Shown: one piece after another, positions 1 through 64,000 of the stretch
Position numbering within the stretch: position 1 is the stretch's first letter
Layout: each line of letters begins with the position of its first letter
Translations under genes and position numbers: made by a program
Notes under the pieces: model-generated
Seen by the model: only the letters and a program-made list of their open reading frames with translations
Database searches by the model: none
Told to the model about the DNA's origin: nothing
Assembly (NCBI GenBank): GCA_019166125.1
Contig: JAHTBO010000005.1
Span: 176,175-240,174, forward strand
DNA length: 64,000 nucleotides
Origin: Alcaligenaceae bacterium CGII-47
GTDB lineage: Bacteria > Pseudomonadota > Gammaproteobacteria > Burkholderiales > Burkholderiaceae_B
Direction of reading: 5' to 3'

Positions 1-665
1 GGGCGGGTGCATCACAAGGCGGATCCAGCGTTCAGGTCAATCAATTGAACGGCGGCATTATCCCTGATGGCGCAATTGTCGAGCGCGATGTGCCCACAAG
101 CTATGTCCAGGGCGGCACGGTCAGCCTCGAGCTCAATACCAATGATTTCGGGATTGCACAGAGCGTCGTGGCGGCCTTGAATCGCAAATTCGGCGCGGGC
201 ACAGCGCTGGCTTTGAATGCGCGTAGCATCCAGCTTCAGGCGCCGACTGATCCGATGCGCCAGACCGCGTTTCTCTCGCAGGTCGAGAATCTGCAGGTGA
301 ATCTGCCCCCCGCACGCGCCAGAGTGGTGATCAATGCGCGCACCGGATCGGTAGTGATGAACCGTACAGTGACGATTGATGAGGCGGCGATTGCCTATGG
401 CAACCTGTCGGTGGTCATCAGTCCGCAACAGGCGGTCAGCCAGCCCACGACGCCGTTTGGTGGCGGACAGACGGTGGTGACCGAGAACACGCAGATCGAA
501 ATGCGCTCAGAGAGCGGGTCGATTCAGCGTGTCACCACCAGCGCCAATTTGGCGGATGTCGTCAAGGCGCTGAACGCCCTGGGCGCCACACCCCAGGATC
601 TTTTGTCTATTTTGCAGAACCTCAAGAGTGCCGGCGCCTTGCGTGCCGACCTCGATGTGATCTAG
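1..665 (+). CDS. flgI: Flagellar P-ring protein FlgI (C-terminal part)
   Basis: The reading frame is open from base 3, so the window begins inside the gene; about 220 C-terminal residues are present. FlgI forms the P ring in the peptidoglycan layer around the flagellar rod. The visible segment has the family's ending: a stretch around VVINARTGSVVMNR, a loop with VISPQQAVSQP, and a final part, ANLADVVKALNALGATPQD, leading to ILQNLKSAGALRADLDVI. The stop lies 12 bases before flgJ, the usual neighbour, so both are probably one transcript. The signal peptide and N-terminal half lie outside the window. The identification is confident from the C-terminal signature and the context. Confidence 0.95.
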   Translation, partial: AGASQGGSSVQVNQLNGGIIPDGAIVERDVPTSYVQGGTVSLELNTNDFGIAQSVVAALNRKFGAGTALALNARSIQLQAPTDPMRQTAFLSQVENLQVNLPPARARVVINARTGSVVMNRTVTIDEAAIAYGNLSVVISPQQAVSQPTTPFGGGQTVVTENTQIEMRSESGSIQRVTTSANLADVVKALNALGATPQDLLSILQNLKSAGALRADLDVI

Positions 666-677
666 GACGCACGCGCC

Positions 678-1652
678 ATGATGGATTTTATAGCCAGCAC
701 GCCCCGCCCGACAGGCGAGATGAATGCGATGGACTTCAGCAGTCTGAACAGCCTCAAGCACGGCGTTCAGGCGGGGGCGAATGCTTCACTGGCCGACCAA
801 AAGGCGGTGGCCCAGCAGTTCGAAGCCATGTTTATTCAGATGATGCTCAAACAGGCGCGTCAGAGCTCCGATATGGAACCCACGCTGTTTGATTCTTCGG
901 CCACGCGCATGGCACGCAGCCTGCAAGACGAGCAGTCTGCCTTGCAGTTGGCTGATCCTGGCTTGGGCCTGGCGCGGGCCTTGCTTGATCAGATCCGCGG
1001 GGGCCGCACCGATCAATTGGATTCGACCGCCCAGCCGCCAGAGCTGGCGGCCTCGCGCCTGCCAGGGCTGCGCTCGCGCATCGGAGAAGGACGCCGTGAG
1101 GTGGCGGACTCCATCACCGCCTTGATCGGCATGCTAAGCCAGAGGAATGTTGCCGAAAAGGTCAGTTCTGCTATTCGCGGTGCGCCAAGCCACATCCATG
1201 ATTTTGTCAGCAAAATGTCGGCAGCCGCTGATTTTGCGTCTCAGCAAAGCGGCGTGCCCGCGAAATTGATTCTTAGTCAGGCGGCACTGGAGTCTGGTTG
1301 GGGACAGCGTGAACTGATGCGCGAGGATGGCCGCACCAGTCATAATTTATTTGGGATCAAGGCGACAGGCGGCTGGAAGGGCGAGGTCGTCTACGCCATG
1401 ACGACTGAATTCGAGGGGGGCGTCGCCCACAAGGTGCAGCAGCCCTTCCGTGCCTATGATTCCTACGCGGACTCGTTTGCTGACTATGCGCGGCTGATCG
1501 GACGCAACGAACGCTATAGCGAGGTCTTGACCGCGCCCTCGGCTGAGGTGGCCGCACAACGCATCCAGGAGGCGGGCTATGCGACGGATCCGTCCTATGC
1601 AGATAAGCTGATCTCTATCATGGGATATTTCAATGCGCGCGCCACGCAATAG
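678..1652 (+). CDS. flgJ: Flagellar rod assembly protein / peptidoglycan hydrolase FlgJ
   Basis: FlgJ is a periplasmic two-domain protein that caps the growing rod and locally opens peptidoglycan. Residues about 45-100 (QQFEAMFIQMMLKQAR) are the rod-binding domain. Residues about 170-320 are the glucosaminidase-type muramidase domain, with the catalytic glutamate in AALESGWGQ (E205) and the family motif NLFGIKATGGW. At 324 residues it matches the dual-domain beta- and gammaproteobacterial form. ATG at 678 is used; a second ATG follows directly at 681, and the choice does not change the protein. It sits between flgI and flgK as in other beta-proteobacteria. Nothing unusual was seen. Confidence 0.95.
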   Translation: MMDFIASTPRPTGEMNAMDFSSLNSLKHGVQAGANASLADQKAVAQQFEAMFIQMMLKQARQSSDMEPTLFDSSATRMARSLQDEQSALQLADPGLGLARALLDQIRGGRTDQLDSTAQPPELAASRLPGLRSRIGEGRREVADSITALIGMLSQRNVAEKVSSAIRGAPSHIHDFVSKMSAAADFASQQSGVPAKLILSQAALESGWGQRELMREDGRTSHNLFGIKATGGWKGEVVYAMTTEFEGGVAHKVQQPFRAYDSYADSFADYARLIGRNERYSEVLTAPSAEVAAQRIQEAGYATDPSYADKLISIMGYFNARATQ

Positions 1653-1665
1653 CCGGTAGCGGGCC

Positions 1666-1692
1666 TAAATTATCAGGCTCAAATGCCGTTAA
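1666..1692 (+). promoter_or_regulatory. Sigma-28 (FliA) promoter of flgKL
   Basis: TAAA at 1666-1669, a 15-base spacer and GCCGTTAA at 1685-1692 match the sigma-28 consensus TAAA-N15-GCCGATAA at all but one base. It lies 64 bases before flgK, in the intergenic gap after flgJ. This puts the hook-associated proteins FlgK and FlgL under FliA control as late flagellar genes. Confidence 0.85.
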
Positions 1693-1755
1693 GGGACGTG
1701 ATAGGTTAATTGACGTGCGGAACACAAAGCCCACGTATCGAATGGTGAAACGCTC

Positions 1756-3531
1756 ATGAATTTGGCTAATTTGGGAAAGGCGGCATTGCTGGCTGCGCAG
1801 AACCGCCTGCAGACTGCGGGGCATAATATCAATAATGCCGCCACCGAAGGCTATAACCGCCAGAGCGTCTTAGTGCAGACGGCCAGCCCCAGCGCGACGG
1901 GCGCAGGTTGGATTGGGCGTGGTGTGCAGGCGGTAAGCGTGCAGCGTGCCTACGATAATTTTTTATCGCGTCAGATGATGGATTCCCAGGTCAAGGGCGC
2001 CGCCTTGCAGACCTATGGTAATCAGATCAGCCAGGTGAATAATCTGTTTGCGGACCGCACCGTGGGGATCGCGCCAGCCATACAGAAATTCTTTGATGGG
2101 ATCGACGCGGTCGCGACTGCACCGGCCGATAGTGCAGCCCGCCAGGAACTGCTGGGTCGCTCCTCGGGTCTTGCGACCCAGATCCGCAACGCCAATGCGT
2201 TCCTGGATGAACAGCGTAATAATATTAATACCCAGATCACCACAACGATCACACAGGTCAATAGCTACCTGGATCGCATCAATGATCTGAACCAGCAAAT
2301 CACCACCGCTAAGGCCACGCAGCCCGGGCAACCACCCAATGACCTGCTCGATATGCGCGATCAGGCAGTGTCAGAGCTGGGTCAGATGATCGACGTCAAG
2401 GCCTTCTATCAGGATGACCGCGTCAGTATTGCGATCGGTAACGGGCAGGTGGTGCTCAGCGGCAATACGGTTTTCCCATTGACTGCGCGTCCCGCCGAGG
2501 CAGATCCATCGCGTATGGCGGTGAACTTCACGATCCTCGATGGCAGTGGTCAGCTTATTCCGGTCGAGATGCCCGAATCCCTGATCACGGGCGGTAAGCT
2601 CGGTGGTCTGCTGACCTTTCGTGCCGATTCGCTGGACGTCGTCCAAAATGATTTGGGTCGTATCGCCATGGGTCTGGCGCTGGCAATGAACGAGGCACAC
2701 CAGGCAGGTGCCGATCTGGGCGGCCTCCAGGGTGGTGCATTTTTTAAATTTGGCCCGCCTAATGTCCTGAACCATGAGTCCAACACCGGTACGGTCGCGC
2801 CGACCGTGGGCTATGTGTCATCGGCGCGGGATACGAATATTCCGCCCGACCCGACGACGACCTGGCGACCGATGGACCCGACCCAGCCCTATAATCCGAC
2901 GAGCAATCCATGGGATCCTAAAACGAGCCCCAGCAATACGCTTACCAATCAGGATTACCGCGTCGAGTTCAGCGGTGGCCAGTACAGCGTCACCACGATA
3001 CCGGGCGGGACAAAGACAGCGCTGGGCAGTACCTTCCCCGTGCGCTTCGGTGGTGTGACCTTTGATCCCGGTGCTGGGGTACCCGTCGAGGGCGATAGCT
3101 GGATGATTCAGCCCACGCGCAACGCCGCAGCCAATCTGGATGTTGCCATCACGGATCCGGCCAAGATCGCCGCCGCAAGCTATGACGCCACAATCGGCAC
3201 GGCATCCGGGGTGGCCAATGGGGACAATGCACTCATCATGGCCAAATTGCGCACGGATAAAACCCTGGGCAATGGTTCGGCCAGCCTGAATGAGGCGTTC
3301 TCGCAGATCATCAGTAATGTGGGGGTGCAAACCCAGCAGAACACGACTTCGCAAAAGGCCCAAAATGCCTTGATCCAGCAGAATTATTCGGCTCAGCAGG
3401 CCGTCTCTGGGGTCAACCTGAACGAAGAGTCCATGAATCTGGACCGCTACCAAGAGCAGTTCCGAGCCGCCTCGCGCATGATTGACGTCAGCTCGACCTT
3501 GTTTGATACGCTGCTTGGTCTGCGTAATTGA
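1756..3531 (+). CDS. flgK: Flagellar hook-associated protein 1 FlgK
   Basis: FlgK is the first junction protein between hook and filament and is secreted by the flagellar type III system. The N-terminus (MNLANLGKAALLAAQNRL, then INNAATEGYNRQ) is the classic axial-protein motif. The C-terminus (VSGVNLNEESMNLDRYQEQF then RAASRMIDVSSTLFDTLLGL) gives the matching helix. The 591-residue length includes a sizeable central domain rich in Pro and Thr around residues 350-400. The ATG at 1756 follows the sigma-28 promoter, and flgL starts 33 bases after the stop. It is exported without a cleaved signal peptide. High confidence. Confidence 0.96.
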   Translation: MNLANLGKAALLAAQNRLQTAGHNINNAATEGYNRQSVLVQTASPSATGAGWIGRGVQAVSVQRAYDNFLSRQMMDSQVKGAALQTYGNQISQVNNLFADRTVGIAPAIQKFFDGIDAVATAPADSAARQELLGRSSGLATQIRNANAFLDEQRNNINTQITTTITQVNSYLDRINDLNQQITTAKATQPGQPPNDLLDMRDQAVSELGQMIDVKAFYQDDRVSIAIGNGQVVLSGNTVFPLTARPAEADPSRMAVNFTILDGSGQLIPVEMPESLITGGKLGGLLTFRADSLDVVQNDLGRIAMGLALAMNEAHQAGADLGGLQGGAFFKFGPPNVLNHESNTGTVAPTVGYVSSARDTNIPPDPTTTWRPMDPTQPYNPTSNPWDPKTSPSNTLTNQDYRVEFSGGQYSVTTIPGGTKTALGSTFPVRFGGVTFDPGAGVPVEGDSWMIQPTRNAAANLDVAITDPAKIAAASYDATIGTASGVANGDNALIMAKLRTDKTLGNGSASLNEAFSQIISNVGVQTQQNTTSQKAQNALIQQNYSAQQAVSGVNLNEESMNLDRYQEQFRAASRMIDVSSTLFDTLLGLRN

Positions 3532-3564
3532 CCCAGCGTGTAATGCTCTATCAGGATAAATACC

Positions 3565-4851
3565 ATGCGTATCAGTACAAGTTTATTATTTAATACCGGC
3601 CTGACCACGATCAATAATCAACAGGCGGATCTGATGCATGTGATGCAACAGATGGGCGAGAATCGGCGGATGACCTCACCCGCAGACGATCCCTTGGCCG
3701 CTGCTCAGTCGATCAATATTGCCCAGTCCCAGGCGCTGAACCAGCGCTTTGCCGATAACCGTGCCGTGGCAATGCGTGACTTGGGTGCCGAGGAAAATAC
3801 CCTTGAATCCCTCGTGCTGTTGATGCAGGATGTACAGACGCGTGTGGTTGAGGCCGGGAATGGCACCTTGTCGGATGCGGATCGGGCGACACTCTCGGGT
3901 GTGCTCGCCAGCGCCAGGGAAACCATGTTGGGCCTGGCCAACGCGACCGATGGAAACGGGCAGTATCTGTTTTCGGGTTCTCAGGGGCAAACTTCACCGT
4001 ATCAATTGGTGGGGGGGCGTTATGTCTATCAGGGTGATACGCAGCAACGCAATATTCAGGCAGACCAGACGCGCCAGATCGCTGGTGGCGATGTCGGCTC
4101 GGATATCTTTAATCGCGCGCAGCCCGGCACACGTGGGTACACGACCTCAGCCGGCCCGAACGCCACGACGCCAGGCCCCAATCTGGGCACGGGCGTTGTC
4201 AGTAAGGCCTCTGTCACGGACAGTAGCCTCGCCAATATCAACTACGCATATAAGGTCGAGTTCACCTCCGAGACCAGTTACACCGTCACGGTCACCGACG
4301 TATCGACCGATCCGGCGACACCGGTGTCGCCGGCAGACCCGCTCGACCCACTCGATTTGCCCGTCAGCTATACCTTGGCGCCGGGTGCCAAAACATTAGA
4401 GCTGGGCTATGGCATGCAGGTGCAGTTCGAAGGCACACCACAAATCGGCGATACCTTTGGCGTGGATCCGCTTGTGCATACGGATGTCAATGTGTTTGAC
4501 ACGCTCGGCGACCTGATCACGGCCTTGAATTCCCCGTCTTCGGTGGATGCAACAGGAACGGCGGCCCTGCGTAATGTGCTGAATAGTTCGATCCAGCGTT
4601 TGACCACAAGCTACGACAATATCCTTACCGTGCGCGCCTCGGTGGGGGCACGTATGAACGAGCTCGAATCGCTCGATACGAATGGTACCCAGCGTAACCT
4701 GGGCTATACGACGGCGCTCGAGGATCTCGAAGGTCTGGATTTTTATGATGCAACGATGAAGCTTAATCTACGCAAGATGGCGCTCGAGGGCGCTGCCCTG
4801 GCGTTCAAGACCATACAGAACATGAGTTTATTCAATATGGGTGGTCGATAG
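3565..4851 (+). CDS. flgL: Flagellar hook-associated protein 3 FlgL
   Basis: FlgL is the second hook-filament junction protein, related to flagellin. The N-terminus (MRISTSLLFNTGLTTINNQQ, then GENRRMTSPADDPLAAAQS) has the flagellin-type signature SPADDP. The C-terminus (DATMKLNLRKMALEGAALAF then KTIQNMSLFNMGG) forms the partner helix. At 428 residues it is longer than the enteric form (about 317) because of an insert at about residues 180-300, an outward-facing and variable region. It is in an apparent operon with flgK, and its last codons overlap the GTG of the longest lipoprotein frame downstream. Confidence 0.95.
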   Translation: MRISTSLLFNTGLTTINNQQADLMHVMQQMGENRRMTSPADDPLAAAQSINIAQSQALNQRFADNRAVAMRDLGAEENTLESLVLLMQDVQTRVVEAGNGTLSDADRATLSGVLASARETMLGLANATDGNGQYLFSGSQGQTSPYQLVGGRYVYQGDTQQRNIQADQTRQIAGGDVGSDIFNRAQPGTRGYTTSAGPNATTPGPNLGTGVVSKASVTDSSLANINYAYKVEFTSETSYTVTVTDVSTDPATPVSPADPLDPLDLPVSYTLAPGAKTLELGYGMQVQFEGTPQIGDTFGVDPLVHTDVNVFDTLGDLITALNSPSSVDATGTAALRNVLNSSIQRLTTSYDNILTVRASVGARMNELESLDTNGTQRNLGYTTALEDLEGLDFYDATMKLNLRKMALEGAALAFKTIQNMSLFNMGGR

Positions 4852-4855
4852 CAGA

Positions 4856-5464
4856 ATGCGTATCGGCATCGCGATGCTGTGTCTGGCTGTCGCGGGTCTG
4901 ACGGCCTGCTCGACGACCGGCAACTCCTTTGACCCGGCTGGGTTGAATCATATCGTTGAAGGCAGGACGACACTGGCACAGGCAAGTCAGTACCTTGGTA
5001 CGCCACCCGTAGATACCTGGCGGCGCAATGACGGTTCGGTTTTGGCGCGCTGGGCCTATAAAGGGACCATTGTGACCGATGCCCTCTATGTGCGTCAGGA
5101 GGCCTGGTTGCTATTTGGTGCCGACGGGTCATTCGAGCGCACCGATAAGACCATCAACACGCCACCCATGAATCACACCCGTACCTTGGCAGAGGTTCAG
5201 CGTGAGGAGGCCGAGCAGGCCGCCCGTGACGCTGCGAATCGGGCGAGGCTCGAAGCTAAGGCCGATGCGAAGGCACAGGCGGCCATGCAGGATGATACGG
5301 GCGCATTATCTTCGGCGACCGGCCATATAGATGACATCGATGCGGCCCAGACAAGCCCGGTCGCGCCCCTGTCTGAACCGACGATCAGCTCGGGGAATGC
5401 GCTATTGCCGACGGGCACCACCTACACACCAGGTGTGAGCTACCCGATCCCGCCGCATAAATAA
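4856..5464 (+). CDS. Small outer-membrane lipoprotein of the BamE/SmpA-like type
   Basis: The N-terminus MRIGIAMLCLAVAGLTAC is a lipoprotein signal with a lipobox (LTAC), so the protein should be lipidated and sent to the outer membrane. Residues about 30-110 (VEGRTTLAQASQYLGTPP, WAYKG, then a strand-rich part) resemble the BamE/SmpA/OmlA fold. Residues about 120-150 are Ala/Glu/Arg-rich and probably helical. ATG at 4856 is preferred over the in-frame GTG at 4841 because it starts directly at the signal peptide. The position between flgL and the convergent fliR is typical of Alcaligenaceae. Its role in motility is unknown; the flanking genes suggest, but do not prove, a link. The stop abuts that of fliR with no gap. 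Confidence 0.8.
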   Translation: MRIGIAMLCLAVAGLTACSTTGNSFDPAGLNHIVEGRTTLAQASQYLGTPPVDTWRRNDGSVLARWAYKGTIVTDALYVRQEAWLLFGADGSFERTDKTINTPPMNHTRTLAEVQREEAEQAARDAANRARLEAKADAKAQAAMQDDTGALSSATGHIDDIDAAQTSPVAPLSEPTISSGNALLPTGTTYTPGVSYPIPPHK

Positions 5465-6250
5465 TTACATCCCCGAGAAAGCCTGCGCCACCCGGGCCAT
5501 GGCCTGGTAGCCTTCACTGAATAAGCGGGTCATGAAATCTGAAGACTGGGGAATGACGATTGATAGCACGACCAGTCCGGTCGTCAGTGAGATCGGAAAG
5601 CCCACCGCAAAAACCGAGAGCTGTTGGGCGGTGCGATTCAGGATGCCCAGAGACAGATTAATGGTCAACAGCACGATGATCAATGGAAGCGCCAGCAGCA
5701 TGCCAGAGATCCACAACTGAGCGCTCCATTCAAGCAATGTCCCCCATCCGTTAACGTGAAGCGAGGCACCCACGGGTAAAAACTCGAACGTGTGGATCAG
5801 GCCACTGAGCATCAGTAGATGTCCGTTGACCGCCAAAAACAGCAGCATCATCACCAGATTGAGGATGCGTGATAGCACCGCAGTATTGGCGCCCGTAGCT
5901 GGATCAAAGAATGAAGCAAAAGCCAGCCCCATCTGCAAGCCAATGAACTCACCGGCCATGAGGGCTGCGGTAAATACCATACGCATCGTCAAGCCCAGTG
6001 CGATGCCAATCAGCACCTGTTGCACCGCAATCAGGAGGCCGGCATACGAGCCGGTGGGCACATCGGGCATGGGGCCGAGCAGCGGCGCGGCAACCAGGGT
6101 ACACAGGACCGCTAAGCCGATGCGCAGCCGCACGGGAATCGATGACTCGCTGAGGATGGGGGCGGTGCTGATCAGACCGGCAATACGAAAGAACGGCCAT
6201 AAAAAGCCGTTCATCCATTGGTAGAGCTGATCGATATCGACAGAAACCAT
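5465..6250 (-). CDS. fliR: Flagellar export apparatus membrane protein FliR
   Basis: FliR is one of the three core membrane subunits (FliP, FliQ, FliR) forming the export gate of the flagellar type III secretion system. The 261-residue protein has six or so hydrophobic segments. Recognisable stretches are FLWPFFRIAGLISTAPIL, GEFIGLQMGLAFASFFDP and LGILNRTAQQLSVFAVGFP. The ATG at 6250 gives a normal-length FliR; a longer upstream frame has a non-FliR leader of 22 residues and is not used. It is the last gene of the leftward fliLMNOPQR operon. Confidence 0.95.
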   Translation of the reverse strand: MVSVDIDQLYQWMNGFLWPFFRIAGLISTAPILSESSIPVRLRIGLAVLCTLVAAPLLGPMPDVPTGSYAGLLIAVQQVLIGIALGLTMRMVFTAALMAGEFIGLQMGLAFASFFDPATGANTAVLSRILNLVMMLLFLAVNGHLLMLSGLIHTFEFLPVGASLHVNGWGTLLEWSAQLWISGMLLALPLIIVLLTINLSLGILNRTAQQLSVFAVGFPISLTTGLVVLSIVIPQSSDFMTRLFSEGYQAMARVAQAFSGM

Positions 6251-6266
6251 GGCCGCCTCACTTGCC

Positions 6267-6536
6267 CTACACGGCCAGGCTGGGGATCGAGGTAAGCAGG
6301 ACTCTGATGTACTCAACCATTGTGTTGATGAGCCAGGGGCCCAGCAAGACGATCGTGATTGCCACCGCCAGAAGCTTGGGGATAAATGACAGCGTCATCT
6401 CGTTGATCTGCGTGGCGGCCTGGAAAATACTAATGATCAGACCAACCAGCAAGGTGACCAGCAAGAGCGGACCCGCCAAAGAGAGCGCCACGCGTAGCGC
6501 CTGGTATGTCATGGACATTACGGCTTCGGGTGTCAT
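6267..6536 (-). CDS. fliQ: Flagellar export apparatus protein FliQ
   Basis: This 89-residue protein has two transmembrane helices and the family pattern MTPEAVMSMTYQALRVALSL, then LVGLIISIFQAATQINEMTL and FIPKLLAVAITIVLLGPWL. FliQ joins FliP and FliR in the helical export-gate complex in the cytoplasmic membrane. Length and motifs match the family exactly. It lies 9 bases after fliP and 16 before fliR, consistent with one transcript. Confidence 0.96.
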   Translation of the reverse strand: MTPEAVMSMTYQALRVALSLAGPLLLVTLLVGLIISIFQAATQINEMTLSFIPKLLAVAITIVLLGPWLINTMVEYIRVLLTSIPSLAV

Positions 6537-6545
6537 GCCTGTCTC

Positions 6546-7343
6546 CTATAGGTAGAAGCTGCGGGCGAGCGAACCCAATAACAGATGCCAGCCGTCAGCC
6601 AAAACGAACAGCATCAATTTAAAGGGCAGGGATATCGTGACTGGTGGCACCATCATCATGCCCAAGGCCATCAGCAGACTTGCGACCACCAGATCGATAA
6701 TCAGAAAAGGGATAAAGATCGTAAAGCCAATTTGAAACGCGGTTTTAAGCTCGCTGGTGACGAATGCCGGTACCAGTACGCGCAAGGGCACGGCATCGGG
6801 ACTTTCAATCTCGGCGATCCCCGCCATTTCGGCAAACATGGTGAGATCTGCCACGCGCGTCTGATGCATCATAAAGGACTGCAGCGGTTTGGCGCCACGC
6901 TGTATCGCCTCCTCAAACGAGATGACATTTTCACTTAGAGGCTGATAGGCCTCGGCATAGATTTGATCAAAGACCGGGGACATCGTGAAAAAAGTGAGGA
7001 ATAAGGCCAGGCCGACCAGGACTGAATTAGGGGGCGATACCCCGGTGCCCAGGGCATTACGTAGCAGGCCCAATACAATGATGATACGTGTAAAGCCAGT
7101 CATCATAAGCAGGACGGCCGGCAGGAACGACAGCATGGTCAGCATCGCCAGCGTCTGGATGCTGAGTGACCAGGTTTCGCTGCCATTGGGGCCAGGGGTG
7201 GCAGTCAAGGCGGGTAAGGTGGCTTGTGCCAAGGTGCTGGCAGGCCAGAGCAGCATGCATAACAGGATCAGAATAGCCAAGGCGCTTGTGCCTGCTGATG
7301 CCCGCTGCCAGCTATCGGTGACGGTGGCGTGTGTTCGCGTCAT
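6546..7343 (-). CDS. fliP: Flagellar export apparatus protein FliP
   Basis: FliP is the main subunit of the flagellar export gate. The N-terminal hydrophobic leader (about residues 15-35) is probably a cleaved signal sequence, as is usual for FliP. It is followed by [40 protein letters not shown] and the C-terminal [20 protein letters not shown]. At 265 residues it has the expected length. The ATG at 7343 overlaps the fliO stop (ATGA), indicating translational coupling; a longer in-frame extension upstream lies antisense in composition and is discarded. Confidence 0.95.
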
Positions 7344-7672
7344 CAACGCCTCTTGAGGGCGTTGCCCAGCCGGGCGCCAAAGCTCGTCCCGCTGGTCTCT
7401 GGGGGGGTGTCTGGTGCGCCAGGCTGGGCAGGTAGGGTGTGCAGCAGATTGATCTGCTGGGCGGTAATGCCCAGCACCAGCCGCGCATCCTGGACCTCGA
7501 CGATCGCCAGCGCGCCGCGCGAGCCCAGACTTTGCATGGCCAGGACCTTGAGCCCCGATTGACTGGTACCACGCAACCATTTGCTGCGCCGCGCGACCCA
7601 GGCCAAGGCCAACAGGAGCAAAACAATCAGAACCAGGCTGAATGCCAGGCGCAGCAAAGCGGCTTCAGTCAT
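7343..7672 (-). CDS. fliO: Flagellar protein FliO
   Basis: FliO is a small bitopic membrane protein that helps assemble the FliP ring. The 109-residue product has one N-terminal membrane segment ([19 protein letters not shown]) followed by a cytoplasmic domain with [20 protein letters not shown], the family's conserved beta-rich part. The family is poorly conserved, so position between fliN and fliP is an important part of the evidence. Its stop overlaps the fliP start by one base. Confidence 0.9.
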
Positions 7673-7678
7673 GGCAAA

Positions 7679-8218
7679 TCAACGCCGGTTATTGAGCCGT
7701 GCAATGCGATCCGAGGGGGTAATGATATCGGTCACGCGGATGCCGTACTTGTCCTCAACGACGACCACCTCGCCTTGGGCGATCAGGTAGCCATTGACAT
7801 AGATGTCCATGGGTTCACCCGCCAGGCCATCGAGCTCGACGACCGAGCCTTGGCCCAGTTGCAGGATGTTCTTGATCGTCAGACGGGTCCGGCCCAGTTC
7901 AACCGAGAGCTGGACGGGGATGTCCATGATCATGTCGATGTCGCTCTCGCCGTCGGCATTCTGCCCCATCAAAGGCTGGAATACGTGATCGGCGGCGGTC
8001 GCTGTTTCGCTGGCGCTTGTGTACTGCGATGCGGTCTGCTCGGCCAGTGCGCTGGCCCAGTCGTCCTCCTGGGCCAGGCCAGCGGCCTGCGTGGACTGAT
8101 TATGCGCAGTCTGCTCGGCCAAGGCGCTTGCCCAGTCGTCCTCTGCGCCAGGCGGTGTGGCGCCTGGGTCTTGGGGCTGAATCGGGTCTTTAAGATCGTC
8201 GTTGCTGGAATCAGTCAT
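7679..8218 (-). CDS. fliN: Flagellar motor switch protein FliN
   Basis: FliN forms the base of the C ring with FliM and binds the FliH-FliI export ATPase. The C-terminal domain (about residues 95-179) has the SpoA fold signature: IPVQLSVELGRTRLTIKNIL, GSVVELDGLAGEPMDIYVNG and VVEDKYGIRVTDII. The first 95 residues are a low-complexity extension containing a repeated EDDWASALAEQT segment (about residues 26-37 and 51-62), typical of beta-proteobacterial FliN. Its start overlaps the fliM stop by four bases. Confidence 0.95.
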   Translation of the reverse strand: MTDSSNDDLKDPIQPQDPGATPPGAEDDWASALAEQTAHNQSTQAAGLAQEDDWASALAEQTASQYTSASETATAADHVFQPLMGQNADGESDIDMIMDIPVQLSVELGRTRLTIKNILQLGQGSVVELDGLAGEPMDIYVNGYLIAQGEVVVVEDKYGIRVTDIITPSDRIARLNNRR

Positions 8219-9228
8219 TTTTTTGTGCGAGCTTGCGAGGTTTCATGGACAGAGGGGGCGGACAGAACCTTGTGTACGCGCAGCGCATAGTGGCTGTTAA
8301 AGGTGCCATAGCCGCATTCGAGTACCGGTACCCCCCCCACTCGGGCGATAATCTTGGGGTGAATGTCAACAGGCAGGATGTCATTGACGCGCAGGTCCGT
8401 GAGCTTGGCAATGGATGTCTCGATCTGTGCGAACTCGGCGATCAGCTCGACCTCGGCGCTGCGCACCTCGCGTGAGAGCTGGTGTGACCAGCGCTGGTCG
8501 ATATCGTCCGCCGCGTTTTGCTGCAGCGGTCGTGTGAGCAGATCGCGCAAGGGCTCGATCATGGAGTAGGGCAGGCAGATATTGAGCTTGCCCCCGGCCG
8601 CACCCAGTTCGATATTGAATGACGACACCACAACGATATCGTTGCCGCTACTGATGCTGGCGAACTTGGTGTGCATTTCCGATCGGATATATTCGAACTC
8701 GATGGCGTGGACGGTGTGCCAGGCCTCGCCATAGCACTCTAGGGTCAGATTAAGCAGGCGCTGGATGATGCGCTGCTCGGTCGTTGTGAAGTCTCGCCCC
8801 TCGATGCGTGTGCTGTAGCGTCCATGCCCGCCAAACAGGCTGTCGATGACCAAAAACACCAGATTGGGGTCAAAGGTGAACAAGGACGCACCGCGTAGCG
8901 GCTTCATGGCAACCATATTGAGGTTGCTGGGGACTGGGAGGTTGCGTTCGAATTCCGAGTATTTCTGAATGCGGATCGCGTTGACGGTGATGTCGGCATT
9001 GCGGCGCATAAAGCTAAAAAATGACGAGCGTAGGCGCCGCGCAAAGCGTTCGTTGATGAGCTCGAGCGTCTGCATCCTGTGACGCACGATACGATCGGGC
9101 GAGCTCAGGTCGTAAGGACGGACGCTAGCATTGGGGTCTGGCGCGGCTGGCTTGGTGGCTTCCTCGCCGGTCACCCCCGCCAATAGGGCGTCGACTTCAT
9201 CCTGAGAAAGTACGCTTTGATAAGGCAT
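8215..9228 (-). CDS. fliM: Flagellar motor switch protein FliM
   Basis: FliM is the C-ring subunit that receives phospho-CheY and reverses rotation. The start (MPYQSVLSQDEVDALLAGV) is the CheY-binding EIDALL-type peptide. The middle domain (LELINERFARRLRSSFFSFM, then LNMVAMKPLRGASLFTFDPN and GGHGR) is CheC-like, and the end is a SpoA domain. The length of 337 is normal. The start codon overlaps the fliL stop at one base. Confident assignment. Confidence 0.96.
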   Translation of the reverse strand: MPYQSVLSQDEVDALLAGVTGEEATKPAAPDPNASVRPYDLSSPDRIVRHRMQTLELINERFARRLRSSFFSFMRRNADITVNAIRIQKYSEFERNLPVPSNLNMVAMKPLRGASLFTFDPNLVFLVIDSLFGGHGRYSTRIEGRDFTTTEQRIIQRLLNLTLECYGEAWHTVHAIEFEYIRSEMHTKFASISSGNDIVVVSSFNIELGAAGGKLNICLPYSMIEPLRDLLTRPLQQNAADDIDQRWSHQLSREVRSAEVELIAEFAQIETSIAKLTDLRVNDILPVDIHPKIIARVGGVPVLECGYGTFNSHYALRVHKVLSAPSVHETSQARTKK

Positions 9229-9692
9229 TACTGCACCACAAAGGCAGTGAACAGGACATCAGCGACACGCGGTCCGGTCGGTTGCGGGGTAAAGGGTGCC
9301 TCCAGGACTGATTTAAGCTGCCTGACGAGTGCTGCCCGGCCTTCGGGGGTCTGGACCTGCTCGGTGCTTTGGGCAGCCAGAACTTTGAGGATCCGGTCAC
9401 GAACTTCCGGCATATAGTCGATCACGATCTGGCGCGAGGGGATATCAACCAGGCGTAACGTGACAGCCACATACAGAATTCGGCTGCGCGCCTCGCCGTG
9501 TATGGTCACCGTAAACGGTTCGAGCTCGGCAAAGATTGGCGTGGCCAGGGGTTCGGTGGGTTCGTCGGCCTTGGCCTCGGTCGTGAGTGACGCGATCGAG
9601 GTACCGGAGTTCGATAGAAAAAACATCGTTCCACCGACGCTTGCGCCGATGACGATGACTAACATAAGGATAATTTTAAGCAGCCGTAGCAT
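9228..9692 (-). CDS. fliL: Flagellar basal body-associated protein FliL
   Basis: FliL is a single-pass inner-membrane protein that sits around the stator units. The N-terminus holds the transmembrane segment (LLKIILMLVIVIGASVGGTM). The periplasmic domain carries the family features EPFTVTIHGEARSRILYVAV, a charged middle and VRDRILKVLAAQSTEQVQTP followed by EGRAALVRQL. The length is 154 residues. It is the first gene of the leftward fliLMNOPQR run, with 109 bases separating it from fliK. Confidence 0.94.
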   Translation of the reverse strand: MLRLLKIILMLVIVIGASVGGTMFFLSNSGTSIASLTTEAKADEPTEPLATPIFAELEPFTVTIHGEARSRILYVAVTLRLVDIPSRQIVIDYMPEVRDRILKVLAAQSTEQVQTPEGRAALVRQLKSVLEAPFTPQPTGPRVADVLFTAFVVQ

Positions 9693-9720
9693 AGGTCCGG
9701 ATCAATACGTGACAAATAGC

Positions 9721-9742
9721 GATGGGGGAAGATCCCGCCATC
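9721..9742 (-). terminator. Imperfect hairpin between fliK and fliL
   Basis: GATGG plus GGGA pair with TCCC plus CCATC around a three-base loop, with one unpaired G. On the minus strand it is followed by GCTATTTGTC, only a weak T-run. It may attenuate transcription between the fliFGHIJK and fliLMNOPQR groups; support is weak. Confidence 0.35.
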
Positions 9743-9801
9743 GCCTTCTTTGCAATTGTAACGCCTTGCACCATTGGGTGAAGCGTTGCAAGATTATTGG
9801 A

Positions 9802-11070
9802 TTATGCAAAGGTATCTACCAGAGCGTCCAGGGACCGAGGGGATAGCCGTGGTGCGGAGGATAGAGGCTCGGTGCCCGAGGCGGTGCCGCCATCCAGCGT
9901 AAAGACCGCTTGTCGGCCCGACCCTTGGGAAGCGGGTTGCTGATCGCCTGACTGGCCGCTTGCTTGGTCGTTGACGCTGGCTTGGCCCAACGAGATGCCT
10001 GCCTGCGCGAGTTGCTGCTCGAGCTGAGGCAAGGCGTTTTCGATGGCTTGGCGAACGACGGCGTGGGGGGATACGAATGCTGCCTGCGCGACCGCGTCGC
10101 TGATATGCATGGTGATGCGTACGGGGCCGAGTGATGGGGGGTCCAGACGCAATTCGATGGTGTGGGGTGTAGACATGTCACGCCCCTGCGTCATGGACAC
10201 AAATTGACGGCTAAAGGCATCCGCCCAGGCGGGGTTCGAAAGTGGGGTGGCCACCATGGGCGAGCCCGGCTGCGTGGCCAGAAGCGTGGTGCTGGCTGTC
10301 GTGCTGATCCCCTGGCCCATGCTTGTCATGGCCTGCGCGGCATCCTGCACCGATTGGCTGTCGATGGTCGAGGCCGCGGCGATCGTCACGGGCTGCGTAT
10401 TGAGCCCAATCGTGGCGGCAATCTGGGCAAAGGCGGCCTGTGCGGATTCGGATTTCGGGTTGACGCGCGCGCTGTGCAATGCGGCGTTAGCGGGCATGTT
10501 GGCCGTCGTGTGTGCCGCGTGCGGACGTGCTGCCAAGGCTGCTTGGGCTTGGCGCTGCTCGGCGGGTGTCAGCGCGGTGGATGCGGCGAGGCGCGCCCAA
10601 GCGGGGAGCGTCGATTGATCGGTGCCCGGTATCACGCCTGTTGTCTTGCCGCCTTGGTCTGCCGCCGTGTTCATGATCGCCTGGGCGTCTGCCAGCATGG
10701 ATTGGGCTGCGTCGATTGTCGCGTGACGGGCGTGTGCCACAGATCCCAGCGCGTCGGTGCCACCGGGCCGTGGCCCTTGCGCGGACAAACTTCCGGGTTC
10801 ATGTGTCAAGGCCGTGCGCGGCATCATCATCGGTAGGGTCGCGCCCGCGGCGAGTAGCGCCAGGGTCTCGTCAGGGGCCGCAGCGTCCTGCTCGGTGGCG
10901 GCTGCCTGGGCGGATTTGGGTGCGGTGGGACTGGCCGCGCGCTCGTGCAGCTGGCCTTGTTGTTGCGACAATACGCTAGAGAACTCGCCGACTTGCGTTG
11001 ACTCGTCGCTGCGTGATCCCTCGGCAGGAGGGGGAGCAGGGCTGGTGACGACGACGGGAGACAAATTCAT
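9802..11070 (-). CDS. fliK: Flagellar hook-length control protein FliK
   Basis: FliK is the secreted ruler that stops hook growth and switches export specificity. The 422-residue protein has a long Ala/Gln/Thr-rich, probably disordered N-terminal two thirds. It is followed by a conserved C-terminal domain at about residues 280-370 (FVSMTQGRDMSTPHTIELRL, DPPSLGPVRITMHI, LEQQLAQAGISLGQASV). LDPPSLGPV matches the LxPxxLGxV motif of the flagellar hook-length family. Its place at the end of fliF-G-H-I-J agrees. A second gene with a FliK-like C-terminus lies at 17351-18688, so the cluster has two candidate rulers; this one fits classical FliK best. Confidence 0.92.
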   Translation of the reverse strand: MNLSPVVVTSPAPPPAEGSRSDESTQVGEFSSVLSQQQGQLHERAASPTAPKSAQAAATEQDAAAPDETLALLAAGATLPMMMPRTALTHEPGSLSAQGPRPGGTDALGSVAHARHATIDAAQSMLADAQAIMNTAADQGGKTTGVIPGTDQSTLPAWARLAASTALTPAEQRQAQAALAARPHAAHTTANMPANAALHSARVNPKSESAQAAFAQIAATIGLNTQPVTIAAASTIDSQSVQDAAQAMTSMGQGISTTASTTLLATQPGSPMVATPLSNPAWADAFSRQFVSMTQGRDMSTPHTIELRLDPPSLGPVRITMHISDAVAQAAFVSPHAVVRQAIENALPQLEQQLAQAGISLGQASVNDQASGQSGDQQPASQGSGRQAVFTLDGGTASGTEPLSSAPRLSPRSLDALVDTFA

Positions 11071-11083
11071 GAAACTACCTTAG

Positions 11084-11533
11084 TCAATGGGGCTGTCTGG
11101 AGCGACGATACAAGCCGGCTGATATCTCATCGCTGGCACGCTGTTCGCGACGTGTTTCGCGATACCGCATCTGCTGGTCCTGCCGGGACTTTAGGGTCTC
11201 GTATGAATTAAGTCGACGCTTTTCGACGTACCAGTGTTGCTGCCCGATTTGGATTTTGGTGTCAATCTGGGCAAGGATTCTATTTTGCTGTGAAATCGCG
11301 TCATCCAATGTAGCGATAAACCGCCTAAAGTTGTGGTAATTCGAGGCGGACACGCCGCCTTCGGTGGCTTGTTGGAGGCGCACAGCGTAGTCCGCCCGGT
11401 AGGTATCGAGCGTATCGAGCTGGCTTTTGGCGTGGCGCTGCTGTGCAATGGCCTCGCTTAGGGCCCGGCCCGCTTCGTCCAACTTGCCCTGGGCAAGCTC
11501 GATCAGCATGGACAAAGGAAGGTGATCAGCCAT
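11084..11533 (-). CDS. fliJ: Flagellar export chaperone/ATPase stalk protein FliJ
   Basis: This is a 149-residue protein that is almost wholly helical, with long charged coiled-coil runs ([40 protein letters not shown]). FliJ forms the antiparallel coiled coil inside the FliI hexamer and links the ATPase to FlhA. Sequence conservation is low, but length, coiled-coil character and the overlap with the fliI end are diagnostic. Confidence 0.92.
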
Positions 11534-12989
11534 GCTGGATGCCCTGATTCAGTACGGCCGCCAGGCCGTTTGCGGCGCTTGGATAGTCGACCTGCGTATC
11601 AATCCCTTGTTGCAGATAGCCTTCAAGCCACGGATAGCGCTCAATCGCCTGGTCGATCTCTGGGTCGTTGCCCGGGCTGTAGGCGCCCACTGCGATCAGG
11701 TCACGATTGCGCTGATAGCGCGAGAGCATGCGTTTGAATTGATGGACCTGGGTAAACTGGGATTGGGGCACAATCGCCGACATCACGCGCGAGATCGATG
11801 CCTCGATGTCGATAGCGGGGTAATGCCCCGATTCCGCCAGACTGCGTGACAGCACAATATGACCATCGAGGATGGCGCGTGCGGCATCAGCGATCGGGTC
11901 TTGCTGATCGTCGCCCTCGGTGAGTACGGTGTAGAACGCGGTAATCGAGCCCGCCGCCTGGGCGCCGATCGGGGCACCGTTGCCCGCGCGCTCGACAAGC
12001 GCGGGTAGCTTGGCAAAGACAGAGGGCGGGTAGCCCTTGGTGGCCGGCGGCTCGCCAATGGCCAAGGCGATCTCGCGCTGGGCCATGGCATAGCGGGTGA
12101 GGGAATCCATGATGAGCAGGACATGCTTGCCCTGGTCACGGAAATATTCGGCCAGACGGGTGGCGTAGACCGCGCCTTGCATGCGTAGCAAGGGCGAGAC
12201 ATCGGCGGGTGCGGCCACGACCACAGACCGCGCCAGGCCCTCGGGCCCCAGGTTGTGCTCGATGAACTCTTTGACCTCGCGGCCCCGCTCTCCGATCAGG
12301 CCAACCACAATGATGTCAGCCTGCGTGTAGCGGGCCATCATGCCAAGCAGAACGCTCTTGCCCACACCAGAGCCGGCGAATAAGCCCATGCGTTGGCCCC
12401 GTCCCACCGTCAGCAAGCCGTTGATCGCGCGTACACCGACATCCAGTACCGTATCGACGGGCGCGCGGGTCAGCGGGTTAATGTGCCGTGCCGTGAGCGT
12501 GGCATGTTCCAGCTGATCGGGCAGGGGCATGGCGTCCAGGGGGCGACCAGCGCCGTCCAGGACGCGCCCGAGTAGGGCGCCTCCCAGGGGGAGTTGTCGG
12601 GTTTGGACAGCGGGCGTCTGGGTGTCTACCCAAGCGTGGGTGGGTAAGGGGACAGGCGGCTGCATAAGCTCTTCGGTCGGGACCACGCGCGCGCCTGGGG
12701 GCAGTCCCGTGATATCGGCCTGCGGCATCAGGTAGAGCGTCTGCCCGTGAAAGCCTACGACCTCGGCGTCTGCCCAGATATCCTGACCTGCCGAGAGCTG
12801 TATTTTGCAGGCGGCACCCACCGCCAGTTGCAGACCTGTCGCCTCTAGCACCAAGCCGGTTGCCCGTGTGATCCGGCCACTGACCCGCCAGGACTGGCGT
12901 GCCTGGACGCGGCGTTCGCCAGCACCGAGCTGGGCCTGCCAGCGTGTGCCAGGGGAGGTAAGCGACGCGTCAATCGTATCGGGCGTCAT
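11526..12989 (-). CDS. fliI: Flagellum-specific ATP synthase FliI
   Basis: FliI is the hexameric ATPase of the flagellar type III export apparatus, homologous to F1-beta. It shows Walker A as [16 protein letters not shown], the family motif [20 protein letters not shown], Walker B as [20 protein letters not shown], and [20 protein letters not shown]. The 487 residues include an extended N-terminal domain. It overlaps fliH by 4 bases and fliJ by 8, indicating translational coupling. Confident call. Confidence 0.97.
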
Positions 12990-13765
12990 GGGGTGTGGCC
13001 CAGTGTGGCCAGCACGCGCTTCCAGCGCGTCTCGATCGTGGCATCGATCGAGCCCAGCCCAGTGTCCGCGATACAGCCGCCCCGGGTGATGCGTTCGTCG
13101 GCGATGAGCCGGTAGCGCGGCGCCTCGGGGTCTTGTTTGAGGAACTGCTGGACTAAAAGCAGATCATCCGGGTTCAGGCGCAGGCGCAAGGTCGCGTCCT
13201 CGAGCGGGCTGACATTGATGATCTCACTCACCAAATCCAAAAGGTGCTCGGCTTGCGTATCCAGGCTAGTGCGCAGCACCTGCTCTGCAATGCGTACCGC
13301 CAAAGCGATCAGCGATTGGCCGACTGTTTGCTCGATCGTGTCCAGGGCCTGGCCCACGGAATCGGCCAGGGCGTTCAGGCGCGCGGTCTCGGTTCGTGCG
13401 GCCTCGGCGCCCTCGGCGTAGCCTGCGGCATGACCTTGGGCGTGGCCCGCCGATAATCCCTGTGCATGACCCTGCTCGTAGCCTTCGGTGCGCCCCTGTA
13501 TCAGCCCTTGGGCATGACCTTGGGCACGGCCCTGCTCGTGCCCAGCCTGAAAGCCCTTGTTCAGGCCTTGCTCGCGGGCCTCGGCCAAGGCGGCCGCACG
13601 CAAGCGTAGAAGCTCGCTCTTGCCCTTGGGGTCCTGGTCACTGGCGCGACGGCTTTGCCGTGACTTGAGCGTCTCTAGGGAATCCATCTCCCACCGCTGC
13701 CATGCGGCACGGGTAGCGAGGTCGCGGGCGAGGGGCGAGCGATCATCGTCAGACATACTCATCAT
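12986..13765 (-). CDS. fliH: Flagellar assembly protein FliH
   Basis: FliH dimers bind and restrain FliI and deliver it to the C ring. The 259-residue protein has a Q/G/H-rich repeat stretch at about residues 70-120 (units such as [27 protein letters not shown]). This is the GxxxG-type repeat helix typical of FliH, here unusually long and His-rich. The C-terminal half ([20 protein letters not shown], then a NPDDL segment) is the V-ATPase subunit E-like domain. Three nearby methionines make the exact start uncertain by up to three residues. It overlaps fliG by about 17 bases. Confidence 0.93.
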
Positions 13766-14750
13766 TGCCCGCTGTCAGCGTAATCTGGCCGGATTCGGCC
13801 AGCGTGCGCGCAACCAGCAGAATGGCTTTTTGCTCTTGTTCGACGCGCGACATGCGTACCGGCCCTTGTGCGTCCAGATCGTCGCGCAGGATCTCTGCCG
13901 CGCGGTTGGACATGTTCTGAAAGAACTTTTCGCGCAACTCGTCAGCGGCACCTTTCAGGGCGATCGTGAGCGAAGAGGTATCGATTTCCTTGAGGATGAG
14001 CTGGATCGCGGTATTTTCGACGTCGACCAGATTATCAAAGACGAACATCTCGTCGACAATACGCTGGGCCAAGTCGGCGTCAAGTTCACGCAGGCTATGG
14101 ACGACGGCTTCTTCTTCGGTGGTGTTCATGAAGTTCAGGATCTCGGCGGCGGTTCGCACACCGCCCATCTTGGAGCGCTTGGCGCCCTGGCCCGAGAGCA
14201 CATCGTTCAGCACATCGGTGAGCTCGTGCAGGGCAGCGGGCTGGACGCCACCAAAGGTCGCAATACGCATCATCACGTCATTGCGCAGGCGCTCATTAAG
14301 TAGGGCCAGCACGGCCGAGGCGCGATCGCGCTCGAGGTGAACCAGAATGGTCGCAATGATCTGGGGGTGCTCGTCGGCGATCAGTTCTGCCACATTGGCG
14401 GGATCGAGCCAGTTCAGCGCATCGATACCTGATCCAGACCCCTCGCCCGCCTCTAGGATATCCTCAATCAGGCCTGCTGCACGGTCTGTTCCAAGCGCCT
14501 TGGTCAGCACAGATCGGATGTAATCGTCAGACCCCAGCGTCACGGCCAGGAACTGGTCGGCTTCGTTGCGGAATTCCTCGAGCACCCCATCCACGTCTGC
14601 GCGAGTGATTTGCTTGAGGTTGGCCATGGCTGCGCCGATCTGCTGGACTTCGCGCGCCGAGAGGAATTTAAAGACTTCGCCGGCCGCATCCTCGCCAATC
14701 GACATCATAAGGATCGCGCAACGCGTCAGATCAAGGTCAGGGCGTGCCAT
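13749..14750 (-). CDS. fliG: Flagellar motor switch protein FliG
   Basis: FliG connects the MS ring to the C ring and contacts the stator to generate torque. The N-terminal domain (CAILMMSIGEDAAGEVFKFL), the middle EHPQ motif (LIADEHPQIIATILVHLERD) and the C-terminal torque helix (FVFDNLVDVENTAIQLILKE) are all present. The ATG at 14750 gives 333 residues, the family length; an upstream in-frame extension lies within fliF coding and is not used. It overlaps the fliF end by 14 bases. Confidence 0.96.
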   Translation of the reverse strand: MARPDLDLTRCAILMMSIGEDAAGEVFKFLSAREVQQIGAAMANLKQITRADVDGVLEEFRNEADQFLAVTLGSDDYIRSVLTKALGTDRAAGLIEDILEAGEGSGSGIDALNWLDPANVAELIADEHPQIIATILVHLERDRASAVLALLNERLRNDVMMRIATFGGVQPAALHELTDVLNDVLSGQGAKRSKMGGVRTAAEILNFMNTTEEEAVVHSLRELDADLAQRIVDEMFVFDNLVDVENTAIQLILKEIDTSSLTIALKGAADELREKFFQNMSNRAAEILRDDLDAQGPVRMSRVEQEQKAILLVARTLAESGQITLTAGNDEYV

Positions 14751-16419
14751 TTTTCTCCATCCAGGATCGCAGCACCATCGCAACGGCGCGCGGATCCTTC
14801 GTCGCCATATTGCGTGCTGTATTCAGGTTGTCCTCGTAGCGGCTGATCTCGGAGGCGCGGAGCTCATCCTGTCGACGCTGCTCGGTGAGGACCTGCTTGT
14901 GGGTGTCTTGTTTGGCGCGCTCGAGCTGGACGTTGGCAAAGCCTTGAATAACGGGCCGGACGATCGAGCGCCACACAAAGAACAGCGCCACCAGGATCAA
15001 CAGGTATTTGCCCAAGAGCATGGCATAAGCCTGATATTCAGGGTCCTTCCAGATAGGTAGATTGCCTTCCAGATTACTGTCGGTAAATGCCGAATTCACG
15101 ACGCTTAGGGTATCGCCCCGATCAGCCGAGTAGGCCATTGCCTGCCTGACCAGCTCATTGATTTTGTCGAGATCAGCGGGTTCTAGCGGGACGGGCTCAC
15201 CGTCCTTGTGCTGGTAATTGACCACCACCGCCACGGATAGGCGTTGCAGGGTACCTAACTCGTGCTTGATATGGTTGATGGTGCGGTCAACCTCGTAGTT
15301 GATCGTTGCATCATTGCGGGTCGAACCCTTGTCTGTGCCCGCCATCGCTGCCGGGCTTGGCGCACCGGTCACGGCTGCGCCAGCCGCCGGGGCAGCCGCT
15401 GCATTGGCGGCATTCGGGGCCTGGGGATTGGCGGCGGGGGGTACCTGAATAGGCGCCGTGGCATTGGCGGGGGGCTCGTTACTGAGTGCGCCGGGCACGC
15501 CCTGGGCACTCAGGATGCCGTTTTGGATGGCGTCGCTGGTCTGCTTGCTGCGAATGGCGGCGGCACCCGGGGTCTCGTTGGGCCGATAGGTCTCTGAGGT
15601 CTGTTCGCGCTGGGAAAAATCCACCGTGGCGCTGACCTGCGCGCGCACATTGCCGATTCCGACGATGGGGTTGAGCAAAGTGAGGATGCGCTGCACGGTG
15701 CGCTGTTCGATATCGCTGACAAAATTGCGCCGAGAGCTGTCCATGCCTGCCTCGCCGCCCGGTGAAGACAGCATGTGGCCATCCTGATCGACGATCGAGA
15801 CGCTCTCGGCGTTCAGTTTGGGTACGCTGGAGGACACAAGCCAGGAAATCGCCGAGACCTGCGATTCGCTTAAGGTGCGTCCGGGCAGCATGGTGAGTAA
15901 TACCGAAGCGGTGGGCGCCTCACGGTCGCGCACAAACAAAGTCTGGCGGGGGATGGCGAGGTGGACGCGCGCGGTCTTGACCGCGTGCAGCGCTTCGATC
16001 GAACGGGCCAGCTCGCCTTCAAGCGCGCGCTGGTAGGTCACCTGCTCGGTGAATTGGCTTGCACCGAACCGGGGTTGATCCAGCAGCTCGAAGCCGGTGT
16101 TGCCACCACGCGGCAGGCCTTGCTCGGCCAATTGCAGGCGCAAGGCATACACCTGATCGGCAGGCACCAGAATAGAGGCCCCGTTATCAGCAAATTTATA
16201 GGGAATATTGCGCTGGGTCAGGGCCGAGACGATCGCGCCGCCATCACGCCCTTCGACGTTGGAGAACAAGGTCTGGTAGTTAGGTTCGCGTGCCCACATG
16301 GACAGGACGACAACAAGCGCAACGGCTGCCGCCGCGCCCACCAAGAGAACGGGCCGTGGAAGCTGCACAAGTCGAGCGAGAACCGGATAGCGGTCCATCC
16401 ATTCAGCTGTCGGACTCAT
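14737..16419 (-). CDS. fliF: Flagellar MS-ring protein FliF
   Basis: FliF forms the MS ring in the cytoplasmic membrane. It has an N-terminal membrane helix at about residues 23-43 and ring-building motifs (NYQTLFSNVEGRDGGAIVSA, LRLQLAEQGLPRGGNTGFEL). A Pro/Ala-rich periplasmic insert follows, with a second membrane helix near residue 470 (LLGKYLLILVALFFVWRSIV). The cytoplasmic tail binds FliG. At 560 residues it is normal. It is the first gene of the leftward fliFGHIJK operon and is divergent from fliE across 275 bases. Confidence 0.96.
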   Translation of the reverse strand: MSPTAEWMDRYPVLARLVQLPRPVLLVGAAAAVALVVVLSMWAREPNYQTLFSNVEGRDGGAIVSALTQRNIPYKFADNGASILVPADQVYALRLQLAEQGLPRGGNTGFELLDQPRFGASQFTEQVTYQRALEGELARSIEALHAVKTARVHLAIPRQTLFVRDREAPTASVLLTMLPGRTLSESQVSAISWLVSSSVPKLNAESVSIVDQDGHMLSSPGGEAGMDSSRRNFVSDIEQRTVQRILTLLNPIVGIGNVRAQVSATVDFSQREQTSETYRPNETPGAAAIRSKQTSDAIQNGILSAQGVPGALSNEPPANATAPIQVPPAANPQAPNAANAAAAPAAGAAVTGAPSPAAMAGTDKGSTRNDATINYEVDRTINHIKHELGTLQRLSVAVVVNYQHKDGEPVPLEPADLDKINELVRQAMAYSADRGDTLSVVNSAFTDSNLEGNLPIWKDPEYQAYAMLLGKYLLILVALFFVWRSIVRPVIQGFANVQLERAKQDTHKQVLTEQRRQDELRASEISRYEDNLNTARNMATKDPRAVAMVLRSWMEKNGTP

Positions 16420-16694
16420 TGATAGTTCTTAAAACTCAGGGGAAGAGTATGCATACGTGAGGTAAAGGCCGGAATCAAGGCAATATTGAATTATTGCTTT
16501 GAATGCCCTGGCGGCAAGCGCTGAAAAACCGTAGTTTTGGGGTGCATTTATAGTGAATCAATAGTGTTCTGCTCTAAAACACTAAGCTATCGCGGGATTT
16601 GGTCGCTGTTGCTGGACTTATCGGTGTTGAGCGGATCGTATAGTAACAGTCTGATGCACCGCGCTTGGGATTCGTGCATCCTCCCGGAATATTT
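16420..16694. other. Divergent fliF-fliE control region
   Basis: The 275 bases between the divergent fliF and fliE starts must hold promoters for both. No TAAA-N15-GCCGATAA-like sigma-28 site is visible. That agrees with middle-class genes, driven in related bacteria by FlhDC and sigma-70. No operator could be assigned by eye. Confidence 0.4.
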
Positions 16695-17033
16695 ATGATC
16701 AGTGCTCAGTCCTTATCCAGTATCGAAAACATGCTCGCCCAGATGCGTGCGGTGTCGCGTGCGGCGCAGGGTCTGCCCGCTCAGAACGCGACACCTTCGG
16801 CCAAGGTGCCGGGCGGGTTTGCTGCCGAGCTGGCCCGCTCGTTGAACCGTGTCTCGGAGGCGCAAAACGCTGCCGCCGGGCAGGCGCGTGCGTTCGAGCT
16901 GGGGGACCCGGGTGTGTCCCTGAATAACGTCATGATCGATCTGCAAAAGGCGAATCTTGCCTTTCAGGGAACCGTTCAGGTGCGCAATCGCCTGGTCGAT
17001 GCCTATAAGGAAATCGCCAATATGGCGGTATAA
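16695..17033 (+). CDS. fliE: Flagellar hook-basal body adaptor FliE
   Basis: FliE is a small secreted protein joining the MS ring to the proximal rod. The C-terminal half has the family signature [20 protein letters not shown] followed by [21 protein letters not shown]. The ATG at 16695 gives 112 residues, matching the family; the longer frame from 16665 adds ten residues unlike FliE. It stands alone on the plus strand between two leftward operons, as in Bordetella-type clusters. Confidence 0.95.
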
Positions 17034-17040
17034 GGTCGCA

Positions 17041-17376
17041 TCAGGCCCCTGGGTCCGGCGCCCTCAGATCGGCCGGCAGGCGACGCATCACATCCTCCCC
17101 CGTGTTATCCAGCGCGTAGAGCCAAGCCAGCAGCTCGGCAATGGCGACGTAGAGCTGCGGGGGAATATTCGCATCCAGATCAACCTGCATCAGCAGCCCG
17201 ACCAGCTCGGGTGACTCGTGGACGTACAGACCGTGTTCACGGGCGGTGCGCACAATTGTGTCGGCCAGGGTGCCGTAGCCTTTGGCCACGACACGCGGGG
17301 CCTGGTCGTGTTGGTCATAGGTGAGGGCAACGGCGCTAGTGCGTCCGGGCTCAGGATTGGGGGGCGGGGTACGCAT
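17041..17376 (-). CDS. FlhB C-terminal-like protein (FlhX/FhlB type)
   Basis: The 111-residue product is a soluble paralogue of the cytoplasmic domain of FlhB. It has AVALTYDQHDQAPRVVAKGY, then GTLADTIVRTAREHGLYVHE, matching the FlhB segment after its NPTH cleavage site, and ends in the expected helices. It lacks the membrane part. Such FlhX/FhlB proteins can partly substitute for the FlhB C-terminal domain in export switching. The start at 17376 is inferred, because the upstream residues of the longest frame fall in fliK-like coding. It overlaps the second fliK-like gene by 26 bases, so the pair is probably coupled. Confidence 0.85.
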   Translation of the reverse strand: MRTPPPNPEPGRTSAVALTYDQHDQAPRVVAKGYGTLADTIVRTAREHGLYVHESPELVGLLMQVDLDANIPPQLYVAIAELLAWLYALDNTGEDVMRRLPADLRAPDPGA

Positions 17377-18688
17377 GCGTATCGGGCTCGTCGTTAGGGG
17401 GATCTGCACGCGCCAGGACGGATAGCTGGCTGGGCTGCAGGCCGTGCGCCAGCAGTCTGCCACGCAGGCTTTCTATATGTGCATTCAGGCGCTCGGCGGA
17501 CTGCGGCGCAACCAGACGCATGACCAACTGATCACCCGCCAGCGTGAGGCGGGCCTGGACTTCGCCTAATAAGGGCAACTGCAGATTCAGGCGGGTCGCC
17601 CAGTGCTCGGGTGCGTTGTCCTGGCCGCCATCCTGCTCGCGGCGTTCGACCTTCCAGTCCATCGCAGCACCTGGCCATGCCTCGCCTTGCCAGGCAAAGC
17701 TCTGATGCGCGAGAACCTCGAGCTGTTGGCGCACCAAAAGCTGTGTTTGCGGGTCGATGCCAGGGATGGCTGCTTGCGGTGTGCCTGCGCCAGGCGGTGT
17801 GCCTGCGGCGCTCGTCGTACTGGTGGAGGTGGATGCTTGAGACGTCGCGCCCGGATCCAGTGCCGAGGGGGGTGGCGCGGAGGCGGAGGCGGCAGAGGGC
17901 GCGGGTGCATTGGCCTGGCCTGGTGTGCCGCCTGGTTTGATCTGCCCTTGCGGTTCCTGCTGAAGGGCCGCCAGGCTGGTTTGCCCAAAAGTCAGCTTGG
18001 CCAGATGGGATTCGTAAAAGAGTCCGCTTGTTTGCAGGGTCTGGGCGAGGGACTGGGCAAACTGCGCGGGCAGGGCGCCGGGCTCACCGAGCGAGGTCGC
18101 CAGACTGGCCCAGGTGCTAAAGAGGCTTGCGCTGCCCGTGCCTGGCGGGGCCACCGGTGCGGCGTTGCCTGCGGGTGATCCGGCTAATGCCGCACTGCCG
18201 GCTGCCGTGCCTGACGGTGGCGCACCGGCCAATACGCTGCTGTGGACAGCTGCACCCGCACCTGCGCCTGCGCCTCGGCCCGCCACCAAGGGTGCCTGGC
18301 CGCGTGCGAGTTGGCCGGAATCGGGATACTCAGCCAGCAAGGCAAGAATCGTTCGTGCGGCAAAGCCCAGGGTGGTTGGCGCGGAAGAGGTAGTGCCGGT
18401 CTGGACCGCCCCGCGGCCCGCGCGCATCGCGCCCGCCTCGGCCTGATTGGCCTTGCCGATTGCCCCGCGTCCTTGCTCGTGTGCACTTGCTTTGTCGACC
18501 GCCTCGCGTGGATGACGTTGCATCGCGTTTTGCGGGGCGTGCGGGTCTTCGGCACTGCCCGGTTGTGCGATGGCGCCGGGGCGCGCACCAGAGGCAAGAT
18601 TGGCTTGTTGGCTTAAAGTAGTGCCAAGCACAGCGTCCAGGCGCTGGATAAGCAGCGTGCCCAGCGTGGACGGCGCGCCAATGCTCAT
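17351..18688 (-). CDS. Second FliK-like hook-length control domain protein
   Basis: A 445-residue protein with a long Ala/Gly/Pro/Ser-rich low-complexity body and a C-terminal domain of the flagellar hook-length type (about residues 365-430: ATRLNLQLPLLGEVQARLTL, MRLVAPQSAERLNAHIESLR). The LPLLGEV part corresponds to the LxPxxLGxV motif. It is a paralogue of fliK at 9802-11070 and is coupled to the FlhB-like gene that follows. Together they look like a substrate-switch pair. Whether it is secreted or controls length is not known from the sequence. Confidence 0.8.
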   Translation of the reverse strand: MSIGAPSTLGTLLIQRLDAVLGTTLSQQANLASGARPGAIAQPGSAEDPHAPQNAMQRHPREAVDKASAHEQGRGAIGKANQAEAGAMRAGRGAVQTGTTSSAPTTLGFAARTILALLAEYPDSGQLARGQAPLVAGRGAGAGAGAAVHSSVLAGAPPSGTAAGSAALAGSPAGNAAPVAPPGTGSASLFSTWASLATSLGEPGALPAQFAQSLAQTLQTSGLFYESHLAKLTFGQTSLAALQQEPQGQIKPGGTPGQANAPAPSAASASAPPPSALDPGATSQASTSTSTTSAAGTPPGAGTPQAAIPGIDPQTQLLVRQQLEVLAHQSFAWQGEAWPGAAMDWKVERREQDGGQDNAPEHWATRLNLQLPLLGEVQARLTLAGDQLVMRLVAPQSAERLNAHIESLRGRLLAHGLQPSQLSVLARADPPNDEPDTHAYPAPQS

Positions 18689-19011
18689 GGCTCAGAGGAG
18701 GAGTAGGCTTGGAGGACGGTTTGCTGACGCTTAATCATGCCTAGCAGGTGGCTGAGGCGATGTAGTTCGGGGGCGGCCAGGTTACGAATGCAGGCATCAT
18801 CCGTGAGGATCTGTGTAAGCAATCGGCGCCGCGCATTACGATCCTCATCGCTGAGGGTGCCGATGGCGCGTAACCGTTCGACGGCATCATGATATTGCGC
18901 GCCAAGCACAACGACGTCATCCCATTGTTGCGCCTGCGCCTTGGCCAGCATCTGACGCGATAATCCCGCGATGGTCTCGTAATGCTGGAGCGTAGAGGGG
19001 GGGGCTTTCAT
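18685..19011 (-). CDS. fliT: Flagellar export chaperone FliT
   Basis: FliT is the chaperone of the filament cap protein FliD and, in enterics, an inhibitor of FlhDC. The 108-residue helical protein (HYETIAGLSRQMLAKAQAQQ, WDDVVVLGAQYHDAVERL, RRRLLTQILTDDACIRNL) fits the family in length, helix pattern and place after fliS. Sequence conservation of FliT is low, so context matters. It overlaps the FliK-like gene by four bases. Confidence 0.87.
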   Translation of the reverse strand: MKAPPSTLQHYETIAGLSRQMLAKAQAQQWDDVVVLGAQYHDAVERLRAIGTLSDEDRNARRRLLTQILTDDACIRNLAAPELHRLSHLLGMIKRQQTVLQAYSSSEP

Positions 19012-19026
19012 GCGGTGTGAATCGCC

Positions 19027-19461
19027 TTATTGCGCGCAGGTCTGACCGAAGCTGGGGTCGGCTGCCGTGCGCCAGGCATCCGCCAGATCACTAAGAAGCC
19101 GTTCCGCCGAGCTGAGCTTGGTTTCGTCGCTATGCAGATTGGCCTGCAATAGGTCACGTATCACCAATTCGTAGGCAGCGGTCAGGTGGCGGGCGACGTC
19201 CCCGCCTTGTTCGATGTTAATACTGGCTTTGAGGCCTGAATCCACAATGTCGATGGCCTTGGATAAGGCCGCGCCGCGCTCGGCAATGCGCTGGGCCTGC
19301 ATGTGAAACCGTGCTTGGGCGATTGCCGTCAAGGCGCCGCGAAATAGTAATGAGATCAGGCGCTCGGGTGGGGCGCTCATGACCTCGGTTTCCAGGCCGA
19401 CATTGGCGTAGGCTTTGACCGAGCGCGTGCCTCGGGTACTGCGTGGCGTAGAGGGTGTCAT
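19027..19461 (-). CDS. fliS: Flagellar export chaperone FliS
   Basis: FliS binds the C-terminus of flagellin and prevents its polymerisation in the cytosol. Family hallmarks are the start of the core (AYANVGLETEVMSAPPERLI then SLLFRGALTAIAQARFHM) and the mid region AIDIVDSGLKASINIEQGGD. The length of 144 is usual. Since host flagellin appears destroyed downstream at 26100, this FliS must serve the flagellin borne on the ICE. Confidence 0.95.
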   Translation of the reverse strand: MTPSTPRSTRGTRSVKAYANVGLETEVMSAPPERLISLLFRGALTAIAQARFHMQAQRIAERGAALSKAIDIVDSGLKASINIEQGGDVARHLTAAYELVIRDLLQANLHSDETKLSSAERLLSDLADAWRTAADPSFGQTCAQ

Positions 19462-19463
19462 GA

Positions 19464-20855
19464 CTATTTTTTGGACGAGGATAAGTTCTCTAGCATACCA
19501 AGCTGCTGGGTGAGGTAGCTACTGATCGAGTTCATCTGTACCACCATGGTGTCGAGCCGAACGAACTGCTGGCGGTAGGTCTCCATGCGCTGGTCGATAC
19601 GATCAGCGGTGGCGTTGTATTGCTTGGTGATCGAGTCAAGCGTGCGTCCCAGGCCGTCTCGGGCGATGCTGAATTGACCGCCGCTACGCGTGTAGCGCTC
19701 GGCGGTTTCGCTCATGAGCTTACCCGCGCCGCTGGTGCCGGTAAAAATGCTTGCAACATCGTCGGGGTGATTGGTCAGCGCGGTGTTGAGCTTCGCATTA
19801 TCGACAGAAAGCTTACCGGTCTTGGGGTCGGTGGTGACGCCGATCTGGGATAAAGAGCGCAACGTCGTGCCGCTGCCCGCCGCGTTATTCACTGCATTAC
19901 GCATCTCGGACTGGACCTTGCGTGATAGCGCATCGCCGGTCAGGGCACTGCTGGCCTGGGCGCTGGTGTCGTACTGGGTGAGGGTCTTAATCGTGTCCTG
20001 TAAGCTATTGTAGGCATTGACAAAGTCATTCACAGCTTTGGTGGCGGCCGCATTGTCGCGCGTAACCGACAGGGTCTCGGGCGCGGTGGTGACCTTTGTG
20101 AGGGTAAGCTCGATCCCATCGATCGCGTCCTTAATCGTATTGGTCTGGCTGGTGATTCCGATACCGTTAATCGACAGCGTCGCATCGGTCGCAGCCTGCT
20201 CCGAGAAATTGCTGGTCGTGCCGCCGACCTGATCAAAGCCGATAAAATCCTGTAAATCGGTATTGCCGGTGACCTCGATGGTAGCGACCGAGGCCTCGGT
20301 GCCGGTGTCGCGGGCCGTGAGCAGCAGCCGATGGGGCGTGCCTGTTCCGTCATTGACCAGGGTGGCATTGACGCCAATATCCGGGTCGGCGTTGATGGCC
20401 TCGACCAGGCCGTTAAGCGAGGTGTTTTTGTCGGCCATGTCCAGCGTGTGGGTCGTGCCGTTGGCCAGCGTGATCGCGATTGAGCCGCCGACCCCGATTG
20501 CCGTTGTGCGGTCCGCCTGACCCGCTGCGACCAAGGTCTGGGAGCTGGCCAGCGTATCAATCTGAACATTGTATTGGCCAGGGATGGCCGTCGTGCTGGC
20601 CGAGGCGGTAAAGGCGTCGGAGCCGGTCGTGGCCTTTAGGGCACCAAAGGCATTGGATTGACCAGCGACCACCTCAGAGGCTGCCTGTAACGCGGTGACG
20701 GAGGCCTGAAGCTTGCCGTAGGCAGAGAGTTTGGACTCGGTAATGACCTTGCGATTCTGGATCAGCGTGAGGGCGTTATTTTCGTTTTTGCGCAGGTTAT
20801 TGAGCAAGTCCTCTAGCGGCAGGCCAGACATGCCAATCGATGAAACGGTAGCCAT
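19464..20855 (-). CDS. fliD: Flagellar filament cap protein FliD
   Basis: FliD (HAP2) caps the filament and guides flagellin insertion. The N-terminus (MATVSSIGMSGLPLEDLLNN), the long beta-rich middle and the C-terminal coiled region (LDTMVVQMNSISSYLTQQLG) are typical, and 463 residues is the usual size. It starts 119 bases after flaG and is followed by fliS at a 2-base gap, indicating one operon driven from upstream of flaG. Confidence 0.95.
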   Translation of the reverse strand: MATVSSIGMSGLPLEDLLNNLRKNENNALTLIQNRKVITESKLSAYGKLQASVTALQAASEVVAGQSNAFGALKATTGSDAFTASASTTAIPGQYNVQIDTLASSQTLVAAGQADRTTAIGVGGSIAITLANGTTHTLDMADKNTSLNGLVEAINADPDIGVNATLVNDGTGTPHRLLLTARDTGTEASVATIEVTGNTDLQDFIGFDQVGGTTSNFSEQAATDATLSINGIGITSQTNTIKDAIDGIELTLTKVTTAPETLSVTRDNAAATKAVNDFVNAYNSLQDTIKTLTQYDTSAQASSALTGDALSRKVQSEMRNAVNNAAGSGTTLRSLSQIGVTTDPKTGKLSVDNAKLNTALTNHPDDVASIFTGTSGAGKLMSETAERYTRSGGQFSIARDGLGRTLDSITKQYNATADRIDQRMETYRQQFVRLDTMVVQMNSISSYLTQQLGMLENLSSSKK

Positions 20856-20973
20856 AAATTATCTCCAGTAATGCATTGTCGCCTGTCCTGCCTGGGGGCA
20901 ATCAATCTGACAAGGGGAATAAACAATCGTAGTTTGTCGGATATATTCGGTACGGAAAATCAGCGTGGTGCGG

Positions 20974-21387
20974 CTAGGCCTTGGTGTCGACCAGCGTGCC
21001 CTGTAGCTGGACAATCATTTTGGCGACGCGCAGCACCGCATCCGATGGGACGGTGCGCAGGACCTTACCGGTGCTGCTATCGACGATAGAAATCACGACG
21101 CGCTGCGCATCCTCGTCGATATCAAAACGCATGTCCGTCGACCAGGCCTTGAGGTTGTTATTCACCAGCTCTAGCGCCTTTTCCAGTGCCGTTTGCTGGT
21201 CACCGGCCTGCTTGGACTCGCCCGGTAATCTCGTCTGCGACTGGGAGGTAGAGGAACCGTTGGCATGAGATTCCTCGGTGCTTGTGACCCGTACGGCGGG
21301 CTGCGCCTGCTGGATCGCACGTTCAGACGCCAGGGGCATGGGGTTGCCCGTGAGCGCGGATAGGTGATTACCAATCGGGTCAATCAT
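20974..21387 (-). CDS. flaG: Flagellar protein FlaG
   Basis: The C-terminal half carries the FlaG family pattern: LELVNNNLKAWSTDMRFDID, then EDAQRVVISIVDSSTGKVLR and TVPSDAVLRVAKMIVQLQG. FlaG influences filament length in some bacteria. The N-terminal 50 residues are Ser/Gln-rich and unstructured, as usual. The length is 137. It is the first gene after a sigma-28 promoter and precedes fliD. Confidence 0.92.
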   Translation of the reverse strand: MIDPIGNHLSALTGNPMPLASERAIQQAQPAVRVTSTEESHANGSSTSQSQTRLPGESKQAGDQQTALEKALELVNNNLKAWSTDMRFDIDEDAQRVVISIVDSSTGKVLRTVPSDAVLRVAKMIVQLQGTLVDTKA

Positions 21388-21486
21388 GAAAAGGGCTCCT
21401 CGGGTATGCGGTCGTGATGTGTGTGGGTTGCCGTGTACGCGATGGATCCATGCGCCCAGAGCAAAACCTCTCCTTGGTCGAACCTT

Positions 21487-21513
21487 ATAACGACTTGATC
21501 GATGAAAACTTTA
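21487..21513 (-). promoter_or_regulatory. Sigma-28 promoter of flaG-fliD-fliS-fliT
   Basis: Read on the minus strand, TAAAGTTT starts at 21513 and GTCGTTAT lies 15 bases after TAAA. The -35 matches the sigma-28 consensus completely and the -10 at five of eight bases. It lies 100 bases before flaG, divergent from fliA. Confidence 0.65.
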
Positions 21514-21622
21514 GGGGGTTGGGGGAATTAGCAATGAATTGGTCGGCTTATTTCAAGAACACTCAAAATGTTATGGTCCATACTGTTATTATTTTTCTCC
21601 TTTTTGGGTGAACTGCCCCGCA

Positions 21623-22375
21623 ATGTCCAGTTCCGAAAACTCCTTGGTTGGGCAGTATGCCCCGCTCGTGCGACGTCAGGCCCTGCAGCTTATTTCTCGG
21701 CTGCCGGCCAGTGTCGAGCTGGACGATTTGATGCAGGCGGGCATGATGGGCTTGCTCGATGCCATTCGTCGCTATCAGCAGCAGGCGGATGCACAGTTCG
21801 AGACCTATGCGGTGACACGGATTCGCGGCGCAATGCTCGACGAGCTGCGTAGCCAGGACTGGCTGCCGCGCAGCGCGCGCAGCAAGGCGCGCAGTATCGA
21901 GAGCGCAATCCATGCCCTGAACCAGCGCCTGATGCGCCCGGCGACAGAGTTGGAGATTGCTGAAGAGATGGGGCTGGATATTCAGGCCTATCAAAACCTG
22001 CTAGAGGATGCGCGGGGCGTTCAGGTTCTGATGTACGAGGATCTGGTGCGTCATCGTGAGGGGGCGGGCGAGGGCTCGGCCGTGGATCAGATCGCAGACG
22101 ATCCGGGGAATAACCCGCTTAGCTGGCTGACGAGTCAGCATTTGCGCCAAGCCTTGGTTGAAGCGATTCGTGCTCTGCCTGAGCGCGAGCAATTGCTGTT
22201 GTCCTTGCAGTTTGAGCAGGACCTGAACCAAAAAGAAATCGCGGTGGTGATGGAGGTGACCGAAGGGCGGGTGTCGCAGCTACGGTCCCAGGCGATTGCG
22301 CGTATCCGCGCCTGGCTGGCGTCCCATTCGTGGGAGGGGCAACCCGAAGACGGTGACTATCAGAATTTATTATGA
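21623..22375 (+). CDS. fliA: RNA polymerase sigma factor for flagellar operons FliA (sigma-28)
   Basis: FliA directs transcription of late flagellar genes. Region 2 (APLVRRQALQLISRLPASVE, DDLMQAGMMGLLDAIRRYQ, FETYAVTRIRGAMLDELRSQ), region 3 and region 4 (LPEREQLLLSLQFEQDLNQK, EIAVVMEVTEGRVSQLRSQA) are all intact. The ATG at 21623 yields 250 residues; 28 extra residues of the longer frame are not FliA-like. Sigma-28 sites are visible before flgK, flaG, the host flagellin remnant and the ICE flagellin, so this factor should drive all four. Confidence 0.96.
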   Translation: MSSSENSLVGQYAPLVRRQALQLISRLPASVELDDLMQAGMMGLLDAIRRYQQQADAQFETYAVTRIRGAMLDELRSQDWLPRSARSKARSIESAIHALNQRLMRPATELEIAEEMGLDIQAYQNLLEDARGVQVLMYEDLVRHREGAGEGSAVDQIADDPGNNPLSWLTSQHLRQALVEAIRALPEREQLLLSLQFEQDLNQKEIAVVMEVTEGRVSQLRSQAIARIRAWLASHSWEGQPEDGDYQNLL

Positions 22376-22432
22376 GGGCGGTTCAGCGAGGCTGGACATA
22401 CTGATCCGAGGGTAGGGGAATGCTTGCGTTCT

Positions 22433-22461
22433 ATAAAGATACCTTTAATATATATCTTTAT
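22433..22461. promoter_or_regulatory. AT-only inverted repeat before the hemerythrin gene
   Basis: ATAAAGATA at 22433-22441 and TATCTTTAT at 22453-22461 are a perfect 9-bp inverted repeat around 11 bases, ending 28 bases before the next start codon. It resembles an operator rather than a terminator, as no T-run follows. The binding protein is unknown. Confidence 0.45.
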
Positions 22462-22489
22462 TGCAACTGAATGTATTGAGGGAAACCCT

Positions 22490-22900
22490 ATGGACATCGA
22501 TCGGTTCAAACATCAACACGTAGACATCCTCAGCGGCATCGCCGCCCTGCGTAAGCTTACCCATCAGGGGGTCGAGGACTACGCTGTGGACATTGCCCAC
22601 GAGCTCAAAGCCTTAAGCGCTGTCGTGACCTCACATCTGGCGATCGAGGATCGTATCCTGTATCCATCGATTCGCCGCAATGGTGATGCCCGGATGGCGG
22701 ATATGGCCGAGAGCTACCAGGACGATATGAAGGGCATTGCCAACGCCTTTATTAATTTTGCGCGCCGCTGGAGCAGTGCCTCGACATTGACCAAGCGTCC
22801 TGAGGATTTTCGTAACGAGGCGAATACCGTCCTGAAGGATGTGTATGATCGGATGCTGCGCGAAAACCGTGAATTCTATCCGGCGATCGAGGCGCTATAG
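22490..22900 (+). CDS. Hemerythrin-like (HHE) domain protein
   Basis: This 136-residue all-helical protein has an N-terminal KHQH (H8, H10), H37 and the HxxxE motif HLAIED (H49, E53) of hemerythrin domains. The C-terminal helix reads MLRENREFYPAIEAL, where classical members have HxxxxD/E; here no His is seen, so a full diiron site is doubtful. ATG at 22490 is preferred, with GAGGGAAA upstream; the longer frame would read through the operator-like repeat. Such proteins bind oxygen or nitric oxide or sense redox state. It follows fliA by 114 bases, and a link with motility is possible only by position. Confidence 0.8.
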   Translation: MDIDRFKHQHVDILSGIAALRKLTHQGVEDYAVDIAHELKALSAVVTSHLAIEDRILYPSIRRNGDARMADMAESYQDDMKGIANAFINFARRWSSASTLTKRPEDFRNEANTVLKDVYDRMLRENREFYPAIEAL

Positions 22901-22919
22901 GCTAGATATAAAATAGCCG

Positions 22920-23465
22920 TTAGCACCCTTGTGCGATCAGCGCCGTCAATCCTGGATGCTGCTGGTCGCGCGTCGAGAGCAGAGGATGTGCGGTCGGCCA
23001 TACGATGCCGAGGTCTGGACAATTCCAAGCCAAGCCGCCTTCATCGGCGGCGTCGTAGTAGTCCGTACACTTATAACTCAGATCCGCAACGTCACTCGTG
23101 ACACAGAAGCCGTGGGCGTAACCTGGGGGAATCCAGAGTTGCCGGTGGTTTGTCGCACTCAGTTCAACAGCAATATGCTGGCCAAAGGTCGCTGAATTGG
23201 GGTTGATATCGACCGTGACGTCGTAGACCGCGCCTGCGGTCACACTGATGAGCTTACCTTGGGGATGTCTGCGCTGAAAATGCAGCCCGCGCAGAACGTT
23301 TCTATATGAGCGCGATTGGTTGTCCTGCACGAAGGGCAGCGTAATGCCTGCGATATCCCGGTAGCGCTGGGCGCTGAACGACTCCTTAAAAAACCCGCGT
23401 TCATCACAGAATACCCGAGGTTCAATGATCAGTACGCCGGGCAGAGCAGTCTTAATCACATTCAA
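22920..23465 (-). CDS. rfbC: dTDP-4-dehydrorhamnose 3,5-epimerase
   Basis: RmlC/RfbC epimerises dTDP-4-keto-6-deoxyglucose on the route to dTDP-L-rhamnose, a cell-surface sugar precursor. The 181-residue protein has the cupin motifs ERGFFKESFSAQRY, FVQDNQSRSYRNVLRGLHFQ (with the catalytic-base His in GLHFQ) and WIPPGYAHGFCV, where the conserved Tyr/His pair occurs. Usually it lies with rfbA, B and D; here it is alone, convergent with the hemerythrin gene. A role in glycosylating surface structures, perhaps flagella, is conceivable but not shown. Confidence 0.95.
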   Translation of the reverse strand: MNVIKTALPGVLIIEPRVFCDERGFFKESFSAQRYRDIAGITLPFVQDNQSRSYRNVLRGLHFQRRHPQGKLISVTAGAVYDVTVDINPNSATFGQHIAVELSATNHRQLWIPPGYAHGFCVTSDVADLSYKCTDYYDAADEGGLAWNCPDLGIVWPTAHPLLSTRDQQHPGLTALIAQGC

Positions 23466-23508
23466 TGGGTGTTCTCCGGTTCTTCTGTTGATCGTGTCCG
23501 TGCATCGA

Positions 23509-23901
23509 CTATTGCATCAACGCCATATACGCAATATACCCGGACCGGCTCTCTCCGGCGGCGCGCGCCTGGGCATCGATGCGAGCGAGAATGCGGCGCG
23601 GCAGAGTGATATTGACTCGTTCAATGGTATCGTCGATCAATGCAGGATCGACCTCGGCGATCGCCCAGATCCAGCCATCATATTCACCAGACTTTTGTAT
23701 ATCTGTAATGCTGGATGGCTGGGGAATAGCTTCGTTATGGCTAATAGCGTCCTCTATCCAGAGTGCAATCGCCTCTTTGGTGTTCTCAATCGCTTCATCA
23801 ATCCCTTCGTCCGCCGCTGAAAAACAGCCGGGTAGATCAGGTACGACAACGCCCCAGGCTTGAATCTCGTTGCCCGGCTCAATGGCGATGGGGTATTTCA
23901 T
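23509..23901 (-). CDS. hicB: Antitoxin HicB
   Basis: The 130-residue protein has the HicB partial RNase H fold at the N-terminus (MKYPIAIEPG, WGVVVPDLPGCFSAADEGID then EAIENTKEAIALWIEDAI). A C-terminal ribbon-helix-helix-like DNA-binding part follows (ERVNITLPRRILARIDAQAR, GESRSGYIAYMAL). It neutralises HicA and represses the operon. It is the second gene after hicA with a 10-base gap, the usual order. Confidence 0.93.
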   Translation of the reverse strand: MKYPIAIEPGNEIQAWGVVVPDLPGCFSAADEGIDEAIENTKEAIALWIEDAISHNEAIPQPSSITDIQKSGEYDGWIWAIAEVDPALIDDTIERVNITLPRRILARIDAQARAAGESRSGYIAYMALMQ

Positions 23902-23911
23902 TGTGAGCTCC

Positions 23912-24094
23912 TTATTTTAGCCCGGCCTGTTTAAGTAGCTTGGCAACTAGTCCCACGCCCAAGTCTTTCTTTGGGTGTGGGATGCTGATATGGCCTAGTC
24001 GGGTCGGGTGGCGGTAGATATGGTGAGAGCCCTTGACGCCGCGTAGTTGCCAGCCAGCTTGCTTAAGCACTGCGATGAGGTCCTTGCTATGCAT
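23912..24094 (-). CDS. hicA: Toxin HicA (mRNA interferase)
   Basis: A 60-residue double-stranded-RNA-binding-fold toxin. It has LIAVLKQAGWQLRGVKGSHH followed by IYRHP and the end HPKKDLGVGLVAKLLKQAGL. The catalytic histidine is expected in GSHH. HicA cleaves mRNA in the cytoplasm when HicB is lost. The pair is intact, so it could stabilise this chromosomal stretch. Confidence 0.94.
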   Translation of the reverse strand: MHSKDLIAVLKQAGWQLRGVKGSHHIYRHPTRLGHISIPHPKKDLGVGLVAKLLKQAGLK

Positions 24095-24103
24095 AATTAA
24101 CAG

Positions 24104-24118
24104 TGTGTATTGTACACA
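24104..24118 (-). promoter_or_regulatory. Operator-like palindrome over the hicAB promoter
   Basis: TGTGTA-TTG-TACACA is a 6-bp inverted repeat 10 bases before the hicA start. On the minus strand it contains TACAAT, a fitting -10 element. Autoregulation by HicB at such a site is known for hicAB operons; here it is inferred from position. Confidence 0.55.
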
Positions 24119-24301
24119 TTAAAGAATGAAAAGGATATTTGAGTTCATCCGTAGTGTTGGTTAGATACGCATCCTGGTCTATGCGTACTTCCCGTTAACG
24201 GCTACTGACAAGCCGGCATCAGACCTTAATTCCTTGAATTAGCCCACCTCGTCTCCTGCTACGCTTAGCGTTATTCCATTTTCAGCCATCAGGAGCATCG
24301 C

Positions 24302-25912
24302 TTGAATACGACCGATACCGCGAATCAGCAGATTGCCGAGCAATACGATGCGAGGCCTTATGCGTCGAACGCCTTTTACTATTCCTCACCAGGGCACCTG
24401 CGTGCGATGGCGCATTTATACGGTGCCGAGACCGTACCGCTCGCGCAGGCGAGGGTGCTGGAGTTGGGTTGCGCTGCGGGCGGCAATCTGCTGCCGTTTG
24501 TGTTGGCGTATCCAGAGGCGCACGCAGTAGGGGTTGATCTGTCACCCGTACAGGTTCAGCATGGCCAGAAAGTCGTAGTGGATCTGGGTATTCAGAATCT
24601 GGATCTACGCGCGATGAGCCTAACCGACATCGATAAGGATTTCGGTGAGTTTGACTATATTGTTGTGCATGGGGTGTTTAGCTGGGTGCCGCCGGAGGTG
24701 CGTCAGGCGATCCTGCGCATTTGTCGCGAGAACCTGTCGCCGCTGGGTATTGCCTATATCAGTTACAACACCTACCCGGGCTGGAAGGCGGGCGACATCG
24801 TGCGCGATGCGATGTTGTTGCATAGCCATTCGGCGACGGATGATGATGAAAAGCTCGCCAGCGCCAAGGCCATGCTGACGCTGCTATCGGAGGGACTGTC
24901 TGCCAGCAATCCGTTGGCGCCATCCCTGAGAGGCGCGGTAGCGCAGTTGCGCAAGCAGTCTGATTACTACGTCACGCACGAGTATCTGGAAACCTTCAAT
25001 GCGCCGTGTTATTTCCTGGAGTTTACCGAAGCGGTGCAGCAGGCTGGCCTAGCGTATATGGGTGATGCGGAGGCGCACTCCGAACTCTCTGTGATCTATG
25101 GCCAAAATGTACAGCTCAACCATAGTCTGGTTGCGTTGGGTCAGCCCAAGGTGTTGCGTCAGCAGTATCTGGACTTTGCAATCGGTAGGAATTTTCGCAA
25201 AAGCATGGTGGTGCATCATGAGCGTGAAGGGGAGATTGACATCAATCCTGAGCTGGGGCGCGTGCCTGATTTGCGCTGGGCAGGCTTTTTCGTTCTGCAG
25301 GACTCTCCGGCGAACGCCCCGGCAGGCAGTCAGACCTACATCAATCATAAGGGCCAGAACCTCACCACATCGGAGGCAAAAGTCGTTGCCGTGCTCAAGA
25401 CGCTCTCCGAGGCCTGGCCATCTGCAATTGGGTTCAGCGACCTGCTCGCCCAAGTACAGGCCCAGGAACTGCTCAGGGGCGACCCCGAGGCCGTCAAACA
25501 AGGGGTAGAGGAGGCGTTACAGATCCTGTTCAAATTGAATCAGGTACGCATGAGTCTGGAACAGGGACCTTACGACAGTCGGCATGGTACGTCGCCTATG
25601 CTCGTCCCAGGCTTTGCTTATTTGCAGGTGGCTGGCCAGGATCCGGCGTTCGACGTGGGTCGCGCCAATCTATGGCATGAAGTTGTGAATATTCAGCTCA
25701 AGGATGCCGAGGCGTTTATCCTACCGTGGATCGATGGTACGAATACTGAGACGCAACTCAGAACCCGTCTACGCGATGCGCTGCAGCAGGGCAAGGTACC
25801 GAGTACGGACGGACAAATGCTCACCGGTCAGAGAAATCTGGATGCGACGGCGGGAGGAATTCTCAATAAATTGTTTGATTTGCTGCGGCGTAATGGCTTG
25901 TTGCTCGGCTAG
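24302..25912 (+). CDS. Class I methyltransferase with regulatory domain (MT1), probable protein-lysine methyltransferase of flagellin
   Basis: The 536-residue protein begins with a SAM-binding domain: motif I VLELGCAAGGNLLPF (residues 52-66), GVDLSPVQV, and FDYIVVHGVFSWVPPEVR. A central methyltransferase-regulatory region follows (AGDIVRDAMLLHS to VALGQPKVLRQQYLDFAIGR), then a C-terminal winged-helix-like part. This layout resembles the protein-lysine methyltransferases known from Rickettsia outer membrane protein. The start is TTG, with AGGAG about seven bases upstream; its paralogue MT2 (46726-48375) also starts with TTG and MNT. It sits directly before the flagellin remnant, so a role in methylating flagellin lysines is inferred, not shown. 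It is complete despite the broken flagellin next door. Confidence 0.8.
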   Translation: MNTTDTANQQIAEQYDARPYASNAFYYSSPGHLRAMAHLYGAETVPLAQARVLELGCAAGGNLLPFVLAYPEAHAVGVDLSPVQVQHGQKVVVDLGIQNLDLRAMSLTDIDKDFGEFDYIVVHGVFSWVPPEVRQAILRICRENLSPLGIAYISYNTYPGWKAGDIVRDAMLLHSHSATDDDEKLASAKAMLTLLSEGLSASNPLAPSLRGAVAQLRKQSDYYVTHEYLETFNAPCYFLEFTEAVQQAGLAYMGDAEAHSELSVIYGQNVQLNHSLVALGQPKVLRQQYLDFAIGRNFRKSMVVHHEREGEIDINPELGRVPDLRWAGFFVLQDSPANAPAGSQTYINHKGQNLTTSEAKVVAVLKTLSEAWPSAIGFSDLLAQVQAQELLRGDPEAVKQGVEEALQILFKLNQVRMSLEQGPYDSRHGTSPMLVPGFAYLQVAGQDPAFDVGRANLWHEVVNIQLKDAEAFILPWIDGTNTETQLRTRLRDALQQGKVPSTDGQMLTGQRNLDATAGGILNKLFDLLRRNGLLLG

Positions 25913-25941
25913 GCGCCACAAAAATCTTCGCCCCAGTACCC

Positions 25942-25968
25942 TAAACTTCTCTTCCCACACTCCGTTAA
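25942..25968 (+). promoter_or_regulatory. Sigma-28 promoter of the disrupted host flagellin gene
   Basis: TAAA at 25942-25945, a 15-base spacer and TCCGTTAA at 25961-25968 match the sigma-28 consensus at ten of twelve bases. It starts 29 bases after the MT1 stop. About 130 bases of leader follow before the flagellin start codon. With the gene cut, it should now transcribe into the left end of the ICE. Confidence 0.8.
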
Positions 25969-26056
25969 CTTGGCTGTACAGGAAGCACAAGGTCTGTTTA
26001 AGAGCTGCGACCTCTTTCACAGGGAGCAAATTCAGCCTCTGTCATCCTGGGCAAAA

Positions 26057-26076
26057 TTGGCGAAATTTTTCGCCAA
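26057..26076. promoter_or_regulatory. Perfect palindrome in the host flagellin leader
   Basis: TTGGCGAAA-TT-TTTCGCCAA is a perfect 9-bp inverted repeat 23 bases before the flagellin start codon. As RNA it would form a hairpin just before the Shine-Dalgarno site (ACAGGAG at 26086). There is no U-run, so it looks like a translational control or protein-binding element rather than a terminator. Confidence 0.5.
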
Positions 26077-26098
26077 ATGACATTAACAGGAGTTATCC

Positions 26099-26125
26099 AT
26101 GTCTGTTATCAACACTAACAGACAT
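26099..26125. repeat. Putative attL core site inside the flagellin gene
   Basis: ATGTCTGTTA (26099-26108) and TAACAGACAT (26116-26125) are perfect 10-bp inverted arms around the 7-base spacer TCAACAC. Tyrosine recombinase core sites have such arms of 9-13 bases around a 6-8 base overlap. The left arm and spacer are flagellin codons; the right arm begins where flagellin similarity ends. It is therefore proposed as the left attachment site. No second att copy is visible in the window. Confidence 0.55.
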
Positions 26126-26129
26126 TGAG
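26100..26129 (+). pseudogene. fliC: 5' remnant of host flagellin gene fliC
   Basis: ATG at 26100, with ACAGGAG 14 bases upstream, encodes MSVINTN, identical to the start of the intact flagellin at 51056 and the family signature. The frame then gives RH and a stop at 26127-26129. Only the first seven codons are flagellin; homology ends at about 26120. With the sigma-28 promoter and the flagellin-linked methyltransferase upstream, this is the natural flagellin locus cut by incoming DNA. The rest of the gene is not in the window. Confidence 0.8.
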
Positions 26130-26363
26130 GATCTAACCTGTTGATTTATAACAATAAAAATTCTCAGGATAGGCGTTTATATACACTCCAATATACACAA
26201 ATATTGTGGCTTTCCATGGCCGTTCTTGGCCGTTAGTGGAACGAACCTGAAAAATGCGTGCCGCGTTCGCATTGTTGCGTTGATGCGACGCTCTGCTTTT
26301 TAGGCGTCCAAAAACTCTGTCGCGTCTGGTTGATCCACGGCCAAAGCAGCACCCCACCCATGC

Positions 26364-26391
26364 TTGAATAGTCGAAAAATGTGCATATAAT
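26364..26391 (+). promoter_or_regulatory. Sigma-70-type promoter of the Xre-RES operon with ATGTGC repeats
   Basis: TTGAAT (26364), a 16-base spacer and TATAAT (26386-26391) form a good promoter 37 bases before the antitoxin start. Two direct copies of ATGTGC (26379-26384 and 26390-26395) flank the -10 box and could be the antitoxin's operator. Confidence 0.6.
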
Positions 26392-26427
26392 GTGCTTAAT
26401 GCTATCAATGTTCGTGGGAGAGTTGCC

Positions 26428-26802
26428 ATGAGTGCTGTCATCGCCTTTACCGATGTACTGGAGTCTGCGCGAGAGGCTGGGACGTCCCATCTTTCTGCCG
26501 CCAATCTCGCCGGTATGCTGGGTCTGCAGCAGCAGGACTTGGCTGCTTTGGCGGGTGTTCATCGCAATACAATGCGAACCCACCCCGAATCTCCAAGGCT
26601 CCAGGCCGCGCTGCGGGATTTGATGCGTGTGCTATCGGCGACCATGGAAGTGCAACCGGACGCCGAGCGGGCCTTCTTTCTCATCAAAAATCAGCCCATT
26701 CCAGAGTTTCGTCATAAGACTATCTGGCAATTGATTCAAGAAGGACGCACCGAGGATGCAATCAGCTATCTTGAGTCGATTGCTTCAGGATTCGTTGGAT
26801 GA
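26428..26802 (+). CDS. Xre/ParS-type antitoxin of a RES toxin pair
   Basis: The 124-residue protein has an N-terminal helix-turn-helix-like region (HLSAANLAGMLGLQQQDLAA, LAGVHRNTMR) and a C-terminal Xre/MbcA/ParS toxin-binding domain (LMRVLSATMEVQPDAERAFF, WQLIQEGRTEDAISYLESIA). The ATG at 26428 follows GGGAGAG. It is translationally coupled to the toxin by an ATGA overlap. It probably blocks the RES enzyme and represses its own promoter. It is the first gene inside the element, so the pair may act to retain the left end. Confidence 0.88.
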   Translation: MSAVIAFTDVLESAREAGTSHLSAANLAGMLGLQQQDLAALAGVHRNTMRTHPESPRLQAALRDLMRVLSATMEVQPDAERAFFLIKNQPIPEFRHKTIWQLIQEGRTEDAISYLESIASGFVG

Positions 26803-27326
26803 TACTGACTCATCTACCTGCTGGAACCACGCTTTATCGCGCACACACGCCCCGGTGGGCCAGCAGACCGGCGAGTGGCGCGGGGGCTGCCATCAGAGGG
26901 GGCCGCTTTAATCGCGAAGGTGTTGAAGCGCTATATTTGTCCCTGGAAGAACTGACGGCTTTGCGAGAGTATCAACAGACTTCTCCGTTCCTGCCGCCTT
27001 GCACACTCTGTTCTTATACTGCCACCCTTGAGAATCTAGTCGATCTACGGCAACTTCATCATGGTGATCCCTGGGACGATCTTTGGCATGATTGGCGTGA
27101 AAACTGGCGTCATCTGAAATTTGAATTACATATTGAGCCGCCAAGTTGGGTGCTGAGCGATCTGGTTCGCAATAAAGGTTATACGGGCATCCTCTTTCCC
27201 AGTCTGACGAACGAAGGTGGAACGAATATCGTTGTGTTCCTAGATCGTATTAAGAACGCCAATAAAATCGAGGTGAATGACCCGCTTGGGCAGCTTCCTC
27301 GCGATCAAGCTAGTTGGCTTCGTTGA
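26799..27326 (+). CDS. RES-domain toxin (NAD+-depleting enzyme)
   Basis: The 175-residue protein shows the RES family residues: TLYRAHTPRWASRP near the N-terminus (Arg in LYRAH), GGRFNREGVEALYLSLEELT (Arg and Tyr of the active site) and later GYTGILFPSLTNEGGTNIVV with the conserved Ser/Asn. Characterised RES toxins degrade cellular NAD+. It is intact, and its start overlaps the antitoxin stop. It faces the LysR gene across a strong hairpin. Confidence 0.9.
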   Translation: MILTHLPAGTTLYRAHTPRWASRPASGAGAAIRGGRFNREGVEALYLSLEELTALREYQQTSPFLPPCTLCSYTATLENLVDLRQLHHGDPWDDLWHDWRENWRHLKFELHIEPPSWVLSDLVRNKGYTGILFPSLTNEGGTNIVVFLDRIKNANKIEVNDPLGQLPRDQASWLR

Positions 27327-27371
27327 ATAACCGTCGCCATATGGTTTTATAGCCTGGGGTAATAAATCATT

Positions 27372-27405
27372 GTTGTGCATGCGGAGGCTCCGTCGCATGC
27401 ACAAC
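27372..27405. terminator. Hairpin between the convergent RES toxin and LysR genes
   Basis: GTTGTGCATGCG and CGCATGCACAAC pair perfectly over 12 bases around a 10-base loop. It lies 45 bases after the toxin stop and 6 before the LysR stop. Flanking T-runs are weak, so it may act as a bidirectional barrier rather than a classical intrinsic terminator. Confidence 0.6.
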
Positions 27406-27411
27406 CTCACC

Positions 27412-28413
27412 TCACACCCGCAACCTTTCAGGCTCCATCCCATAAGACGGCTGCGTCAGCGGAATGTCAGCGATATTCTGCGGGCATTCCATCTCGTCAT
27501 CGCCGCACCCGTCCCCCTCGTCGTATTCGTAACCCTGCTGGTCGCGCATGCGTTCGATGAAGTCGGTTGCTGCGGCTGAGTTCAGGGATTCGTGCTGTAG
27601 CAGGTAGGTCATCAATAATGGCCGTTTGGCGTCGAGTGGACGCACAACAATCTCATCGTGATTGCAAGCGGCCAGGCGGGATGCGCTGGCAATGGCCACG
27701 CCATGCCCGGCGCTGATAAGGGTGATGAGCATGTCGATGGACTTTGCCCATTCATTGATTCTTGGCGGGATATTGCCGGTGCGCAGCACTCTGTCGATCT
27801 GGTGGTGATAGCCGCCGTAGGCGTCGGGGTCGCTGCCGATCATGGGGTACTTCAGGAGTTCGTCCAGGGGGATACGCTGGTGGCGCAAGATCGGATGGTT
27901 TTTCGGCACGACGGCGACCAACGTGTCTTGCCATAGGGGAGTCGTTATGATTTCCCGTCTTGGGACATTGCTGCGGGCCAGCCCTAATTCCAGTAGGCCG
28001 TGACGAAGGCCGTGGATTTGTTCGCTAAGCGTAATATCGAACAGTCGAATGCTGTAGCCCCCTTGTTCGGCTTTTAGTTCGGATAACAAGGACGCCAGCC
28101 TGGGTTGGAGAGCGCCCTCAGAGACTCCGATACGCAGAATTTGGTGGTGGCCGCTGGAGATGGCTTGCACGTTGACGGTGGCATGTTCGAGCATGGTGAA
28201 TAAATACTTGGCATAAGGCACCAAGGCTTCACCGGCCTGGGTCAGACGGATTTTCCGCCGATCACGCTCGAATAATTGCGAATTCAGGCGTTCTTCGAGT
28301 TCTTTGATATTGCGTGAGAACGGCGATTGTTCGATGAACATGCGTTCGGCGGCACGGGTGAAATGCTGTTCTTCGACCAGTGCGAGAAAGCAGCGCAGAT
28401 GGCGTATTTCCAT
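27412..28413 (-). CDS. LysR-family transcriptional regulator
   Basis: The 333-residue protein starts with a winged helix-turn-helix (MEIRHLRCFLALVEEQHFTR, AAERMFIEQSPFSRNIKELE) and continues with a periplasmic-binding-like effector domain (LRIGVSEGALQP, LVAVVPKNHPILRHQRIPLD). ATG at 28413 is chosen because the helix-turn-helix begins there. An unusually acidic, Asp/Gly-rich tail of about 40 residues follows the effector domain. It lies downstream of the relaxase in the same direction. LysR proteins control transfer in some ICEs (TciR of ICEclc); whether this one does is unknown. Confidence 0.88.
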   Translation of the reverse strand: MEIRHLRCFLALVEEQHFTRAAERMFIEQSPFSRNIKELEERLNSQLFERDRRKIRLTQAGEALVPYAKYLFTMLEHATVNVQAISSGHHQILRIGVSEGALQPRLASLLSELKAEQGGYSIRLFDITLSEQIHGLRHGLLELGLARSNVPRREIITTPLWQDTLVAVVPKNHPILRHQRIPLDELLKYPMIGSDPDAYGGYHHQIDRVLRTGNIPPRINEWAKSIDMLITLISAGHGVAIASASRLAACNHDEIVVRPLDAKRPLLMTYLLQHESLNSAAATDFIERMRDQQGYEYDEGDGCGDDEMECPQNIADIPLTQPSYGMEPERLRV

Positions 28414-28718
28414 GAGTTCCTCTCTCTGTAAACCAAAATGCAGCTTCGATATCAATCGAAACCTGAATACAGGTGCCGGGGGTATGGGGGCAAACCGTAC
28501 TGAAATGCGTGGGGCTCATGGCAACCATCCATTTTCTACGACGTAGCACAACGGCGGTGGTATTACCTGCTACAGCTTATGCTTTGATGGTAATGGTCTT
28601 TTACGTATCTGTTTCCGTCATTTGGTGAAATCGAATGAATGTCAGTTACTTTTATGGAAGACTTTGATTAATTAATTGCGTCAAATATATCTGTTTATTA
28701 CTCGATTTATTTATAATG
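28414..28718. other. Intergenic region between LysR and relaxase genes
   Basis: These 305 bases separate the relaxase stop from the LysR start, both on the minus strand. The half near the relaxase is AT-rich (around 28610-28720). The LysR promoter should be here. No convincing gene, terminator or repeat was seen. Confidence 0.4.
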
Positions 28719-30884
28719 TTACTTGTCTTTTACTGAAAGAAATGGGTTGTTTGGAATTGACTCGTCCATAACGGTGGCTATGGTTTGCAGTAGGTAGCCA
28801 TGCAGGCGTCGGCTCTTGCGGGGGCCGCTGACTTCGCATGTCCAGATATTCAAGCCATCCGGCTGTTTGCGATGTAACCGTGACTTTTCAAATTGTTTTT
28901 GTACCCACTGCCAATCGGGCATTTCTTGCGCTTTAGCCTGGGCTGCGAGGTGTGGGTGCTCCTGGGCGTAACGCATGAAAATGCCGGGGCTGACGAGGAA
29001 AATGGTGTCGTCAACGGTATGGACGAGTGCCTTGGCGTCGTTCAACAGGATTTTCCGGGTAAGAATGGCGTGACGTAGCCAGGTGATGAAAGCGAGTCCG
29101 GGCGAGTCGGCGCTATCGCTTGTCGTTGTCTGTTCCGTCGTTTGGATGCCTGTCGTATTTTCTGACGCAGCCGTGGATGGCTGGTTTATTGTGGCAGCGG
29201 CCATGGGCGACAGGTTTTCTTCCTCAGCATCAGAAGAAGCCCCCATACCCGGATTATTTCGGTCTGCCTGGATGGGCTGATTGTCGTTGGGCGTCATGAG
29301 TTCAAGCGATGCGGAAACTGAAGCCGGTGCTGCTGCTGGTTCGCCCGCGTCCGACCGGTTCGGCATAGAAGACGTATCCGATGAAGCCTGAATACCTGAG
29401 ACGTTCACAGAACCAGCGTCTTCGGCGTTTGGCTCGCTCCCTGACTGGCCAGCCCCAGCGTCGCCGGAAGCATCTGCCCCTATCATTTGCATCAGGCTTT
29501 GCATGACATCATCGCCGGGCGAAGCCGTGTCTTTGATCTGGCTCCTGTCGGTACTAACCGGCGCAGTTGGATTCCCGTGCGAGTCGATGCCGGTGAAGCC
29601 GGAAGCCCGAGCCAGGCCGTCGCTCTCAGCACTAGCCTGCACCGGCCCAACCGACTTTACTGCCCCTGCAGTCCCAGCCGCTTCGCCGCCGTCAGCACTA
29701 TCCCCCACGACCTCATCCACCACCACTGTTCCCGCGAATGCCGTCGGTCTTTCGTCCCGCCCCCATATCAGTGCAGGCGCCAGGCGCAGCAGTGTGAAGT
29801 CATGCGACCAGCCGGTGTCGCTGGTGATGGTGGCTTTCCAGATGGCTTTTCCGTCGGGTGTGGGCTGTGCGATGCCGTGTTCCTGCAGGACGTTGAAAAC
29901 AGCAGTGTTGCTGGAGGGAATGCCGTCCATGCCCTGGGACAGCAGGTGCGCCCGTAGTTTGTCGGAGACGGTTTTGCTCACCAGCCAGAGGGTGTCCTGG
30001 GTCAGCCATCCGTCCGATGCCTGAGGCTGGTTCAGCTTCAGTTCCTTGTTCAGCAGGAAGCGAAGCCCATCGAGCAGCTTGCGTTGCAAGGCGTGTCGCG
30101 GTGCGGCCAAGGCTTTGGCCGGGTCGCCGCCCAGGGCGTTGGCGACGGATGCCTGGTCGGCCTGGATGACGAGTTCGCCCAGCAGGCCCGCGTGTTCGTA
30201 CTGACCGGCCAGGGCATGCAGCAGCGCGCCCCAGAGTTCGGGGTAGCCGCTCAACCAATCCAGAATATCAGTGTCCAGCAGGCGGTGGTATAGCAGCCCG
30301 GCGGCGGCTTCGTGCAGGCGGTGTTCGCGCCCGACGCGATAACGAAAGCGGTATGGCTGTGCCAGCGGCCCATGCCAGGGGTGCCAGAGCTGGCCGTCAG
30401 CGGTTTCCACTTCCAGATCGACGGCGATCTTGCCGATGTCATGCGTGAGCGCCGCATAGGCAATGGCCGCTGTCCAGGCTTCGGATTGCGCGGCCTGTTC
30501 TTCGGGTGGCACGCCGACCGGCAGCAGGTGCGACTGGCGCAACTTCAGCGCGTACAGCACGATTTCCAGGCCGTGATCGAGCATGCCGCCGTGGCTGGCG
30601 TGGTGGTGTGCTTCGGAAGCCGGGAACTGCTGCACCAGCGCGGCGTAGCGTTCAATGGGAGCCTGGTACAGCAATTCAAATTGCGGTCGGGATACTGCCG
30701 TGTGCTGCCATATCTGAGCCAGCAGTCTTTGGCGCTGCGGTGTGGCCAGCAGAACGTCGGGCGCTGCCGGCAGCAGCAGGCCATTTTGCAGTGCGCCTTT
30801 TGGGGTGAAAGCCGGTGCTGTCGCAGCGTCAGTCGTGGGCGGTGTGTGGGCCGGTGCGGCTTTGCGTCGGAAGAATGCCAGCAT
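28719..30884 (-). CDS. traI: MobH-family conjugative relaxase TraI (TIGR03760-type)
   Basis: The N-terminal TraI_2 domain has the MobH three-histidine motif HHH (residues 93-95) and an HD motif in LTHDIGK (H148-D149), which define this HD-type relaxase. The ATG at 30884 starts the family's MLAFFRRK opening. The middle is a long Ser/Ala/Asp-rich linker (about residues 390-600). The C-terminal domain (FITWLRHAILTRKILLNDAK, VSPGIFMRYAQEHPHLAAQA) is the winged-helix TraI_2_C-like part. The protein nicks oriT to start transfer. At 721 residues it is full length, and its place near the element's end is usual for the family. Confidence 0.93.
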   Translation of the reverse strand: MLAFFRRKAAPAHTPPTTDAATAPAFTPKGALQNGLLLPAAPDVLLATPQRQRLLAQIWQHTAVSRPQFELLYQAPIERYAALVQQFPASEAHHHASHGGMLDHGLEIVLYALKLRQSHLLPVGVPPEEQAAQSEAWTAAIAYAALTHDIGKIAVDLEVETADGQLWHPWHGPLAQPYRFRYRVGREHRLHEAAAGLLYHRLLDTDILDWLSGYPELWGALLHALAGQYEHAGLLGELVIQADQASVANALGGDPAKALAAPRHALQRKLLDGLRFLLNKELKLNQPQASDGWLTQDTLWLVSKTVSDKLRAHLLSQGMDGIPSSNTAVFNVLQEHGIAQPTPDGKAIWKATITSDTGWSHDFTLLRLAPALIWGRDERPTAFAGTVVVDEVVGDSADGGEAAGTAGAVKSVGPVQASAESDGLARASGFTGIDSHGNPTAPVSTDRSQIKDTASPGDDVMQSLMQMIGADASGDAGAGQSGSEPNAEDAGSVNVSGIQASSDTSSMPNRSDAGEPAAAPASVSASLELMTPNDNQPIQADRNNPGMGASSDAEEENLSPMAAATINQPSTAASENTTGIQTTEQTTTSDSADSPGLAFITWLRHAILTRKILLNDAKALVHTVDDTIFLVSPGIFMRYAQEHPHLAAQAKAQEMPDWQWVQKQFEKSRLHRKQPDGLNIWTCEVSGPRKSRRLHGYLLQTIATVMDESIPNNPFLSVKDK

Positions 30885-31012
30885 GGAGTCAAGTACCGTA
30901 GTTGCCGTTAGAGAGCCTTTTCCGGGTAGCCCCATTCCCCTTGGTTCCATTCCCTTGCCCCTTCACCGCCTTTTGACCCTTTGCGGGGCGTTTTCCCTTT
31001 TGGAACGAAACC

Positions 31013-31040
31013 TTGCATTCATCACCGCTGTCTCTACAAT
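31013..31040 (+). promoter_or_regulatory. Sigma-70-like promoter before the DUF3742 gene
   Basis: TTGCAT at 31013, 16 bases, and TACAAT at 31035-31040 lie 24 bases before the start codon of the rightward small membrane gene, in the divergent gap with the relaxase. Confidence 0.5.
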
Positions 31041-31063
31041 GAAGTCGTCAACAAGGATTCGCC

Positions 31064-31435
31064 ATGAGCACCACTTTTCGTCAACGATTCAGCAAGGCAG
31101 AACGCTTCGGCCAAGGGCTGGGGCGGGTGTGGCGTTGGCTGGTGCGCGCTGACGGAAAAATGACGGCCTGGCTGATGCGGCAAGGTTTCCCGCAAAGCGC
31201 TGCTATCGCAATCCTGTGGCTGGCTCGACTGGCCGCGCTGGGGGTGCTGATGTATGCGGCGCTTTGGCTGGCGTTGCTGGTGGTATTTGCGCTGGCTGCC
31301 GCTTGGGCTGGTGGGCATAAACCGGTGGCTCAGGACGATGACACTGGCGAATGGCGAGATGGCATGCAAGGCTATGGCCGCTACCAAAACGGTGTCCGGG
31401 TCGATTCGACTATGGTGTTTGAAGATCACGATTGA
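31064..31435 (+). CDS. DUF3742-type ICE membrane protein
   Basis: A 123-residue protein with a basic N-terminus (FSKAERFGQGLGRVWRWLVR), two close membrane segments at about residues 48-85 (AIAILWLARLAALGVLMYAA, LWLALLVVFALAAAW) and a short acidic tail. It matches the DUF3742 family found on the opposite strand beside the relaxase in this ICE type. The function is unknown. It is convergent with the TraG-like gene, 7 bases away. Confidence 0.82.
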   Translation: MSTTFRQRFSKAERFGQGLGRVWRWLVRADGKMTAWLMRQGFPQSAAIAILWLARLAALGVLMYAALWLALLVVFALAAAWAGGHKPVAQDDDTGEWRDGMQGYGRYQNGVRVDSTMVFEDHD

Positions 31436-31438
31436 ATC

Positions 31439-31464
31439 GACCTCATCGGCTGACCGCTGAGGTC
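31439..31464. terminator. Hairpin between convergent DUF3742 and TraG-like genes
   Basis: GACCTCA (31439-31445) pairs with TGAGGTC (31458-31464) over seven bases. It straddles the TraG-like stop region, and no strong T-run follows; a weak terminator is possible. Confidence 0.4.
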
Positions 31465-32951
31465 ATTGTCCCGCCGCCTGTTCGACCCGCAGACTTCGCA
31501 TCAGCCGTACCTTCAGACAGACCGCGAACGGCGTTCCCCACCCGCACTCCCGCCCATCCCATCCCTGCAATCCAAAACCCCGGCAACACAATAAACATCG
31601 TCGCCATGACGAAGTTCAGCAACATGTCGGCAAAGGAATTGTTCAGCCCCATCAGCGGATTGAAATTGCTGTGCGGGGCATGCCAGCCATACAGGGCATC
31701 CAGTATGGTGCTGTCCAGCCAACGGGCCAGTTGGAACCAGAAATCCACAAAGAACAGCGCGAACTGAACGCAGCTAAGGGTCATCAACACCTTCAGGTCG
31801 TAGGTGCCGATCAGCAGCACCAGCGGCAGGCTGATGGTCAGAGCCAGCTTCAGGAAGGACAGCACCATGGGCAGTGCCTGACGCACTACGTCCATGGCTG
31901 GGAAGAAGCCTATCGCACCCAGCGACTGCCCCAGGTTCGCCGCGACATCGGCCACGGTGTTGGGAACACTGCCGCCAATCTGGCCGCCGTAATCGGTGTA
32001 GACCTGGCCCCGGTTCATGTTCTGCTGACGCGGCGCGGCAATGGCGCGAATCAGGCTGTCTTCCAAGTCGCTGCGGCTCATAAAGCCCGCCCACCCGGCC
32101 ATGCGATCCAGTAGACCAGGCTTCACTTGCTGCAACAGGCGCTGGCGCAAGCCGTGGCCGCTGTCTGTCCACCACTGGATGCAGGTTGGGTAGCCGCCGC
32201 CGCTGGGAACTTGAGCCAGCCCGGCATCGCGGGTGTCGTCATAGGGCCAGTCATCACGCGGGGAGCTGGAACGGTAGCTGTTGTAGTAGCCCGGCACGCC
32301 CACAAAGGTGTGGGAACCTATCCAGGTCACGTCGGCCATCTGGTCTCCTGTCAGCGCCGGGCGGTTCATAAACAGCTTTGCCCGGGCCGGGCCGTAGCAG
32401 TCGTGGGTGAAGTCGGCCACTTCCTGAGCCAGCAGCGGGTCGTCCATGCGCGTGGCGTCGATCTCCATACGCATCTGCCGCAGGTCGGTTCCGCAAGGAA
32501 TGGCGGCGACGGCCGCGCCGGTCACCGCCTTGGATAGCCCGTGCATGAAGAACCACCAGACCGGCACCTTGGCGCTCTGGTCGTTGATCGTGGTGAAGGA
32601 CTGGCCCCAACCGGTGTCGGCGGGTTCCGGCACGTTCACCTGGCATTGCTGGGAACGGGTGCGGTCGAACTGGATGGTGGACAGATCCACGTTGATGAAC
32701 GGAATGCCCGCAAACATGATGACTACGATGGCTGCCCAAACACGGTTTTCAATGCGCAGGGCCGACAACACGCCCTTATTGCCTTCGTCGGCCCCTTCGG
32801 TGCGCGCCCGCAGCCATTCTTGCAGAATGATGGCCGCGAACGGCAAGGCAAATACGCCCGATGTCACCAGCACCTGCCAGATGCCGTTGTTGACCACCCA
32901 GGCCACCAGGGTCAAGTAGTATTCCAGATAGTCGGAAGTAAACAGCTTCAT
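31443..32951 (-). CDS. traG: TraG-like mating-pair stabilisation membrane protein
   Basis: A 502-residue inner-membrane protein with the TraG N-terminal domain: an opening membrane segment (LVAWVVNNGIWQVLVTSGVF), AAIVVIMFAGIPFINVDLST, a periplasmic Cys-containing stretch, then several membrane helices near the end (FLKLALTISLPLVLLIGTYD, MATMFIVLPGFWIAGMGWAG). It lacks the long C-terminal exclusion domain of F-plasmid TraG, as in other ICEs of this type. The ATG at 32951 is used; the longer frame adds 25 residues from the preceding gene. It acts in mating-pair assembly. Confidence 0.9.
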   Translation of the reverse strand: MKLFTSDYLEYYLTLVAWVVNNGIWQVLVTSGVFALPFAAIILQEWLRARTEGADEGNKGVLSALRIENRVWAAIVVIMFAGIPFINVDLSTIQFDRTRSQQCQVNVPEPADTGWGQSFTTINDQSAKVPVWWFFMHGLSKAVTGAAVAAIPCGTDLRQMRMEIDATRMDDPLLAQEVADFTHDCYGPARAKLFMNRPALTGDQMADVTWIGSHTFVGVPGYYNSYRSSSPRDDWPYDDTRDAGLAQVPSGGGYPTCIQWWTDSGHGLRQRLLQQVKPGLLDRMAGWAGFMSRSDLEDSLIRAIAAPRQQNMNRGQVYTDYGGQIGGSVPNTVADVAANLGQSLGAIGFFPAMDVVRQALPMVLSFLKLALTISLPLVLLIGTYDLKVLMTLSCVQFALFFVDFWFQLARWLDSTILDALYGWHAPHSNFNPLMGLNNSFADMLLNFVMATMFIVLPGFWIAGMGWAGVRVGNAVRGLSEGTADAKSAGRTGGGTMTSAVSR

Positions 32952-33319
32952 GGCTGCGCTCCCCAGGAAACCTGCCCCAGCAGCAGGCTGCCTTCCAGAA
33001 ACAACAGAGCCAGCAGCGCCGCCCATAGGGTGCGTCGCAGGCGCTTGTGGGTGTCAGAAGAAACCTCCGGGTTTTGAAGCAGGCGTTCGCGCAGCCGCCA
33101 CCCGCCCCAGGCAATGCCGCCGTACAGCAGCAGACGCCAGACCAGAAACGCAAAAGCGTGGCGTTGTACCCAGGGTTGCCAGTGCGCCGCCTGTTCGATC
33201 AGACGCGGGCTGACGGCCTGCAAGCCTGCCAACACCACAACCAGCAAGGCCAGCCTGGCGATAGCCAACAATAACCACTTCCACCAGCCAGAAGACAGGA
33301 ACCGTTGCCCCGCATTCAT
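32948..33319 (-). CDS. Small ICE membrane protein between TIGR03755 and TraG genes
   Basis: A 123-residue protein with about three hydrophobic segments (WLLLAIARLALLVVVLAGLQ, FAFLVWRLLLYGGIAWGGWR, LWAALLALLFLEGSLLLGQV). Small genes of this kind occupy the same slot in related ICEs, but I do not recognise a named family. The start and stop overlap its neighbours by four bases each, so it is translated with the transfer operon and is probably a structural partner of the TraG-like protein. Confidence 0.75.
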   Translation of the reverse strand: MNAGQRFLSSGWWKWLLLAIARLALLVVVLAGLQAVSPRLIEQAAHWQPWVQRHAFAFLVWRLLLYGGIAWGGWRLRERLLQNPEVSSDTHKRLRRTLWAALLALLFLEGSLLLGQVSWGAQP

Positions 33320-34716
33320 GGCGAAACTCCTTCCGCATCACCATTCTGCTGTATCTGCCACAGCCGATCTCGTGTCGGGTCGCCTTGATACACCCCGCGT
33401 GAACCCGCCGAACGTGCCTGGTGTCGTTCGATAATCGCCATAGGCGAATTGGCGGCCAGCTCGCGGCGCAGTTCCAGTTCTGTCTTGAGGTTGTCGATCT
33501 CTCGGGACAGCGCATCGCTTTCCGCATCCACCGCTGTCTGAGCCAGTTGATTCGCCGCGACGTTGGGTTCCTTCTTGCCTGTCAGCAAGGTGCGCTGCAA
33601 CAGCAAGGCTTTTTCCAGTACGCTGGCCAGCGCCACTTCGGACGCCAGACGCCGGGCCAGTACATCCTGGTCGGGTTCATCGCGCAGGGCTTCGATCACA
33701 CCCCGCGTCACCGGCAAGGACGCGCTGCCTGCCGCCTGCAGGTTCTCAAAGGTGGTCGGTTCGGTGCCTCGCAACAAGTCTTGCAGGATTTGCAGCTTGG
33801 CGTCGTACTCTTCCTGAATCAGCGGGGAAAGCCCTACGCCGGGCGTCGTCTGGGTCTTGGTGCAGTGTTCGCAGGTGCGCTGTTCCTGTTCGCCCAGCAC
33901 CCGTGTCGCCCAGGCGGCGGCTTCATCGGGCGATGCCCAGGTCTGGCAGCTCAGGCTGCCGCAGTCCGATGGGGCAATAGCGGCGTTGTCGCTGACATCG
34001 CGCCCGTTGACCAGGTTGTAGCCCGCCCGCGTCACGTCGCTCACAACCTTGACCGGCGGCTGGCCGGAACCGCCCGCGTTGTCGCCGCCCACCCAGGGGA
34101 CGCCTTCATTGCCTTTGCTGGATTCGGCCTGTTCCACCGCCGCCACGGCGTCCTGGCTGCCCACGGCGGTCTTGAGCGCCATGCCTTCGGCCAGTTGATC
34201 CCAGCCCAATTGCCCACCGGCCATGTCGGCCATGCGGTTGGCCATGGCCCGGCAAGTCAGCTTGGAGCGGTCAAAATCCAGCCGTGCCTGAAGCACACCG
34301 TTGGTCAGCAGGTTGTAAAGCCCAGGGTCGGCCCGCTGGATAATCAGCGCAGGCAAAGACGCGACCGCGCTGGTGGCGTTCTGGATGACGTTGCTCATGA
34401 TGGACTTAAAGCCATTGGTCACGCCGTTCAACTGATTCTGCAAAGTGGTGGTCAGGTTCATGTCGCCGCAGATCAGGTTGCTGTTCCAGCCCATACCCAC
34501 GCCCAGCGAGCGCATGCCCGATGCATTGCCCATGGATACGGCATTGCCGCCGCCGATGCTGTAAAGCACGTCGTCGCCAATGACGCTGCCGGAATACTCC
34601 ATGCCGCCGCCCAGGAGTTGGGTTTGTGCGGCTGCCAGTGCGGGCCAGCTTGCCGCCGTCACGCACAGGCACAGTGCGTACTGTCGAAGATGTCGCATGG
34701 TGTGTGTCTTCCTCAT
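33316..34716 (-). CDS. ICE mating-pair protein, TIGR03755 (PFL_4711) family
   Basis: A 466-residue protein with a cleaved signal peptide (LCVTAASWPALAAAQTQ). The mature part begins with the characteristic GGGMEYSGSVIGDDVLYSIG, followed by the Cys-containing GWNSNLICGDMN and a helical part about residues 85-180. A CxxC pair (CEHC) lies around residue 290. It corresponds to the TraH-like position and is exported to the periplasm for pilus assembly. It overlaps the next upstream gene by one base. Confidence 0.9.
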   Translation of the reverse strand: MRKTHTMRHLRQYALCLCVTAASWPALAAAQTQLLGGGMEYSGSVIGDDVLYSIGGGNAVSMGNASGMRSLGVGMGWNSNLICGDMNLTTTLQNQLNGVTNGFKSIMSNVIQNATSAVASLPALIIQRADPGLYNLLTNGVLQARLDFDRSKLTCRAMANRMADMAGGQLGWDQLAEGMALKTAVGSQDAVAAVEQAESSKGNEGVPWVGGDNAGGSGQPPVKVVSDVTRAGYNLVNGRDVSDNAAIAPSDCGSLSCQTWASPDEAAAWATRVLGEQEQRTCEHCTKTQTTPGVGLSPLIQEEYDAKLQILQDLLRGTEPTTFENLQAAGSASLPVTRGVIEALRDEPDQDVLARRLASEVALASVLEKALLLQRTLLTGKKEPNVAANQLAQTAVDAESDALSREIDNLKTELELRRELAANSPMAIIERHQARSAGSRGVYQGDPTRDRLWQIQQNGDAEGVSP

Positions 34717-35648
34717 CAGAATTCTGTGCTGCCCAGAAAGGTCTGGCCGCGCTGTTGGCAGCAGCTATAGGGTCGCCACAAAGCCCAGGCGTAATCGCCT
34801 TGCTGTGCTTGCGGTAAAGCGCCGCCGTGCGGGAACACGGTGCATTGGTTGGATGCCACGGGTGCCAGGGACTGCCACTTGCCAGTGCTGGCATCGCCTT
34901 CGATCAGCGCACCGGCAGGCCAGTAACCCTTGCGGCTGTTGGCGACCAGCGCCTGATAAACGTGTGGCTGGCCGCGACGGGTCACGACATCGCCCGCACG
35001 TTGCGCCACGACTGCCGCCGCTTTGTAGTCGTCGGTCTGATGCAGGAAACCGCTGCGGGGGTAGACGCTGCCCCAGAGATCGCCGGATGCGCGGGAGCCG
35101 ACTTCTCTCATGCCGGGAGTCAGGGCTTCGGGGTAGAGAGATTCGGGTGTGCCATAGCGCCACGCCACGGTGTCCAGGGTGCTCAACAGATACGGCGTGA
35201 AGGCTGTGCCAGCGCCTTGGCAGAAGTAGCCGAACTGCCCAGCCAGTTGTTGAAACGCCGCCGTTCCGGGGTGGCCGATAGCGTCAGCATTTTTGAACTT
35301 GAGCAGATTGTTTTCGTGGGGCTGGTTGGTGGTGCCGTCATTGCCGCCCTGGGCCGTGGGGTTGGGCAGGCTCATGGCCCGCACTTCCAGCCATGGGTTC
35401 TCGCCGGTATTGGCGTAGCTGGATACAACGGCATCCGGCACGTAGTGGCTAACCTTCACCGAGGTGCGGATACGGCAGCCGGAACGCGAGCAATACAGCC
35501 AGTAGCAGATGCCGACGACACGGTATTCCAGGCAGTCGGGCGACAAGGTGGACGCCACGATCTCGGCTGTAGTGAGCGCGAAACCGGGTGTGGCGGTGGA
35601 AAGCAGAATCAGGGCTGGAAACCGCTGGGGGCGATAGCGAGAGGACAT
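34716..35648 (-). CDS. ICE mating-pair protein, TIGR03756 (PFL_4710) family, TraU-like
   Basis: A 310-residue secreted protein with a signal peptide (FPALILLSTATPGFALTT). It opens with SPDCLEYRVVGICYWLYCS and RSGCRIRTSVKVSHYVPDAV, the Cys-rich TraU pattern, and ends with a second Cys-rich part (CTVFPHGG, SCCQQRGQTFLG). TraU proteins need disulphide bonds for pilus and mating-pair assembly. A strong hairpin sits right before its start codon. The usual upstream partner TIGR03757 and a DsbC-like isomerase are not found here. Confidence 0.9.
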   Translation of the reverse strand: MSSRYRPQRFPALILLSTATPGFALTTAEIVASTLSPDCLEYRVVGICYWLYCSRSGCRIRTSVKVSHYVPDAVVSSYANTGENPWLEVRAMSLPNPTAQGGNDGTTNQPHENNLLKFKNADAIGHPGTAAFQQLAGQFGYFCQGAGTAFTPYLLSTLDTVAWRYGTPESLYPEALTPGMREVGSRASGDLWGSVYPRSGFLHQTDDYKAAAVVAQRAGDVVTRRGQPHVYQALVANSRKGYWPAGALIEGDASTGKWQSLAPVASNQCTVFPHGGALPQAQQGDYAWALWRPYSCCQQRGQTFLGSTEF

Positions 35649-35650
35649 GA

Positions 35651-35686
35651 TGGACTACCTGCAAGGTTGGCATAGCAGGTAGTCCA
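35651..35686 (-). promoter_or_regulatory. 12-bp stem-loop immediately before the TIGR03756 start codon
   Basis: TGGACTACCTGC (35651-35662) and GCAGGTAGTCCA (35675-35686) form a perfect 12-bp stem with a 12-base loop, ending two bases from the start codon on the minus strand. The whole ribosome-binding zone is inside the stem. It may restrain translation, or be a scar or binding site at the edge of the inserted cargo. Confidence 0.55.
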
Positions 35687-35981
35687 CAGGAAATGGAGAT
35701 GGCAAGCGAGGAACAAACTGAAACGCGGCAGATCGGGTTGTGGGATTTTGTTACGATTGCTCACTGAACTGCTGGAGTCAGCAGCTTAGAAGTTCCAAGT
35801 CAATCTTGGTTAAACGTTCCGCGTAGCTAAACTAGGACGCGGTTCAGAGAGCCATGCCCCAAAAACGATTGTGTTCTTCATCGCTTTCAGGCAACGCAGA
35901 GAGACTGAGACTTATGCTGAAAACGAGCATTCTGATTAGCGCTGACTCTGCCATATTAACTAGCTCCCTATTCAATTTCTT
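35687..35981. other. Intergenic stretch at the cargo edge
   Basis: About 295 bases between the TIGR03756 hairpin and the next rightward gene. Composition becomes clearly AT-richer after about 35,760. No family gene was recognised and no clear promoter was assigned. Confidence 0.35.
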
Positions 35982-36929
35982 ATGCGAAGCAATAAACGCA
36001 GTTTTCTTACACCCGTTGATCCTATTTTTATTCCTGACGCCAAATCTTATTGGGCTACGCACTTCTACAGCGCATTGAAGTGCATTGACTCGCATAAGAA
36101 CCTAATTCACTCCCCGCGAAATTTTAAGAATTTTCCACAGTGGAGCATGAGCCTGCTAAGAGGCAATCTTCCACAGGGTTTTTTCGAAGCAATGGAGTCG
36201 TACCTCATGAATTGGGGGGTGCAATATTTTCTTGCTAGTTTTTTCAATCAAAAGCTAGGTGGGCATTTGATAGAAGAGCTTCTGGAACGACTAGAAGACA
36301 TGTATGGTGTTTGCTTCAATATGAGCTTAGACTCCTTCGCTTTCCATATATCGGGGAGGGATTCAGCCCTGAGTTATCGACTGAGCGATAGGTTTACCGA
36401 CATATTTCCTTTTAAAGATTTGAAGGGTGATGTGCAGAGTCTCATCGCCTTTTCTGATCTGTGCTTAGTGGTCGATAGCAGTTTAACTGGTGATTCGGTT
36501 GCCATATTTGGTGAGGTGGAGGGGATTTATGGAAATAAGTTCAGGTCTGAACGCTACTGGTTAAAGAAGCAGGAGTTCTGTGTTTTTGGAATAGGAACCG
36601 TGGCGGGACAGCATAAGCAGATTTGGTTCGAGGAAACCCGAATTAATGGTATCGACAGAGTTATGATTATGATCGAAAAATCTCACTTCATCATAGAGGA
36701 TTTTTCTCAGACTATCCGTTGTTTTAAATGGCTTTTCTCTAACGGCCCTGCGTTTCAGGATTTTATTGGTGATGAAGAATTCAAGTGGTTCGCCAATCAA
36801 ATGAGGATAAGATGGTCTGATCCCATTGAGACGGTTTTTCTGTTCCTTGAAGATTTCATTGACGGTGGTGACCTCGTTGGTTTCAACGAAAATGAAATTA
36901 GGATCATAACTGACATCCAGGCAAATTAA
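35982..36929 (+). CDS. Unrecognised AT-rich cargo gene (315 residues)
   Basis: I do not recognise this protein. It is a soluble, aromatic-rich protein without signal or membrane segments. Features are a stretch QYFLASFFNQKLGGHLIEEL, a central VAIFGEVEGIYGNKFRSERY with an acidic GEVEG turn, and an acidic C-terminal helix region. The GEVEG segment loosely resembles the E-x-K/E strand of some nucleases, but no full motif is present. It is on the strand opposite to the transfer operon and AT-richer than its neighbours. It occupies the slot where TIGR03757 and DsbC-like genes are expected, so it is probably late-arriving cargo, perhaps a defence gene. Confidence 0.7.
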   Translation: MRSNKRSFLTPVDPIFIPDAKSYWATHFYSALKCIDSHKNLIHSPRNFKNFPQWSMSLLRGNLPQGFFEAMESYLMNWGVQYFLASFFNQKLGGHLIEELLERLEDMYGVCFNMSLDSFAFHISGRDSALSYRLSDRFTDIFPFKDLKGDVQSLIAFSDLCLVVDSSLTGDSVAIFGEVEGIYGNKFRSERYWLKKQEFCVFGIGTVAGQHKQIWFEETRINGIDRVMIMIEKSHFIIEDFSQTIRCFKWLFSNGPAFQDFIGDEEFKWFANQMRIRWSDPIETVFLFLEDFIDGGDLVGFNENEIRIITDIQAN

Positions 36930-37123
36930 GGCAGAACGAAATCTATAGTGCAAGCACTCTTCGCTGGCAGATACATACCCACGCCGAGCATCACCTGCCC
37001 ATCAAGCGTTGTACACAGAATTAGGCTGATTTTGTGCGTTAGATATCTTCTGTGAAGGACAACTTTGACTCGAAACCACTCCCCCGCGAAGCTCACGCTT
37101 CACGGGTTCCGACAAATTCCACC

Positions 37124-37636
37124 TCACATCAACCCATTCTCCGCAAAGGAGAACGGTTGTCCTTTGCCAATGATGAAGTGGTCGAGTAGACGAATATCCA
37201 GCAGTTGCAAGGCTTTTTCCAGGGACTTGGTGAGTGCCTGGTCGGCTTGGCTGGGGTCGGTGCGGCCCGAGGGGTGATTGTGGGCGACGATGATGGCGCT
37301 GGCGTGAAGCTCCAGACATCTGGCTGCGACAACTCGGGGGTAAACGGCGGTGCTATTGACTGTGCCGTTGAACATATGTTCGTAGGCGATGACCTGAAAA
37401 GCAGCATCAAGGAAGACGACGGCGAAGACTTCGTTGGGTTCGTCGGTGAGCTTCATTTGCAGGTAGTTGCGAACGGTTGTTGGGCTGGAAAGCTGGGGGC
37501 CGCGTGAGTACATGCGTTCCTCCAGGATATGGATGGCCTGGGAAATGATGGTGTCTTCGTCGGCGTAGTGCGCTGCGGAAGGTGGGACGATTTTGGTGGC
37601 GCGTTTGCGGGCGCGGGGTTGGGCGGTGGCTGCCAT
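37124..37636 (-). CDS. radC: RadC-like JAB-domain protein
   Basis: The 170-residue protein carries a JAMM metalloprotease-like motif: H119-x-H121 in AHNHPSG with D132 eleven residues on. It is the C-terminal domain of RadC only, without the helix-hairpin-helix part of chromosomal RadC. Such short forms are common in ICEs and prophages, and their role is unresolved (no direct proof of DNA repair). It lies between the TraC gene and the cargo gene and is preceded by a long structured leader. Confidence 0.9.
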   Translation of the reverse strand: MAATAQPRARKRATKIVPPSAAHYADEDTIISQAIHILEERMYSRGPQLSSPTTVRNYLQMKLTDEPNEVFAVVFLDAAFQVIAYEHMFNGTVNSTAVYPRVVAARCLELHASAIIVAHNHPSGRTDPSQADQALTKSLEKALQLLDIRLLDHFIIGKGQPFSFAENGLM

Positions 37637-37830
37637 GGGGTTTCCTCCAGAGAATAAAAGACGGAGGAATCCCCCGAAGGGTGAAACCCTCCGGGTGAGA
37701 TAAAGCGGTGCATCCGTCTGCCGGGGTGTGTTCTGGTGAACGTCGGCAGGTGTTCGCGGTATGGATGCGGGGCGAACGGGTGTTGGTCAGCGCGTAGAAC
37801 CGCGCTCGTAGCCTTGATGACCGTGGCTAC
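37637..37830 (-). ncRNA. Structured leader upstream of radC (copy C of the two-hairpin family)
   Basis: Two distal hairpins match the copies before the DUF3577 gene and the 61656 gene. One has stem GTAGCC/GGCTAC (37808-37813 with 37825-37830) and loop ACGGTCATCAA; the other has AGCGCG/CGCGCT around TAGAAC (37789-37806). Near the start codon, CGGAGG (37662-37667) pairs with CCTCCG (37688-37693), followed by the Shine-Dalgarno CTGGAGG. Stem sequences differ from the other copies while pairing is kept, suggesting a conserved RNA. Confidence 0.65.
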
Positions 37831-37967
37831 CTGGGCATGTCGCTGACTTCGTCAGCAGGCATTTTTAGACGGTTCGATGCTGTTCTTGATGGGCGGCACG
37901 ACATCAAAAATCACGATTCTCCGGGCGCGGCGACAGGCTGCACCAGATTTCCCGGTGCGGCTGGTGT

Positions 37968-40847
37968 CTACCGTGTACCGGGGCCATCCTCCACGGCCCC
38001 CGCACCTTTCAAGAAGGCATCCATTGTCATCGGTTCTATCCCGCGCTTACGATCAATCTCCTCAGCCACTTTCAGCGCAGCGTCCAGTTCGCTGATGCCG
38101 TGGGCCTGCATCAGTCTGAAGCGTTCGGCTTTTTCTTCGGGTTCGGTCATGGCCAAGGCCAGGTACAGGCTGGGTGGGACGGCGCGAAACAGGACTTCCA
38201 TGGTTTTAGACAGCACCACGCCTTCGGTGAATTTCCCGGCTTCTTTGCGGGCCGACAGCATGAGTGCTTTTTGCGCGGGCGAGAGTTCGCGGAATCGGGC
38301 GATCTTTTCCACTTCGTCGGGCGGCATGGACAGGCAGATCCACCATTCGATCATGTTGAGCATGGGTTCGGCGGCTTTGGGCAGGTCGTCCAGGTTTTGG
38401 GTGGCCAGCCAGAACCATGCGCCCAGCTTGCGCCACATCTTGGTGATCTTGACGATGTACGGGGCCAGCAGCGGGTTCTTGGTGATGATATGACCCTCAT
38501 CGGTGACGTTGATGATGGGTCGGCCCAGGAATTGGTCGCGCTCGGCGATGTTGTTGACGGTGTTTATCAGCGAGATATAGGCGATGGATAGCTGGGCGTT
38601 GTAGCCTTCGCGGGCGAAGGTCGCCAGGTCAACGATGGTGATGTCGGCTTCCGGCCAAGGGGTGCCGGGCCGGTCGAACATTTCGCCGTCTACGCCTTGG
38701 CAGAACAGTTCCATGGCCTCGGCCATTTCCTGCAGGCGGGTGCGGCGCGATTCGGGCAGGCTGGTGTCTGCGCCACGCGCACGTAAGGCGTCGCGTACAT
38801 CGCGGGTCAAGACGGTGCGTTGGTCGGCAGCGCACCGTTGCGCCGCATCCAAAATACTCTGCCGTATCAAACTGCGGTCGGCGCGGGTCATGCGGGCTTC
38901 TTCGCGGTCTTCGCCGCCGGTAATCATCAGGCGGGCCGTGATTTCCAGTTCACCCAGCACGTCGCGCTGTTCGTCTGCGGCGCTGTCATCTACACCGGCC
39001 ATTACCTCCAGGTCTTCATCCAGCGCATCCACATCCAGGGTCTGCACTTGCCCAGGCTGTTCCACTAGGCGGCGGGCGTCGGCAAACGGTGCCAGGCTGA
39101 CGCCGGAACCAGGGGAAAGCCGCACCCGATGCACGCTCAGGCCCAGGCGTTCGGCAAATTCTCCATACAACCCGAAGCTGTTGCCTGCTTCCACAATGAA
39201 CAGGCGGGGCCGGTAGATGGCCGTGACTTGGTTGAGGATGTTGTTCAGCGTGGCCGATTTACCGGAGCCTGTCGGGCCGAACAGAAACAGGTGGGCGTTC
39301 ATCTGCCGGTCGAGCCGGTTCAGGAGGTCGAAGGTGATGGTGCCGCCGCCCCGGTTGAAGAAGGTGATGCCGGGGTGGCCGGTTCCCAGGCTGCGCCCCC
39401 ACACCGGGGCCAGGTTGGCGGCATGCTGGGCGAACATCAGTTGGGTGTACCACTGGCGGCTGTCTTTGGCCGGGTCGAACACGCATGGCAGCCGGCGCAG
39501 GTAGCTGTTCAGGGGTGCGACTTCGTCTTCTTCGCGCACGGGCTGCAAACCGGCGTTCAGCATGACGTTGGCCAGTTGCAGGCCACGGTGGTCGATGTCC
39601 TCGATGTCGCGCCCGCGCAGGTAGAACACCAGGCTGCCCCGGTACAGTTTGTGGGCGCTGCCGATCAGGGAACGCGCCTGCTGTACATCTTTGCGGGTCT
39701 GTTCGGATGCCAGGGTTTCACCCACGGATTTACGCGCCAGGTGGTTCAGGTGGGCTTCCAATACATCTTGCGGGGTGGCAACCAGGGTCAGGCACAGAAT
39801 GGTGTCTTCCGGCATCTGGTCGAACAAGGTATTGATGGCGTCGCCCTTGCGCGTTTCGCCGGTCAGGTGGCCGGTGGCAGGCGGGCTGCGCAGCCTGTCC
39901 ACGCTCATGACCCGATGCGGCAGGCCGTCAAAGTACCAGCAGCCGTTGCCGGTGTCGGAACGCGGCTGGCCGAAAAACAGGCGCTGGCTGAAGTCGCTGC
40001 CATCGGCCAATGGCAGCGTATCTGGCAGGCCGACCGTATCGCTCAACTCAAGATCAGACTCCGCTTCCATGGCTGAGGGATCAACTGAATCAACAGCACC
40101 ACCCACCGCTCCAGCCAGCCGATAAAACCGTTCCCGGTCTTCCGCGCCATCACCCAGCAAGCTCGGTTGCGGGTTGAACCAGCGTAGCAGCCAGGTGTGT
40201 ATCTGCGCTTCGTTCATGCGCAGCGCCTGCACACCGGCATTGGTCAGCCCGCCGATCAGGCGTTCGCAGGTGATAGCCAGCGTATGTTCGGGCGACTGGC
40301 CACGCCGTGCCGCCTGCCCGCCGGGAACGCGCCGGTAGACCACCATGCGAACGCGCCGGGTCTGGCCGCGCCAGGGCAAACGAGTGACGGCGTTGTCCTG
40401 AAACAGCCCGCCGGGTTTGGCGATGGCCTGCACATGGCGGGCGAAGAAACTCAGGTAGTGTGCGCTGAAAGCGGTGTCGCGGGCGCGGGGCTGGATATAG
40501 CCTTGCAAGGTATCCAGATAATCCGCGAAGCTGGCGTCGTCCTGGGCGTATAGCTGCACCACCCAGGGGTGTTCGTCCAGTTCGTCGAAACTGTCCTGCA
40601 AGGCGTTTTCCAGGGCATCGCGGGTCTGGGTCAACCAGACGGCTTCGCGGCCTTCCGTGCCTACCGGCAGCAGTTCAAAGAACGCCGCCACCGAACGCCC
40701 GTCATCCAGCAGTATGCAGCCGGATTCGGGCAGGTACTCCACCCAAGGCAGCATGTCCGCAAAGGATGGCGCGGCCTGATACAGCGCCTGTTCATCGGCC
40801 AGCGTGGCGGGCCTGGCGGGCCGCTGGGCGGGAGCCGCGCCGCGCAT
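37968..40847 (-). CDS. traC: VirB4/TraC-type conjugative transfer ATPase (TIGR03744-type)
   Basis: A 959-residue cytoplasmic ATPase that powers assembly of the type IV secretion channel. Walker A (FLFGPTGSGKSATLNN) lies near residue 525 and a Walker B-like INVTDEGHII near residue 780. The N-terminal third holds the TraC-specific domain (LPWVEYLPESGCILLDDGRS). The start ATG overlaps the stop of the upstream lipoprotein gene by one base. A Ser/Glu-rich insert around residue 270 is unusual but keeps the frame. Intact. Confidence 0.93.
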   Translation of the reverse strand: MRGAAPAQRPARPATLADEQALYQAAPSFADMLPWVEYLPESGCILLDDGRSVAAFFELLPVGTEGREAVWLTQTRDALENALQDSFDELDEHPWVVQLYAQDDASFADYLDTLQGYIQPRARDTAFSAHYLSFFARHVQAIAKPGGLFQDNAVTRLPWRGQTRRVRMVVYRRVPGGQAARRGQSPEHTLAITCERLIGGLTNAGVQALRMNEAQIHTWLLRWFNPQPSLLGDGAEDRERFYRLAGAVGGAVDSVDPSAMEAESDLELSDTVGLPDTLPLADGSDFSQRLFFGQPRSDTGNGCWYFDGLPHRVMSVDRLRSPPATGHLTGETRKGDAINTLFDQMPEDTILCLTLVATPQDVLEAHLNHLARKSVGETLASEQTRKDVQQARSLIGSAHKLYRGSLVFYLRGRDIEDIDHRGLQLANVMLNAGLQPVREEDEVAPLNSYLRRLPCVFDPAKDSRQWYTQLMFAQHAANLAPVWGRSLGTGHPGITFFNRGGGTITFDLLNRLDRQMNAHLFLFGPTGSGKSATLNNILNQVTAIYRPRLFIVEAGNSFGLYGEFAERLGLSVHRVRLSPGSGVSLAPFADARRLVEQPGQVQTLDVDALDEDLEVMAGVDDSAADEQRDVLGELEITARLMITGGEDREEARMTRADRSLIRQSILDAAQRCAADQRTVLTRDVRDALRARGADTSLPESRRTRLQEMAEAMELFCQGVDGEMFDRPGTPWPEADITIVDLATFAREGYNAQLSIAYISLINTVNNIAERDQFLGRPIINVTDEGHIITKNPLLAPYIVKITKMWRKLGAWFWLATQNLDDLPKAAEPMLNMIEWWICLSMPPDEVEKIARFRELSPAQKALMLSARKEAGKFTEGVVLSKTMEVLFRAVPPSLYLALAMTEPEEKAERFRLMQAHGISELDAALKVAEEIDRKRGIEPMTMDAFLKGAGAVEDGPGTR

Positions 40848-41326
40848 CAGTACGCCTCCAGCCGTTCACCCGGCATGGCGTACTGCACCTTGGAGTGCAA
40901 AGGAAAGACAGTGCTGTAACCCGGCACCGGCACTTGTTCCGTCCCGGCCAGATGGGGAAAGACGTACATCACAATGTCCGGGTTGGGCAGGCGGTGAAAT
41001 TGCTGCAGGATCTCGTTGTGGCTGGTGCGGGCGTAGCTGGCGGCATCCAGGGCAGCGGCCTGGGCTTCGTGTTCCGTCAGGGGGCGGCGCAAGGTCAGGC
41101 GGGCATCCAGCAATTGCCGGTTGGCGACACTGGCCGTTGTTGCACCACTGCCCGGCACCGCACCGCCCATGCCGCCATCGGCCTGCTGCCAGATGTCCAT
41201 CATGGTCTGGCTGCCGTGGGTCAGCATGTCTTCCGAGCTGGTGGCGCAGCCTGCCAACGTGGTCAGCACGGCCAGCCCGACGCAGGCTCTGGCCCAGCGA
41301 CGTTCTTCAATCCAGTTCCATTGCAT
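40847..41326 (-). CDS. Conjugative transfer region lipoprotein, TIGR03751 family
   Basis: A 159-residue protein with a lipoprotein signal (VGLAVLTTLAGC, lipobox LAGC). The mature part has TSSEDMLTHGSQTMMDIWQQ and the C-terminal VFPHLAGTEQVPVPGYSTVF then PLHSKVQYAMPGE, the family signature. It is predicted to sit in the outer membrane as part of the core channel, in the place of TraV or VirB7. It overlaps TIGR03752 by 20 bases. Confidence 0.9.
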   Translation of the reverse strand: MQWNWIEERRWARACVGLAVLTTLAGCATSSEDMLTHGSQTMMDIWQQADGGMGGAVPGSGATTASVANRQLLDARLTLRRPLTEHEAQAAALDAASYARTSHNEILQQFHRLPNPDIVMYVFPHLAGTEQVPVPGYSTVFPLHSKVQYAMPGERLEAY

Positions 41327-42713
41327 CGTGTCCTCCGATTTCGTGATTCACCCGCCGCCCATCGGGCGCGTAGTCGATGGCAACCGCCTGTTCCAGATGA
41401 ATGGCGACTTGGGCGCCGGGCTGCACATACACTGCTGCGAATGCCTGGCCGTACAGGCGGTTTACCCACTGCGACATTTCCTGAACGCCACCGGCCAGCA
41501 CCCGGCCCATGGCTTCGTTGCCGGAAATCCCTACGGAACCCATCGAACCATCCCGGTTGTTGATGTAGGACACATTGCCGCCTTCGGATGGAATCAGCGC
41601 CGCCGCGCCTGCACCGGCTGCGGTAATCAGCGCCTGAGTCCCCAGGTACTGCTGGGCGTTGCTGCGCCGTTCGCCGCCCACGCAGGGAATGCCGTAGGGG
41701 TCGCTGATCCAGCCCAGGCCGTCCTGCCCGGATGCCTGCCCCTGTCGTTGGCGCTGGCCGTCTTCCGGTACGGTGCGGATGGTGCCGTCCTGAAACACAA
41801 AGGTCAGGCTGCGAATCTGCCCGCGCACGCAAGACAGCGTCCAGTCGCCGGTCGCCGTGCCGCTGACCACGGCACCGGCCACACCGGGCAGGTCGATGCC
41901 GTTGGCTGTCAGGTTGTCGGGGCCGATCAGCACTTTGAAGGGGTATGGGTCGTTGACCGTGCCGTCGATAGGCACCCGCCCGATCAGGGCCGTCATGGAA
42001 ATGGAACCCATCAGGGTGGCGTTGGCCGGTAAGGTGTAGACCGGCGTAGCGGCTGCGGCCGTACTGAAACTGGCCGGGGCAGAAACATCAAATTCTCCGG
42101 TTTGCAACGGTTGCTGCGCTGGCCCGAAACGATTAGGAAAACCCATGGCCGTGCCAGCCTGCCGCCCATCGGCGCTGGGCGCGTCGCCTGGTTCCACCCA
42201 CTGCAGGGTGTCACGTTCAGCGGCCAGCATCTCGTCATCGCGCAGCCCCAGGCCCACTGGCAGTTCGGTGGCGTCAGCCGCTTGCGACAAGGTTTCCATC
42301 TGGCGCTGCACCTGCTGAAGCAGTTCCTGAGACTGCCGGCGTTCCTGTTCCAGCCGCTGCTGTTCGGCCTTCAGCTTGCGCTGTTCGCCGTCCACGGCGT
42401 TACGAATCCGCTGCTCGATCTGGTTGTCGCGCTGGCGCAGACGTTCGTTTTCAGTTTTATGGACTTTGTTGTCGGCCACCGCGCCTTGCAGTTCGGTGCG
42501 CAGTTGCTTGACCTGGCCGATGAGCGTGGCAACTGTATCGTGGGGGCTGTCGCCCTCGATGCCCAGCGCCCGCATTTCCTCGGGCGTCAGGCGCGGGGTA
42601 CGGTCGCCCGTGGCCGCGCCGCCGTCGCCCCCGGAAAACACCCGTATCATCACCCACAGCACCAGCAGTGCTACGGGAATCATCAACCACTTCAACAGGC
42701 CGCTACTTTTCAT
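41307..42713 (-). CDS. ICE core channel protein, TIGR03752 (PFL_4705) family, TraB/VirB10-like
   Basis: A 468-residue protein with an N-terminal membrane anchor (LLKWLMIPVALLVLWVMIRV), then a long coiled coil at about residues 75-145 (RLRQRDNQIEQRIRNAVDGE and following), and a C-terminal VirB10-like beta domain (PVYTLPANATLMGSISMTAL). It should span from inner to outer membrane. The ATG at 42713 is used; the longer frame adds 28 residues from the preceding gene. Confidence 0.9.
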   Translation of the reverse strand: MKSSGLLKWLMIPVALLVLWVMIRVFSGGDGGAATGDRTPRLTPEEMRALGIEGDSPHDTVATLIGQVKQLRTELQGAVADNKVHKTENERLRQRDNQIEQRIRNAVDGEQRKLKAEQQRLEQERRQSQELLQQVQRQMETLSQAADATELPVGLGLRDDEMLAAERDTLQWVEPGDAPSADGRQAGTAMGFPNRFGPAQQPLQTGEFDVSAPASFSTAAAATPVYTLPANATLMGSISMTALIGRVPIDGTVNDPYPFKVLIGPDNLTANGIDLPGVAGAVVSGTATGDWTLSCVRGQIRSLTFVFQDGTIRTVPEDGQRQRQGQASGQDGLGWISDPYGIPCVGGERRSNAQQYLGTQALITAAGAGAAALIPSEGGNVSYINNRDGSMGSVGISGNEAMGRVLAGGVQEMSQWVNRLYGQAFAAVYVQPGAQVAIHLEQAVAIDYAPDGRRVNHEIGGHDAMELD

Positions 42714-43617
42714 GGTTGACCTCAAAGGTGATGGCAGGCGTAAACGCAGGCGCGACAACAGGCTGTACAGCGGCGGGCCGCGCTGTCCGCGCATCAAAGC
42801 GGCTAACGGCAGGCGACAGAAAGCGCGACAGCGGCCCGCGCGTCACTAGATACAAGGTGGTGGTGTCCGTCGCCAAGCCTGTCGGCCCCAGCGTTGCATG
42901 CTGAAAACTCGCCGCCACAAAATCCCCCTGCAGGTCGCGGGCATCCAGCATCAGGCGGTCTTTGCCGGTATTGCGCAGGCGAACGGCAGTGACCCAGGTG
43001 CCGTCCAGCCGCCATGCGCCCAGCGCCTGATAGGCCAGCGGCAAGTTGGGCAACAAGGTTTTCAAAGGCAGTTTGCGCGGCAGCGTCATGGGCATCAGCC
43101 CTGGAATGGCATCCACGGTGCGTAGCGGCGCATACAGGCTTTGCGCCGCATGGCGCGTCAGCACCACGGCAACCGGCGTATGCCGTGGCCGGGGCGGCGC
43201 GGGCGCAACAGCGGCTGGGCCAGCCGCCGCAGCTTGCGAAGCATCCACAATCCGCACCGGCTCCAGCGGCGGCGCATCCGCTTCAGCCGCTTCAGCCGCT
43301 TCAGCGGCGATGTCCAGCAAAATCAACGAACCCGTTTCTACATCCTGCAATTGCAAACGGCTGGGCGCAATGGCTTCGCTGGCTTTCAGATAAATGGCCC
43401 CGCCCGCGCTTTGCACCCGTAGCGTATCTTGCACCCTGGCCGGTACGCCCACGCGCACATTGCGGTCAATAAACACCACCCGTTCCTGACCCACCACCAA
43501 AGGCACGGCCAGCGGTAGCCGGTTCCAATGCAGAATTTCCACGGCGTGTACGGCGGGTACACAACACAGCATGGCAATACCCGCCCATAGCGCCTTGATG
43601 CAATAAAAGCTCTTCAT
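42703..43617 (-). CDS. ICE protein, TIGR03749 (PFL_4704) family, TraK/VirB9-like
   Basis: A 304-residue secreted protein with a signal peptide (ALWAGIAMLCCVPAVHAVEI). The mature N-terminal beta domain (LHWNRLPLAVPLVVGQERVV, FIDRNVRVGVPARVQDTLRV) and an Ala/Pro-rich linker are family features, and the C-terminal domain ends in the TIGR03749 pattern. It is probably the TraK/VirB9 equivalent in the outer-membrane core complex. It overlaps its neighbours by 4 and 11 bases. Confidence 0.88.
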   Translation of the reverse strand: MKSFYCIKALWAGIAMLCCVPAVHAVEILHWNRLPLAVPLVVGQERVVFIDRNVRVGVPARVQDTLRVQSAGGAIYLKASEAIAPSRLQLQDVETGSLILLDIAAEAAEAAEADAPPLEPVRIVDASQAAAAGPAAVAPAPPRPRHTPVAVVLTRHAAQSLYAPLRTVDAIPGLMPMTLPRKLPLKTLLPNLPLAYQALGAWRLDGTWVTAVRLRNTGKDRLMLDARDLQGDFVAASFQHATLGPTGLATDTTTLYLVTRGPLSRFLSPAVSRFDARTARPAAVQPVVAPAFTPAITFEVNHEK

Positions 43618-44306
43618 CGTGCAGCTCCCTGTAAAGCCCCCAGGCCGCCACCCAGATCAGCGGCGGCACTCTCATCCACCGGCACGGTGATACGTTCCGG
43701 CGCCTGGCTGTAGCAGTCCAGCACCAGGCCAAAGGGGTTGCGTTCCGGGTCGTGATCCTGGCGGGCCACCTTGATGCGGTAGCGCACCAGAGCGCGTTTA
43801 ACCTGTTCCGAGCCGTGGTATTCATCGGCGCTCACATCCAGCGTCACAATCCAGTCGCGGTCAGACAGCGCCTGCACCCGGCTAGCCGGGTCGTCGCCAT
43901 AGCCGCGACCGGGGATTTCATACAGGCCGCGCACCCGCTCACGCAGTTCGCCCGTGCTGCGGCGGTACTCGTAATCCTGTCGCAGCGACACCCGGCAGGC
44001 AGGCGTCAAGTAGGCCGACAACGCATGCAGGTTGCGGGCATAGTCATGTTCGCCATTGGTCGGCCAGCGGTTCAACTGCTGAAAAATGTAGAAGGTGAAG
44101 GCGTAGACCGATTCCGGCGGGACTTCCCACCACTTGCGCACGCTGCCGGAACGCAAGTCGGGCGGCACATGGATGGTGAGGTCGCGGGGCGACTGCCACC
44201 AGCCCACGCCCAGCAATAAGGCCAGAACCAGTAACCCGGCCAGGCCCAGCCGTAAGGTGCGGATATGCGCTTGCAGGTGAGTGATTTCATTTTTGAAGCG
44301 GCTCAT
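43614..44306 (-). CDS. ICE protein, TIGR03746 (PFL_4703) family, TraE/VirB5-8-like
   Basis: A 230-residue bitopic membrane protein. One membrane segment lies near the N-terminus (LGLAGLLVLALLLGVGWWQS) and the periplasmic domain contains VYAFTFYIFQQLNRWPTNGE and YLTPACRVSLRQDYEYRRS. The ATG at 44306 is preferred, overlapping the upstream stop by four bases. It is the presumed scaffold protein of the inner-membrane complex. Confidence 0.9.
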   Translation of the reverse strand: MSRFKNEITHLQAHIRTLRLGLAGLLVLALLLGVGWWQSPRDLTIHVPPDLRSGSVRKWWEVPPESVYAFTFYIFQQLNRWPTNGEHDYARNLHALSAYLTPACRVSLRQDYEYRRSTGELRERVRGLYEIPGRGYGDDPASRVQALSDRDWIVTLDVSADEYHGSEQVKRALVRYRIKVARQDHDPERNPFGLVLDCYSQAPERITVPVDESAAADLGGGLGALQGAAR

Positions 44307-44701
44307 GAGCGGCTCCGGCGAACAGACCACCAACCGCTACGCATCACCAGCGCTTGCCCGCCTACCCAGGGTGCCAGCGCGGGCAATTGGCGGCTGATCC
44401 ACCATTGAACTTGCCTGTACAACCAGGTTTCCGGGCGGTTGCGCTTCTGGCGGCGCATGACGGCCCCGCCCACAAACACCCCCAGCGCAATGCCCACTAC
44501 AACCAGGGTTGGCACCAGGGCGATGGTAGATAGCAGCAGTGCCAAAGGGATGCCCACCAGCAAGCCAGCAGCGGCAGACAAGCCAGTGCAAATCCATAGC
44601 TCATCAGCCGTCAGCCCCCGCACCACCACCGGCTGGCGGTTCAGCCGATGCGGAAGGAAGGCCACGGTGCCGTCAGAACGTGATTCGTAGGGAAGCGCCA
44701 T
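44303..44701 (-). CDS. Conjugative transfer region protein, TIGR03750 family, TraL-like
   Basis: A 132-residue protein with two adjacent membrane helices (ELWICTGLSAAAGLLVGIPL, LALLLSTIALVPTLVVVGIA). Charged ends include FLPHRLNRQPVVVRGLTADE and RQKRNRPETWLYRQVQWWIS. The pattern and position match TIGR03750, the TraL/VirB3 counterpart that links the ATPase to the channel. Confidence 0.9.
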   Translation of the reverse strand: MALPYESRSDGTVAFLPHRLNRQPVVVRGLTADELWICTGLSAAAGLLVGIPLALLLSTIALVPTLVVVGIALGVFVGGAVMRRQKRNRPETWLYRQVQWWISRQLPALAPWVGGQALVMRSGWWSVRRSRS

Positions 44702-44712
44702 AGCCGCCTCGC

Positions 44713-45084
44713 TTATAGAATCTCAGTGGCCTGGGTCAGCAGCCAGATGCCGATCACCAGCAGTACTGCGCCCACAGCGACCGTCAGCCCGAACTGGCCC
44801 CAGGTCTTGCGGCCAGTATGGATTTCCGCATAAGTACCGTAGGCGTGGTAGCAGACCCCAATGAACATGGCCGCGACCACCAGCAGCGCTACCAGCATCA
44901 CCATGTCATAGCCGTAGTTCTGTATCGTCTGAATAATGCCGCTGCCCGTGCCACGCGAAGGGTTTTCCATGGTGGGCAGACCCTGAGCCAGAGCCATGCC
45001 GGGCAGCGCTATCAGGCTCAATGCCAGCACAGGCCGGGCGGGACGAATGGTATGAAGTGAACGAATAGAAAGCTGAGGCAGCAT
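44713..45084 (-). CDS. ICE membrane protein, TIGR03745 (PFL_4702) family, pilin/VirB2-like
   Basis: A 123-residue protein with a signal sequence (LALSLIALPGMALAQ) and two membrane helices in the mature part (GYDMVMLVALLVVAAMFIGV, LTVAVGAVLLVIGIWLLTQA). The arrangement fits a VirB2/TraA-type pilin or related inner-membrane subunit. It lies between TIGR03758 and TIGR03750, as in other ICEs of this type. Confidence 0.88.
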   Translation of the reverse strand: MLPQLSIRSLHTIRPARPVLALSLIALPGMALAQGLPTMENPSRGTGSGIIQTIQNYGYDMVMLVALLVVAAMFIGVCYHAYGTYAEIHTGRKTWGQFGLTVAVGAVLLVIGIWLLTQATEIL

Positions 45085-45112
45085 GCCAGTCTCCTTGGGG
45101 TGAAACCTGCGA

Positions 45113-45346
45113 TCAGGACAAAAGGAAAAAGCTCAGCACCACGTACATGACGGCCACGCGCACCAGCACGCCCATGAACTGACGCGATGACAGGCGGTTT
45201 TCTGCCCAGCCGCTATAAGCCGTGCGAATTGCCCACACGCCCCATAGCAGCACCAGAGCGAACACCAGCCCCACCAAGGCGGTAGCCAGCACAGACGGCG
45301 TAAAGCCGCCATTGGCCTGGAAGGCGGTCAGTTGGGCGGCATTCAT
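45113..45346 (-). CDS. ICE membrane protein, TIGR03758 (PFL_4701) family
   Basis: A 77-residue protein with two membrane helices (VLATALVGLVFALVLLWGVW, QFMGVLVRVAVMYVVLSFF) and the family start NAAQLTAFQANGGF. It is the first gene of the second transfer block downstream of the flagellin cargo. The RAQPRD-family gene that usually precedes it is not present between here and TIGR03747. Confidence 0.88.
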   Translation of the reverse strand: MNAAQLTAFQANGGFTPSVLATALVGLVFALVLLWGVWAIRTAYSGWAENRLSSRQFMGVLVRVAVMYVVLSFFLLS

Positions 45347-45731
45347 GGCTGCAACAGCCAGAGAAGAAAGGAAGCGAGAAAGAAACGCATAGCGTCATGC
45401 CGTAGTGGTCATGACGCTATGGTGGTCAGGAATGGGGGGAAAGGCTGCGGGAAATGCGGATTTGGCTTGACCGGATTAGGGGCGAGGGACTGCTGGAGTC
45501 TGTACCGAGGATGGTAGCTCAAGCCATATTATTTCTGTTACAGTTTGTGCGGTTAATGGCTGAAATCGGCCAGAAGCGGACACAGTCCTTCCACCCGGAG
45601 ATATTTAGGTTTGACTAAAAGACAGCAGAAGGTTTTGTGCCAATGAGTTCGACTAAATTCAATCTGTTTAGGCGATCAATCGTCTCCAGCGGCTTGTCGT
45701 CTATTTTCAGTTATGCAATACGAAACTGGAG
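45347..45731. other. Intergenic region at the left edge of the flagellin cargo
   Basis: These 385 bases separate the TIGR03758 start from the rightward membrane gene. They hold an 11-bp stem-loop (45389-45420) and an AT-rich part from about 45,520. No gene was recognised. A promoter for the transfer genes TIGR03758 onwards is expected here but was not pinpointed. Confidence 0.4.
45389..45420 (-). terminator. 11-bp stem-loop upstream of TIGR03758
   Basis: ATAGCGTCATG pairs perfectly with CATGACGCTAT around a 10-base loop. On the minus strand it is followed by GCGTTTCTTTCT, a broken T-run. It could stop transcripts from the cargo before the transfer genes, or be a leader structure of TIGR03758. 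Confidence 0.45.
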
Positions 45732-46481
45732 TTGGCATTGAGTCTACCGGAATTACTTAATCAATATTGGGATGTAATTGCCAAGAATCCTGTTTTCTTT
45801 ATTACTACGGCCTTCGTTTTTTCTGGAATTGGATTTTATTTTGCAAAACTGGTTTATGGGGCCATCGCTAACATCGCGAGGGAGCGTCTGGAGGCAGCTC
45901 GCGATGATGCAGCTCGTCTAGAGAGGGCCAAGAGAGAAGAGTCGGAGACCGTTTCGAAGCTGCGAGAAGAGCTAGAAAAGCGCTCGCAAGGGGGTAGCCA
46001 TTCGCGTCAGGTTCCAATCGAGCAGCGTAAGTCAGCAGCGGAAAAGCCGAACTCTATAGGTCTCAAAGTTGCTGATGGAGGTTCGGCAAAAGCAAGCGTT
46101 GTTGATTCATTTTTTCTATCCATTCCTCACCGTAGCTTAGAAGACGCTTTGGATGAAGCCCGAAAGGTACATAAACTTGTGTTTGCTGTAATATATGATG
46201 AGTCTCATCCGAGACAGAGCAAGCTTACATATTCTCTTGGTTACTTTATGGAGTACCACACTACTAAGAAGCTCGTAGATGAGTACTTTATTCCGGCTGT
46301 CGTGAAAGCCTCAAATGAGAAAGCTGCGGAATTAGTACCGAGCGATGATCCACTGGAGAACTGCTTGTGGGTGGTAATGACTTCGGCAGGCGAGGTGCTT
46401 AGGCGGGAAGGTGTCTATGCAAACCCTGACGAAGGGTTGAAAAGGGTGAGAGCTGTGATAGCAAGTGCAGGGAAAATATAA
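45732..46481 (+). CDS. Unrecognised membrane-anchored coiled-coil protein with thioredoxin-like domain
   Basis: A 249-residue protein of unknown role, on the strand opposite to its neighbours. Residues about 18-40 form one membrane helix (NPVFFITTAFVFSGIGFYFA), about 45-85 a charged coiled coil (RERLEAARDDAARLERAKRE and following), then a linker. Residues about 130-245 form an alpha/beta domain whose pattern (HKLVFAVIYDESH, CLWVVMTSAGEVLRREGVY) suggests a thioredoxin-like fold without an evident CxxC. The start may be TTG at 45732 or TTG at 45738, the latter nearer GGAG. The AT-rich cargo setting suggests a defence or exclusion role, unproven. Confidence 0.7.
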   Translation: MALSLPELLNQYWDVIAKNPVFFITTAFVFSGIGFYFAKLVYGAIANIARERLEAARDDAARLERAKREESETVSKLREELEKRSQGGSHSRQVPIEQRKSAAEKPNSIGLKVADGGSAKASVVDSFFLSIPHRSLEDALDEARKVHKLVFAVIYDESHPRQSKLTYSLGYFMEYHTTKKLVDEYFIPAVVKASNEKAAELVPSDDPLENCLWVVMTSAGEVLRREGVYANPDEGLKRVRAVIASAGKI

Positions 46482-46725
46482 ATGCATAACAAAGTCCTCC
46501 AGACGGACAAAAGTATAGTGTCATGCTTTTTGCAGAGGGCGCAAAAGCCACGCCACTATGCTTTTTCCGCTGAGGAACGACGTTATATTTCGATGTGTCT
46601 TTTCGGGAAAACTACTGGTCTGACCGCTTTGGGTCGAAACCAGCCCTTGATAATAAGAAACAGCCCGCTTATGACTCAAGTCCTAAGGGGCTGTTTCCGA
46701 CAGCTTCTACAGCCGCAGCACTCCC

Positions 46726-48375
46726 CTAAACCAACAACCCCTGCCGCTTCAACAAATCCAGCAGCTTCCCAACGATCTTATCCGCCGTAGCATCCAGATT
46801 CCGCTGGCCCTTGAGCGACTTCCCATCGGTAGACACGACATCACCCCGGCTGAGGGCATCGCGCAGCATGGTCGCCAGCTGCTTACGGCTGCGCTGGCCG
46901 TCGATGTTTTTCAACACTAGGGCTTCGGCTTCGTGCAGGCGGATATTGATTGAGTCGTGCCACAGGTTGAACGTGCCTACGCCGAACTCAAGGTCGGCCC
47001 GGCGTTCGCGGATATATGCGAAACCCGGAATCAATGCGGGTGCATCGTTAACGACCGTATCAGCAGCATCATACGGCGCAGGTTCCAGCGTGTAGCGCAG
47101 GCTGTTCAGGCGGAACAAGGTCTGCAAGGTGTCCAGCAGTTTCTTGCGGGCGGCGGCATCGTCTTCCGCTCCGGGCAGTTCCGGGCGCACACGTTCCAAC
47201 AGGGTGTCAAAACTCAGGCTGGCAGGCCAGACTGCCGTCAAGGCGCGAACCACGGCCAGAACGGCTGCATCGCTGGTGTGCAAGGGGCGGTTTTTATAGC
47301 TGCGGAACGAAATCCGGCCCTTGGGGGCATTCGCTTCGGGTTCGACTTCCGTGAACTGACCGGCCCAGCGCAGGTCGGCCAGGCGTTCCATATCAGGTAC
47401 CACCAATACGTCATCGGCCCGCGACTGATGCACAACGAGGCTCTTGCGGAAGTTGCGGCCTACGGCAAAATCCAGATACTGCTGCCGCATTTCGCGGGGT
47501 TGGCCCAGGGCCACCAGGCTGTGGTTTAACTGCACGTTCTGGCCATAAGTGGCCGACATTTCTGCGTGCGGTTCAGCATCACCCACCTGGGTCAGCGCGT
47601 ACTGGTCGGCCAGGTTCACAAATTCCAGCAGGTAGCAGGGGTTGTTGAAAGTTTCGAGGTATTCGTGAGCAATGTAGTAGTCGGATTGCTTGCGCAGCTG
47701 TGCGACGGCTGCACGCAAGGAAGGTGCCAGCGGGTTGCTGGACGCAATGCCTTCCGACAGCAGATTCAGCATGGCCTTGGCACGGGCCAGCTTTTTGTCG
47801 TCGGTTTCAGCGCCGTGGCTGTGCAGCAGCATGGCGTCGCGCACAATGTCGCCCGCCTTCCAGCCGGGGTAGGTGTTGTAGCTGATATAGCCAATACCGT
47901 TGGGCGACAGGTTGTCGCGCAGAATGCGCATCATGGCTTCGCGCACTTCGGGCGGCACCCAGCTGAACACGCCATGCGCAATGATGTAATCGAACTGCCC
48001 AAATTCTGGCGTGATGTCCGTCAGGCTCATGGCATGCAGATGCAGGTTCTGCACCCCCAGCGCCTGCACCACTTCCTGGCCCTGGTTGACTTGCACGGAA
48101 GACAGGTCTACCCCCACGACATGAGCTTGCGGGTAAGCCAGCGCAAAGGGCAGCAGGTTGCCGCCCCCGGCGCAGCCCAACTCCAGCACGCGGGCGTTTT
48201 CCAGCGGCACGGATTCCAGGCCGTACAAATGGGCTGCAGCGCGCAGATGGCCCGGCGACGAAAACGGGAAGGCGTTGGAGGTGTAGACCCGCTTGTCGTA
48301 GGCTTCGGTGATTTCCTGATTCGCCCGCTGGGTGGCGTCGTCAAGGTCCAGAGCGGCGGTGTTTTCAGTGTTCAA
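46726..48375 (-). CDS. Class I methyltransferase with regulatory domain (MT2), ICE-borne paralogue of MT1
   Basis: A 549-residue paralogue of MT1 (24302-25912) with the same architecture and long identical stretches. It has motif I VLELGCAGGGNLLPF, GVDLSSVQV, FDYIIAHGVFSWVPPEVREA, ISYNTYPGWKAGDIVRDAML and NVQLNHSLVALGQPREMRQQ. It also starts with TTG (MNTENT), after a GCAGGAGC ribosome site. It is the last of three leftward genes: flagellin, a 63-residue gene and this one. The inferred role is modification (probably lysine methylation) of the element's flagellin; the family resembles protein-lysine methyltransferases with a C-terminal winged-helix domain. Confidence 0.82.
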   Translation of the reverse strand: MNTENTAALDLDDATQRANQEITEAYDKRVYTSNAFPFSSPGHLRAAAHLYGLESVPLENARVLELGCAGGGNLLPFALAYPQAHVVGVDLSSVQVNQGQEVVQALGVQNLHLHAMSLTDITPEFGQFDYIIAHGVFSWVPPEVREAMMRILRDNLSPNGIGYISYNTYPGWKAGDIVRDAMLLHSHGAETDDKKLARAKAMLNLLSEGIASSNPLAPSLRAAVAQLRKQSDYYIAHEYLETFNNPCYLLEFVNLADQYALTQVGDAEPHAEMSATYGQNVQLNHSLVALGQPREMRQQYLDFAVGRNFRKSLVVHQSRADDVLVVPDMERLADLRWAGQFTEVEPEANAPKGRISFRSYKNRPLHTSDAAVLAVVRALTAVWPASLSFDTLLERVRPELPGAEDDAAARKKLLDTLQTLFRLNSLRYTLEPAPYDAADTVVNDAPALIPGFAYIRERRADLEFGVGTFNLWHDSINIRLHEAEALVLKNIDGQRSRKQLATMLRDALSRGDVVSTDGKSLKGQRNLDATADKIVGKLLDLLKRQGLLV

Positions 48376-48531
48376 CTGTGGCTCCTGCGGGCGTAAAAAA
48401 TATCAATGGCGAATACCGCCGAACCTATAGAGTAACGGCTTTCTACACGATCAAAAAAGGAAATAGAAAGCTTTTTCCTGGGCAGACTAGGCAAGATTAA
48501 ATAAAGACATTCCAGGGGAGGAATCAAGCCA

Positions 48532-48723
48532 TCACGTCTCGATTGCACGAGCGTGGGCAAGGTGCATTTCAGTGATTCGCTGTTCCAGATCATGCAAGGC
48601 CACATAGTCATCTTTTAGAATGGCAGCGAAGCCGGTGGCTTCAAATTTCTGAATAGTGCTGGCAACCTGCTGCTTCAGTACATCGAGTTCGGCCATGACA
48701 AGACGGTGGTCGTTTTCATTCAT
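48532..48723 (-). CDS. Small helical protein between flagellin and methyltransferase genes
   Basis: A 63-residue acidic, helical protein (MNENDHRLVMAELDVLKQQV, then ASTIQKFEATGFAAILKDDY). ATG at 48723 is chosen, being the start of the helix-rich part. It lies between the flagellin terminator and MT2, all on the minus strand, and is not seen at the chromosomal MT1 locus. Size and charge would suit a chaperone or adaptor for flagellin or the methyltransferase; this is a guess. Confidence 0.6.
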   Translation of the reverse strand: MNENDHRLVMAELDVLKQQVASTIQKFEATGFAAILKDDYVALHDLEQRITEMHLAHARAIET

Positions 48724-48753
48724 CGTTATTCCCCACGAATGCTCCAGATACTG

Positions 48754-48789
48754 AAAACCGCCCACCCCGTTGTCAGGATGGGCGGTTTG
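48754..48789 (-). terminator. Intrinsic terminator of the ICE flagellin gene
   Basis: AAACCGCCCA and TGGGCGGTTT pair over ten bases, and the minus strand continues with TTTTC. It lies 57 bases after the flagellin stop and just before the small downstream gene, so most transcripts should end here. Confidence 0.8.
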
Positions 48790-48845
48790 TCTTGCCAGAC
48801 CTGCTTCCCGTAAAGACTACCGGGAAGCTTTGACGAGTCTGCGAA

Positions 48846-51056
48846 TTAACGCAGCAGCGACAGCACAGTCTGCGGAACCTGGTTGGCTTGTGCCAGAACC
48901 GAGGTGCCGGCCTGTTGCAGGATCTGCGCGCGGGTCATGTTGGAGACTTCGACGGCGTAGTCGGCGTCTTCAATACGCGAGCGGGCTGCGGACAGGTTGT
49001 TAACAGTGTTGCTCAGGTTGGCGATCGTGGACTGGAAGCGGTTTTGTACAGCACCCAGCTCGGAACGCAGGCTGTCTACTTCTTGCAGTGCAGCGTCCAA
49101 AGCCTTCAGCGGGTCAACACTACGCGTGTGCAGAACGGCATCGTCGCCAGTTGCTTTGATGAGTGCGCGGTTACCTGTGGCGGCGTCGGCATCACCCAAA
49201 GTGGCTTTGGTGTACACAGCGTCGTTACCTGTGCCGGTTTGTACGACATAGGCCAGGTTGCCGCTGGAGTCTTCGTAGCTAAGCAATTGCTCGCCCGCTG
49301 CCAAGCCTGTGATATTACCGGTTACGGTGATATCGCCGGTGGTCGCTTTGGTACTGCTGATGATTGCGGTATCCAGTTTGGCTGTGCTGGAGTCCCAAGA
49401 AAAGGCACCCGTGGAGTCAGCCGTACCGGCATAGTAATTACCATTGCTGGCTTTTACCGCATAGCCGCCGCTACCATCTGTTAACGCATAGACATCATCA
49501 GCAGCTGCTGTAGGCAGGTTCGTGGTGTCGAGGTTGAACAAGTCGGTTTGAGGGTTGAAAACACCTGTTTCAGTGAAGGTCAACTGGTTGCCAACGGTGC
49601 CATCAATCTTGGCCCCAACGTTGTTCACACTAACCTGTGTCGTGGCGGACGAGGCGTCAATATTGAACTTGACGGTGTAGTTGTTGATATCAGTTGCGTC
49701 GCCAGCAGTATAGGTAAACGTGGCTTCAACGCTGTAGTATTTGCCATCATGCCCTTCAACAGCAAACAACTGGCTGCCGCCGTTGCTAGAACCATCCGGG
49801 ACAAATCCAGCAGTATCGTTACGGCTGAACAAGCCTTCGCTGTAGTTGATGTTAACAGCGGTAAATTGGTTAGCACCAATTACGTCAGAAGAGCCTGCAG
49901 TAGGGGTTGTGGCATCAACATTAGCAGCATTTAGCGTAATTGCGGCTACTTTACCGTCATTACCAATAGTGATTTCGTAAACGCCGTTTTCGGGAGCATT
50001 ACCACTGTTCTCAATGGTGACGTAATATTGTCCAGTGTTGTTGTCACGAACGATATCACCGAAGGTGGCAGCGCCATCCAAGTTGCTTTTGTCAATGGCA
50101 CTCGTATCTACGCTTACACCGCCCGTCACATTAAACCAGGCGCCGGCACCACCGGTTGCGCTGATCCAATCGGTATTAGCTGCATTGGTTGTGTCAAAAT
50201 TGGTGAATTCAGGTGTGGCTGTAGCTTCGCCCTTGATATTGGCTGCGGCAACTACTGTGCCGGAATCAGAAGAGTCCCAGACCCACTTACTCGTTACGGG
50301 GTTTTGTTCGACTTTGAAGTAAGTATCGGTGCCATTGACGTCGGCTTTGACGGCATATTCGCCAGCCGTTGTAGTGGCGTAAACCTTACCGTCCGACTCG
50401 ATCCCTGAACCCGCAGGCAGGTTGGTTGGGTCTACCGTATTGGCACCTGCTGACAGGGCCACACCTTTGATGTTGCCTTCGCCGCCGCCACCAGTGGTCT
50501 TAACAGCGCTCAAGTCGTTGGTGGTTGCACCATTAACGTTGAAGGTACCCAGTTTGAGCGTGTCAGCGTTGATTTGACGCAGGTTAACGCTAATTGTCTG
50601 GTCGTCGTGTGCACCGACTTGCACGGTCAGGTTGTTTTTCTGAGCCAGTACATGTACGCCGTTGAACTGAGTCTGTGTCGAGACACGGTCAATTTCATCC
50701 AGACGCTGTTGGATTTCAGCCTGGATCGAATCCAGGTCGGAACCCGAGTTGGAACCGTTGGCGGCCTGCACCGACAGTTCACGAATACGCTGCAGGTTGT
50801 TGTTGATTTCGTTCAGCGCGCCTTCGGTAGTCTGCGCGATGGAGATACCGTCGTTGGCGTTACGAGCAGCCTGGGTCAGACCCTTGATGTTGGCGGTGAA
50901 GCGGTTGGCGATAGCCTGACCAGCAGCGTCGTCTTTGGCGCTGTTGATACGCAGACCGGAGGACAGGCGCTCGATGGCGGTGCCCAGGGCGTTCTGCGAT
51001 TTGACCAGGTTGTTCTGAGAAACCAGAGCCAAATAATTCGTGTTAATTACGGACAT
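48846..51056 (-). CDS. fliC: Flagellin FliC carried by the ICE
   Basis: The N-terminal D0/D1 domains (residues 1-170: MSVINTNYLALVSQNNLVKS, LSSGLRINSAKDDAAGQAIA, LQRIRELSVQAANGSNSGSD) and the C-terminal ones (residues 650-736: NLSAARSRIEDADYAVEVSN, QILQQAGTSVLAQANQVPQT) are complete. The 480-residue middle is a large outward-facing domain, making 736 residues in all against roughly 400-500 in many relatives. It contains an internal repeat (about residues 224-266 and 521-558: VYA...YAVKA...WDSS). It has its own sigma-28 promoter and terminator. It is the only complete flagellin in the window and should depend on host FliA, FliS and FliD. Confidence 0.96.
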   Translation of the reverse strand: MSVINTNYLALVSQNNLVKSQNALGTAIERLSSGLRINSAKDDAAGQAIANRFTANIKGLTQAARNANDGISIAQTTEGALNEINNNLQRIRELSVQAANGSNSGSDLDSIQAEIQQRLDEIDRVSTQTQFNGVHVLAQKNNLTVQVGAHDDQTISVNLRQINADTLKLGTFNVNGATTNDLSAVKTTGGGGEGNIKGVALSAGANTVDPTNLPAGSGIESDGKVYATTTAGEYAVKADVNGTDTYFKVEQNPVTSKWVWDSSDSGTVVAAANIKGEATATPEFTNFDTTNAANTDWISATGGAGAWFNVTGGVSVDTSAIDKSNLDGAATFGDIVRDNNTGQYYVTIENSGNAPENGVYEITIGNDGKVAAITLNAANVDATTPTAGSSDVIGANQFTAVNINYSEGLFSRNDTAGFVPDGSSNGGSQLFAVEGHDGKYYSVEATFTYTAGDATDINNYTVKFNIDASSATTQVSVNNVGAKIDGTVGNQLTFTETGVFNPQTDLFNLDTTNLPTAAADDVYALTDGSGGYAVKASNGNYYAGTADSTGAFSWDSSTAKLDTAIISSTKATTGDITVTGNITGLAAGEQLLSYEDSSGNLAYVVQTGTGNDAVYTKATLGDADAATGNRALIKATGDDAVLHTRSVDPLKALDAALQEVDSLRSELGAVQNRFQSTIANLSNTVNNLSAARSRIEDADYAVEVSNMTRAQILQQAGTSVLAQANQVPQTVLSLLR

Positions 51057-51186
51057 TTTGAAATGCTCCTGTAGGGAAATGGCAGCGGCGTACTACTGCC
51101 GGTTAACCAGGAAAGCCCGTTTCCGGGTGGAATCCTGGCCCTTCACCGGGGTGTTGGGCAGGCCCTGTATTTCCTGTACATGCTGG

Positions 51187-51213
51187 TTTACGGCAAGGTG
51201 TATGGGAGGTTTA
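51187..51213 (-). promoter_or_regulatory. Sigma-28 promoter of the ICE flagellin gene
   Basis: On the minus strand, TAAA (51213-51210), 15 bases, then GCCGTAAA (51194-51187) match the sigma-28 consensus at eleven of twelve bases, 130 bases before the start codon. It differs in spacer and leader sequence from the host flagellin promoter at 25942. Confidence 0.88.
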
Positions 51214-51336
51214 GGGCTTGCTACTAAAAATCTCTTGCTTGTTACGTTTGGCCGACGCTGCTGGCCTTCTCATGCATCTACGGCAGTGGGCGGTGATTCT
51301 TTAGGTTTCTCGGGCAGGATTTTCTTCGAGAAATCG

Positions 51337-52149
51337 TTACAGCGATTTCTTGAAACGGCTGGCAGTCAGGCTCAAGGCAATGCCCTGCAGAACGGCGGCA
51401 GGCAGCATGAATGCAAGGGTGGGCAGGCTGACAGGCACTGCCAGCCATAGCAGCCAGGGCCATACAAGCAGCGGCCCCAGGCTGGCTTTGGCGCGGTGGT
51501 AGATAAAGCCGGATTCCTGCCCCGCCCCAAAGCGGCGCTGGTCGCGGCGCACCAGGCCGTCTACCAGGCCCAGCATGGCGGTTGCCAGGAACAGCGGTAG
51601 GCAGAGGGCCAGCGCCAGCAGGCGTAAGGCGTAGGTTCTGGCGGTGTGGGCAGCGGCCAGCCTGGCGTTGCTGAGCCAGTGGCGAGCTTGGTTCAGGTGC
51701 TGCTTGAAGCCTTGCTGTGTATATGAGCGTGCCGATGCTGTGTGTATATGGGCCGGGATTTTGTGTATATCGACCAGTTTTTTGTGTGTTTGAGCCTCTT
51801 TTGCTGCCGTGATCTGCTGCGTGTTCAGCCGTGTGTGCAGACCGCTGCGCTGGAGCAGCCAGTATTGCAGGCTGTCGTCCAGGCGCTGGGCGGTGTGGGC
51901 CGGTTCAGGGATCAGCAGGCTGCGTGGGAATGTAGTTTGGATACGGGCCAGTTCCTGCTGGGCCAGGGTGTCGGCATGACGCCAGCCCTGTTCCGGCCAG
52001 AACAGCATCATGCCTACGCCCTGCAGGGTCAGGGCCAGTAGCAATGCGCCGCATAGCAGGCCGAACAGGTGCAGGGGCGACAGCAGCAAACGGGCTATCA
52101 GCCCAGGGCGGCGTGGCGGTGGTGCCTGGGTGGTGGTTTGGTTGCTCAT
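51337..52149 (-). CDS. ICE membrane protein, TIGR03747 (PFL_4697) family
   Basis: A 270-residue integral membrane protein. The first membrane helix is LLLSPLHLFGLLCGALLLAL; after a periplasmic helical part come further helices (LRLLALALCLPLFLATAMLG and two near the C-terminus). The motif YHRAKASLGPLLVWPWLLWL fits TIGR03747. It partners the coupling protein TraD in related ICEs. The ATG at 52149 overlaps the TraD stop by four bases. The flagellin cargo begins directly after its stop. Confidence 0.88.
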   Translation of the reverse strand: MSNQTTTQAPPPRRPGLIARLLLSPLHLFGLLCGALLLALTLQGVGMMLFWPEQGWRHADTLAQQELARIQTTFPRSLLIPEPAHTAQRLDDSLQYWLLQRSGLHTRLNTQQITAAKEAQTHKKLVDIHKIPAHIHTASARSYTQQGFKQHLNQARHWLSNARLAAAHTARTYALRLLALALCLPLFLATAMLGLVDGLVRRDQRRFGAGQESGFIYHRAKASLGPLLVWPWLLWLAVPVSLPTLAFMLPAAVLQGIALSLTASRFKKSL

Positions 52150-54239
52150 GGGGTGTCGGGCTGCCTGCTGGTGTCCTGCCACCAGTCAGGTTCAGTGGTG
52201 TGATTCAGGCGCATGTCTTTTGCCATGGCCTGCAGGTTGGCGGGCATGGCTTCATCCGGGTCGGGTTCCGGCAACGGCATGCGTATCTTCCACAGCTTGC
52301 CGCCTTCCACCAGGGCAAAGCACTGGCCTTTGGGCAGGCTGACAATATGCGCCGGTTCTATCATGGGGACACTGGTGGCGGTGACCCGTTCCTGGGTGGT
52401 GGAACTGAAATCGGTGCCGCTGTCCAGGCTGGAACTGTCGGCAGCGGTGCTGATCTGGCTGCTGGCGTAGACCTCGACCTTTGGTAGTTGCTGGGTCAGC
52501 AGTTCTGCCGTGGCGGTTTCGCGCACGCGCAGCATGAACAGGTTGTTGAAGTTGCCCACCACTTGCCCCGCCTTGGCGCGGTTGCCGATACGGGCTTCGA
52601 TGTCGGACAGGGTTTGTGTGTAGGCCGTAACCTGTATGCCCGCACCGCCGCCCTTGTTCACCAGGGGGATGAACTCATCGCCCATCAGTTCGTTGAATTC
52701 GTCGGCATGCAGGTTGATGGGAACTTTGGCGGCGGGGTCGGCGCTAGGCGGCAGGCCGTCGTCGATGCCGAATTTGTAAATATGCCCGGCGACCGATACC
52801 AGGTCGCTGAACATGGCATTGCCCACGGCGCTGGCGACTTCGGTGTCGGAAAGCGCATCCAGCCCTACGTAAACCACGGCGCGTTGGCGCACGATCTGCA
52901 TCCAGTCGAAGATGGGGCGCGGGTCGTTCAGTTCGCTGTAGCTGGGTGCCAGTAGTTGGGCGATCTTGCCGGTGGTCAGTTTTTCCAGCAGCGGCAGCAG
53001 GCTGGCGACAATCTTGTCAAAGTAGCTGCGGTCGTAGCGCACGGCGCTACGCAGGCCGTCCAGCACCGGGTCATACACACGCACTTGCGATAGATACTGT
53101 TCAATCGCCACCACCCGTTTTTCCCGGCCTGTCATGTGGCGGGGAATGGTTTTGTCGTTCAGCTTGGCTTCCAGTTGCACGATGATGTCCCAGGCTTTGG
53201 GCTGGGTGCGGGCCAGGAAATGGGCGGCGTATTCCATGAATAGCGCGTCGATATTGACGACATGGCGCAGAATCAACTGGTAATCGGGCCGTTGGCCGAG
53301 TTCCACCAGGGCGCGGGCGATGATGTTCACAAAGCGCCAGGCAAATTCCCTGAAGGCAGCGCTATTGCCTTCGCCCGATAGCTGCCCGGCCACGCGGGTC
53401 GCCACTTCGGAAATGCGCCCAAAGCGGCCCACGGCGTTATAGCGGGCTGAAATATCGGGCCAGCCCAGGTGGAAGACATAGAAGGCGTTTTCCCGCCCGG
53501 CACGGCGGGCTTCTACTGCCATACGCTTGAGCAGGTCGGCGTCACCCTTGGGGTCAAAGACGATCACCACTTCATGTTCGCCCTGGGCATTGGTGCGGCG
53601 TATGTCCTGGGTAATCAGCAGTTCGGCCAGGCGGGTTTTGCCTACGCGGGTGGTTCCCAGCACCAGGGTGTGGCCGACACGTTCGCCCAAGGGCAGCGTG
53701 GCATCGGTTTCGTCGGGTTCGATGCCGTGCAGGCGCGGCAGCCCACCTACGGGTGGCAGCGGCCGGGCTGGGTTCAGGGGGGAATCCCAGCGGGTCAACC
53801 GGGCCAAAGGTTGCACGGGGCGCGGCGCAAATTCCAGGCGGGCTTCCAGGCGTCTGGCCCACTGGTACAGCGGTGTGGGGTCTACATAGGCGCGAAACTC
53901 GGGGCGGTAGGTTTGCATCAGCCGATGGGTATGGCGCTGATCCCACTGAAAGCCCTTGCCCAAGAACAGGTGCTGGCGGCTGACGGGTATGCGGCGACTG
54001 GTCATGCTGTAGTGCGGCAAGCGCCGGATATTGCGGCGGTAACGCAGTACCCGCCAGGCCTGGCGCATTCTTTGCGCGGCCAGCAGCATCAGTGCCAGGC
54101 CACAGGCCAACCCGGCGGCGGGTGTCAGCGCCAGCGTCCAGGGTGCTGCCAGACATAGCGTAGCGGTGGCGGCGCATAGTGCCACGGTGTATAGCTCCAC
54201 CGCTGGGCGCAGCAGGACTTCAATCGGCTGTTGGGACAT
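52146..54239 (-). CDS. traD: Conjugative coupling factor TraD (SXT/TOL subfamily)
   Basis: A 697-residue type IV coupling ATPase that brings the relaxase-DNA complex to the channel. N-terminal membrane segments (residues about 10-55) are followed by Walker A VLGTTRVGKTRLAELL near residue 195, VIVFDPKGDADLLKRMAVEA, and Walker B NLHADEFNELMG near residue 503. It is complete and of family length. It starts 10 bases after the transglycosylase gene and is coupled to TIGR03747. Confidence 0.95.
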   Translation of the reverse strand: MSQQPIEVLLRPAVELYTVALCAATATLCLAAPWTLALTPAAGLACGLALMLLAAQRMRQAWRVLRYRRNIRRLPHYSMTSRRIPVSRQHLFLGKGFQWDQRHTHRLMQTYRPEFRAYVDPTPLYQWARRLEARLEFAPRPVQPLARLTRWDSPLNPARPLPPVGGLPRLHGIEPDETDATLPLGERVGHTLVLGTTRVGKTRLAELLITQDIRRTNAQGEHEVVIVFDPKGDADLLKRMAVEARRAGRENAFYVFHLGWPDISARYNAVGRFGRISEVATRVAGQLSGEGNSAAFREFAWRFVNIIARALVELGQRPDYQLILRHVVNIDALFMEYAAHFLARTQPKAWDIIVQLEAKLNDKTIPRHMTGREKRVVAIEQYLSQVRVYDPVLDGLRSAVRYDRSYFDKIVASLLPLLEKLTTGKIAQLLAPSYSELNDPRPIFDWMQIVRQRAVVYVGLDALSDTEVASAVGNAMFSDLVSVAGHIYKFGIDDGLPPSADPAAKVPINLHADEFNELMGDEFIPLVNKGGGAGIQVTAYTQTLSDIEARIGNRAKAGQVVGNFNNLFMLRVRETATAELLTQQLPKVEVYASSQISTAADSSSLDSGTDFSSTTQERVTATSVPMIEPAHIVSLPKGQCFALVEGGKLWKIRMPLPEPDPDEAMPANLQAMAKDMRLNHTTEPDWWQDTSRQPDTP

Positions 54240-54249
54240 GGCGGGCGGC

Positions 54250-55050
54250 TCATTGCTGCGGCGTGGTGCTGGCGTGGTCGGGCCGGGGCTGGAGATTCAG
54301 CGCCTCGTAGTACGGCAGCGCGGAAGTGCCGCCCAGGTCTTCGACCACGATCAGGGTGTTGGGAGATGCGGATGGCGGTTTGGGGCTTGGTGGTGCTTTG
54401 GCGGCAATGGGCTTGATGGGTGGCTTGCTGGGCGTGGTGTGGGCGACCGTTTGCAGGCGTTCCAGATGCTGGCTGACCCCGGCCCGATACCGCGCAGCGG
54501 GTTCCCCGCCCGCCGGGCGATGGTAGCGGCCAGCAGTGGTCAGCCAGTCTTGGCCGGGCTGGTGCTGTTCAAGCAGGATCTGCGCGGCGATACGCAGGTT
54601 GCGGTAAGGGTTCAGCAGCTCGCAGGGTTCCTGATAGCGATGCTGCTGATAACCGACGTTGACCTGTGCCAGCCCGGCATCGACCTGTGTCGGCTTGAAC
54701 TGCTGCAACGCCCGCTTCAGGGCCGTGCAGGCGGCGGCGCGGTTGGGAAAACGCTGGGTCTGCCCGGCCACGTTCAGCGACCAGGGCCAGGGAACGTGGC
54801 GGCCTTGAAGGTTCATGCCGCTTTCCTGCAAGGCGATGGCGTACAGCATGGTGACGGGGACGCCTGCCTGCTGTGCGGCCAGTTGGTAGGCGGGGGGCGG
54901 CGTGGTGTGGGCGTGGGTTGTTGAGGTGAGTACCAGCGCGATGCCCAGGCCGATGGTGTGAGTGATGCGGGCTGAGTGGCGTGTGCGGCGGGCGGGTTTG
55001 GGTTTTCTGTTTGTCCGCGTTCGCGGCTGCGGGGTCATTGACGTTGCCAT
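54250..55050 (-). CDS. Lytic transglycosylase (conjugation-associated, SLT fold)
   Basis: A 266-residue protein with a basic N-terminus and signal-like hydrophobic stretch (IGLGIALVLTSTTHAH). The transglycosylase domain has the catalytic glutamate in YAIALQESGMNLQG, then AGLAQVNVGYQQH and LNPYRNLRIAAQILLEQHQP. The C-terminal 60 residues are Pro/Lys-rich. It opens the peptidoglycan for the transfer apparatus. It overlaps TIGR03759 by 16 bases. Confidence 0.9.
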   Translation of the reverse strand: MATSMTPQPRTRTNRKPKPARRTRHSARITHTIGLGIALVLTSTTHAHTTPPPAYQLAAQQAGVPVTMLYAIALQESGMNLQGRHVPWPWSLNVAGQTQRFPNRAAACTALKRALQQFKPTQVDAGLAQVNVGYQQHRYQEPCELLNPYRNLRIAAQILLEQHQPGQDWLTTAGRYHRPAGGEPAARYRAGVSQHLERLQTVAHTTPSKPPIKPIAAKAPPSPKPPSASPNTLIVVEDLGGTSALPYYEALNLQPRPDHASTTPQQ

Positions 55051-55817
55051 GAGCCATTCACCTCGCGCACGATGGCGGGCAAGCTGCCGGATAGCCCCAG
55101 CGTCTGCCAGCGGCCACTGTCATGGTTCAGGGTGATATGCCCGGCACGTACCTTGTCGGGTTGAATGCCCGATTGTCTGGCCCAGGCACGGATACGGCTG
55201 TCTTCGGCTTCGCTACCCACCATGTAAAGATCGAAGGCTTGGCCTTCAGCCTGCAGCGTTTGAATGGCGGTTTCGCAAGCTGGGCAGTCGTCTTCGATGA
55301 AGACGGCAAGGCGCGATGAGGCTGGCTGACTGAGCAACAGGCGGTTGGTTCCGCTGGCCGGTGCCGGGTTCAGGCCGCGCAGCGTGGCAGATAGCATATC
55401 GCTGGCCTGGGTTTCATCCAACAGCACCGGCAAGCCGGGAAACTGCTGCTGCCAGGCGGCGTCATAGGCCCGTTGGTAAGCCAGCAGCTTTTCTACCCGC
55501 TGCGCTTCGGCCTGCACTTGCAGGCGGGCATAACGGAGTCTTTCCTCATCGCTACGGGCTTCAATGCCCAGGGCGGTGAGCGGGTCAATATTCGGGGAGT
55601 AAATGCCCAGCGGGCCGTCCATCAACTGCTCAAAGCGCTGCCATTCTTCAGTGGTGAGATTCCAGGCTTGATGAGGACTGGTGTGCGGGGTGTGGCGTTC
55701 TGCTGTATGCGTGAAGGATGGCGGCGTAGTGGCGACTGCTGGGCCAGCCAGGGCTTGCAGGCTCAGAATCAAGATGCAGACTGACCCGCTGCGGCGTAAT
55801 GACAGGTACGGTGGCAT
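55035..55817 (-). CDS. ICE protein, TIGR03759 (PFL_4693) family
   Basis: A 260-residue secreted protein with a signal peptide (VCILILSLQALAGPAVA). A family segment is TTEEWQRFEQLMDGPLGIYS then PNIDPLTALGIEARSDEERL. The C-terminal half looks thioredoxin-like, with AVFIEDDCPACETAIQTLQA (DCPAC, a CxxC motif), so it may act in disulphide chemistry of the transfer channel. It is the first gene of this transfer block. Confidence 0.88.
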   Translation of the reverse strand: MPPYLSLRRSGSVCILILSLQALAGPAVATTPPSFTHTAERHTPHTSPHQAWNLTTEEWQRFEQLMDGPLGIYSPNIDPLTALGIEARSDEERLRYARLQVQAEAQRVEKLLAYQRAYDAAWQQQFPGLPVLLDETQASDMLSATLRGLNPAPASGTNRLLLSQPASSRLAVFIEDDCPACETAIQTLQAEGQAFDLYMVGSEAEDSRIRAWARQSGIQPDKVRAGHITLNHDSGRWQTLGLSGSLPAIVREVNGSWQRQ

Positions 55818-55912
55818 GGAATGGTCTTCAGAGTGAGTGACATTCCCGTACCATCGCAGCGGTCGTGCGTGTTGTCAGTGCAGAATCCGTGCGCTTCCAT
55901 GCCCGGATTGTG

Positions 55913-55940
55913 AGAAAAATGCAGCCCCCAAAGGGGCTGC
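55913..55940 (-). terminator. Intrinsic terminator after the helicase gene
   Basis: GCAGCCCC (55921-55928) and GGGGCTGC (55933-55940) form a perfect 8-bp stem with a CAAA loop; on the minus strand ATTTTT follows. It ends the leftward accessory block 16 bases after the helicase stop and separates it from TIGR03759. Confidence 0.85.
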
Positions 55941-55955
55941 GAGGAACAACAGAGT

Positions 55956-58223
55956 TTACTTCACCAACTGCCTTGCCAGGGCCACTTCTACCGAATCGCC
56001 GTCTTGGTTCAGGACATCCAGCCCGGATTCGGGTACGTCGCCTGAGGTTGACTGCGATACGGCGATTTTCTTGGCCATGAGCGACAAGCACGTCATCTGC
56101 GACGTGGCGGCGTAGCCCAGGTAGATCACTTTGACCGGCTGCTTCTGTCCGATTCTCCATGAACGCCTTGCGGCCTGCTGCAAGGTGTAGACGTTGAAGC
56201 CAGTTTGGGCGAAGACGATGGTTGGGAATTCCAGCAAGTCCAGGCCGGTTTTCACCAGTTCAGGGTTTGTAAGCAAAACGTCAATGCCGCGATCAAGCTG
56301 TTCGGCTATCCAGTCTTCCCGGCGCGATGCTTCCACGCTGGCGCGCAGCACCGATACCTTCAGACCTTCCTGCTCCAGCAACACCTTCAAACGCGATGTG
56401 GTGTCGCGTGTGCCGGTGTAGACGGTGTAGGCCAGCACCTTGCGGCCCTGGGCTTTTTCCGCTTTGCAGATGTCGATCAGTTCCCGTTCCTTGGGCATCA
56501 CCTGCAACTCGTTGAACTGAGCCGGGGTGAATGCCAAGGTGTGGCGGGTACGTGGATGCAGCACGGTTTCCGCTCGAAAGCAGCAGTCGGGCCATGCCAG
56601 CAGCACGTTCAGAACAACGCCAAGCAAAGTGGTGTCACGCTTGGCCAGCGCCTGCTTCAGCTCTGCGGTGAGGCGTCCTGCCAGGTCGCGGTAGGCATCG
56701 GCTTGCGCCGTGTCCATGGCGACTTCGCGGAACTCCTCGTCATACGGCGGCAAGACATTGCCGCCGATGTCCTTGAGCTTCAGAAAGACGGTGAACGGCA
56801 GTACGCAACGCAAAACACCCTTGGGGCCAAAGCCGGGAGCCTTGACTGTGCGTACCGTGACCTTGCTGCCACGGGCTGTCTTGTGCGCCACGCCGGTACT
56901 CTCGGAATAGATGTCCTTGAGTACGCCGTGGTCGCGCATGAAAGCCATGGCGGCCGCTGTCATGCTGCCTGATTTGCTGGGACGATAACCGTCTTCGATC
57001 ATGCGTCCGGGCAAGGCCCGGAACAGCAGGTGGAAAATGTCATCGCCATAGCCGCCCATCAGGGTGCCAGTCAGCAACAGCGTTTTGCGCGCCTTTGCCG
57101 CCAATACCCCCATGGCCTGGCCCTGTGCCGAACCGCCATTCTTGTACTCATGAGCCTCGTCGGCGATGAGCAGGTCGAATGCGCCCTGGGGCAGATAGCG
57201 TTTGATGAACTCCGAGGGCTGGTAACCGCCTTCACCAAAGCCAAACTCCATATTGGCCATGGCACGTTCCATGCGGTTTGCCTGTCGGTCGGAAAACACC
57301 AGTTCACCCTTGCCGTCCATCAGGTTGATGAACTCATGGATGTTGTCGCCCAGGATGTTGGCCAGAAAAAACTCGCCGAACTTTTGCATCAAGCGCTTGG
57401 CTGTGACTTCGCCAATGGTGGGAATACGCCGTAAGGCTTTCAGAACGGCTTGGGACTGGTCGCTGGCCGATAAGCCTTTGGGGCGCATCAGTGTCCAGAG
57501 CGTGGCATGGCAACACTGGCATTTGCGTCGGGATTCCTCGGCTTCCAGTGCTACCGGGCTGATGGGCTCGCCATCTACGTCGGTGACGATGCTCCCGCAA
57601 TGCGGGCATGACGCCAGTTCGCCCTGCAGGCTGCGGGAACGATGAAAAGCGGGTTTCCAGTGAAAGCCCATACGCATGCGTACACGGCCCAGCACATAGA
57701 ATTCCTGCCCTTGTTGCGGCAGGCCCAACTGTTCGCGCAGCTTCAGCAGCTTGACCAGGGTGTCCGGGCCGTTCAGCACCCAGACCTTGGCCCCAGCAAT
57801 GGTTTCCTGAATCTCGCGCCGCCATTTGTAGACCAGATGAGGAGGCGACAGCACCAGGGTACGGCGATAGCCTACCGCGTTCAGGACAGCAGCGGTGGCA
57901 ATCCCCACGGTGGTTTTACCGCAGCCCATCTCGCCATTGACGATGGCGGCGCGTTCGCCACGATTGACCAGGAGTTCCGACACGGCATGCACCACGTCGG
58001 CCTGGGCCGGGAACAGCTTGCGCTTCAGCCCGGCCAGCAGAAGCTGCCGGTTGGCGCGCTGCCATCCCGTATAAACAGGTGGGTTGGCCCGGTTGAGAGA
58101 ATCCAGCAATTCATCACCAAACTCGGTGACAAAGTCGTTCAGGCTGATTTGAAGCGGGTCGGCGTCAATTGCCAGTTCAGCCTGAGAGTCGGTTTCAGCT
58201 TGGGTGGAAAGGTCGAGGGACAT
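55956..58223 (-). CDS. SNF2-type DEAD/DEAH-box helicase
   Basis: A 755-residue helicase with Walker A GEMGCGKTT (residues 97-105), motif II IADEAHEYKN near residue 351, and late motifs FAQTGFNVYTLQQAARRSWR then IGQKQPVKV. A zinc-ribbon-like Cys group (CPHCGS, CQCCH) sits around residues 205-245. Genes of this kind occur with the methyltransferase gene upstream in related ICEs. Substrate and role are unknown; replication or anti-defence function is possible. The ATG at 58223 is used, following a structured leader. Confidence 0.85.
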   Translation of the reverse strand: MSLDLSTQAETDSQAELAIDADPLQISLNDFVTEFGDELLDSLNRANPPVYTGWQRANRQLLLAGLKRKLFPAQADVVHAVSELLVNRGERAAIVNGEMGCGKTTVGIATAAVLNAVGYRRTLVLSPPHLVYKWRREIQETIAGAKVWVLNGPDTLVKLLKLREQLGLPQQGQEFYVLGRVRMRMGFHWKPAFHRSRSLQGELASCPHCGSIVTDVDGEPISPVALEAEESRRKCQCCHATLWTLMRPKGLSASDQSQAVLKALRRIPTIGEVTAKRLMQKFGEFFLANILGDNIHEFINLMDGKGELVFSDRQANRMERAMANMEFGFGEGGYQPSEFIKRYLPQGAFDLLIADEAHEYKNGGSAQGQAMGVLAAKARKTLLLTGTLMGGYGDDIFHLLFRALPGRMIEDGYRPSKSGSMTAAAMAFMRDHGVLKDIYSESTGVAHKTARGSKVTVRTVKAPGFGPKGVLRCVLPFTVFLKLKDIGGNVLPPYDEEFREVAMDTAQADAYRDLAGRLTAELKQALAKRDTTLLGVVLNVLLAWPDCCFRAETVLHPRTRHTLAFTPAQFNELQVMPKERELIDICKAEKAQGRKVLAYTVYTGTRDTTSRLKVLLEQEGLKVSVLRASVEASRREDWIAEQLDRGIDVLLTNPELVKTGLDLLEFPTIVFAQTGFNVYTLQQAARRSWRIGQKQPVKVIYLGYAATSQMTCLSLMAKKIAVSQSTSGDVPESGLDVLNQDGDSVEVALARQLVK

Positions 58224-58296
58224 GGCGATGCTCCAGAAAAAGCAGGCATGCACCGTCCCTGTCGGGGCGATGACATGCCCCGTGGTGGGATGAAAG
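58224..58296 (-). ncRNA. Proximal leader hairpin of the helicase gene (copy E)
   Basis: GGCATG (58245-58250) pairs with CATGCC (58274-58279) with an inner GC stem, followed by the Shine-Dalgarno CTGGAG. The hairpin occupies the same place as those before radC, the 59457 gene and DUF3577, with different stem bases but conserved pairing. The distal two-hairpin part is absent here. Confidence 0.5.
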
Positions 58297-58323
58297 AAAC
58301 GAAGAACCGTTGAAGAAGATGAA

Positions 58324-59436
58324 TCAGCGTATGGTCAGTACCTGGCCCTGGGTGTAAGAGCCAGGGGTCATGTCCCAGGCGCGGATAATGGGAACGAACT
58401 TGTCGGTGAGGATGCGGGTTTCAGAAATGCTGCCGTCATCCCTTTCGGTGTATTCGACCGCACTGGTCTTTTCCTTGTGGGTATCGCCCTTGACGACCAG
58501 CACCTTGCCGGTGGTTGGTGAGCGCACCACGCCGGAAATTGCGCCCGCCGCCAAGGCCAGCGCCAGATGCCAATGCGACAAAGCGCGTGCCGGCGGCCGC
58601 AATGACTGCTGCCCGGCACCCAGGTGGGTATCCCACTGCGGCCACAGCCCTTGCAAGCGGCTGACTTCCTCGGCGAATTGCTCCGGTTCCAGCGACACGC
58701 GAAAGAACTGCTCGGGGCCGTTCACAGAGGAAGGCACGGTGTAAGGAAGAAACGGCCATTCCTGCGGCAAGGCATCAGCCGGTGTCAGACCCTGGCCGAT
58801 CTGCAGCAGCAGCGCCCGGATGGACTTGTTGGCATCGGGAGCCTGATCGCGTTGCCGCGTTCGGGTACCCAGAATGACAACCTGCTTGAATTGCTCATCG
58901 ACCGCCTGAAAAACGCGCAGCCCGCTGTAATGCCGGGTCAGCCAGCCAACCAGTTCATCATCCAGCACGTAGTGCGGAATGATGAAAACCAGAACGCCGC
59001 CGTACTGCAGCAGCGGCAGGGTTTTCTGATAGAACAGCTTTTCCAGCCGGGGGCGGCCCTGGCCTTGGTAGCCGATATTGCCGTTGGCATCCTTGCTTAG
59101 ATCGCCATAAGGCGGGTTCAGCCACAGCAGCCCGAAACTCTGGCGGCTGATAAGGGTGTCCATCAGGTCGCCCTGGATGCACTGGTTCACCAGACGCTTG
59201 GCGTGTCGGGCGCGTTCGAGGTCGTATTCGACCGCATAGACTTGGCTTTGACGGCGGCCCAGCGCATGCGCGGCTTCCGCAATGGCGACGCCTTCACCTG
59301 CGCACGGGTCGATGATGTGCATCTGGCCCTGCGAAGGAGCCAGCGCCGACAGCACCCGTTCCAGCGTGGGTTCATCGGTGGGAAAATAGCCGTTCTTGAT
59401 GAAGTTCCGGGCAAGCCGGGGGAACATGAGCGCCAT
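58324..59436 (-). CDS. N6-adenine-type DNA methyltransferase-like protein (DUF6094-like)
   Basis: A 370-residue protein with SAM motif I as IIDPCAGEGVAI near residue 42 and the catalytic-type motif LLWLNPPYGD near residue 105, typical of amino-methyltransferases acting on adenine. The middle and C-terminal parts (GVLVFIIPHYVLDDELVGWL) resemble the DUF6094 ICE proteins. It lies directly upstream of the helicase gene and is likely co-transcribed. It may protect the element from restriction; target sequence unknown. Confidence 0.82.
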   Translation of the reverse strand: MALMFPRLARNFIKNGYFPTDEPTLERVLSALAPSQGQMHIIDPCAGEGVAIAEAAHALGRRQSQVYAVEYDLERARHAKRLVNQCIQGDLMDTLISRQSFGLLWLNPPYGDLSKDANGNIGYQGQGRPRLEKLFYQKTLPLLQYGGVLVFIIPHYVLDDELVGWLTRHYSGLRVFQAVDEQFKQVVILGTRTRQRDQAPDANKSIRALLLQIGQGLTPADALPQEWPFLPYTVPSSVNGPEQFFRVSLEPEQFAEEVSRLQGLWPQWDTHLGAGQQSLRPPARALSHWHLALALAAGAISGVVRSPTTGKVLVVKGDTHKEKTSAVEYTERDDGSISETRILTDKFVPIIRAWDMTPGSYTQGQVLTIR

Positions 59437-59456
59437 GTGAAGTCTCCTTGAAAGGT

Positions 59457-60107
59457 TCAGGCCACCCGTTGCAGGGCTTCCTGGGGCATCCGCTCAAACG
59501 GTTCGACATTCAGGGTGTTGTCCTGAATCAGTGCGCCCAGCGCCGTGGTCAGCTTGCTGACATCCATTGCCAGCCGATAGCCCTGCAAGGGGCCGACGGC
59601 AAAGCTCAGGCGAGTCAGCATGCGGGTATCACGCAGCAGGGTCAGCACCGTGTCGCGCCAGTGATCGAGCAAAGGCAAGGGGCAGGTTTGCTGCACCAAG
59701 GCCCATAGCCGCTGGGTGTCGTCTGCGGCATTGATGGGAAGTACGGCCAGTGCGCTGGCGTTGGCCTGGTCGGGCTTGGCGCAGCGCTTGTCGAAAAGCC
59801 ACAGATTGGTGAGCGAACCGAACAAAGTGCGCCGGTAAGCGCGGGTCAGGCGCTTTTCCAGGCGGTCGGTATTGCCGACGAAGACGGGAACGGCGCTTCC
59901 CTGGTCAGTGACCAGATGGAATTGCTGCAGGCCGTCTTCCGACGTACCCAGCGTCAGCCGGGCCAGAAATTGTTGAATGGCAGTGTCCCGCGCCCAGACG
60001 GACAGGAACACCAGTTCACCGTGTTCATCACTGATGCAGGCATCGGTCATGAGATCGGCGCATTCATCTATGCGGTATAGCGTGGAGGTTGAAGGCAGCG
60101 TGGACAT
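59457..60107 (-). CDS. Conserved ICE accessory protein of unknown function
   Basis: I do not recognise a named family. The 216-residue protein is soluble, with a beta-rich first half (LVFLSVWARDTAIQQFLARL, SAVPVFVGNTDRLEKRLTRA) and a helical second half. ATG at 60107 is chosen after a structured leader with CTGGAG. It is the next gene upstream of the methyltransferase and belongs to the same leftward block. Confidence 0.7.
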   Translation of the reverse strand: MSTLPSTSTLYRIDECADLMTDACISDEHGELVFLSVWARDTAIQQFLARLTLGTSEDGLQQFHLVTDQGSAVPVFVGNTDRLEKRLTRAYRRTLFGSLTNLWLFDKRCAKPDQANASALAVLPINAADDTQRLWALVQQTCPLPLLDHWRDTVLTLLRDTRMLTRLSFAVGPLQGYRLAMDVSKLTTALGALIQDNTLNVEPFERMPQEALQRVA

Positions 60108-60170
60108 GGCGGCTCCAGAAGAAAACGGCGCAACCCCGCCCACAGGGGCGAAGGTTGCCCCGTGTAGAGG
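60108..60170 (-). ncRNA. Proximal leader hairpin of the 59457 gene (copy D)
   Basis: GCAACC (60130-60135) pairs with GGTTGC (60153-60158) and an inner CGCCC/GGGCG (60137-60141 with 60146-60150) closes the structure, just before TCTGGAG. It aligns in position with the helicase, radC and DUF3577 leaders, while the stem bases are changed on both sides. Confidence 0.5.
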
Positions 60171-60194
60171 AAGTGAAGAAAGAAGCCCGAACGG

Positions 60195-60821
60195 TCAGAC
60201 CGTGACGGGTATTTGCCACTCTTGAGAAAGCGGCTGGAAGGTATAGCCAAGCGCATTCAGACGGTCACGCTGCTGACGCAGTGTGAGCCTATCCACCGTG
60301 GCATCGAGTCGAACGACATCGCCCAGCGGCCAGAGTGTGCCGAACAAGGCAGCGTCTGCTTCGATGGCATCGGCTTTTGCGGCAGCCGTTGCGGGTGTTT
60401 CCACCCCGAAAGGCGTGGTGTCCACCAGCGGGTCAGCCTTGGGCCGAGATGGCTTGGGCTTGGCTGATGCTTTGGGTGCCGGTGTGGTGGGAACCACAGC
60501 CTGTGATTCCTCATCCGCTGGGTCAACTTCCTGGGGGCTTAGACGGCGGGCGTCATCACCGCTCAGGGCGTCAATCGCGGATAAGGTCATGCCGCCCAGG
60601 TGGGCGCGGATTTCAATGACCATGCGGCCATTGGTGGAGTACGTGGAAGGACGGATTTCCGTGATGACGAAATCGCCTTCGTAGCGGCCTTCGTCGTATT
60701 GATCGAGTTCAGCGTTTTTGACGACGAACTCACCGATGGCAGTTGCCAGGCGCCCTACATTGAAAGCGCCGTTTCTGCCGTGAATGGTTTTGATGGCCAG
60801 ATGGCCGGGGATGGTAATCAT
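60195..60821 (-). CDS. DUF3275 family ICE protein
   Basis: A 208-residue protein. The N-terminal domain (ITIPGHLAIKTIHGRNGAFN, GRLATAIGEFVVKNAELDQY, DEGRYEGDFVITEIRPSTYS) is the DUF3275 pattern, followed by an Ala/Pro/Lys-rich linker and a C-terminal part DVVRLDATVDRLTLRQQRDR. It lies 15 bases after DUF3577. Function unknown; it accompanies DUF3577 in this ICE family. Confidence 0.85.
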   Translation of the reverse strand: MITIPGHLAIKTIHGRNGAFNVGRLATAIGEFVVKNAELDQYDEGRYEGDFVITEIRPSTYSTNGRMVIEIRAHLGGMTLSAIDALSGDDARRLSPQEVDPADEESQAVVPTTPAPKASAKPKPSRPKADPLVDTTPFGVETPATAAAKADAIEADAALFGTLWPLGDVVRLDATVDRLTLRQQRDRLNALGYTFQPLSQEWQIPVTV

Positions 60822-60836
60822 GGTCGATGCCCCCGG

Positions 60837-61436
60837 TCAGAAGGAATCGTCCACGGTTTCCGTGGGAGAAGTGACATGGGCTGAGGTTTCGGCGGCTGAG
60901 TCAGAATCGTCAGATGCCGGTTCCCTGTCGGTGGCTGCTTCAGTGTCGTCAGCTTGGGGGGCTTGGGATTCCAGGGCCGAGTCTTGCGAAAGCGGGCCTG
61001 CGGCGGTATTGCCGGTGTCGGCGGCAGTTTGATCTACGGGCCGTGGGTCGGCCTTGTAAACCTGCTGACCATCGACCTTGATCCAGGTGATGAACAACAA
61101 GCGGGCTTTCAGGCTGACGCCTTGTTCACCGGCTCGTTTGCCTTTGCTGTAGGTGAAAATATCAGCCCACAGATCGCCCAGACGAAAGCCGATCATGACT
61201 TTCTTCTCGGCTTCGACGGCAGCCATGCAGCGGCGCACCAGATGCTGGGCTTCAGTACCGGAAACGCGGGTATCGAAGCGCACGTAAGAAACATCATCGC
61301 TTGGCCCGTTCAGAGCGGCGATGTCGCAAGCCAGAAAGGTGTCGCCCTTGCGGGGTTTTACTTCCCGGATGCGGCTCAGGTAACCCAGGCCGTTGATGTG
61401 AAGATCGAAGAAGGATTTTTCTTTGGTGACAGACAT
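60837..61436 (-). CDS. DUF3577 (STY4534-type) ICE protein
   Basis: A 199-residue protein with the family opening KEKSFFDLHINGLGYLSRIR, then KGDTFLACDIAALNGPSDDV and VRFDTRVSGTEAQHLVRRCM. The C-terminal 60 residues are Asp/Glu/Ala-rich and probably disordered. STY4534-type proteins are annotated as ICE replication or nucleic-acid-binding proteins. The ATG at 61436 is preferred; it follows the longest conserved leader. Confidence 0.87.
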   Translation of the reverse strand: MSVTKEKSFFDLHINGLGYLSRIREVKPRKGDTFLACDIAALNGPSDDVSYVRFDTRVSGTEAQHLVRRCMAAVEAEKKVMIGFRLGDLWADIFTYSKGKRAGEQGVSLKARLLFITWIKVDGQQVYKADPRPVDQTAADTGNTAAGPLSQDSALESQAPQADDTEAATDREPASDDSDSAAETSAHVTSPTETVDDSF

Positions 61437-61655
61437 GGTGAATCTCCAGTAGATACAGCGGAGACACACCATTCCCACGGAAGGTGTGTGAACCCCCGCG
61501 TGGGTCGATGAAAAGTGATCCAGAATGGATCAGGTGCATCCTTCACCAGAGGGCTGGTGAGCGTTCGCAAATCGGATGCGCAAGCGAACTGGTCGGGTCG
61601 GACGCGGACGGAACCGCGCTGCAGCCATGAAGACCCTGGCTGCGGGTGAAACCGT
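61437..61655 (-). ncRNA. Structured leader upstream of DUF3577 (copy B of the two-hairpin family)
   Basis: Distal hairpin 1: GCAGCCA (61621-61627) pairs with TGGCTGC (61637-61643) around the loop GGGTCTTCA. Hairpin 2: CGCGG/CCGCG around TTCCGT (61603-61618). Proximal hairpin: ACACACC (61464-61470) pairs with GGTGTGT (61483-61489). Compared with copy A, hairpin 1 carries a paired T-to-C and A-to-G change, a compensatory substitution. I recall that a candidate RNA named after DUF3577 has been reported; this leader may belong to it. Confidence 0.7.
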
Positions 61656-62048
61656 TTACCAGCCGTGGTAGTACAGCGTCAGCTTGGAAATCACCTGACG
61701 GCGTTGCAGATCCAGTGTGTCAAGATCGGCAAGGCCACGGAACCCGCTGCGCTTGAGCAGGCTGCTGGCGTTGTCGGCGTTGTAGAAGCTGGCCATGGCA
61801 GACAGAAACAGCTTTTCGCCGCTGCTGAGCACGCCCAGCGATTGCCGGATGAGCTGCATGCGCGGGCATAAATCCCACTTGCTGGTGGCGACTTCCAGGT
61901 TTTCCTGGGTGCCGTCGCCAAACCATCTGGGGCCCGCAATGACGACGCCTTTCTTCCATGCCTGGAAGAAAGCATGGGGCGATATTTTGTAATGCTGCTG
62001 TTCACTGATAACCTGGTACATCAGGTCTTGGGGCATGACGAGACTCAT
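61656..62048 (-). CDS. Small conserved ICE protein upstream of DUF3577
   Basis: A 130-residue soluble protein of unknown function. It has an N-terminal helical part (HYKISPHAFFQAWKKGVVIA) and a helical C-terminus (LSSGEKLFLSAMASFYNADN, SSLLKRSGFRGLADLDTLDL). ATG at 62048 follows GGAGCTTCC. It opens the accessory block and is preceded by its own two-hairpin leader. No family name is offered. Confidence 0.68.
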   Translation of the reverse strand: MSLVMPQDLMYQVISEQQHYKISPHAFFQAWKKGVVIAGPRWFGDGTQENLEVATSKWDLCPRMQLIRQSLGVLSSGEKLFLSAMASFYNADNASSLLKRSGFRGLADLDTLDLQRRQVISKLTLYYHGW

Positions 62049-62230
62049 GAGGAAGCTCCTTGTTGATGGCCGTGTGGATGGCACGGCGCGACTAAGACAG
62101 GCAGGCATCGACGCCTGGGGAAAGGCGTGTGTCCGGGATTCGATGCTGACGGACTGGCCGGGTCACGCGGACGGAACCGCGTTGCAGTCATGAAGACCCT
62201 GACTGCTGGCAAGGGGCTAAAAACGTCAGC
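62049..62230 (-). ncRNA. Structured leader upstream of the 61656 gene (copy A of the two-hairpin family)
   Basis: Hairpin 1: GCAGTCA (62184-62190) pairs with TGACTGC (62200-62206), loop GGGTCTTCA. Hairpin 2: ACGCGG/CCGCGT around TTCCGT (62165-62182). Proximal nested stems: GCATCGA with TCGATGC (62105-62111 with 62140-62146) and ACGCCT with AGGCGT inside. Loops are identical to copy B. Confidence 0.68.
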
Positions 62231-62417
62231 CATGCACAGCCGTAGTGTTGGGCCAGGTAAGCCGCGTGTCGCGCAACAAGGTGGACGGGGGCGTGTCCGG
62301 GTTTTTTCAGCGAATGTCGTGGGTTCGTTGTCGATTATTGCTTTATCTATAAACCCCATCTAAGGTAGCTGCAGGCTGCTGCAATTCCGCCGCAACCTAT
62401 TGTTTTTAAGGGTATAT

Positions 62418-62696
62418 ATGACAAAAAAGTATAAAGATTCCTTTTGTACGCCGGCAGAACTTCCTGATGGCAGAGTGATCGCTGGTGGCGCTGCACGTAA
62501 TTACAGGATCGGCCAGTACGAACACGGTCTTGATGACATCATTCAGGAAGTAACACGAGACGCTGCAGAACGGGCATTTGCACGAGCTGAGGCATTGCGG
62601 GAAACAACTGCGGTGTTGAACCGAGTGAGCCGTAAGAAAGTTCAGAAAGTTCGACAGACTACGGTGTGCGATGACGAAGAGGATGAAATCCTCTAG
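62418..62696 (+). CDS. Small basic-acidic protein of unknown function
   Basis: A 92-residue protein on the plus strand, preceded by AAGGG. It begins MTKKYKDSFCTPAELPDGRV, has a helical middle (RDAAERAFARAEALRETTAV) and ends in a basic stretch followed by an acidic tail (CDDEEDEIL). No family was recognised. Size and charge suit a regulator. It diverges from the accessory block and is followed by a strong terminator. Confidence 0.55.
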   Translation: MTKKYKDSFCTPAELPDGRVIAGGAARNYRIGQYEHGLDDIIQEVTRDAAERAFARAEALRETTAVLNRVSRKKVQKVRQTTVCDDEEDEIL

Positions 62697-62834
62697 TCGA
62701 TAATCCGCGTATACATGTGCTGTGAGTAATACAGTGGCAAGGATCAGCCAGTGATCCAACTGAAATTTTTTGTCTGGTTATAAACCAGAGTCTTCTGTCT
62801 CTTGACGGCAGCCCATGAAATATGGAACACCACC

Positions 62835-62862
62835 AAACCCCTATCTCGCATAGGGGTTTTTA
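62835..62862 (+). terminator. Intrinsic terminator after the 62418 gene
   Basis: AAACCCCTAT and ATAGGGGTTT form a perfect 10-bp stem around CTCGC, followed by TTTTAG on the plus strand. Confidence 0.82.
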
Positions 62863-62881
62863 GTTTCTATCCTGCTGGTCG

Positions 62882-62904
62882 AAAAAAAACCCTGCGGCGC
62901 AGGG
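62882..62904 (-). terminator. Intrinsic terminator reading leftwards
   Basis: CCCTGC and GCAGGG (62890-62895 with 62899-62904) form a 6-bp stem; on the minus strand eight T follow. It would stop transcripts coming from the right, where no leftward gene could be confirmed. Confidence 0.7.
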
Positions 62905-63207
62905 CTGTGAGGATGGATTGCCACCCGTGGTCTGTGATCTGCCTGGGCTGTCGGTTGGGCCGCTGGCAGTAAACATTCGCACCCGATTCGTATCGTGGCT
63001 GGAATCGGCATTTTCTGGCACACATCCGCGCACAAAGGGAACCCGTTGGTTCACCGGCGGGTACCGGCACTGAATACTGTCATCCCAAAGGATTTCCTGA
63101 TGGTTGCGGGCGCTTGCTGTTGCACAGCCATCAGGGAACCCTTCGGTCATGACATGGGCGGGATTAGCAGCCGCATCGCATGGCGGCAGAAAAAATGGCC
63201 TTCCAGG

Positions 63208-63663
63208 CGGGACTCCAAGTTCGGAAAGTCACGCTTCGTTCCAGTTCACGAGTCAACCCGCGCTGCGCTTGAGCGCTATGCACGGGAACGTGACAGGATT
63301 TGTTCACGGCGTGCAACCGAAGCGTTTCTTGTGAGCGAACGCGGCAGGCGACTCGAACCTTGCTCTGCCCGATCCATGTTTGTAAGACTGTCTCGAGCGA
63401 TCGGGTTACGACCAACTTGGCCCGATGGACGTTCAGGATGTGGCCCTCGTTTGCAGGACTTCCGACATACGTTTGCAACCAGCAGAATGCTTCAGTGGTA
63501 CCGCGAAGGGAGAGATGTGGCGCAAGAACTGCCCAAACTGGCCACCTACCTGGGCCATGTCGATGTCAGTCTGACCTACTGGTACGTGCAAGCGGTTCCT
63601 GAATTGCTTGAGCTGGCCGCACGATACCTGAACAACCGCAGTAGTGTCGGAGGCCGCTCATGA
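63208..63663 (+). pseudogene. Tyrosine recombinase, 5'-truncated (first of a tandem set)
   Basis: About 151 C-terminal residues of a phage-integrase-family recombinase remain: the beta-hairpin lysine (SKFGKSRFVPVH), the box II region LQDFRHTFATSRM, LATYLGHVDVSLTYW and the catalytic-tyrosine segment TYWYVQAVPELLELAARYL. The core-binding domain and the first catalytic arginine are missing. Box II has Gln where His is usual (QDFRH). The frame stays open upstream to 62995 but the residues there are unrelated. It is coupled to the next recombinase by an ATGA overlap, so the original unit was a multi-recombinase operon. Confidence 0.8.
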
Positions 63664-64000
63664 ACACCTCGCATTTACCCGCGTTGGTTCAGCGATTTTT
63701 CACCCAGCGGCTGCTTGAACAACAGGGTGTCAGTCCGCACACGGTGGCCAGCTATCGTGACACCTTCCGGTTGCTACTGGCCTTTGCCACGAAAGAAACC
63801 GGGCGAACGCCCGCGAAACTGATGCTCGAAGACCTCGACATGCTTCTGATCGAGAGGTTTCTCCGGTATCTCGAGCGCGAGCGAGGAAACTCGATTCGTA
63901 CACGTAACACGCGACTAGCCGGCGTGCATGCCTTCTTTCAGTTCGTCGCCGTTCAGGAACCTGCCCTGGGATTGCAGTGCCAACGCATTCTGGCTATTCC
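63660..64000 (+). CDS. Tyrosine recombinase, N-terminal part (second of a tandem set; continues beyond the window)
   Basis: The visible 113 residues are the N-terminal SAM-like core-binding domain: LVQRFFTQRLLEQQGVSPHT, VASYRDTFRLLLAFATKETG, LDMLLIERFLRYLERERGNS and RTRNTRLAGVHAFFQFVAVQ. The gene is cut by the window end, so catalytic residues cannot be seen. The ATGA overlap with the preceding recombinase is typical of recombinase-in-trio (RIT) units and of GInt-type islands with several integrases. It may be a separate mobile unit inside the ICE or part of the ICE's own integration module. Confidence 0.88.
   Translation, partial: MNTSHLPALVQRFFTQRLLEQQGVSPHTVASYRDTFRLLLAFATKETGRTPAKLMLEDLDMLLIERFLRYLERERGNSIRTRNTRLAGVHAFFQFVAVQEPALGLQCQRILAI

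Follow-up and report, generated by a model that had tools for sequence, protein, structure and literature searches.

The window that we analyzed is a stretch of 64,000 nucleotides from Alcaligenaceae bacterium CGII-47, which corresponds to bases 176175-240174 of contig C35 (241,193 bases) in a draft genome, G000, of 3.45 Mb and 41 contigs. The left part of the window carries a flagellar cluster consisting of flgJKL, fliR to fliF, fliT, fliS, fliD, flaG and fliA (named by eye). The cluster is followed by hemerythrin-like, rfbC and hicBA genes, also named by eye, and then by a methyltransferase gene, MT1, and the start of a fliC gene that ends after seven codons. The features around this point are as follows.

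24302..25912, plus strand: MT1 methyltransferase, adjoining the native fliC stub and 61% identical to a second methyltransferase, MT2 (below)
25942..25968, plus strand: sigma-28-like promoter of native fliC, TAAACTTC-N11-TCCGTTAA, read by eye
26099..26128, plus strand: native fliC stub, ATG and codons 2-7 (MSVINTN), then AGA CAT TGA, read from the sequence
26100..26124, plus strand: palindromic junction TGTCTGTTA-TCAACAC-TAACAGACA, a perfect 9-7-9 palindrome in the sequence and the predicted attL core
26125..26225, plus strand: left end of the element, by homology to contig C423 of genome G254

The stub reads ATG TCT GTT ATC AAC ACT AAC and then AGA CAT TGA, with the flagellin codons at 26099-26119. 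Aligning the DNA of 25.8-28.8 kb with that of relatives identified 25959-26119 as a fliC upstream region and start: positions 25959-26115 are 84% identical over 157 bp to the corresponding region of G007, a genome of the same genus, and shorter matches were found at the fliC starts of 15 other loci. The stub was visible only by this comparison of the 5' region and not by tblastn. When the flagellins of 46 relatives were searched against the window for a larger fliC remnant, only weak matches were obtained outside a second, complete fliC described below (best E value 0.014 at 13755-14033; FlgL at 3571 on). Likewise, the remainder of native fliC was not found in the assembly by a PF00669 profile and protein searches of the draft genome. 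For the other side of the insertion, the DNA that follows fliC in G005 was compared with G000; it gave two short matches, on contigs C13 and C11, that were uninformative. An earlier reading of these letters without database searches (the sequence-only reading) had claimed a disrupted host gene, and we identified it as fliC, of which the upstream region and seven codons remain before the cut at 26120. We conclude that the left end of the element sits inside the host fliC, after seven codons. In G030, a TIGR03756-like fragment (L073:12153-12281) has MT1 on one side and the hemerythrin-fliA genes on the other, close to a fragmented fliC; it is a possible remnant of another integrative and conjugative element (ICE) at this locus.

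A 9-7-9 palindrome is the shape of a tyrosine recombinase core. With up to three mismatches allowed, only G000 and G254 among 268 family genomes had the palindrome, and an order-wide search for the junction pattern returned one of 399 genomes, G000 itself. A match to the pattern in a viral contig was rejected as a chance match within a phage-like gene, and a search for the element's left end in plasmids found none. G254 belongs to another genus and is 81% complete in about 580 contigs. It contains a near-identical junction and the same left end behind a promoter of a different type: positions 26088-26225 (start codon, core and the next 101 bp) share 83% identity with contig C423, and 26141-26225 alone share 85%. 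Because G254 has this near-identical junction, an assembly error at the junction is unlikely. The junction contig of G254 also carries a piece of TraD that is 98.9% identical over residues 255-437. Just inside the left end in the window is a RES toxin-like gene (26520-27326), with an Xre-like gene, read by eye, before it; for the RES toxin-like region, G033 has 90% identical DNA (595 bp) at a distance of about 5 kb from a fliC. Near the left end in G254 there is an Abi-like gene (L254:9913-10812, by eye).

From 26.1 kb on, the element is an ICE of the TOL/PFGI-1 type. Its transfer genes, and the genes they enclose, are listed below.

28719..30950, minus strand: MobH / TIGR03760 relaxase, 358.1 and 277.2 bits, both above cut-off
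31443..44701, minus strand: ICE transfer genes including TIGR03755, 03756, TraC/03744, 03751, 03752, 03749, 03746 and 03750, profile matches
44713..45346, minus strand: TIGR03745 and TIGR03758, the far edge of the cargo slot, profile match
45113..45346, minus strand: TIGR03758 gene, 98.8 bits against a cut-off of 42.7
45732..46481, plus strand: 249-aa protein whose match to the PADLOC model PD-T4-6 covers the C-terminal part of the model (430-556 of 564), E value 2.3e-26
46620..51245, minus strand: flagellin cassette, bounded by where homology to G254 contigs C573 and C423 stops
46726..48375, minus strand: MT2, PKMT-like protein methyltransferase (Methyltransf_25, MethyTransf_Reg, PKMT_2nd)
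48532..48723, minus strand: 63-aa gene, without a Pfam match; a protein in G254 is 89% identical
about 48752..48788, minus strand: terminator-like GC-rich hairpin followed by T, after fliC, by eye with approximate ends
48846..51056, minus strand: cargo fliC, 736 aa, matched by NF005294 (FliC/FljB subfamily) with 504.6 bits against a cut-off of 387
51187..51213, minus strand: sigma-28-like promoter of cargo fliC, TAAACCTC-N11-GCCGTAAA, by eye, with the usual spacing
51337..52182, minus strand: TIGR03747 gene, the near edge of the slot, 210.4 bits against a cut-off of 138.5
52146..54239, minus strand: TraD coupling protein (TIGR03754), profile match

The gene order is relaxase, TIGR03755 through 03750, 03745, 03758, cargo, 03747, TraD and 03759, and both the TIGR037xx type IV secretion set and the TraD expected of a TOL/PFGI-1-type ICE are present. 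A replication protein of the STY4534 family was matched in the element. The proteins scanned did not include a match to TIGR03757, and a search with the TIGR03764 ParB model was without a match, with the control equally silent. Neither the right junction of the ICE nor its integrase was identified in the assembly, in which we found the left junction only. Entry by a recombinase is inferred from one end. Contig C35 ends at 241193, about 1 kb beyond the window, within tandem tyrosine recombinases that we take to be RIT-like; they occur at the contig end (L074:3200-5194) and on two small contigs (L255, L256), and they are possibly the cause of the assembly break inside the ICE.

The slot between TIGR03747 and TIGR03758 measures 5,990 bp here and holds fliC, the 63-aa gene and MT2, together with the 249-aa protein on the opposite strand. 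The sequence-only reading had placed a flagellin with its promoter and terminator, a 63-residue gene and a methyltransferase between these two transfer genes, and we found all of them in place. It had also held that TIGR03747 and TIGR03758 are normally close neighbors, a claim that was not borne out: the gap ranged from 428 to 14,393 bp in 85 measured slots, falling below 900 bp in 26 and above 900 bp in 59, with 28 distinct kinds. These slots came from 37 of 80 named ICE loci, which were the best 80 of 458 found, and 48 of 52 family loci; at least four contigs, judged by their length, are common to both sets, and the family set left out one near-duplicate (G080:C47:15815) and eight below-cut-off places other than the one in G254. 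The 47 loci with TIGR03747 but without TIGR03758 within reach were excluded from the gap counts and included in the search for flagellin. A match to the TIGR03747 model in G254 (E value 5.5e-4) was rejected as spurious.

Of the 61 slot ORFs with 180 aa or more, 57 were scanned against protein families; the ORFs were chosen mechanically, and some are perhaps not genes. BrxA, DISARM, CBASS-type, AbiH, HipA and type III restriction proteins were among the matches listed (25 families per scan). The survey of ICE slots for flagellin proposed by the sequence-only reading gave no case: none of 133 loci (2.47 Mb; one of them, L251, is not an ICE) matched fliC, the methyltransferase or the 63-aa gene, and the same search detected all three in control loci. 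The position of the slot corresponds to a cargo and defense hotspot described for such ICEs. We conclude that the slot is a variable cargo hotspot in which defense genes are often present and flagellin is unusual. In addition, the window contains four copies of ATATACACA (0.10 expected), one at 26191 at the ICE left end and three at 51716-51770 within TIGR03747. The TIGR03747 model matches this gene in two pieces, with the three copies between or near the pieces, and the motif was found in none of 132 surveyed TIGR03747 loci.

The survey bears on whether the landing in fliC and the cargo are related at all. Two unrelated events, the gain of the cargo and the insertion into fliC, could have been combined and the combination kept only because motility was restored, an account that we regard as possible but doubtful. 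The slot does accept many kinds of cargo, including metabolic-looking genes in one locus (L242, assigned by eye), which would favor it. On the other hand, because flagellin was in none of the 133 fetched loci, a chance coincidence of cargo and site is unlikely, and the junction and a matching cassette are both present in G254, albeit on separate contigs.

In the cargo fliC, the N- and C-terminal flagellin domains lie in one frame. Cargo fliC and flgL were the two matches of the PF00669 profile in the draft genome, and a flagellin protein search of G000 at E values up to 10 added one weak match of 25% identity. Cargo fliC is the sole complete flagellin gene found in the draft genome; for this reason, the filament would be built from the cargo flagellin if the cell is motile. 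A Pfam scan of the cassette recognized no repressor-like gene.

MT2 aligned to PDB entries 5dnk (residues 25-318, E value 9.9e-69) and 5doo (residues 25-499, E value 6.6e-61), the protein lysine methyltransferases PKMT1 and PKMT2 of Rickettsia. The substrate of the Rickettsia enzymes is the surface protein OmpB. MT2 resembles them in having a PKMT_2nd domain and differs in that its type is linked to flagellin genes: flagellin sequence lay within about 8 kb of relatives of the methyltransferase in 16 of 17 fetched loci. From this chromosomal linkage and the homology to PKMT, MT2 most likely methylates lysines of the cargo flagellin.

The cassette was compared with its counterpart in G254, where the junction and the fliC-s63-MT2 cassette lie on separate contigs. 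MT2 is 98% identical, the 63-aa protein 89%, the promoter 88.5% and the DNA around MT2 92%, and the middle of the flagellin, about 49116-50658, is unlike that of G254 within an otherwise homologous cassette. An AAA-ATPase-like frame (L182 from 4067 on, by eye) adjoins the cassette in G254. One could propose that a rearrangement trapped the native chromosomal locus inside the ICE as the fliC-MT2 block, a possibility that the sequence-only reading had itself raised. Such methyltransferases and fliC are chromosomal neighbors in relatives, and the native locus is only 25 kb away. However, the stub retains a host-genus upstream region (84% to G007) beside MT1, the cargo has a promoter and an MT2 of the G254 type, and the homology to G254 stops near the cassette edges. 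Further, the upstream regions of the stub and of cargo fliC gave no match to each other at E values up to 0.1, indicating that cargo fliC is not the displaced native gene. The promoter and the type of MT2 contradict a native-locus rearrangement, which we consider highly improbable and rejected.

The integrase of G254, perhaps shortened at its start, precedes the promoter at the junction. We identified eight full-length homologs in its family at about 50% identity or more, counting G254's own, and a fragment in G013. Six of the eight (the G254 stub, G220, G251, G166, G001 and G008) have fliC sequence no more than 2 kb from the integrase, and none was found in the fetched regions of G102 and G136. 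Flagellin starts near members of this family are cut at the same core. The integrase was not found in viral contigs and plasmids at the limits used. Two divergent flagellin genes flank a tyrosine recombinase gene in G001 (L070:12566-16009), G008 (L077:7895-11151) and G166 (L301:8506-12120). The flagellin on the 3' side of the recombinase has a promoter and ATG, and the one on the 5' side starts at the core without an ATG. This arrangement is a candidate invertible switch for flagellin phase variation; the opposite orientation was not seen within one genus. It favors the view that tyrosine recombinases use this core.

These loci bring in two further explanations of the junction. It could be the by-product of a resident phase-variation switch with a lost partner gene rather than of ICE integration, as G001, G008 and G166 have a recombinase between divergent flagellins, one without ATG, with the break at the same codons. 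We consider this improbable, given that the DNA past the junction is homologous to the G254 left end and continues into ICE genes, and that no such recombinase was found in G000 at 1e-60, the nearest among its fetched integrase loci being 33% identical. Alternatively, the right end of the ICE could re-supply the integrase, a sigma-28 promoter and the first fliC codons, as SXT in prfC re-supplies what it cuts; the native flagellin would then stay on with the cargo as a second one, and G000 would have lost the right end later. In G254, the element's left end is joined directly to the integrase, a sigma-28-like promoter and ATGTCTGTTATCAACACCAAC, in an attP-like arrangement, and in G001, G008 and G166 the 3' side of the integrase has a promoter and start codon before a flagellin gene. 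The absence from G000 of a second flagellin, as well as of such an integrase, speaks against this account, and the G254 integrase could be a resident gene beside a fliC that the ICE entered. We give the re-supplying right end a minor but real share of the probability.

Cargo fliC begins with ATGTCCGTAATTAACACGAATTATTTGGCT, which encodes the usual N-terminal peptide in other codons. The mean synonymous frequency of cargo codons 2-7 was 0.26, compared with 0.59 (sd 0.09) in 36 non-redundant relatives, none of which was lower; near-identical flagellins were removed for this count, and the block was chosen post hoc, after the codons had been seen by eye. Later blocks, covering codons 11-55, were ordinary, with 17, 32, 14, 22 and 28 of the 36 relatives lower. 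The cargo core has three mismatches to the palindrome core, and seven of the 36 other flagellins have three or more. The flagellin of the G254 cassette is not recoded, and the G115 flagellin has several of the same unusual codons. Recoding of the cargo core as self-immunity against the element's own recombinase is a reasonable but unproven reading.

Taken together, we favor an ICE-borne flagellin swap, somewhat more probable than its negation, in which native fliC was split and the filament protein and its modifying enzyme were replaced in one transfer. A TOL/PFGI-1-type ICE would have entered the host fliC within codons 2-7 by recombination at the tyrosine-recombinase-like core, through a putative enzyme, splitting the gene. 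The foreign cassette in the cargo hotspot of the ICE has a full flagellin, its own promoter and hairpin, the 63-aa gene and MT2. Flagellin expressed from the cassette's sigma-28-like promoter would replace the filament protein, MT2 would modify it, and synonymous differences over the core may lower recombination of the ICE into its own cargo copy. The net effect would be an exchange of filament protein and modifying enzyme in a single transfer event. Against a swap, most relatives have fliC beside MT1 in the orientation opposite to the stub: the two genes are neighbors but convergent in relatives such as G169 and G199, and they point in the same direction, as in this window, in G251. In addition, the assembly lacks the remainder of native fliC as well as the right junction and the integrase of the ICE. 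The replacement system suggested by the sequence-only reading is upheld in part: the left end lies in the host fliC, a full flagellin and a methyltransferase of the fliC-linked type are carried, and this flagellin is the sole one found. The ICE may itself have removed the native gene body, and the replacement may be an evolved system or an accident that selection has kept.

Flagellin genes on mobile DNA have precedents. E. coli reportedly has the flk flagellin islet and other non-fliC flagellin loci. In flk strains the resident fliC is whole and is repressed by a partner gene. As in that system, the flagellin made by the cell would change through a gene borne on a mobile or excisable segment; the differences are that fliC is cut at the element end here, that the carrier is a conjugative ICE and that the Pfam scan recognized no repressor-like gene. 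Among plasmid records, 81 carried flagellin at an E value of 1e-30, and none covered 80% of the query in one place. In the Salmonella Hin switch, inversion by a resident recombinase decides which flagellar gene is expressed, and the C. difficile RecV flagellar switch also works by inversion through a resident recombinase. The likeness to Hin and to RecV is that recombination decides flagellar gene expression, whereas what is seen here is a large ICE that sits in the flagellin gene. We found no report in the open-access literature of an ICE that is inserted in fliC and carries flagellin.

The company in the slot may hint at what such a cargo does. The flagellar filament is a phage receptor and an immune target. 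GI-Hotspot 8 is the corresponding slot of the same kind of ICE, with traD on one side and defense genes usual there; the window resembles it in traD on one side and in its PD-T4-6-like piece and differs in a cargo of flagellin and methyltransferase. The RAQPRD gene of GI-Hotspot 8 was not found with one query (from L222), the best match in the window having an E value of 0.54 and lying outside the slot. In P. syringae ICEs, the cargo region between TIGR03747 and TIGR03758 carries type III effectors (PMC8895235), host-interaction cargo at the position that a filament protein has here.

Given what else occupies the slot, escape from flagellum-dependent phages fits as a candidate benefit, and because the flagellin sits in the element's defense hotspot, a phage defense that changes the receptor is possible. 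More tentatively, we propose an ICE family that attaches at the conserved 5' end of fliC and brings its own flagellin and flagellin methyltransferase, with the site synonymously recoded so that the cargo would be immune to the element's own recombinase, and with a filament swap that might serve as receptor-changing phage defense. The finding directly links horizontal transfer with which protein forms the flagellar filament. Should the swap be a programme, a single step would let an ICE take away a surface structure and put another in its place, and selection for self-protection would be cleanly marked by the recoded core. The locus offers a testable case of a surface change stored beside phage-defense genes.
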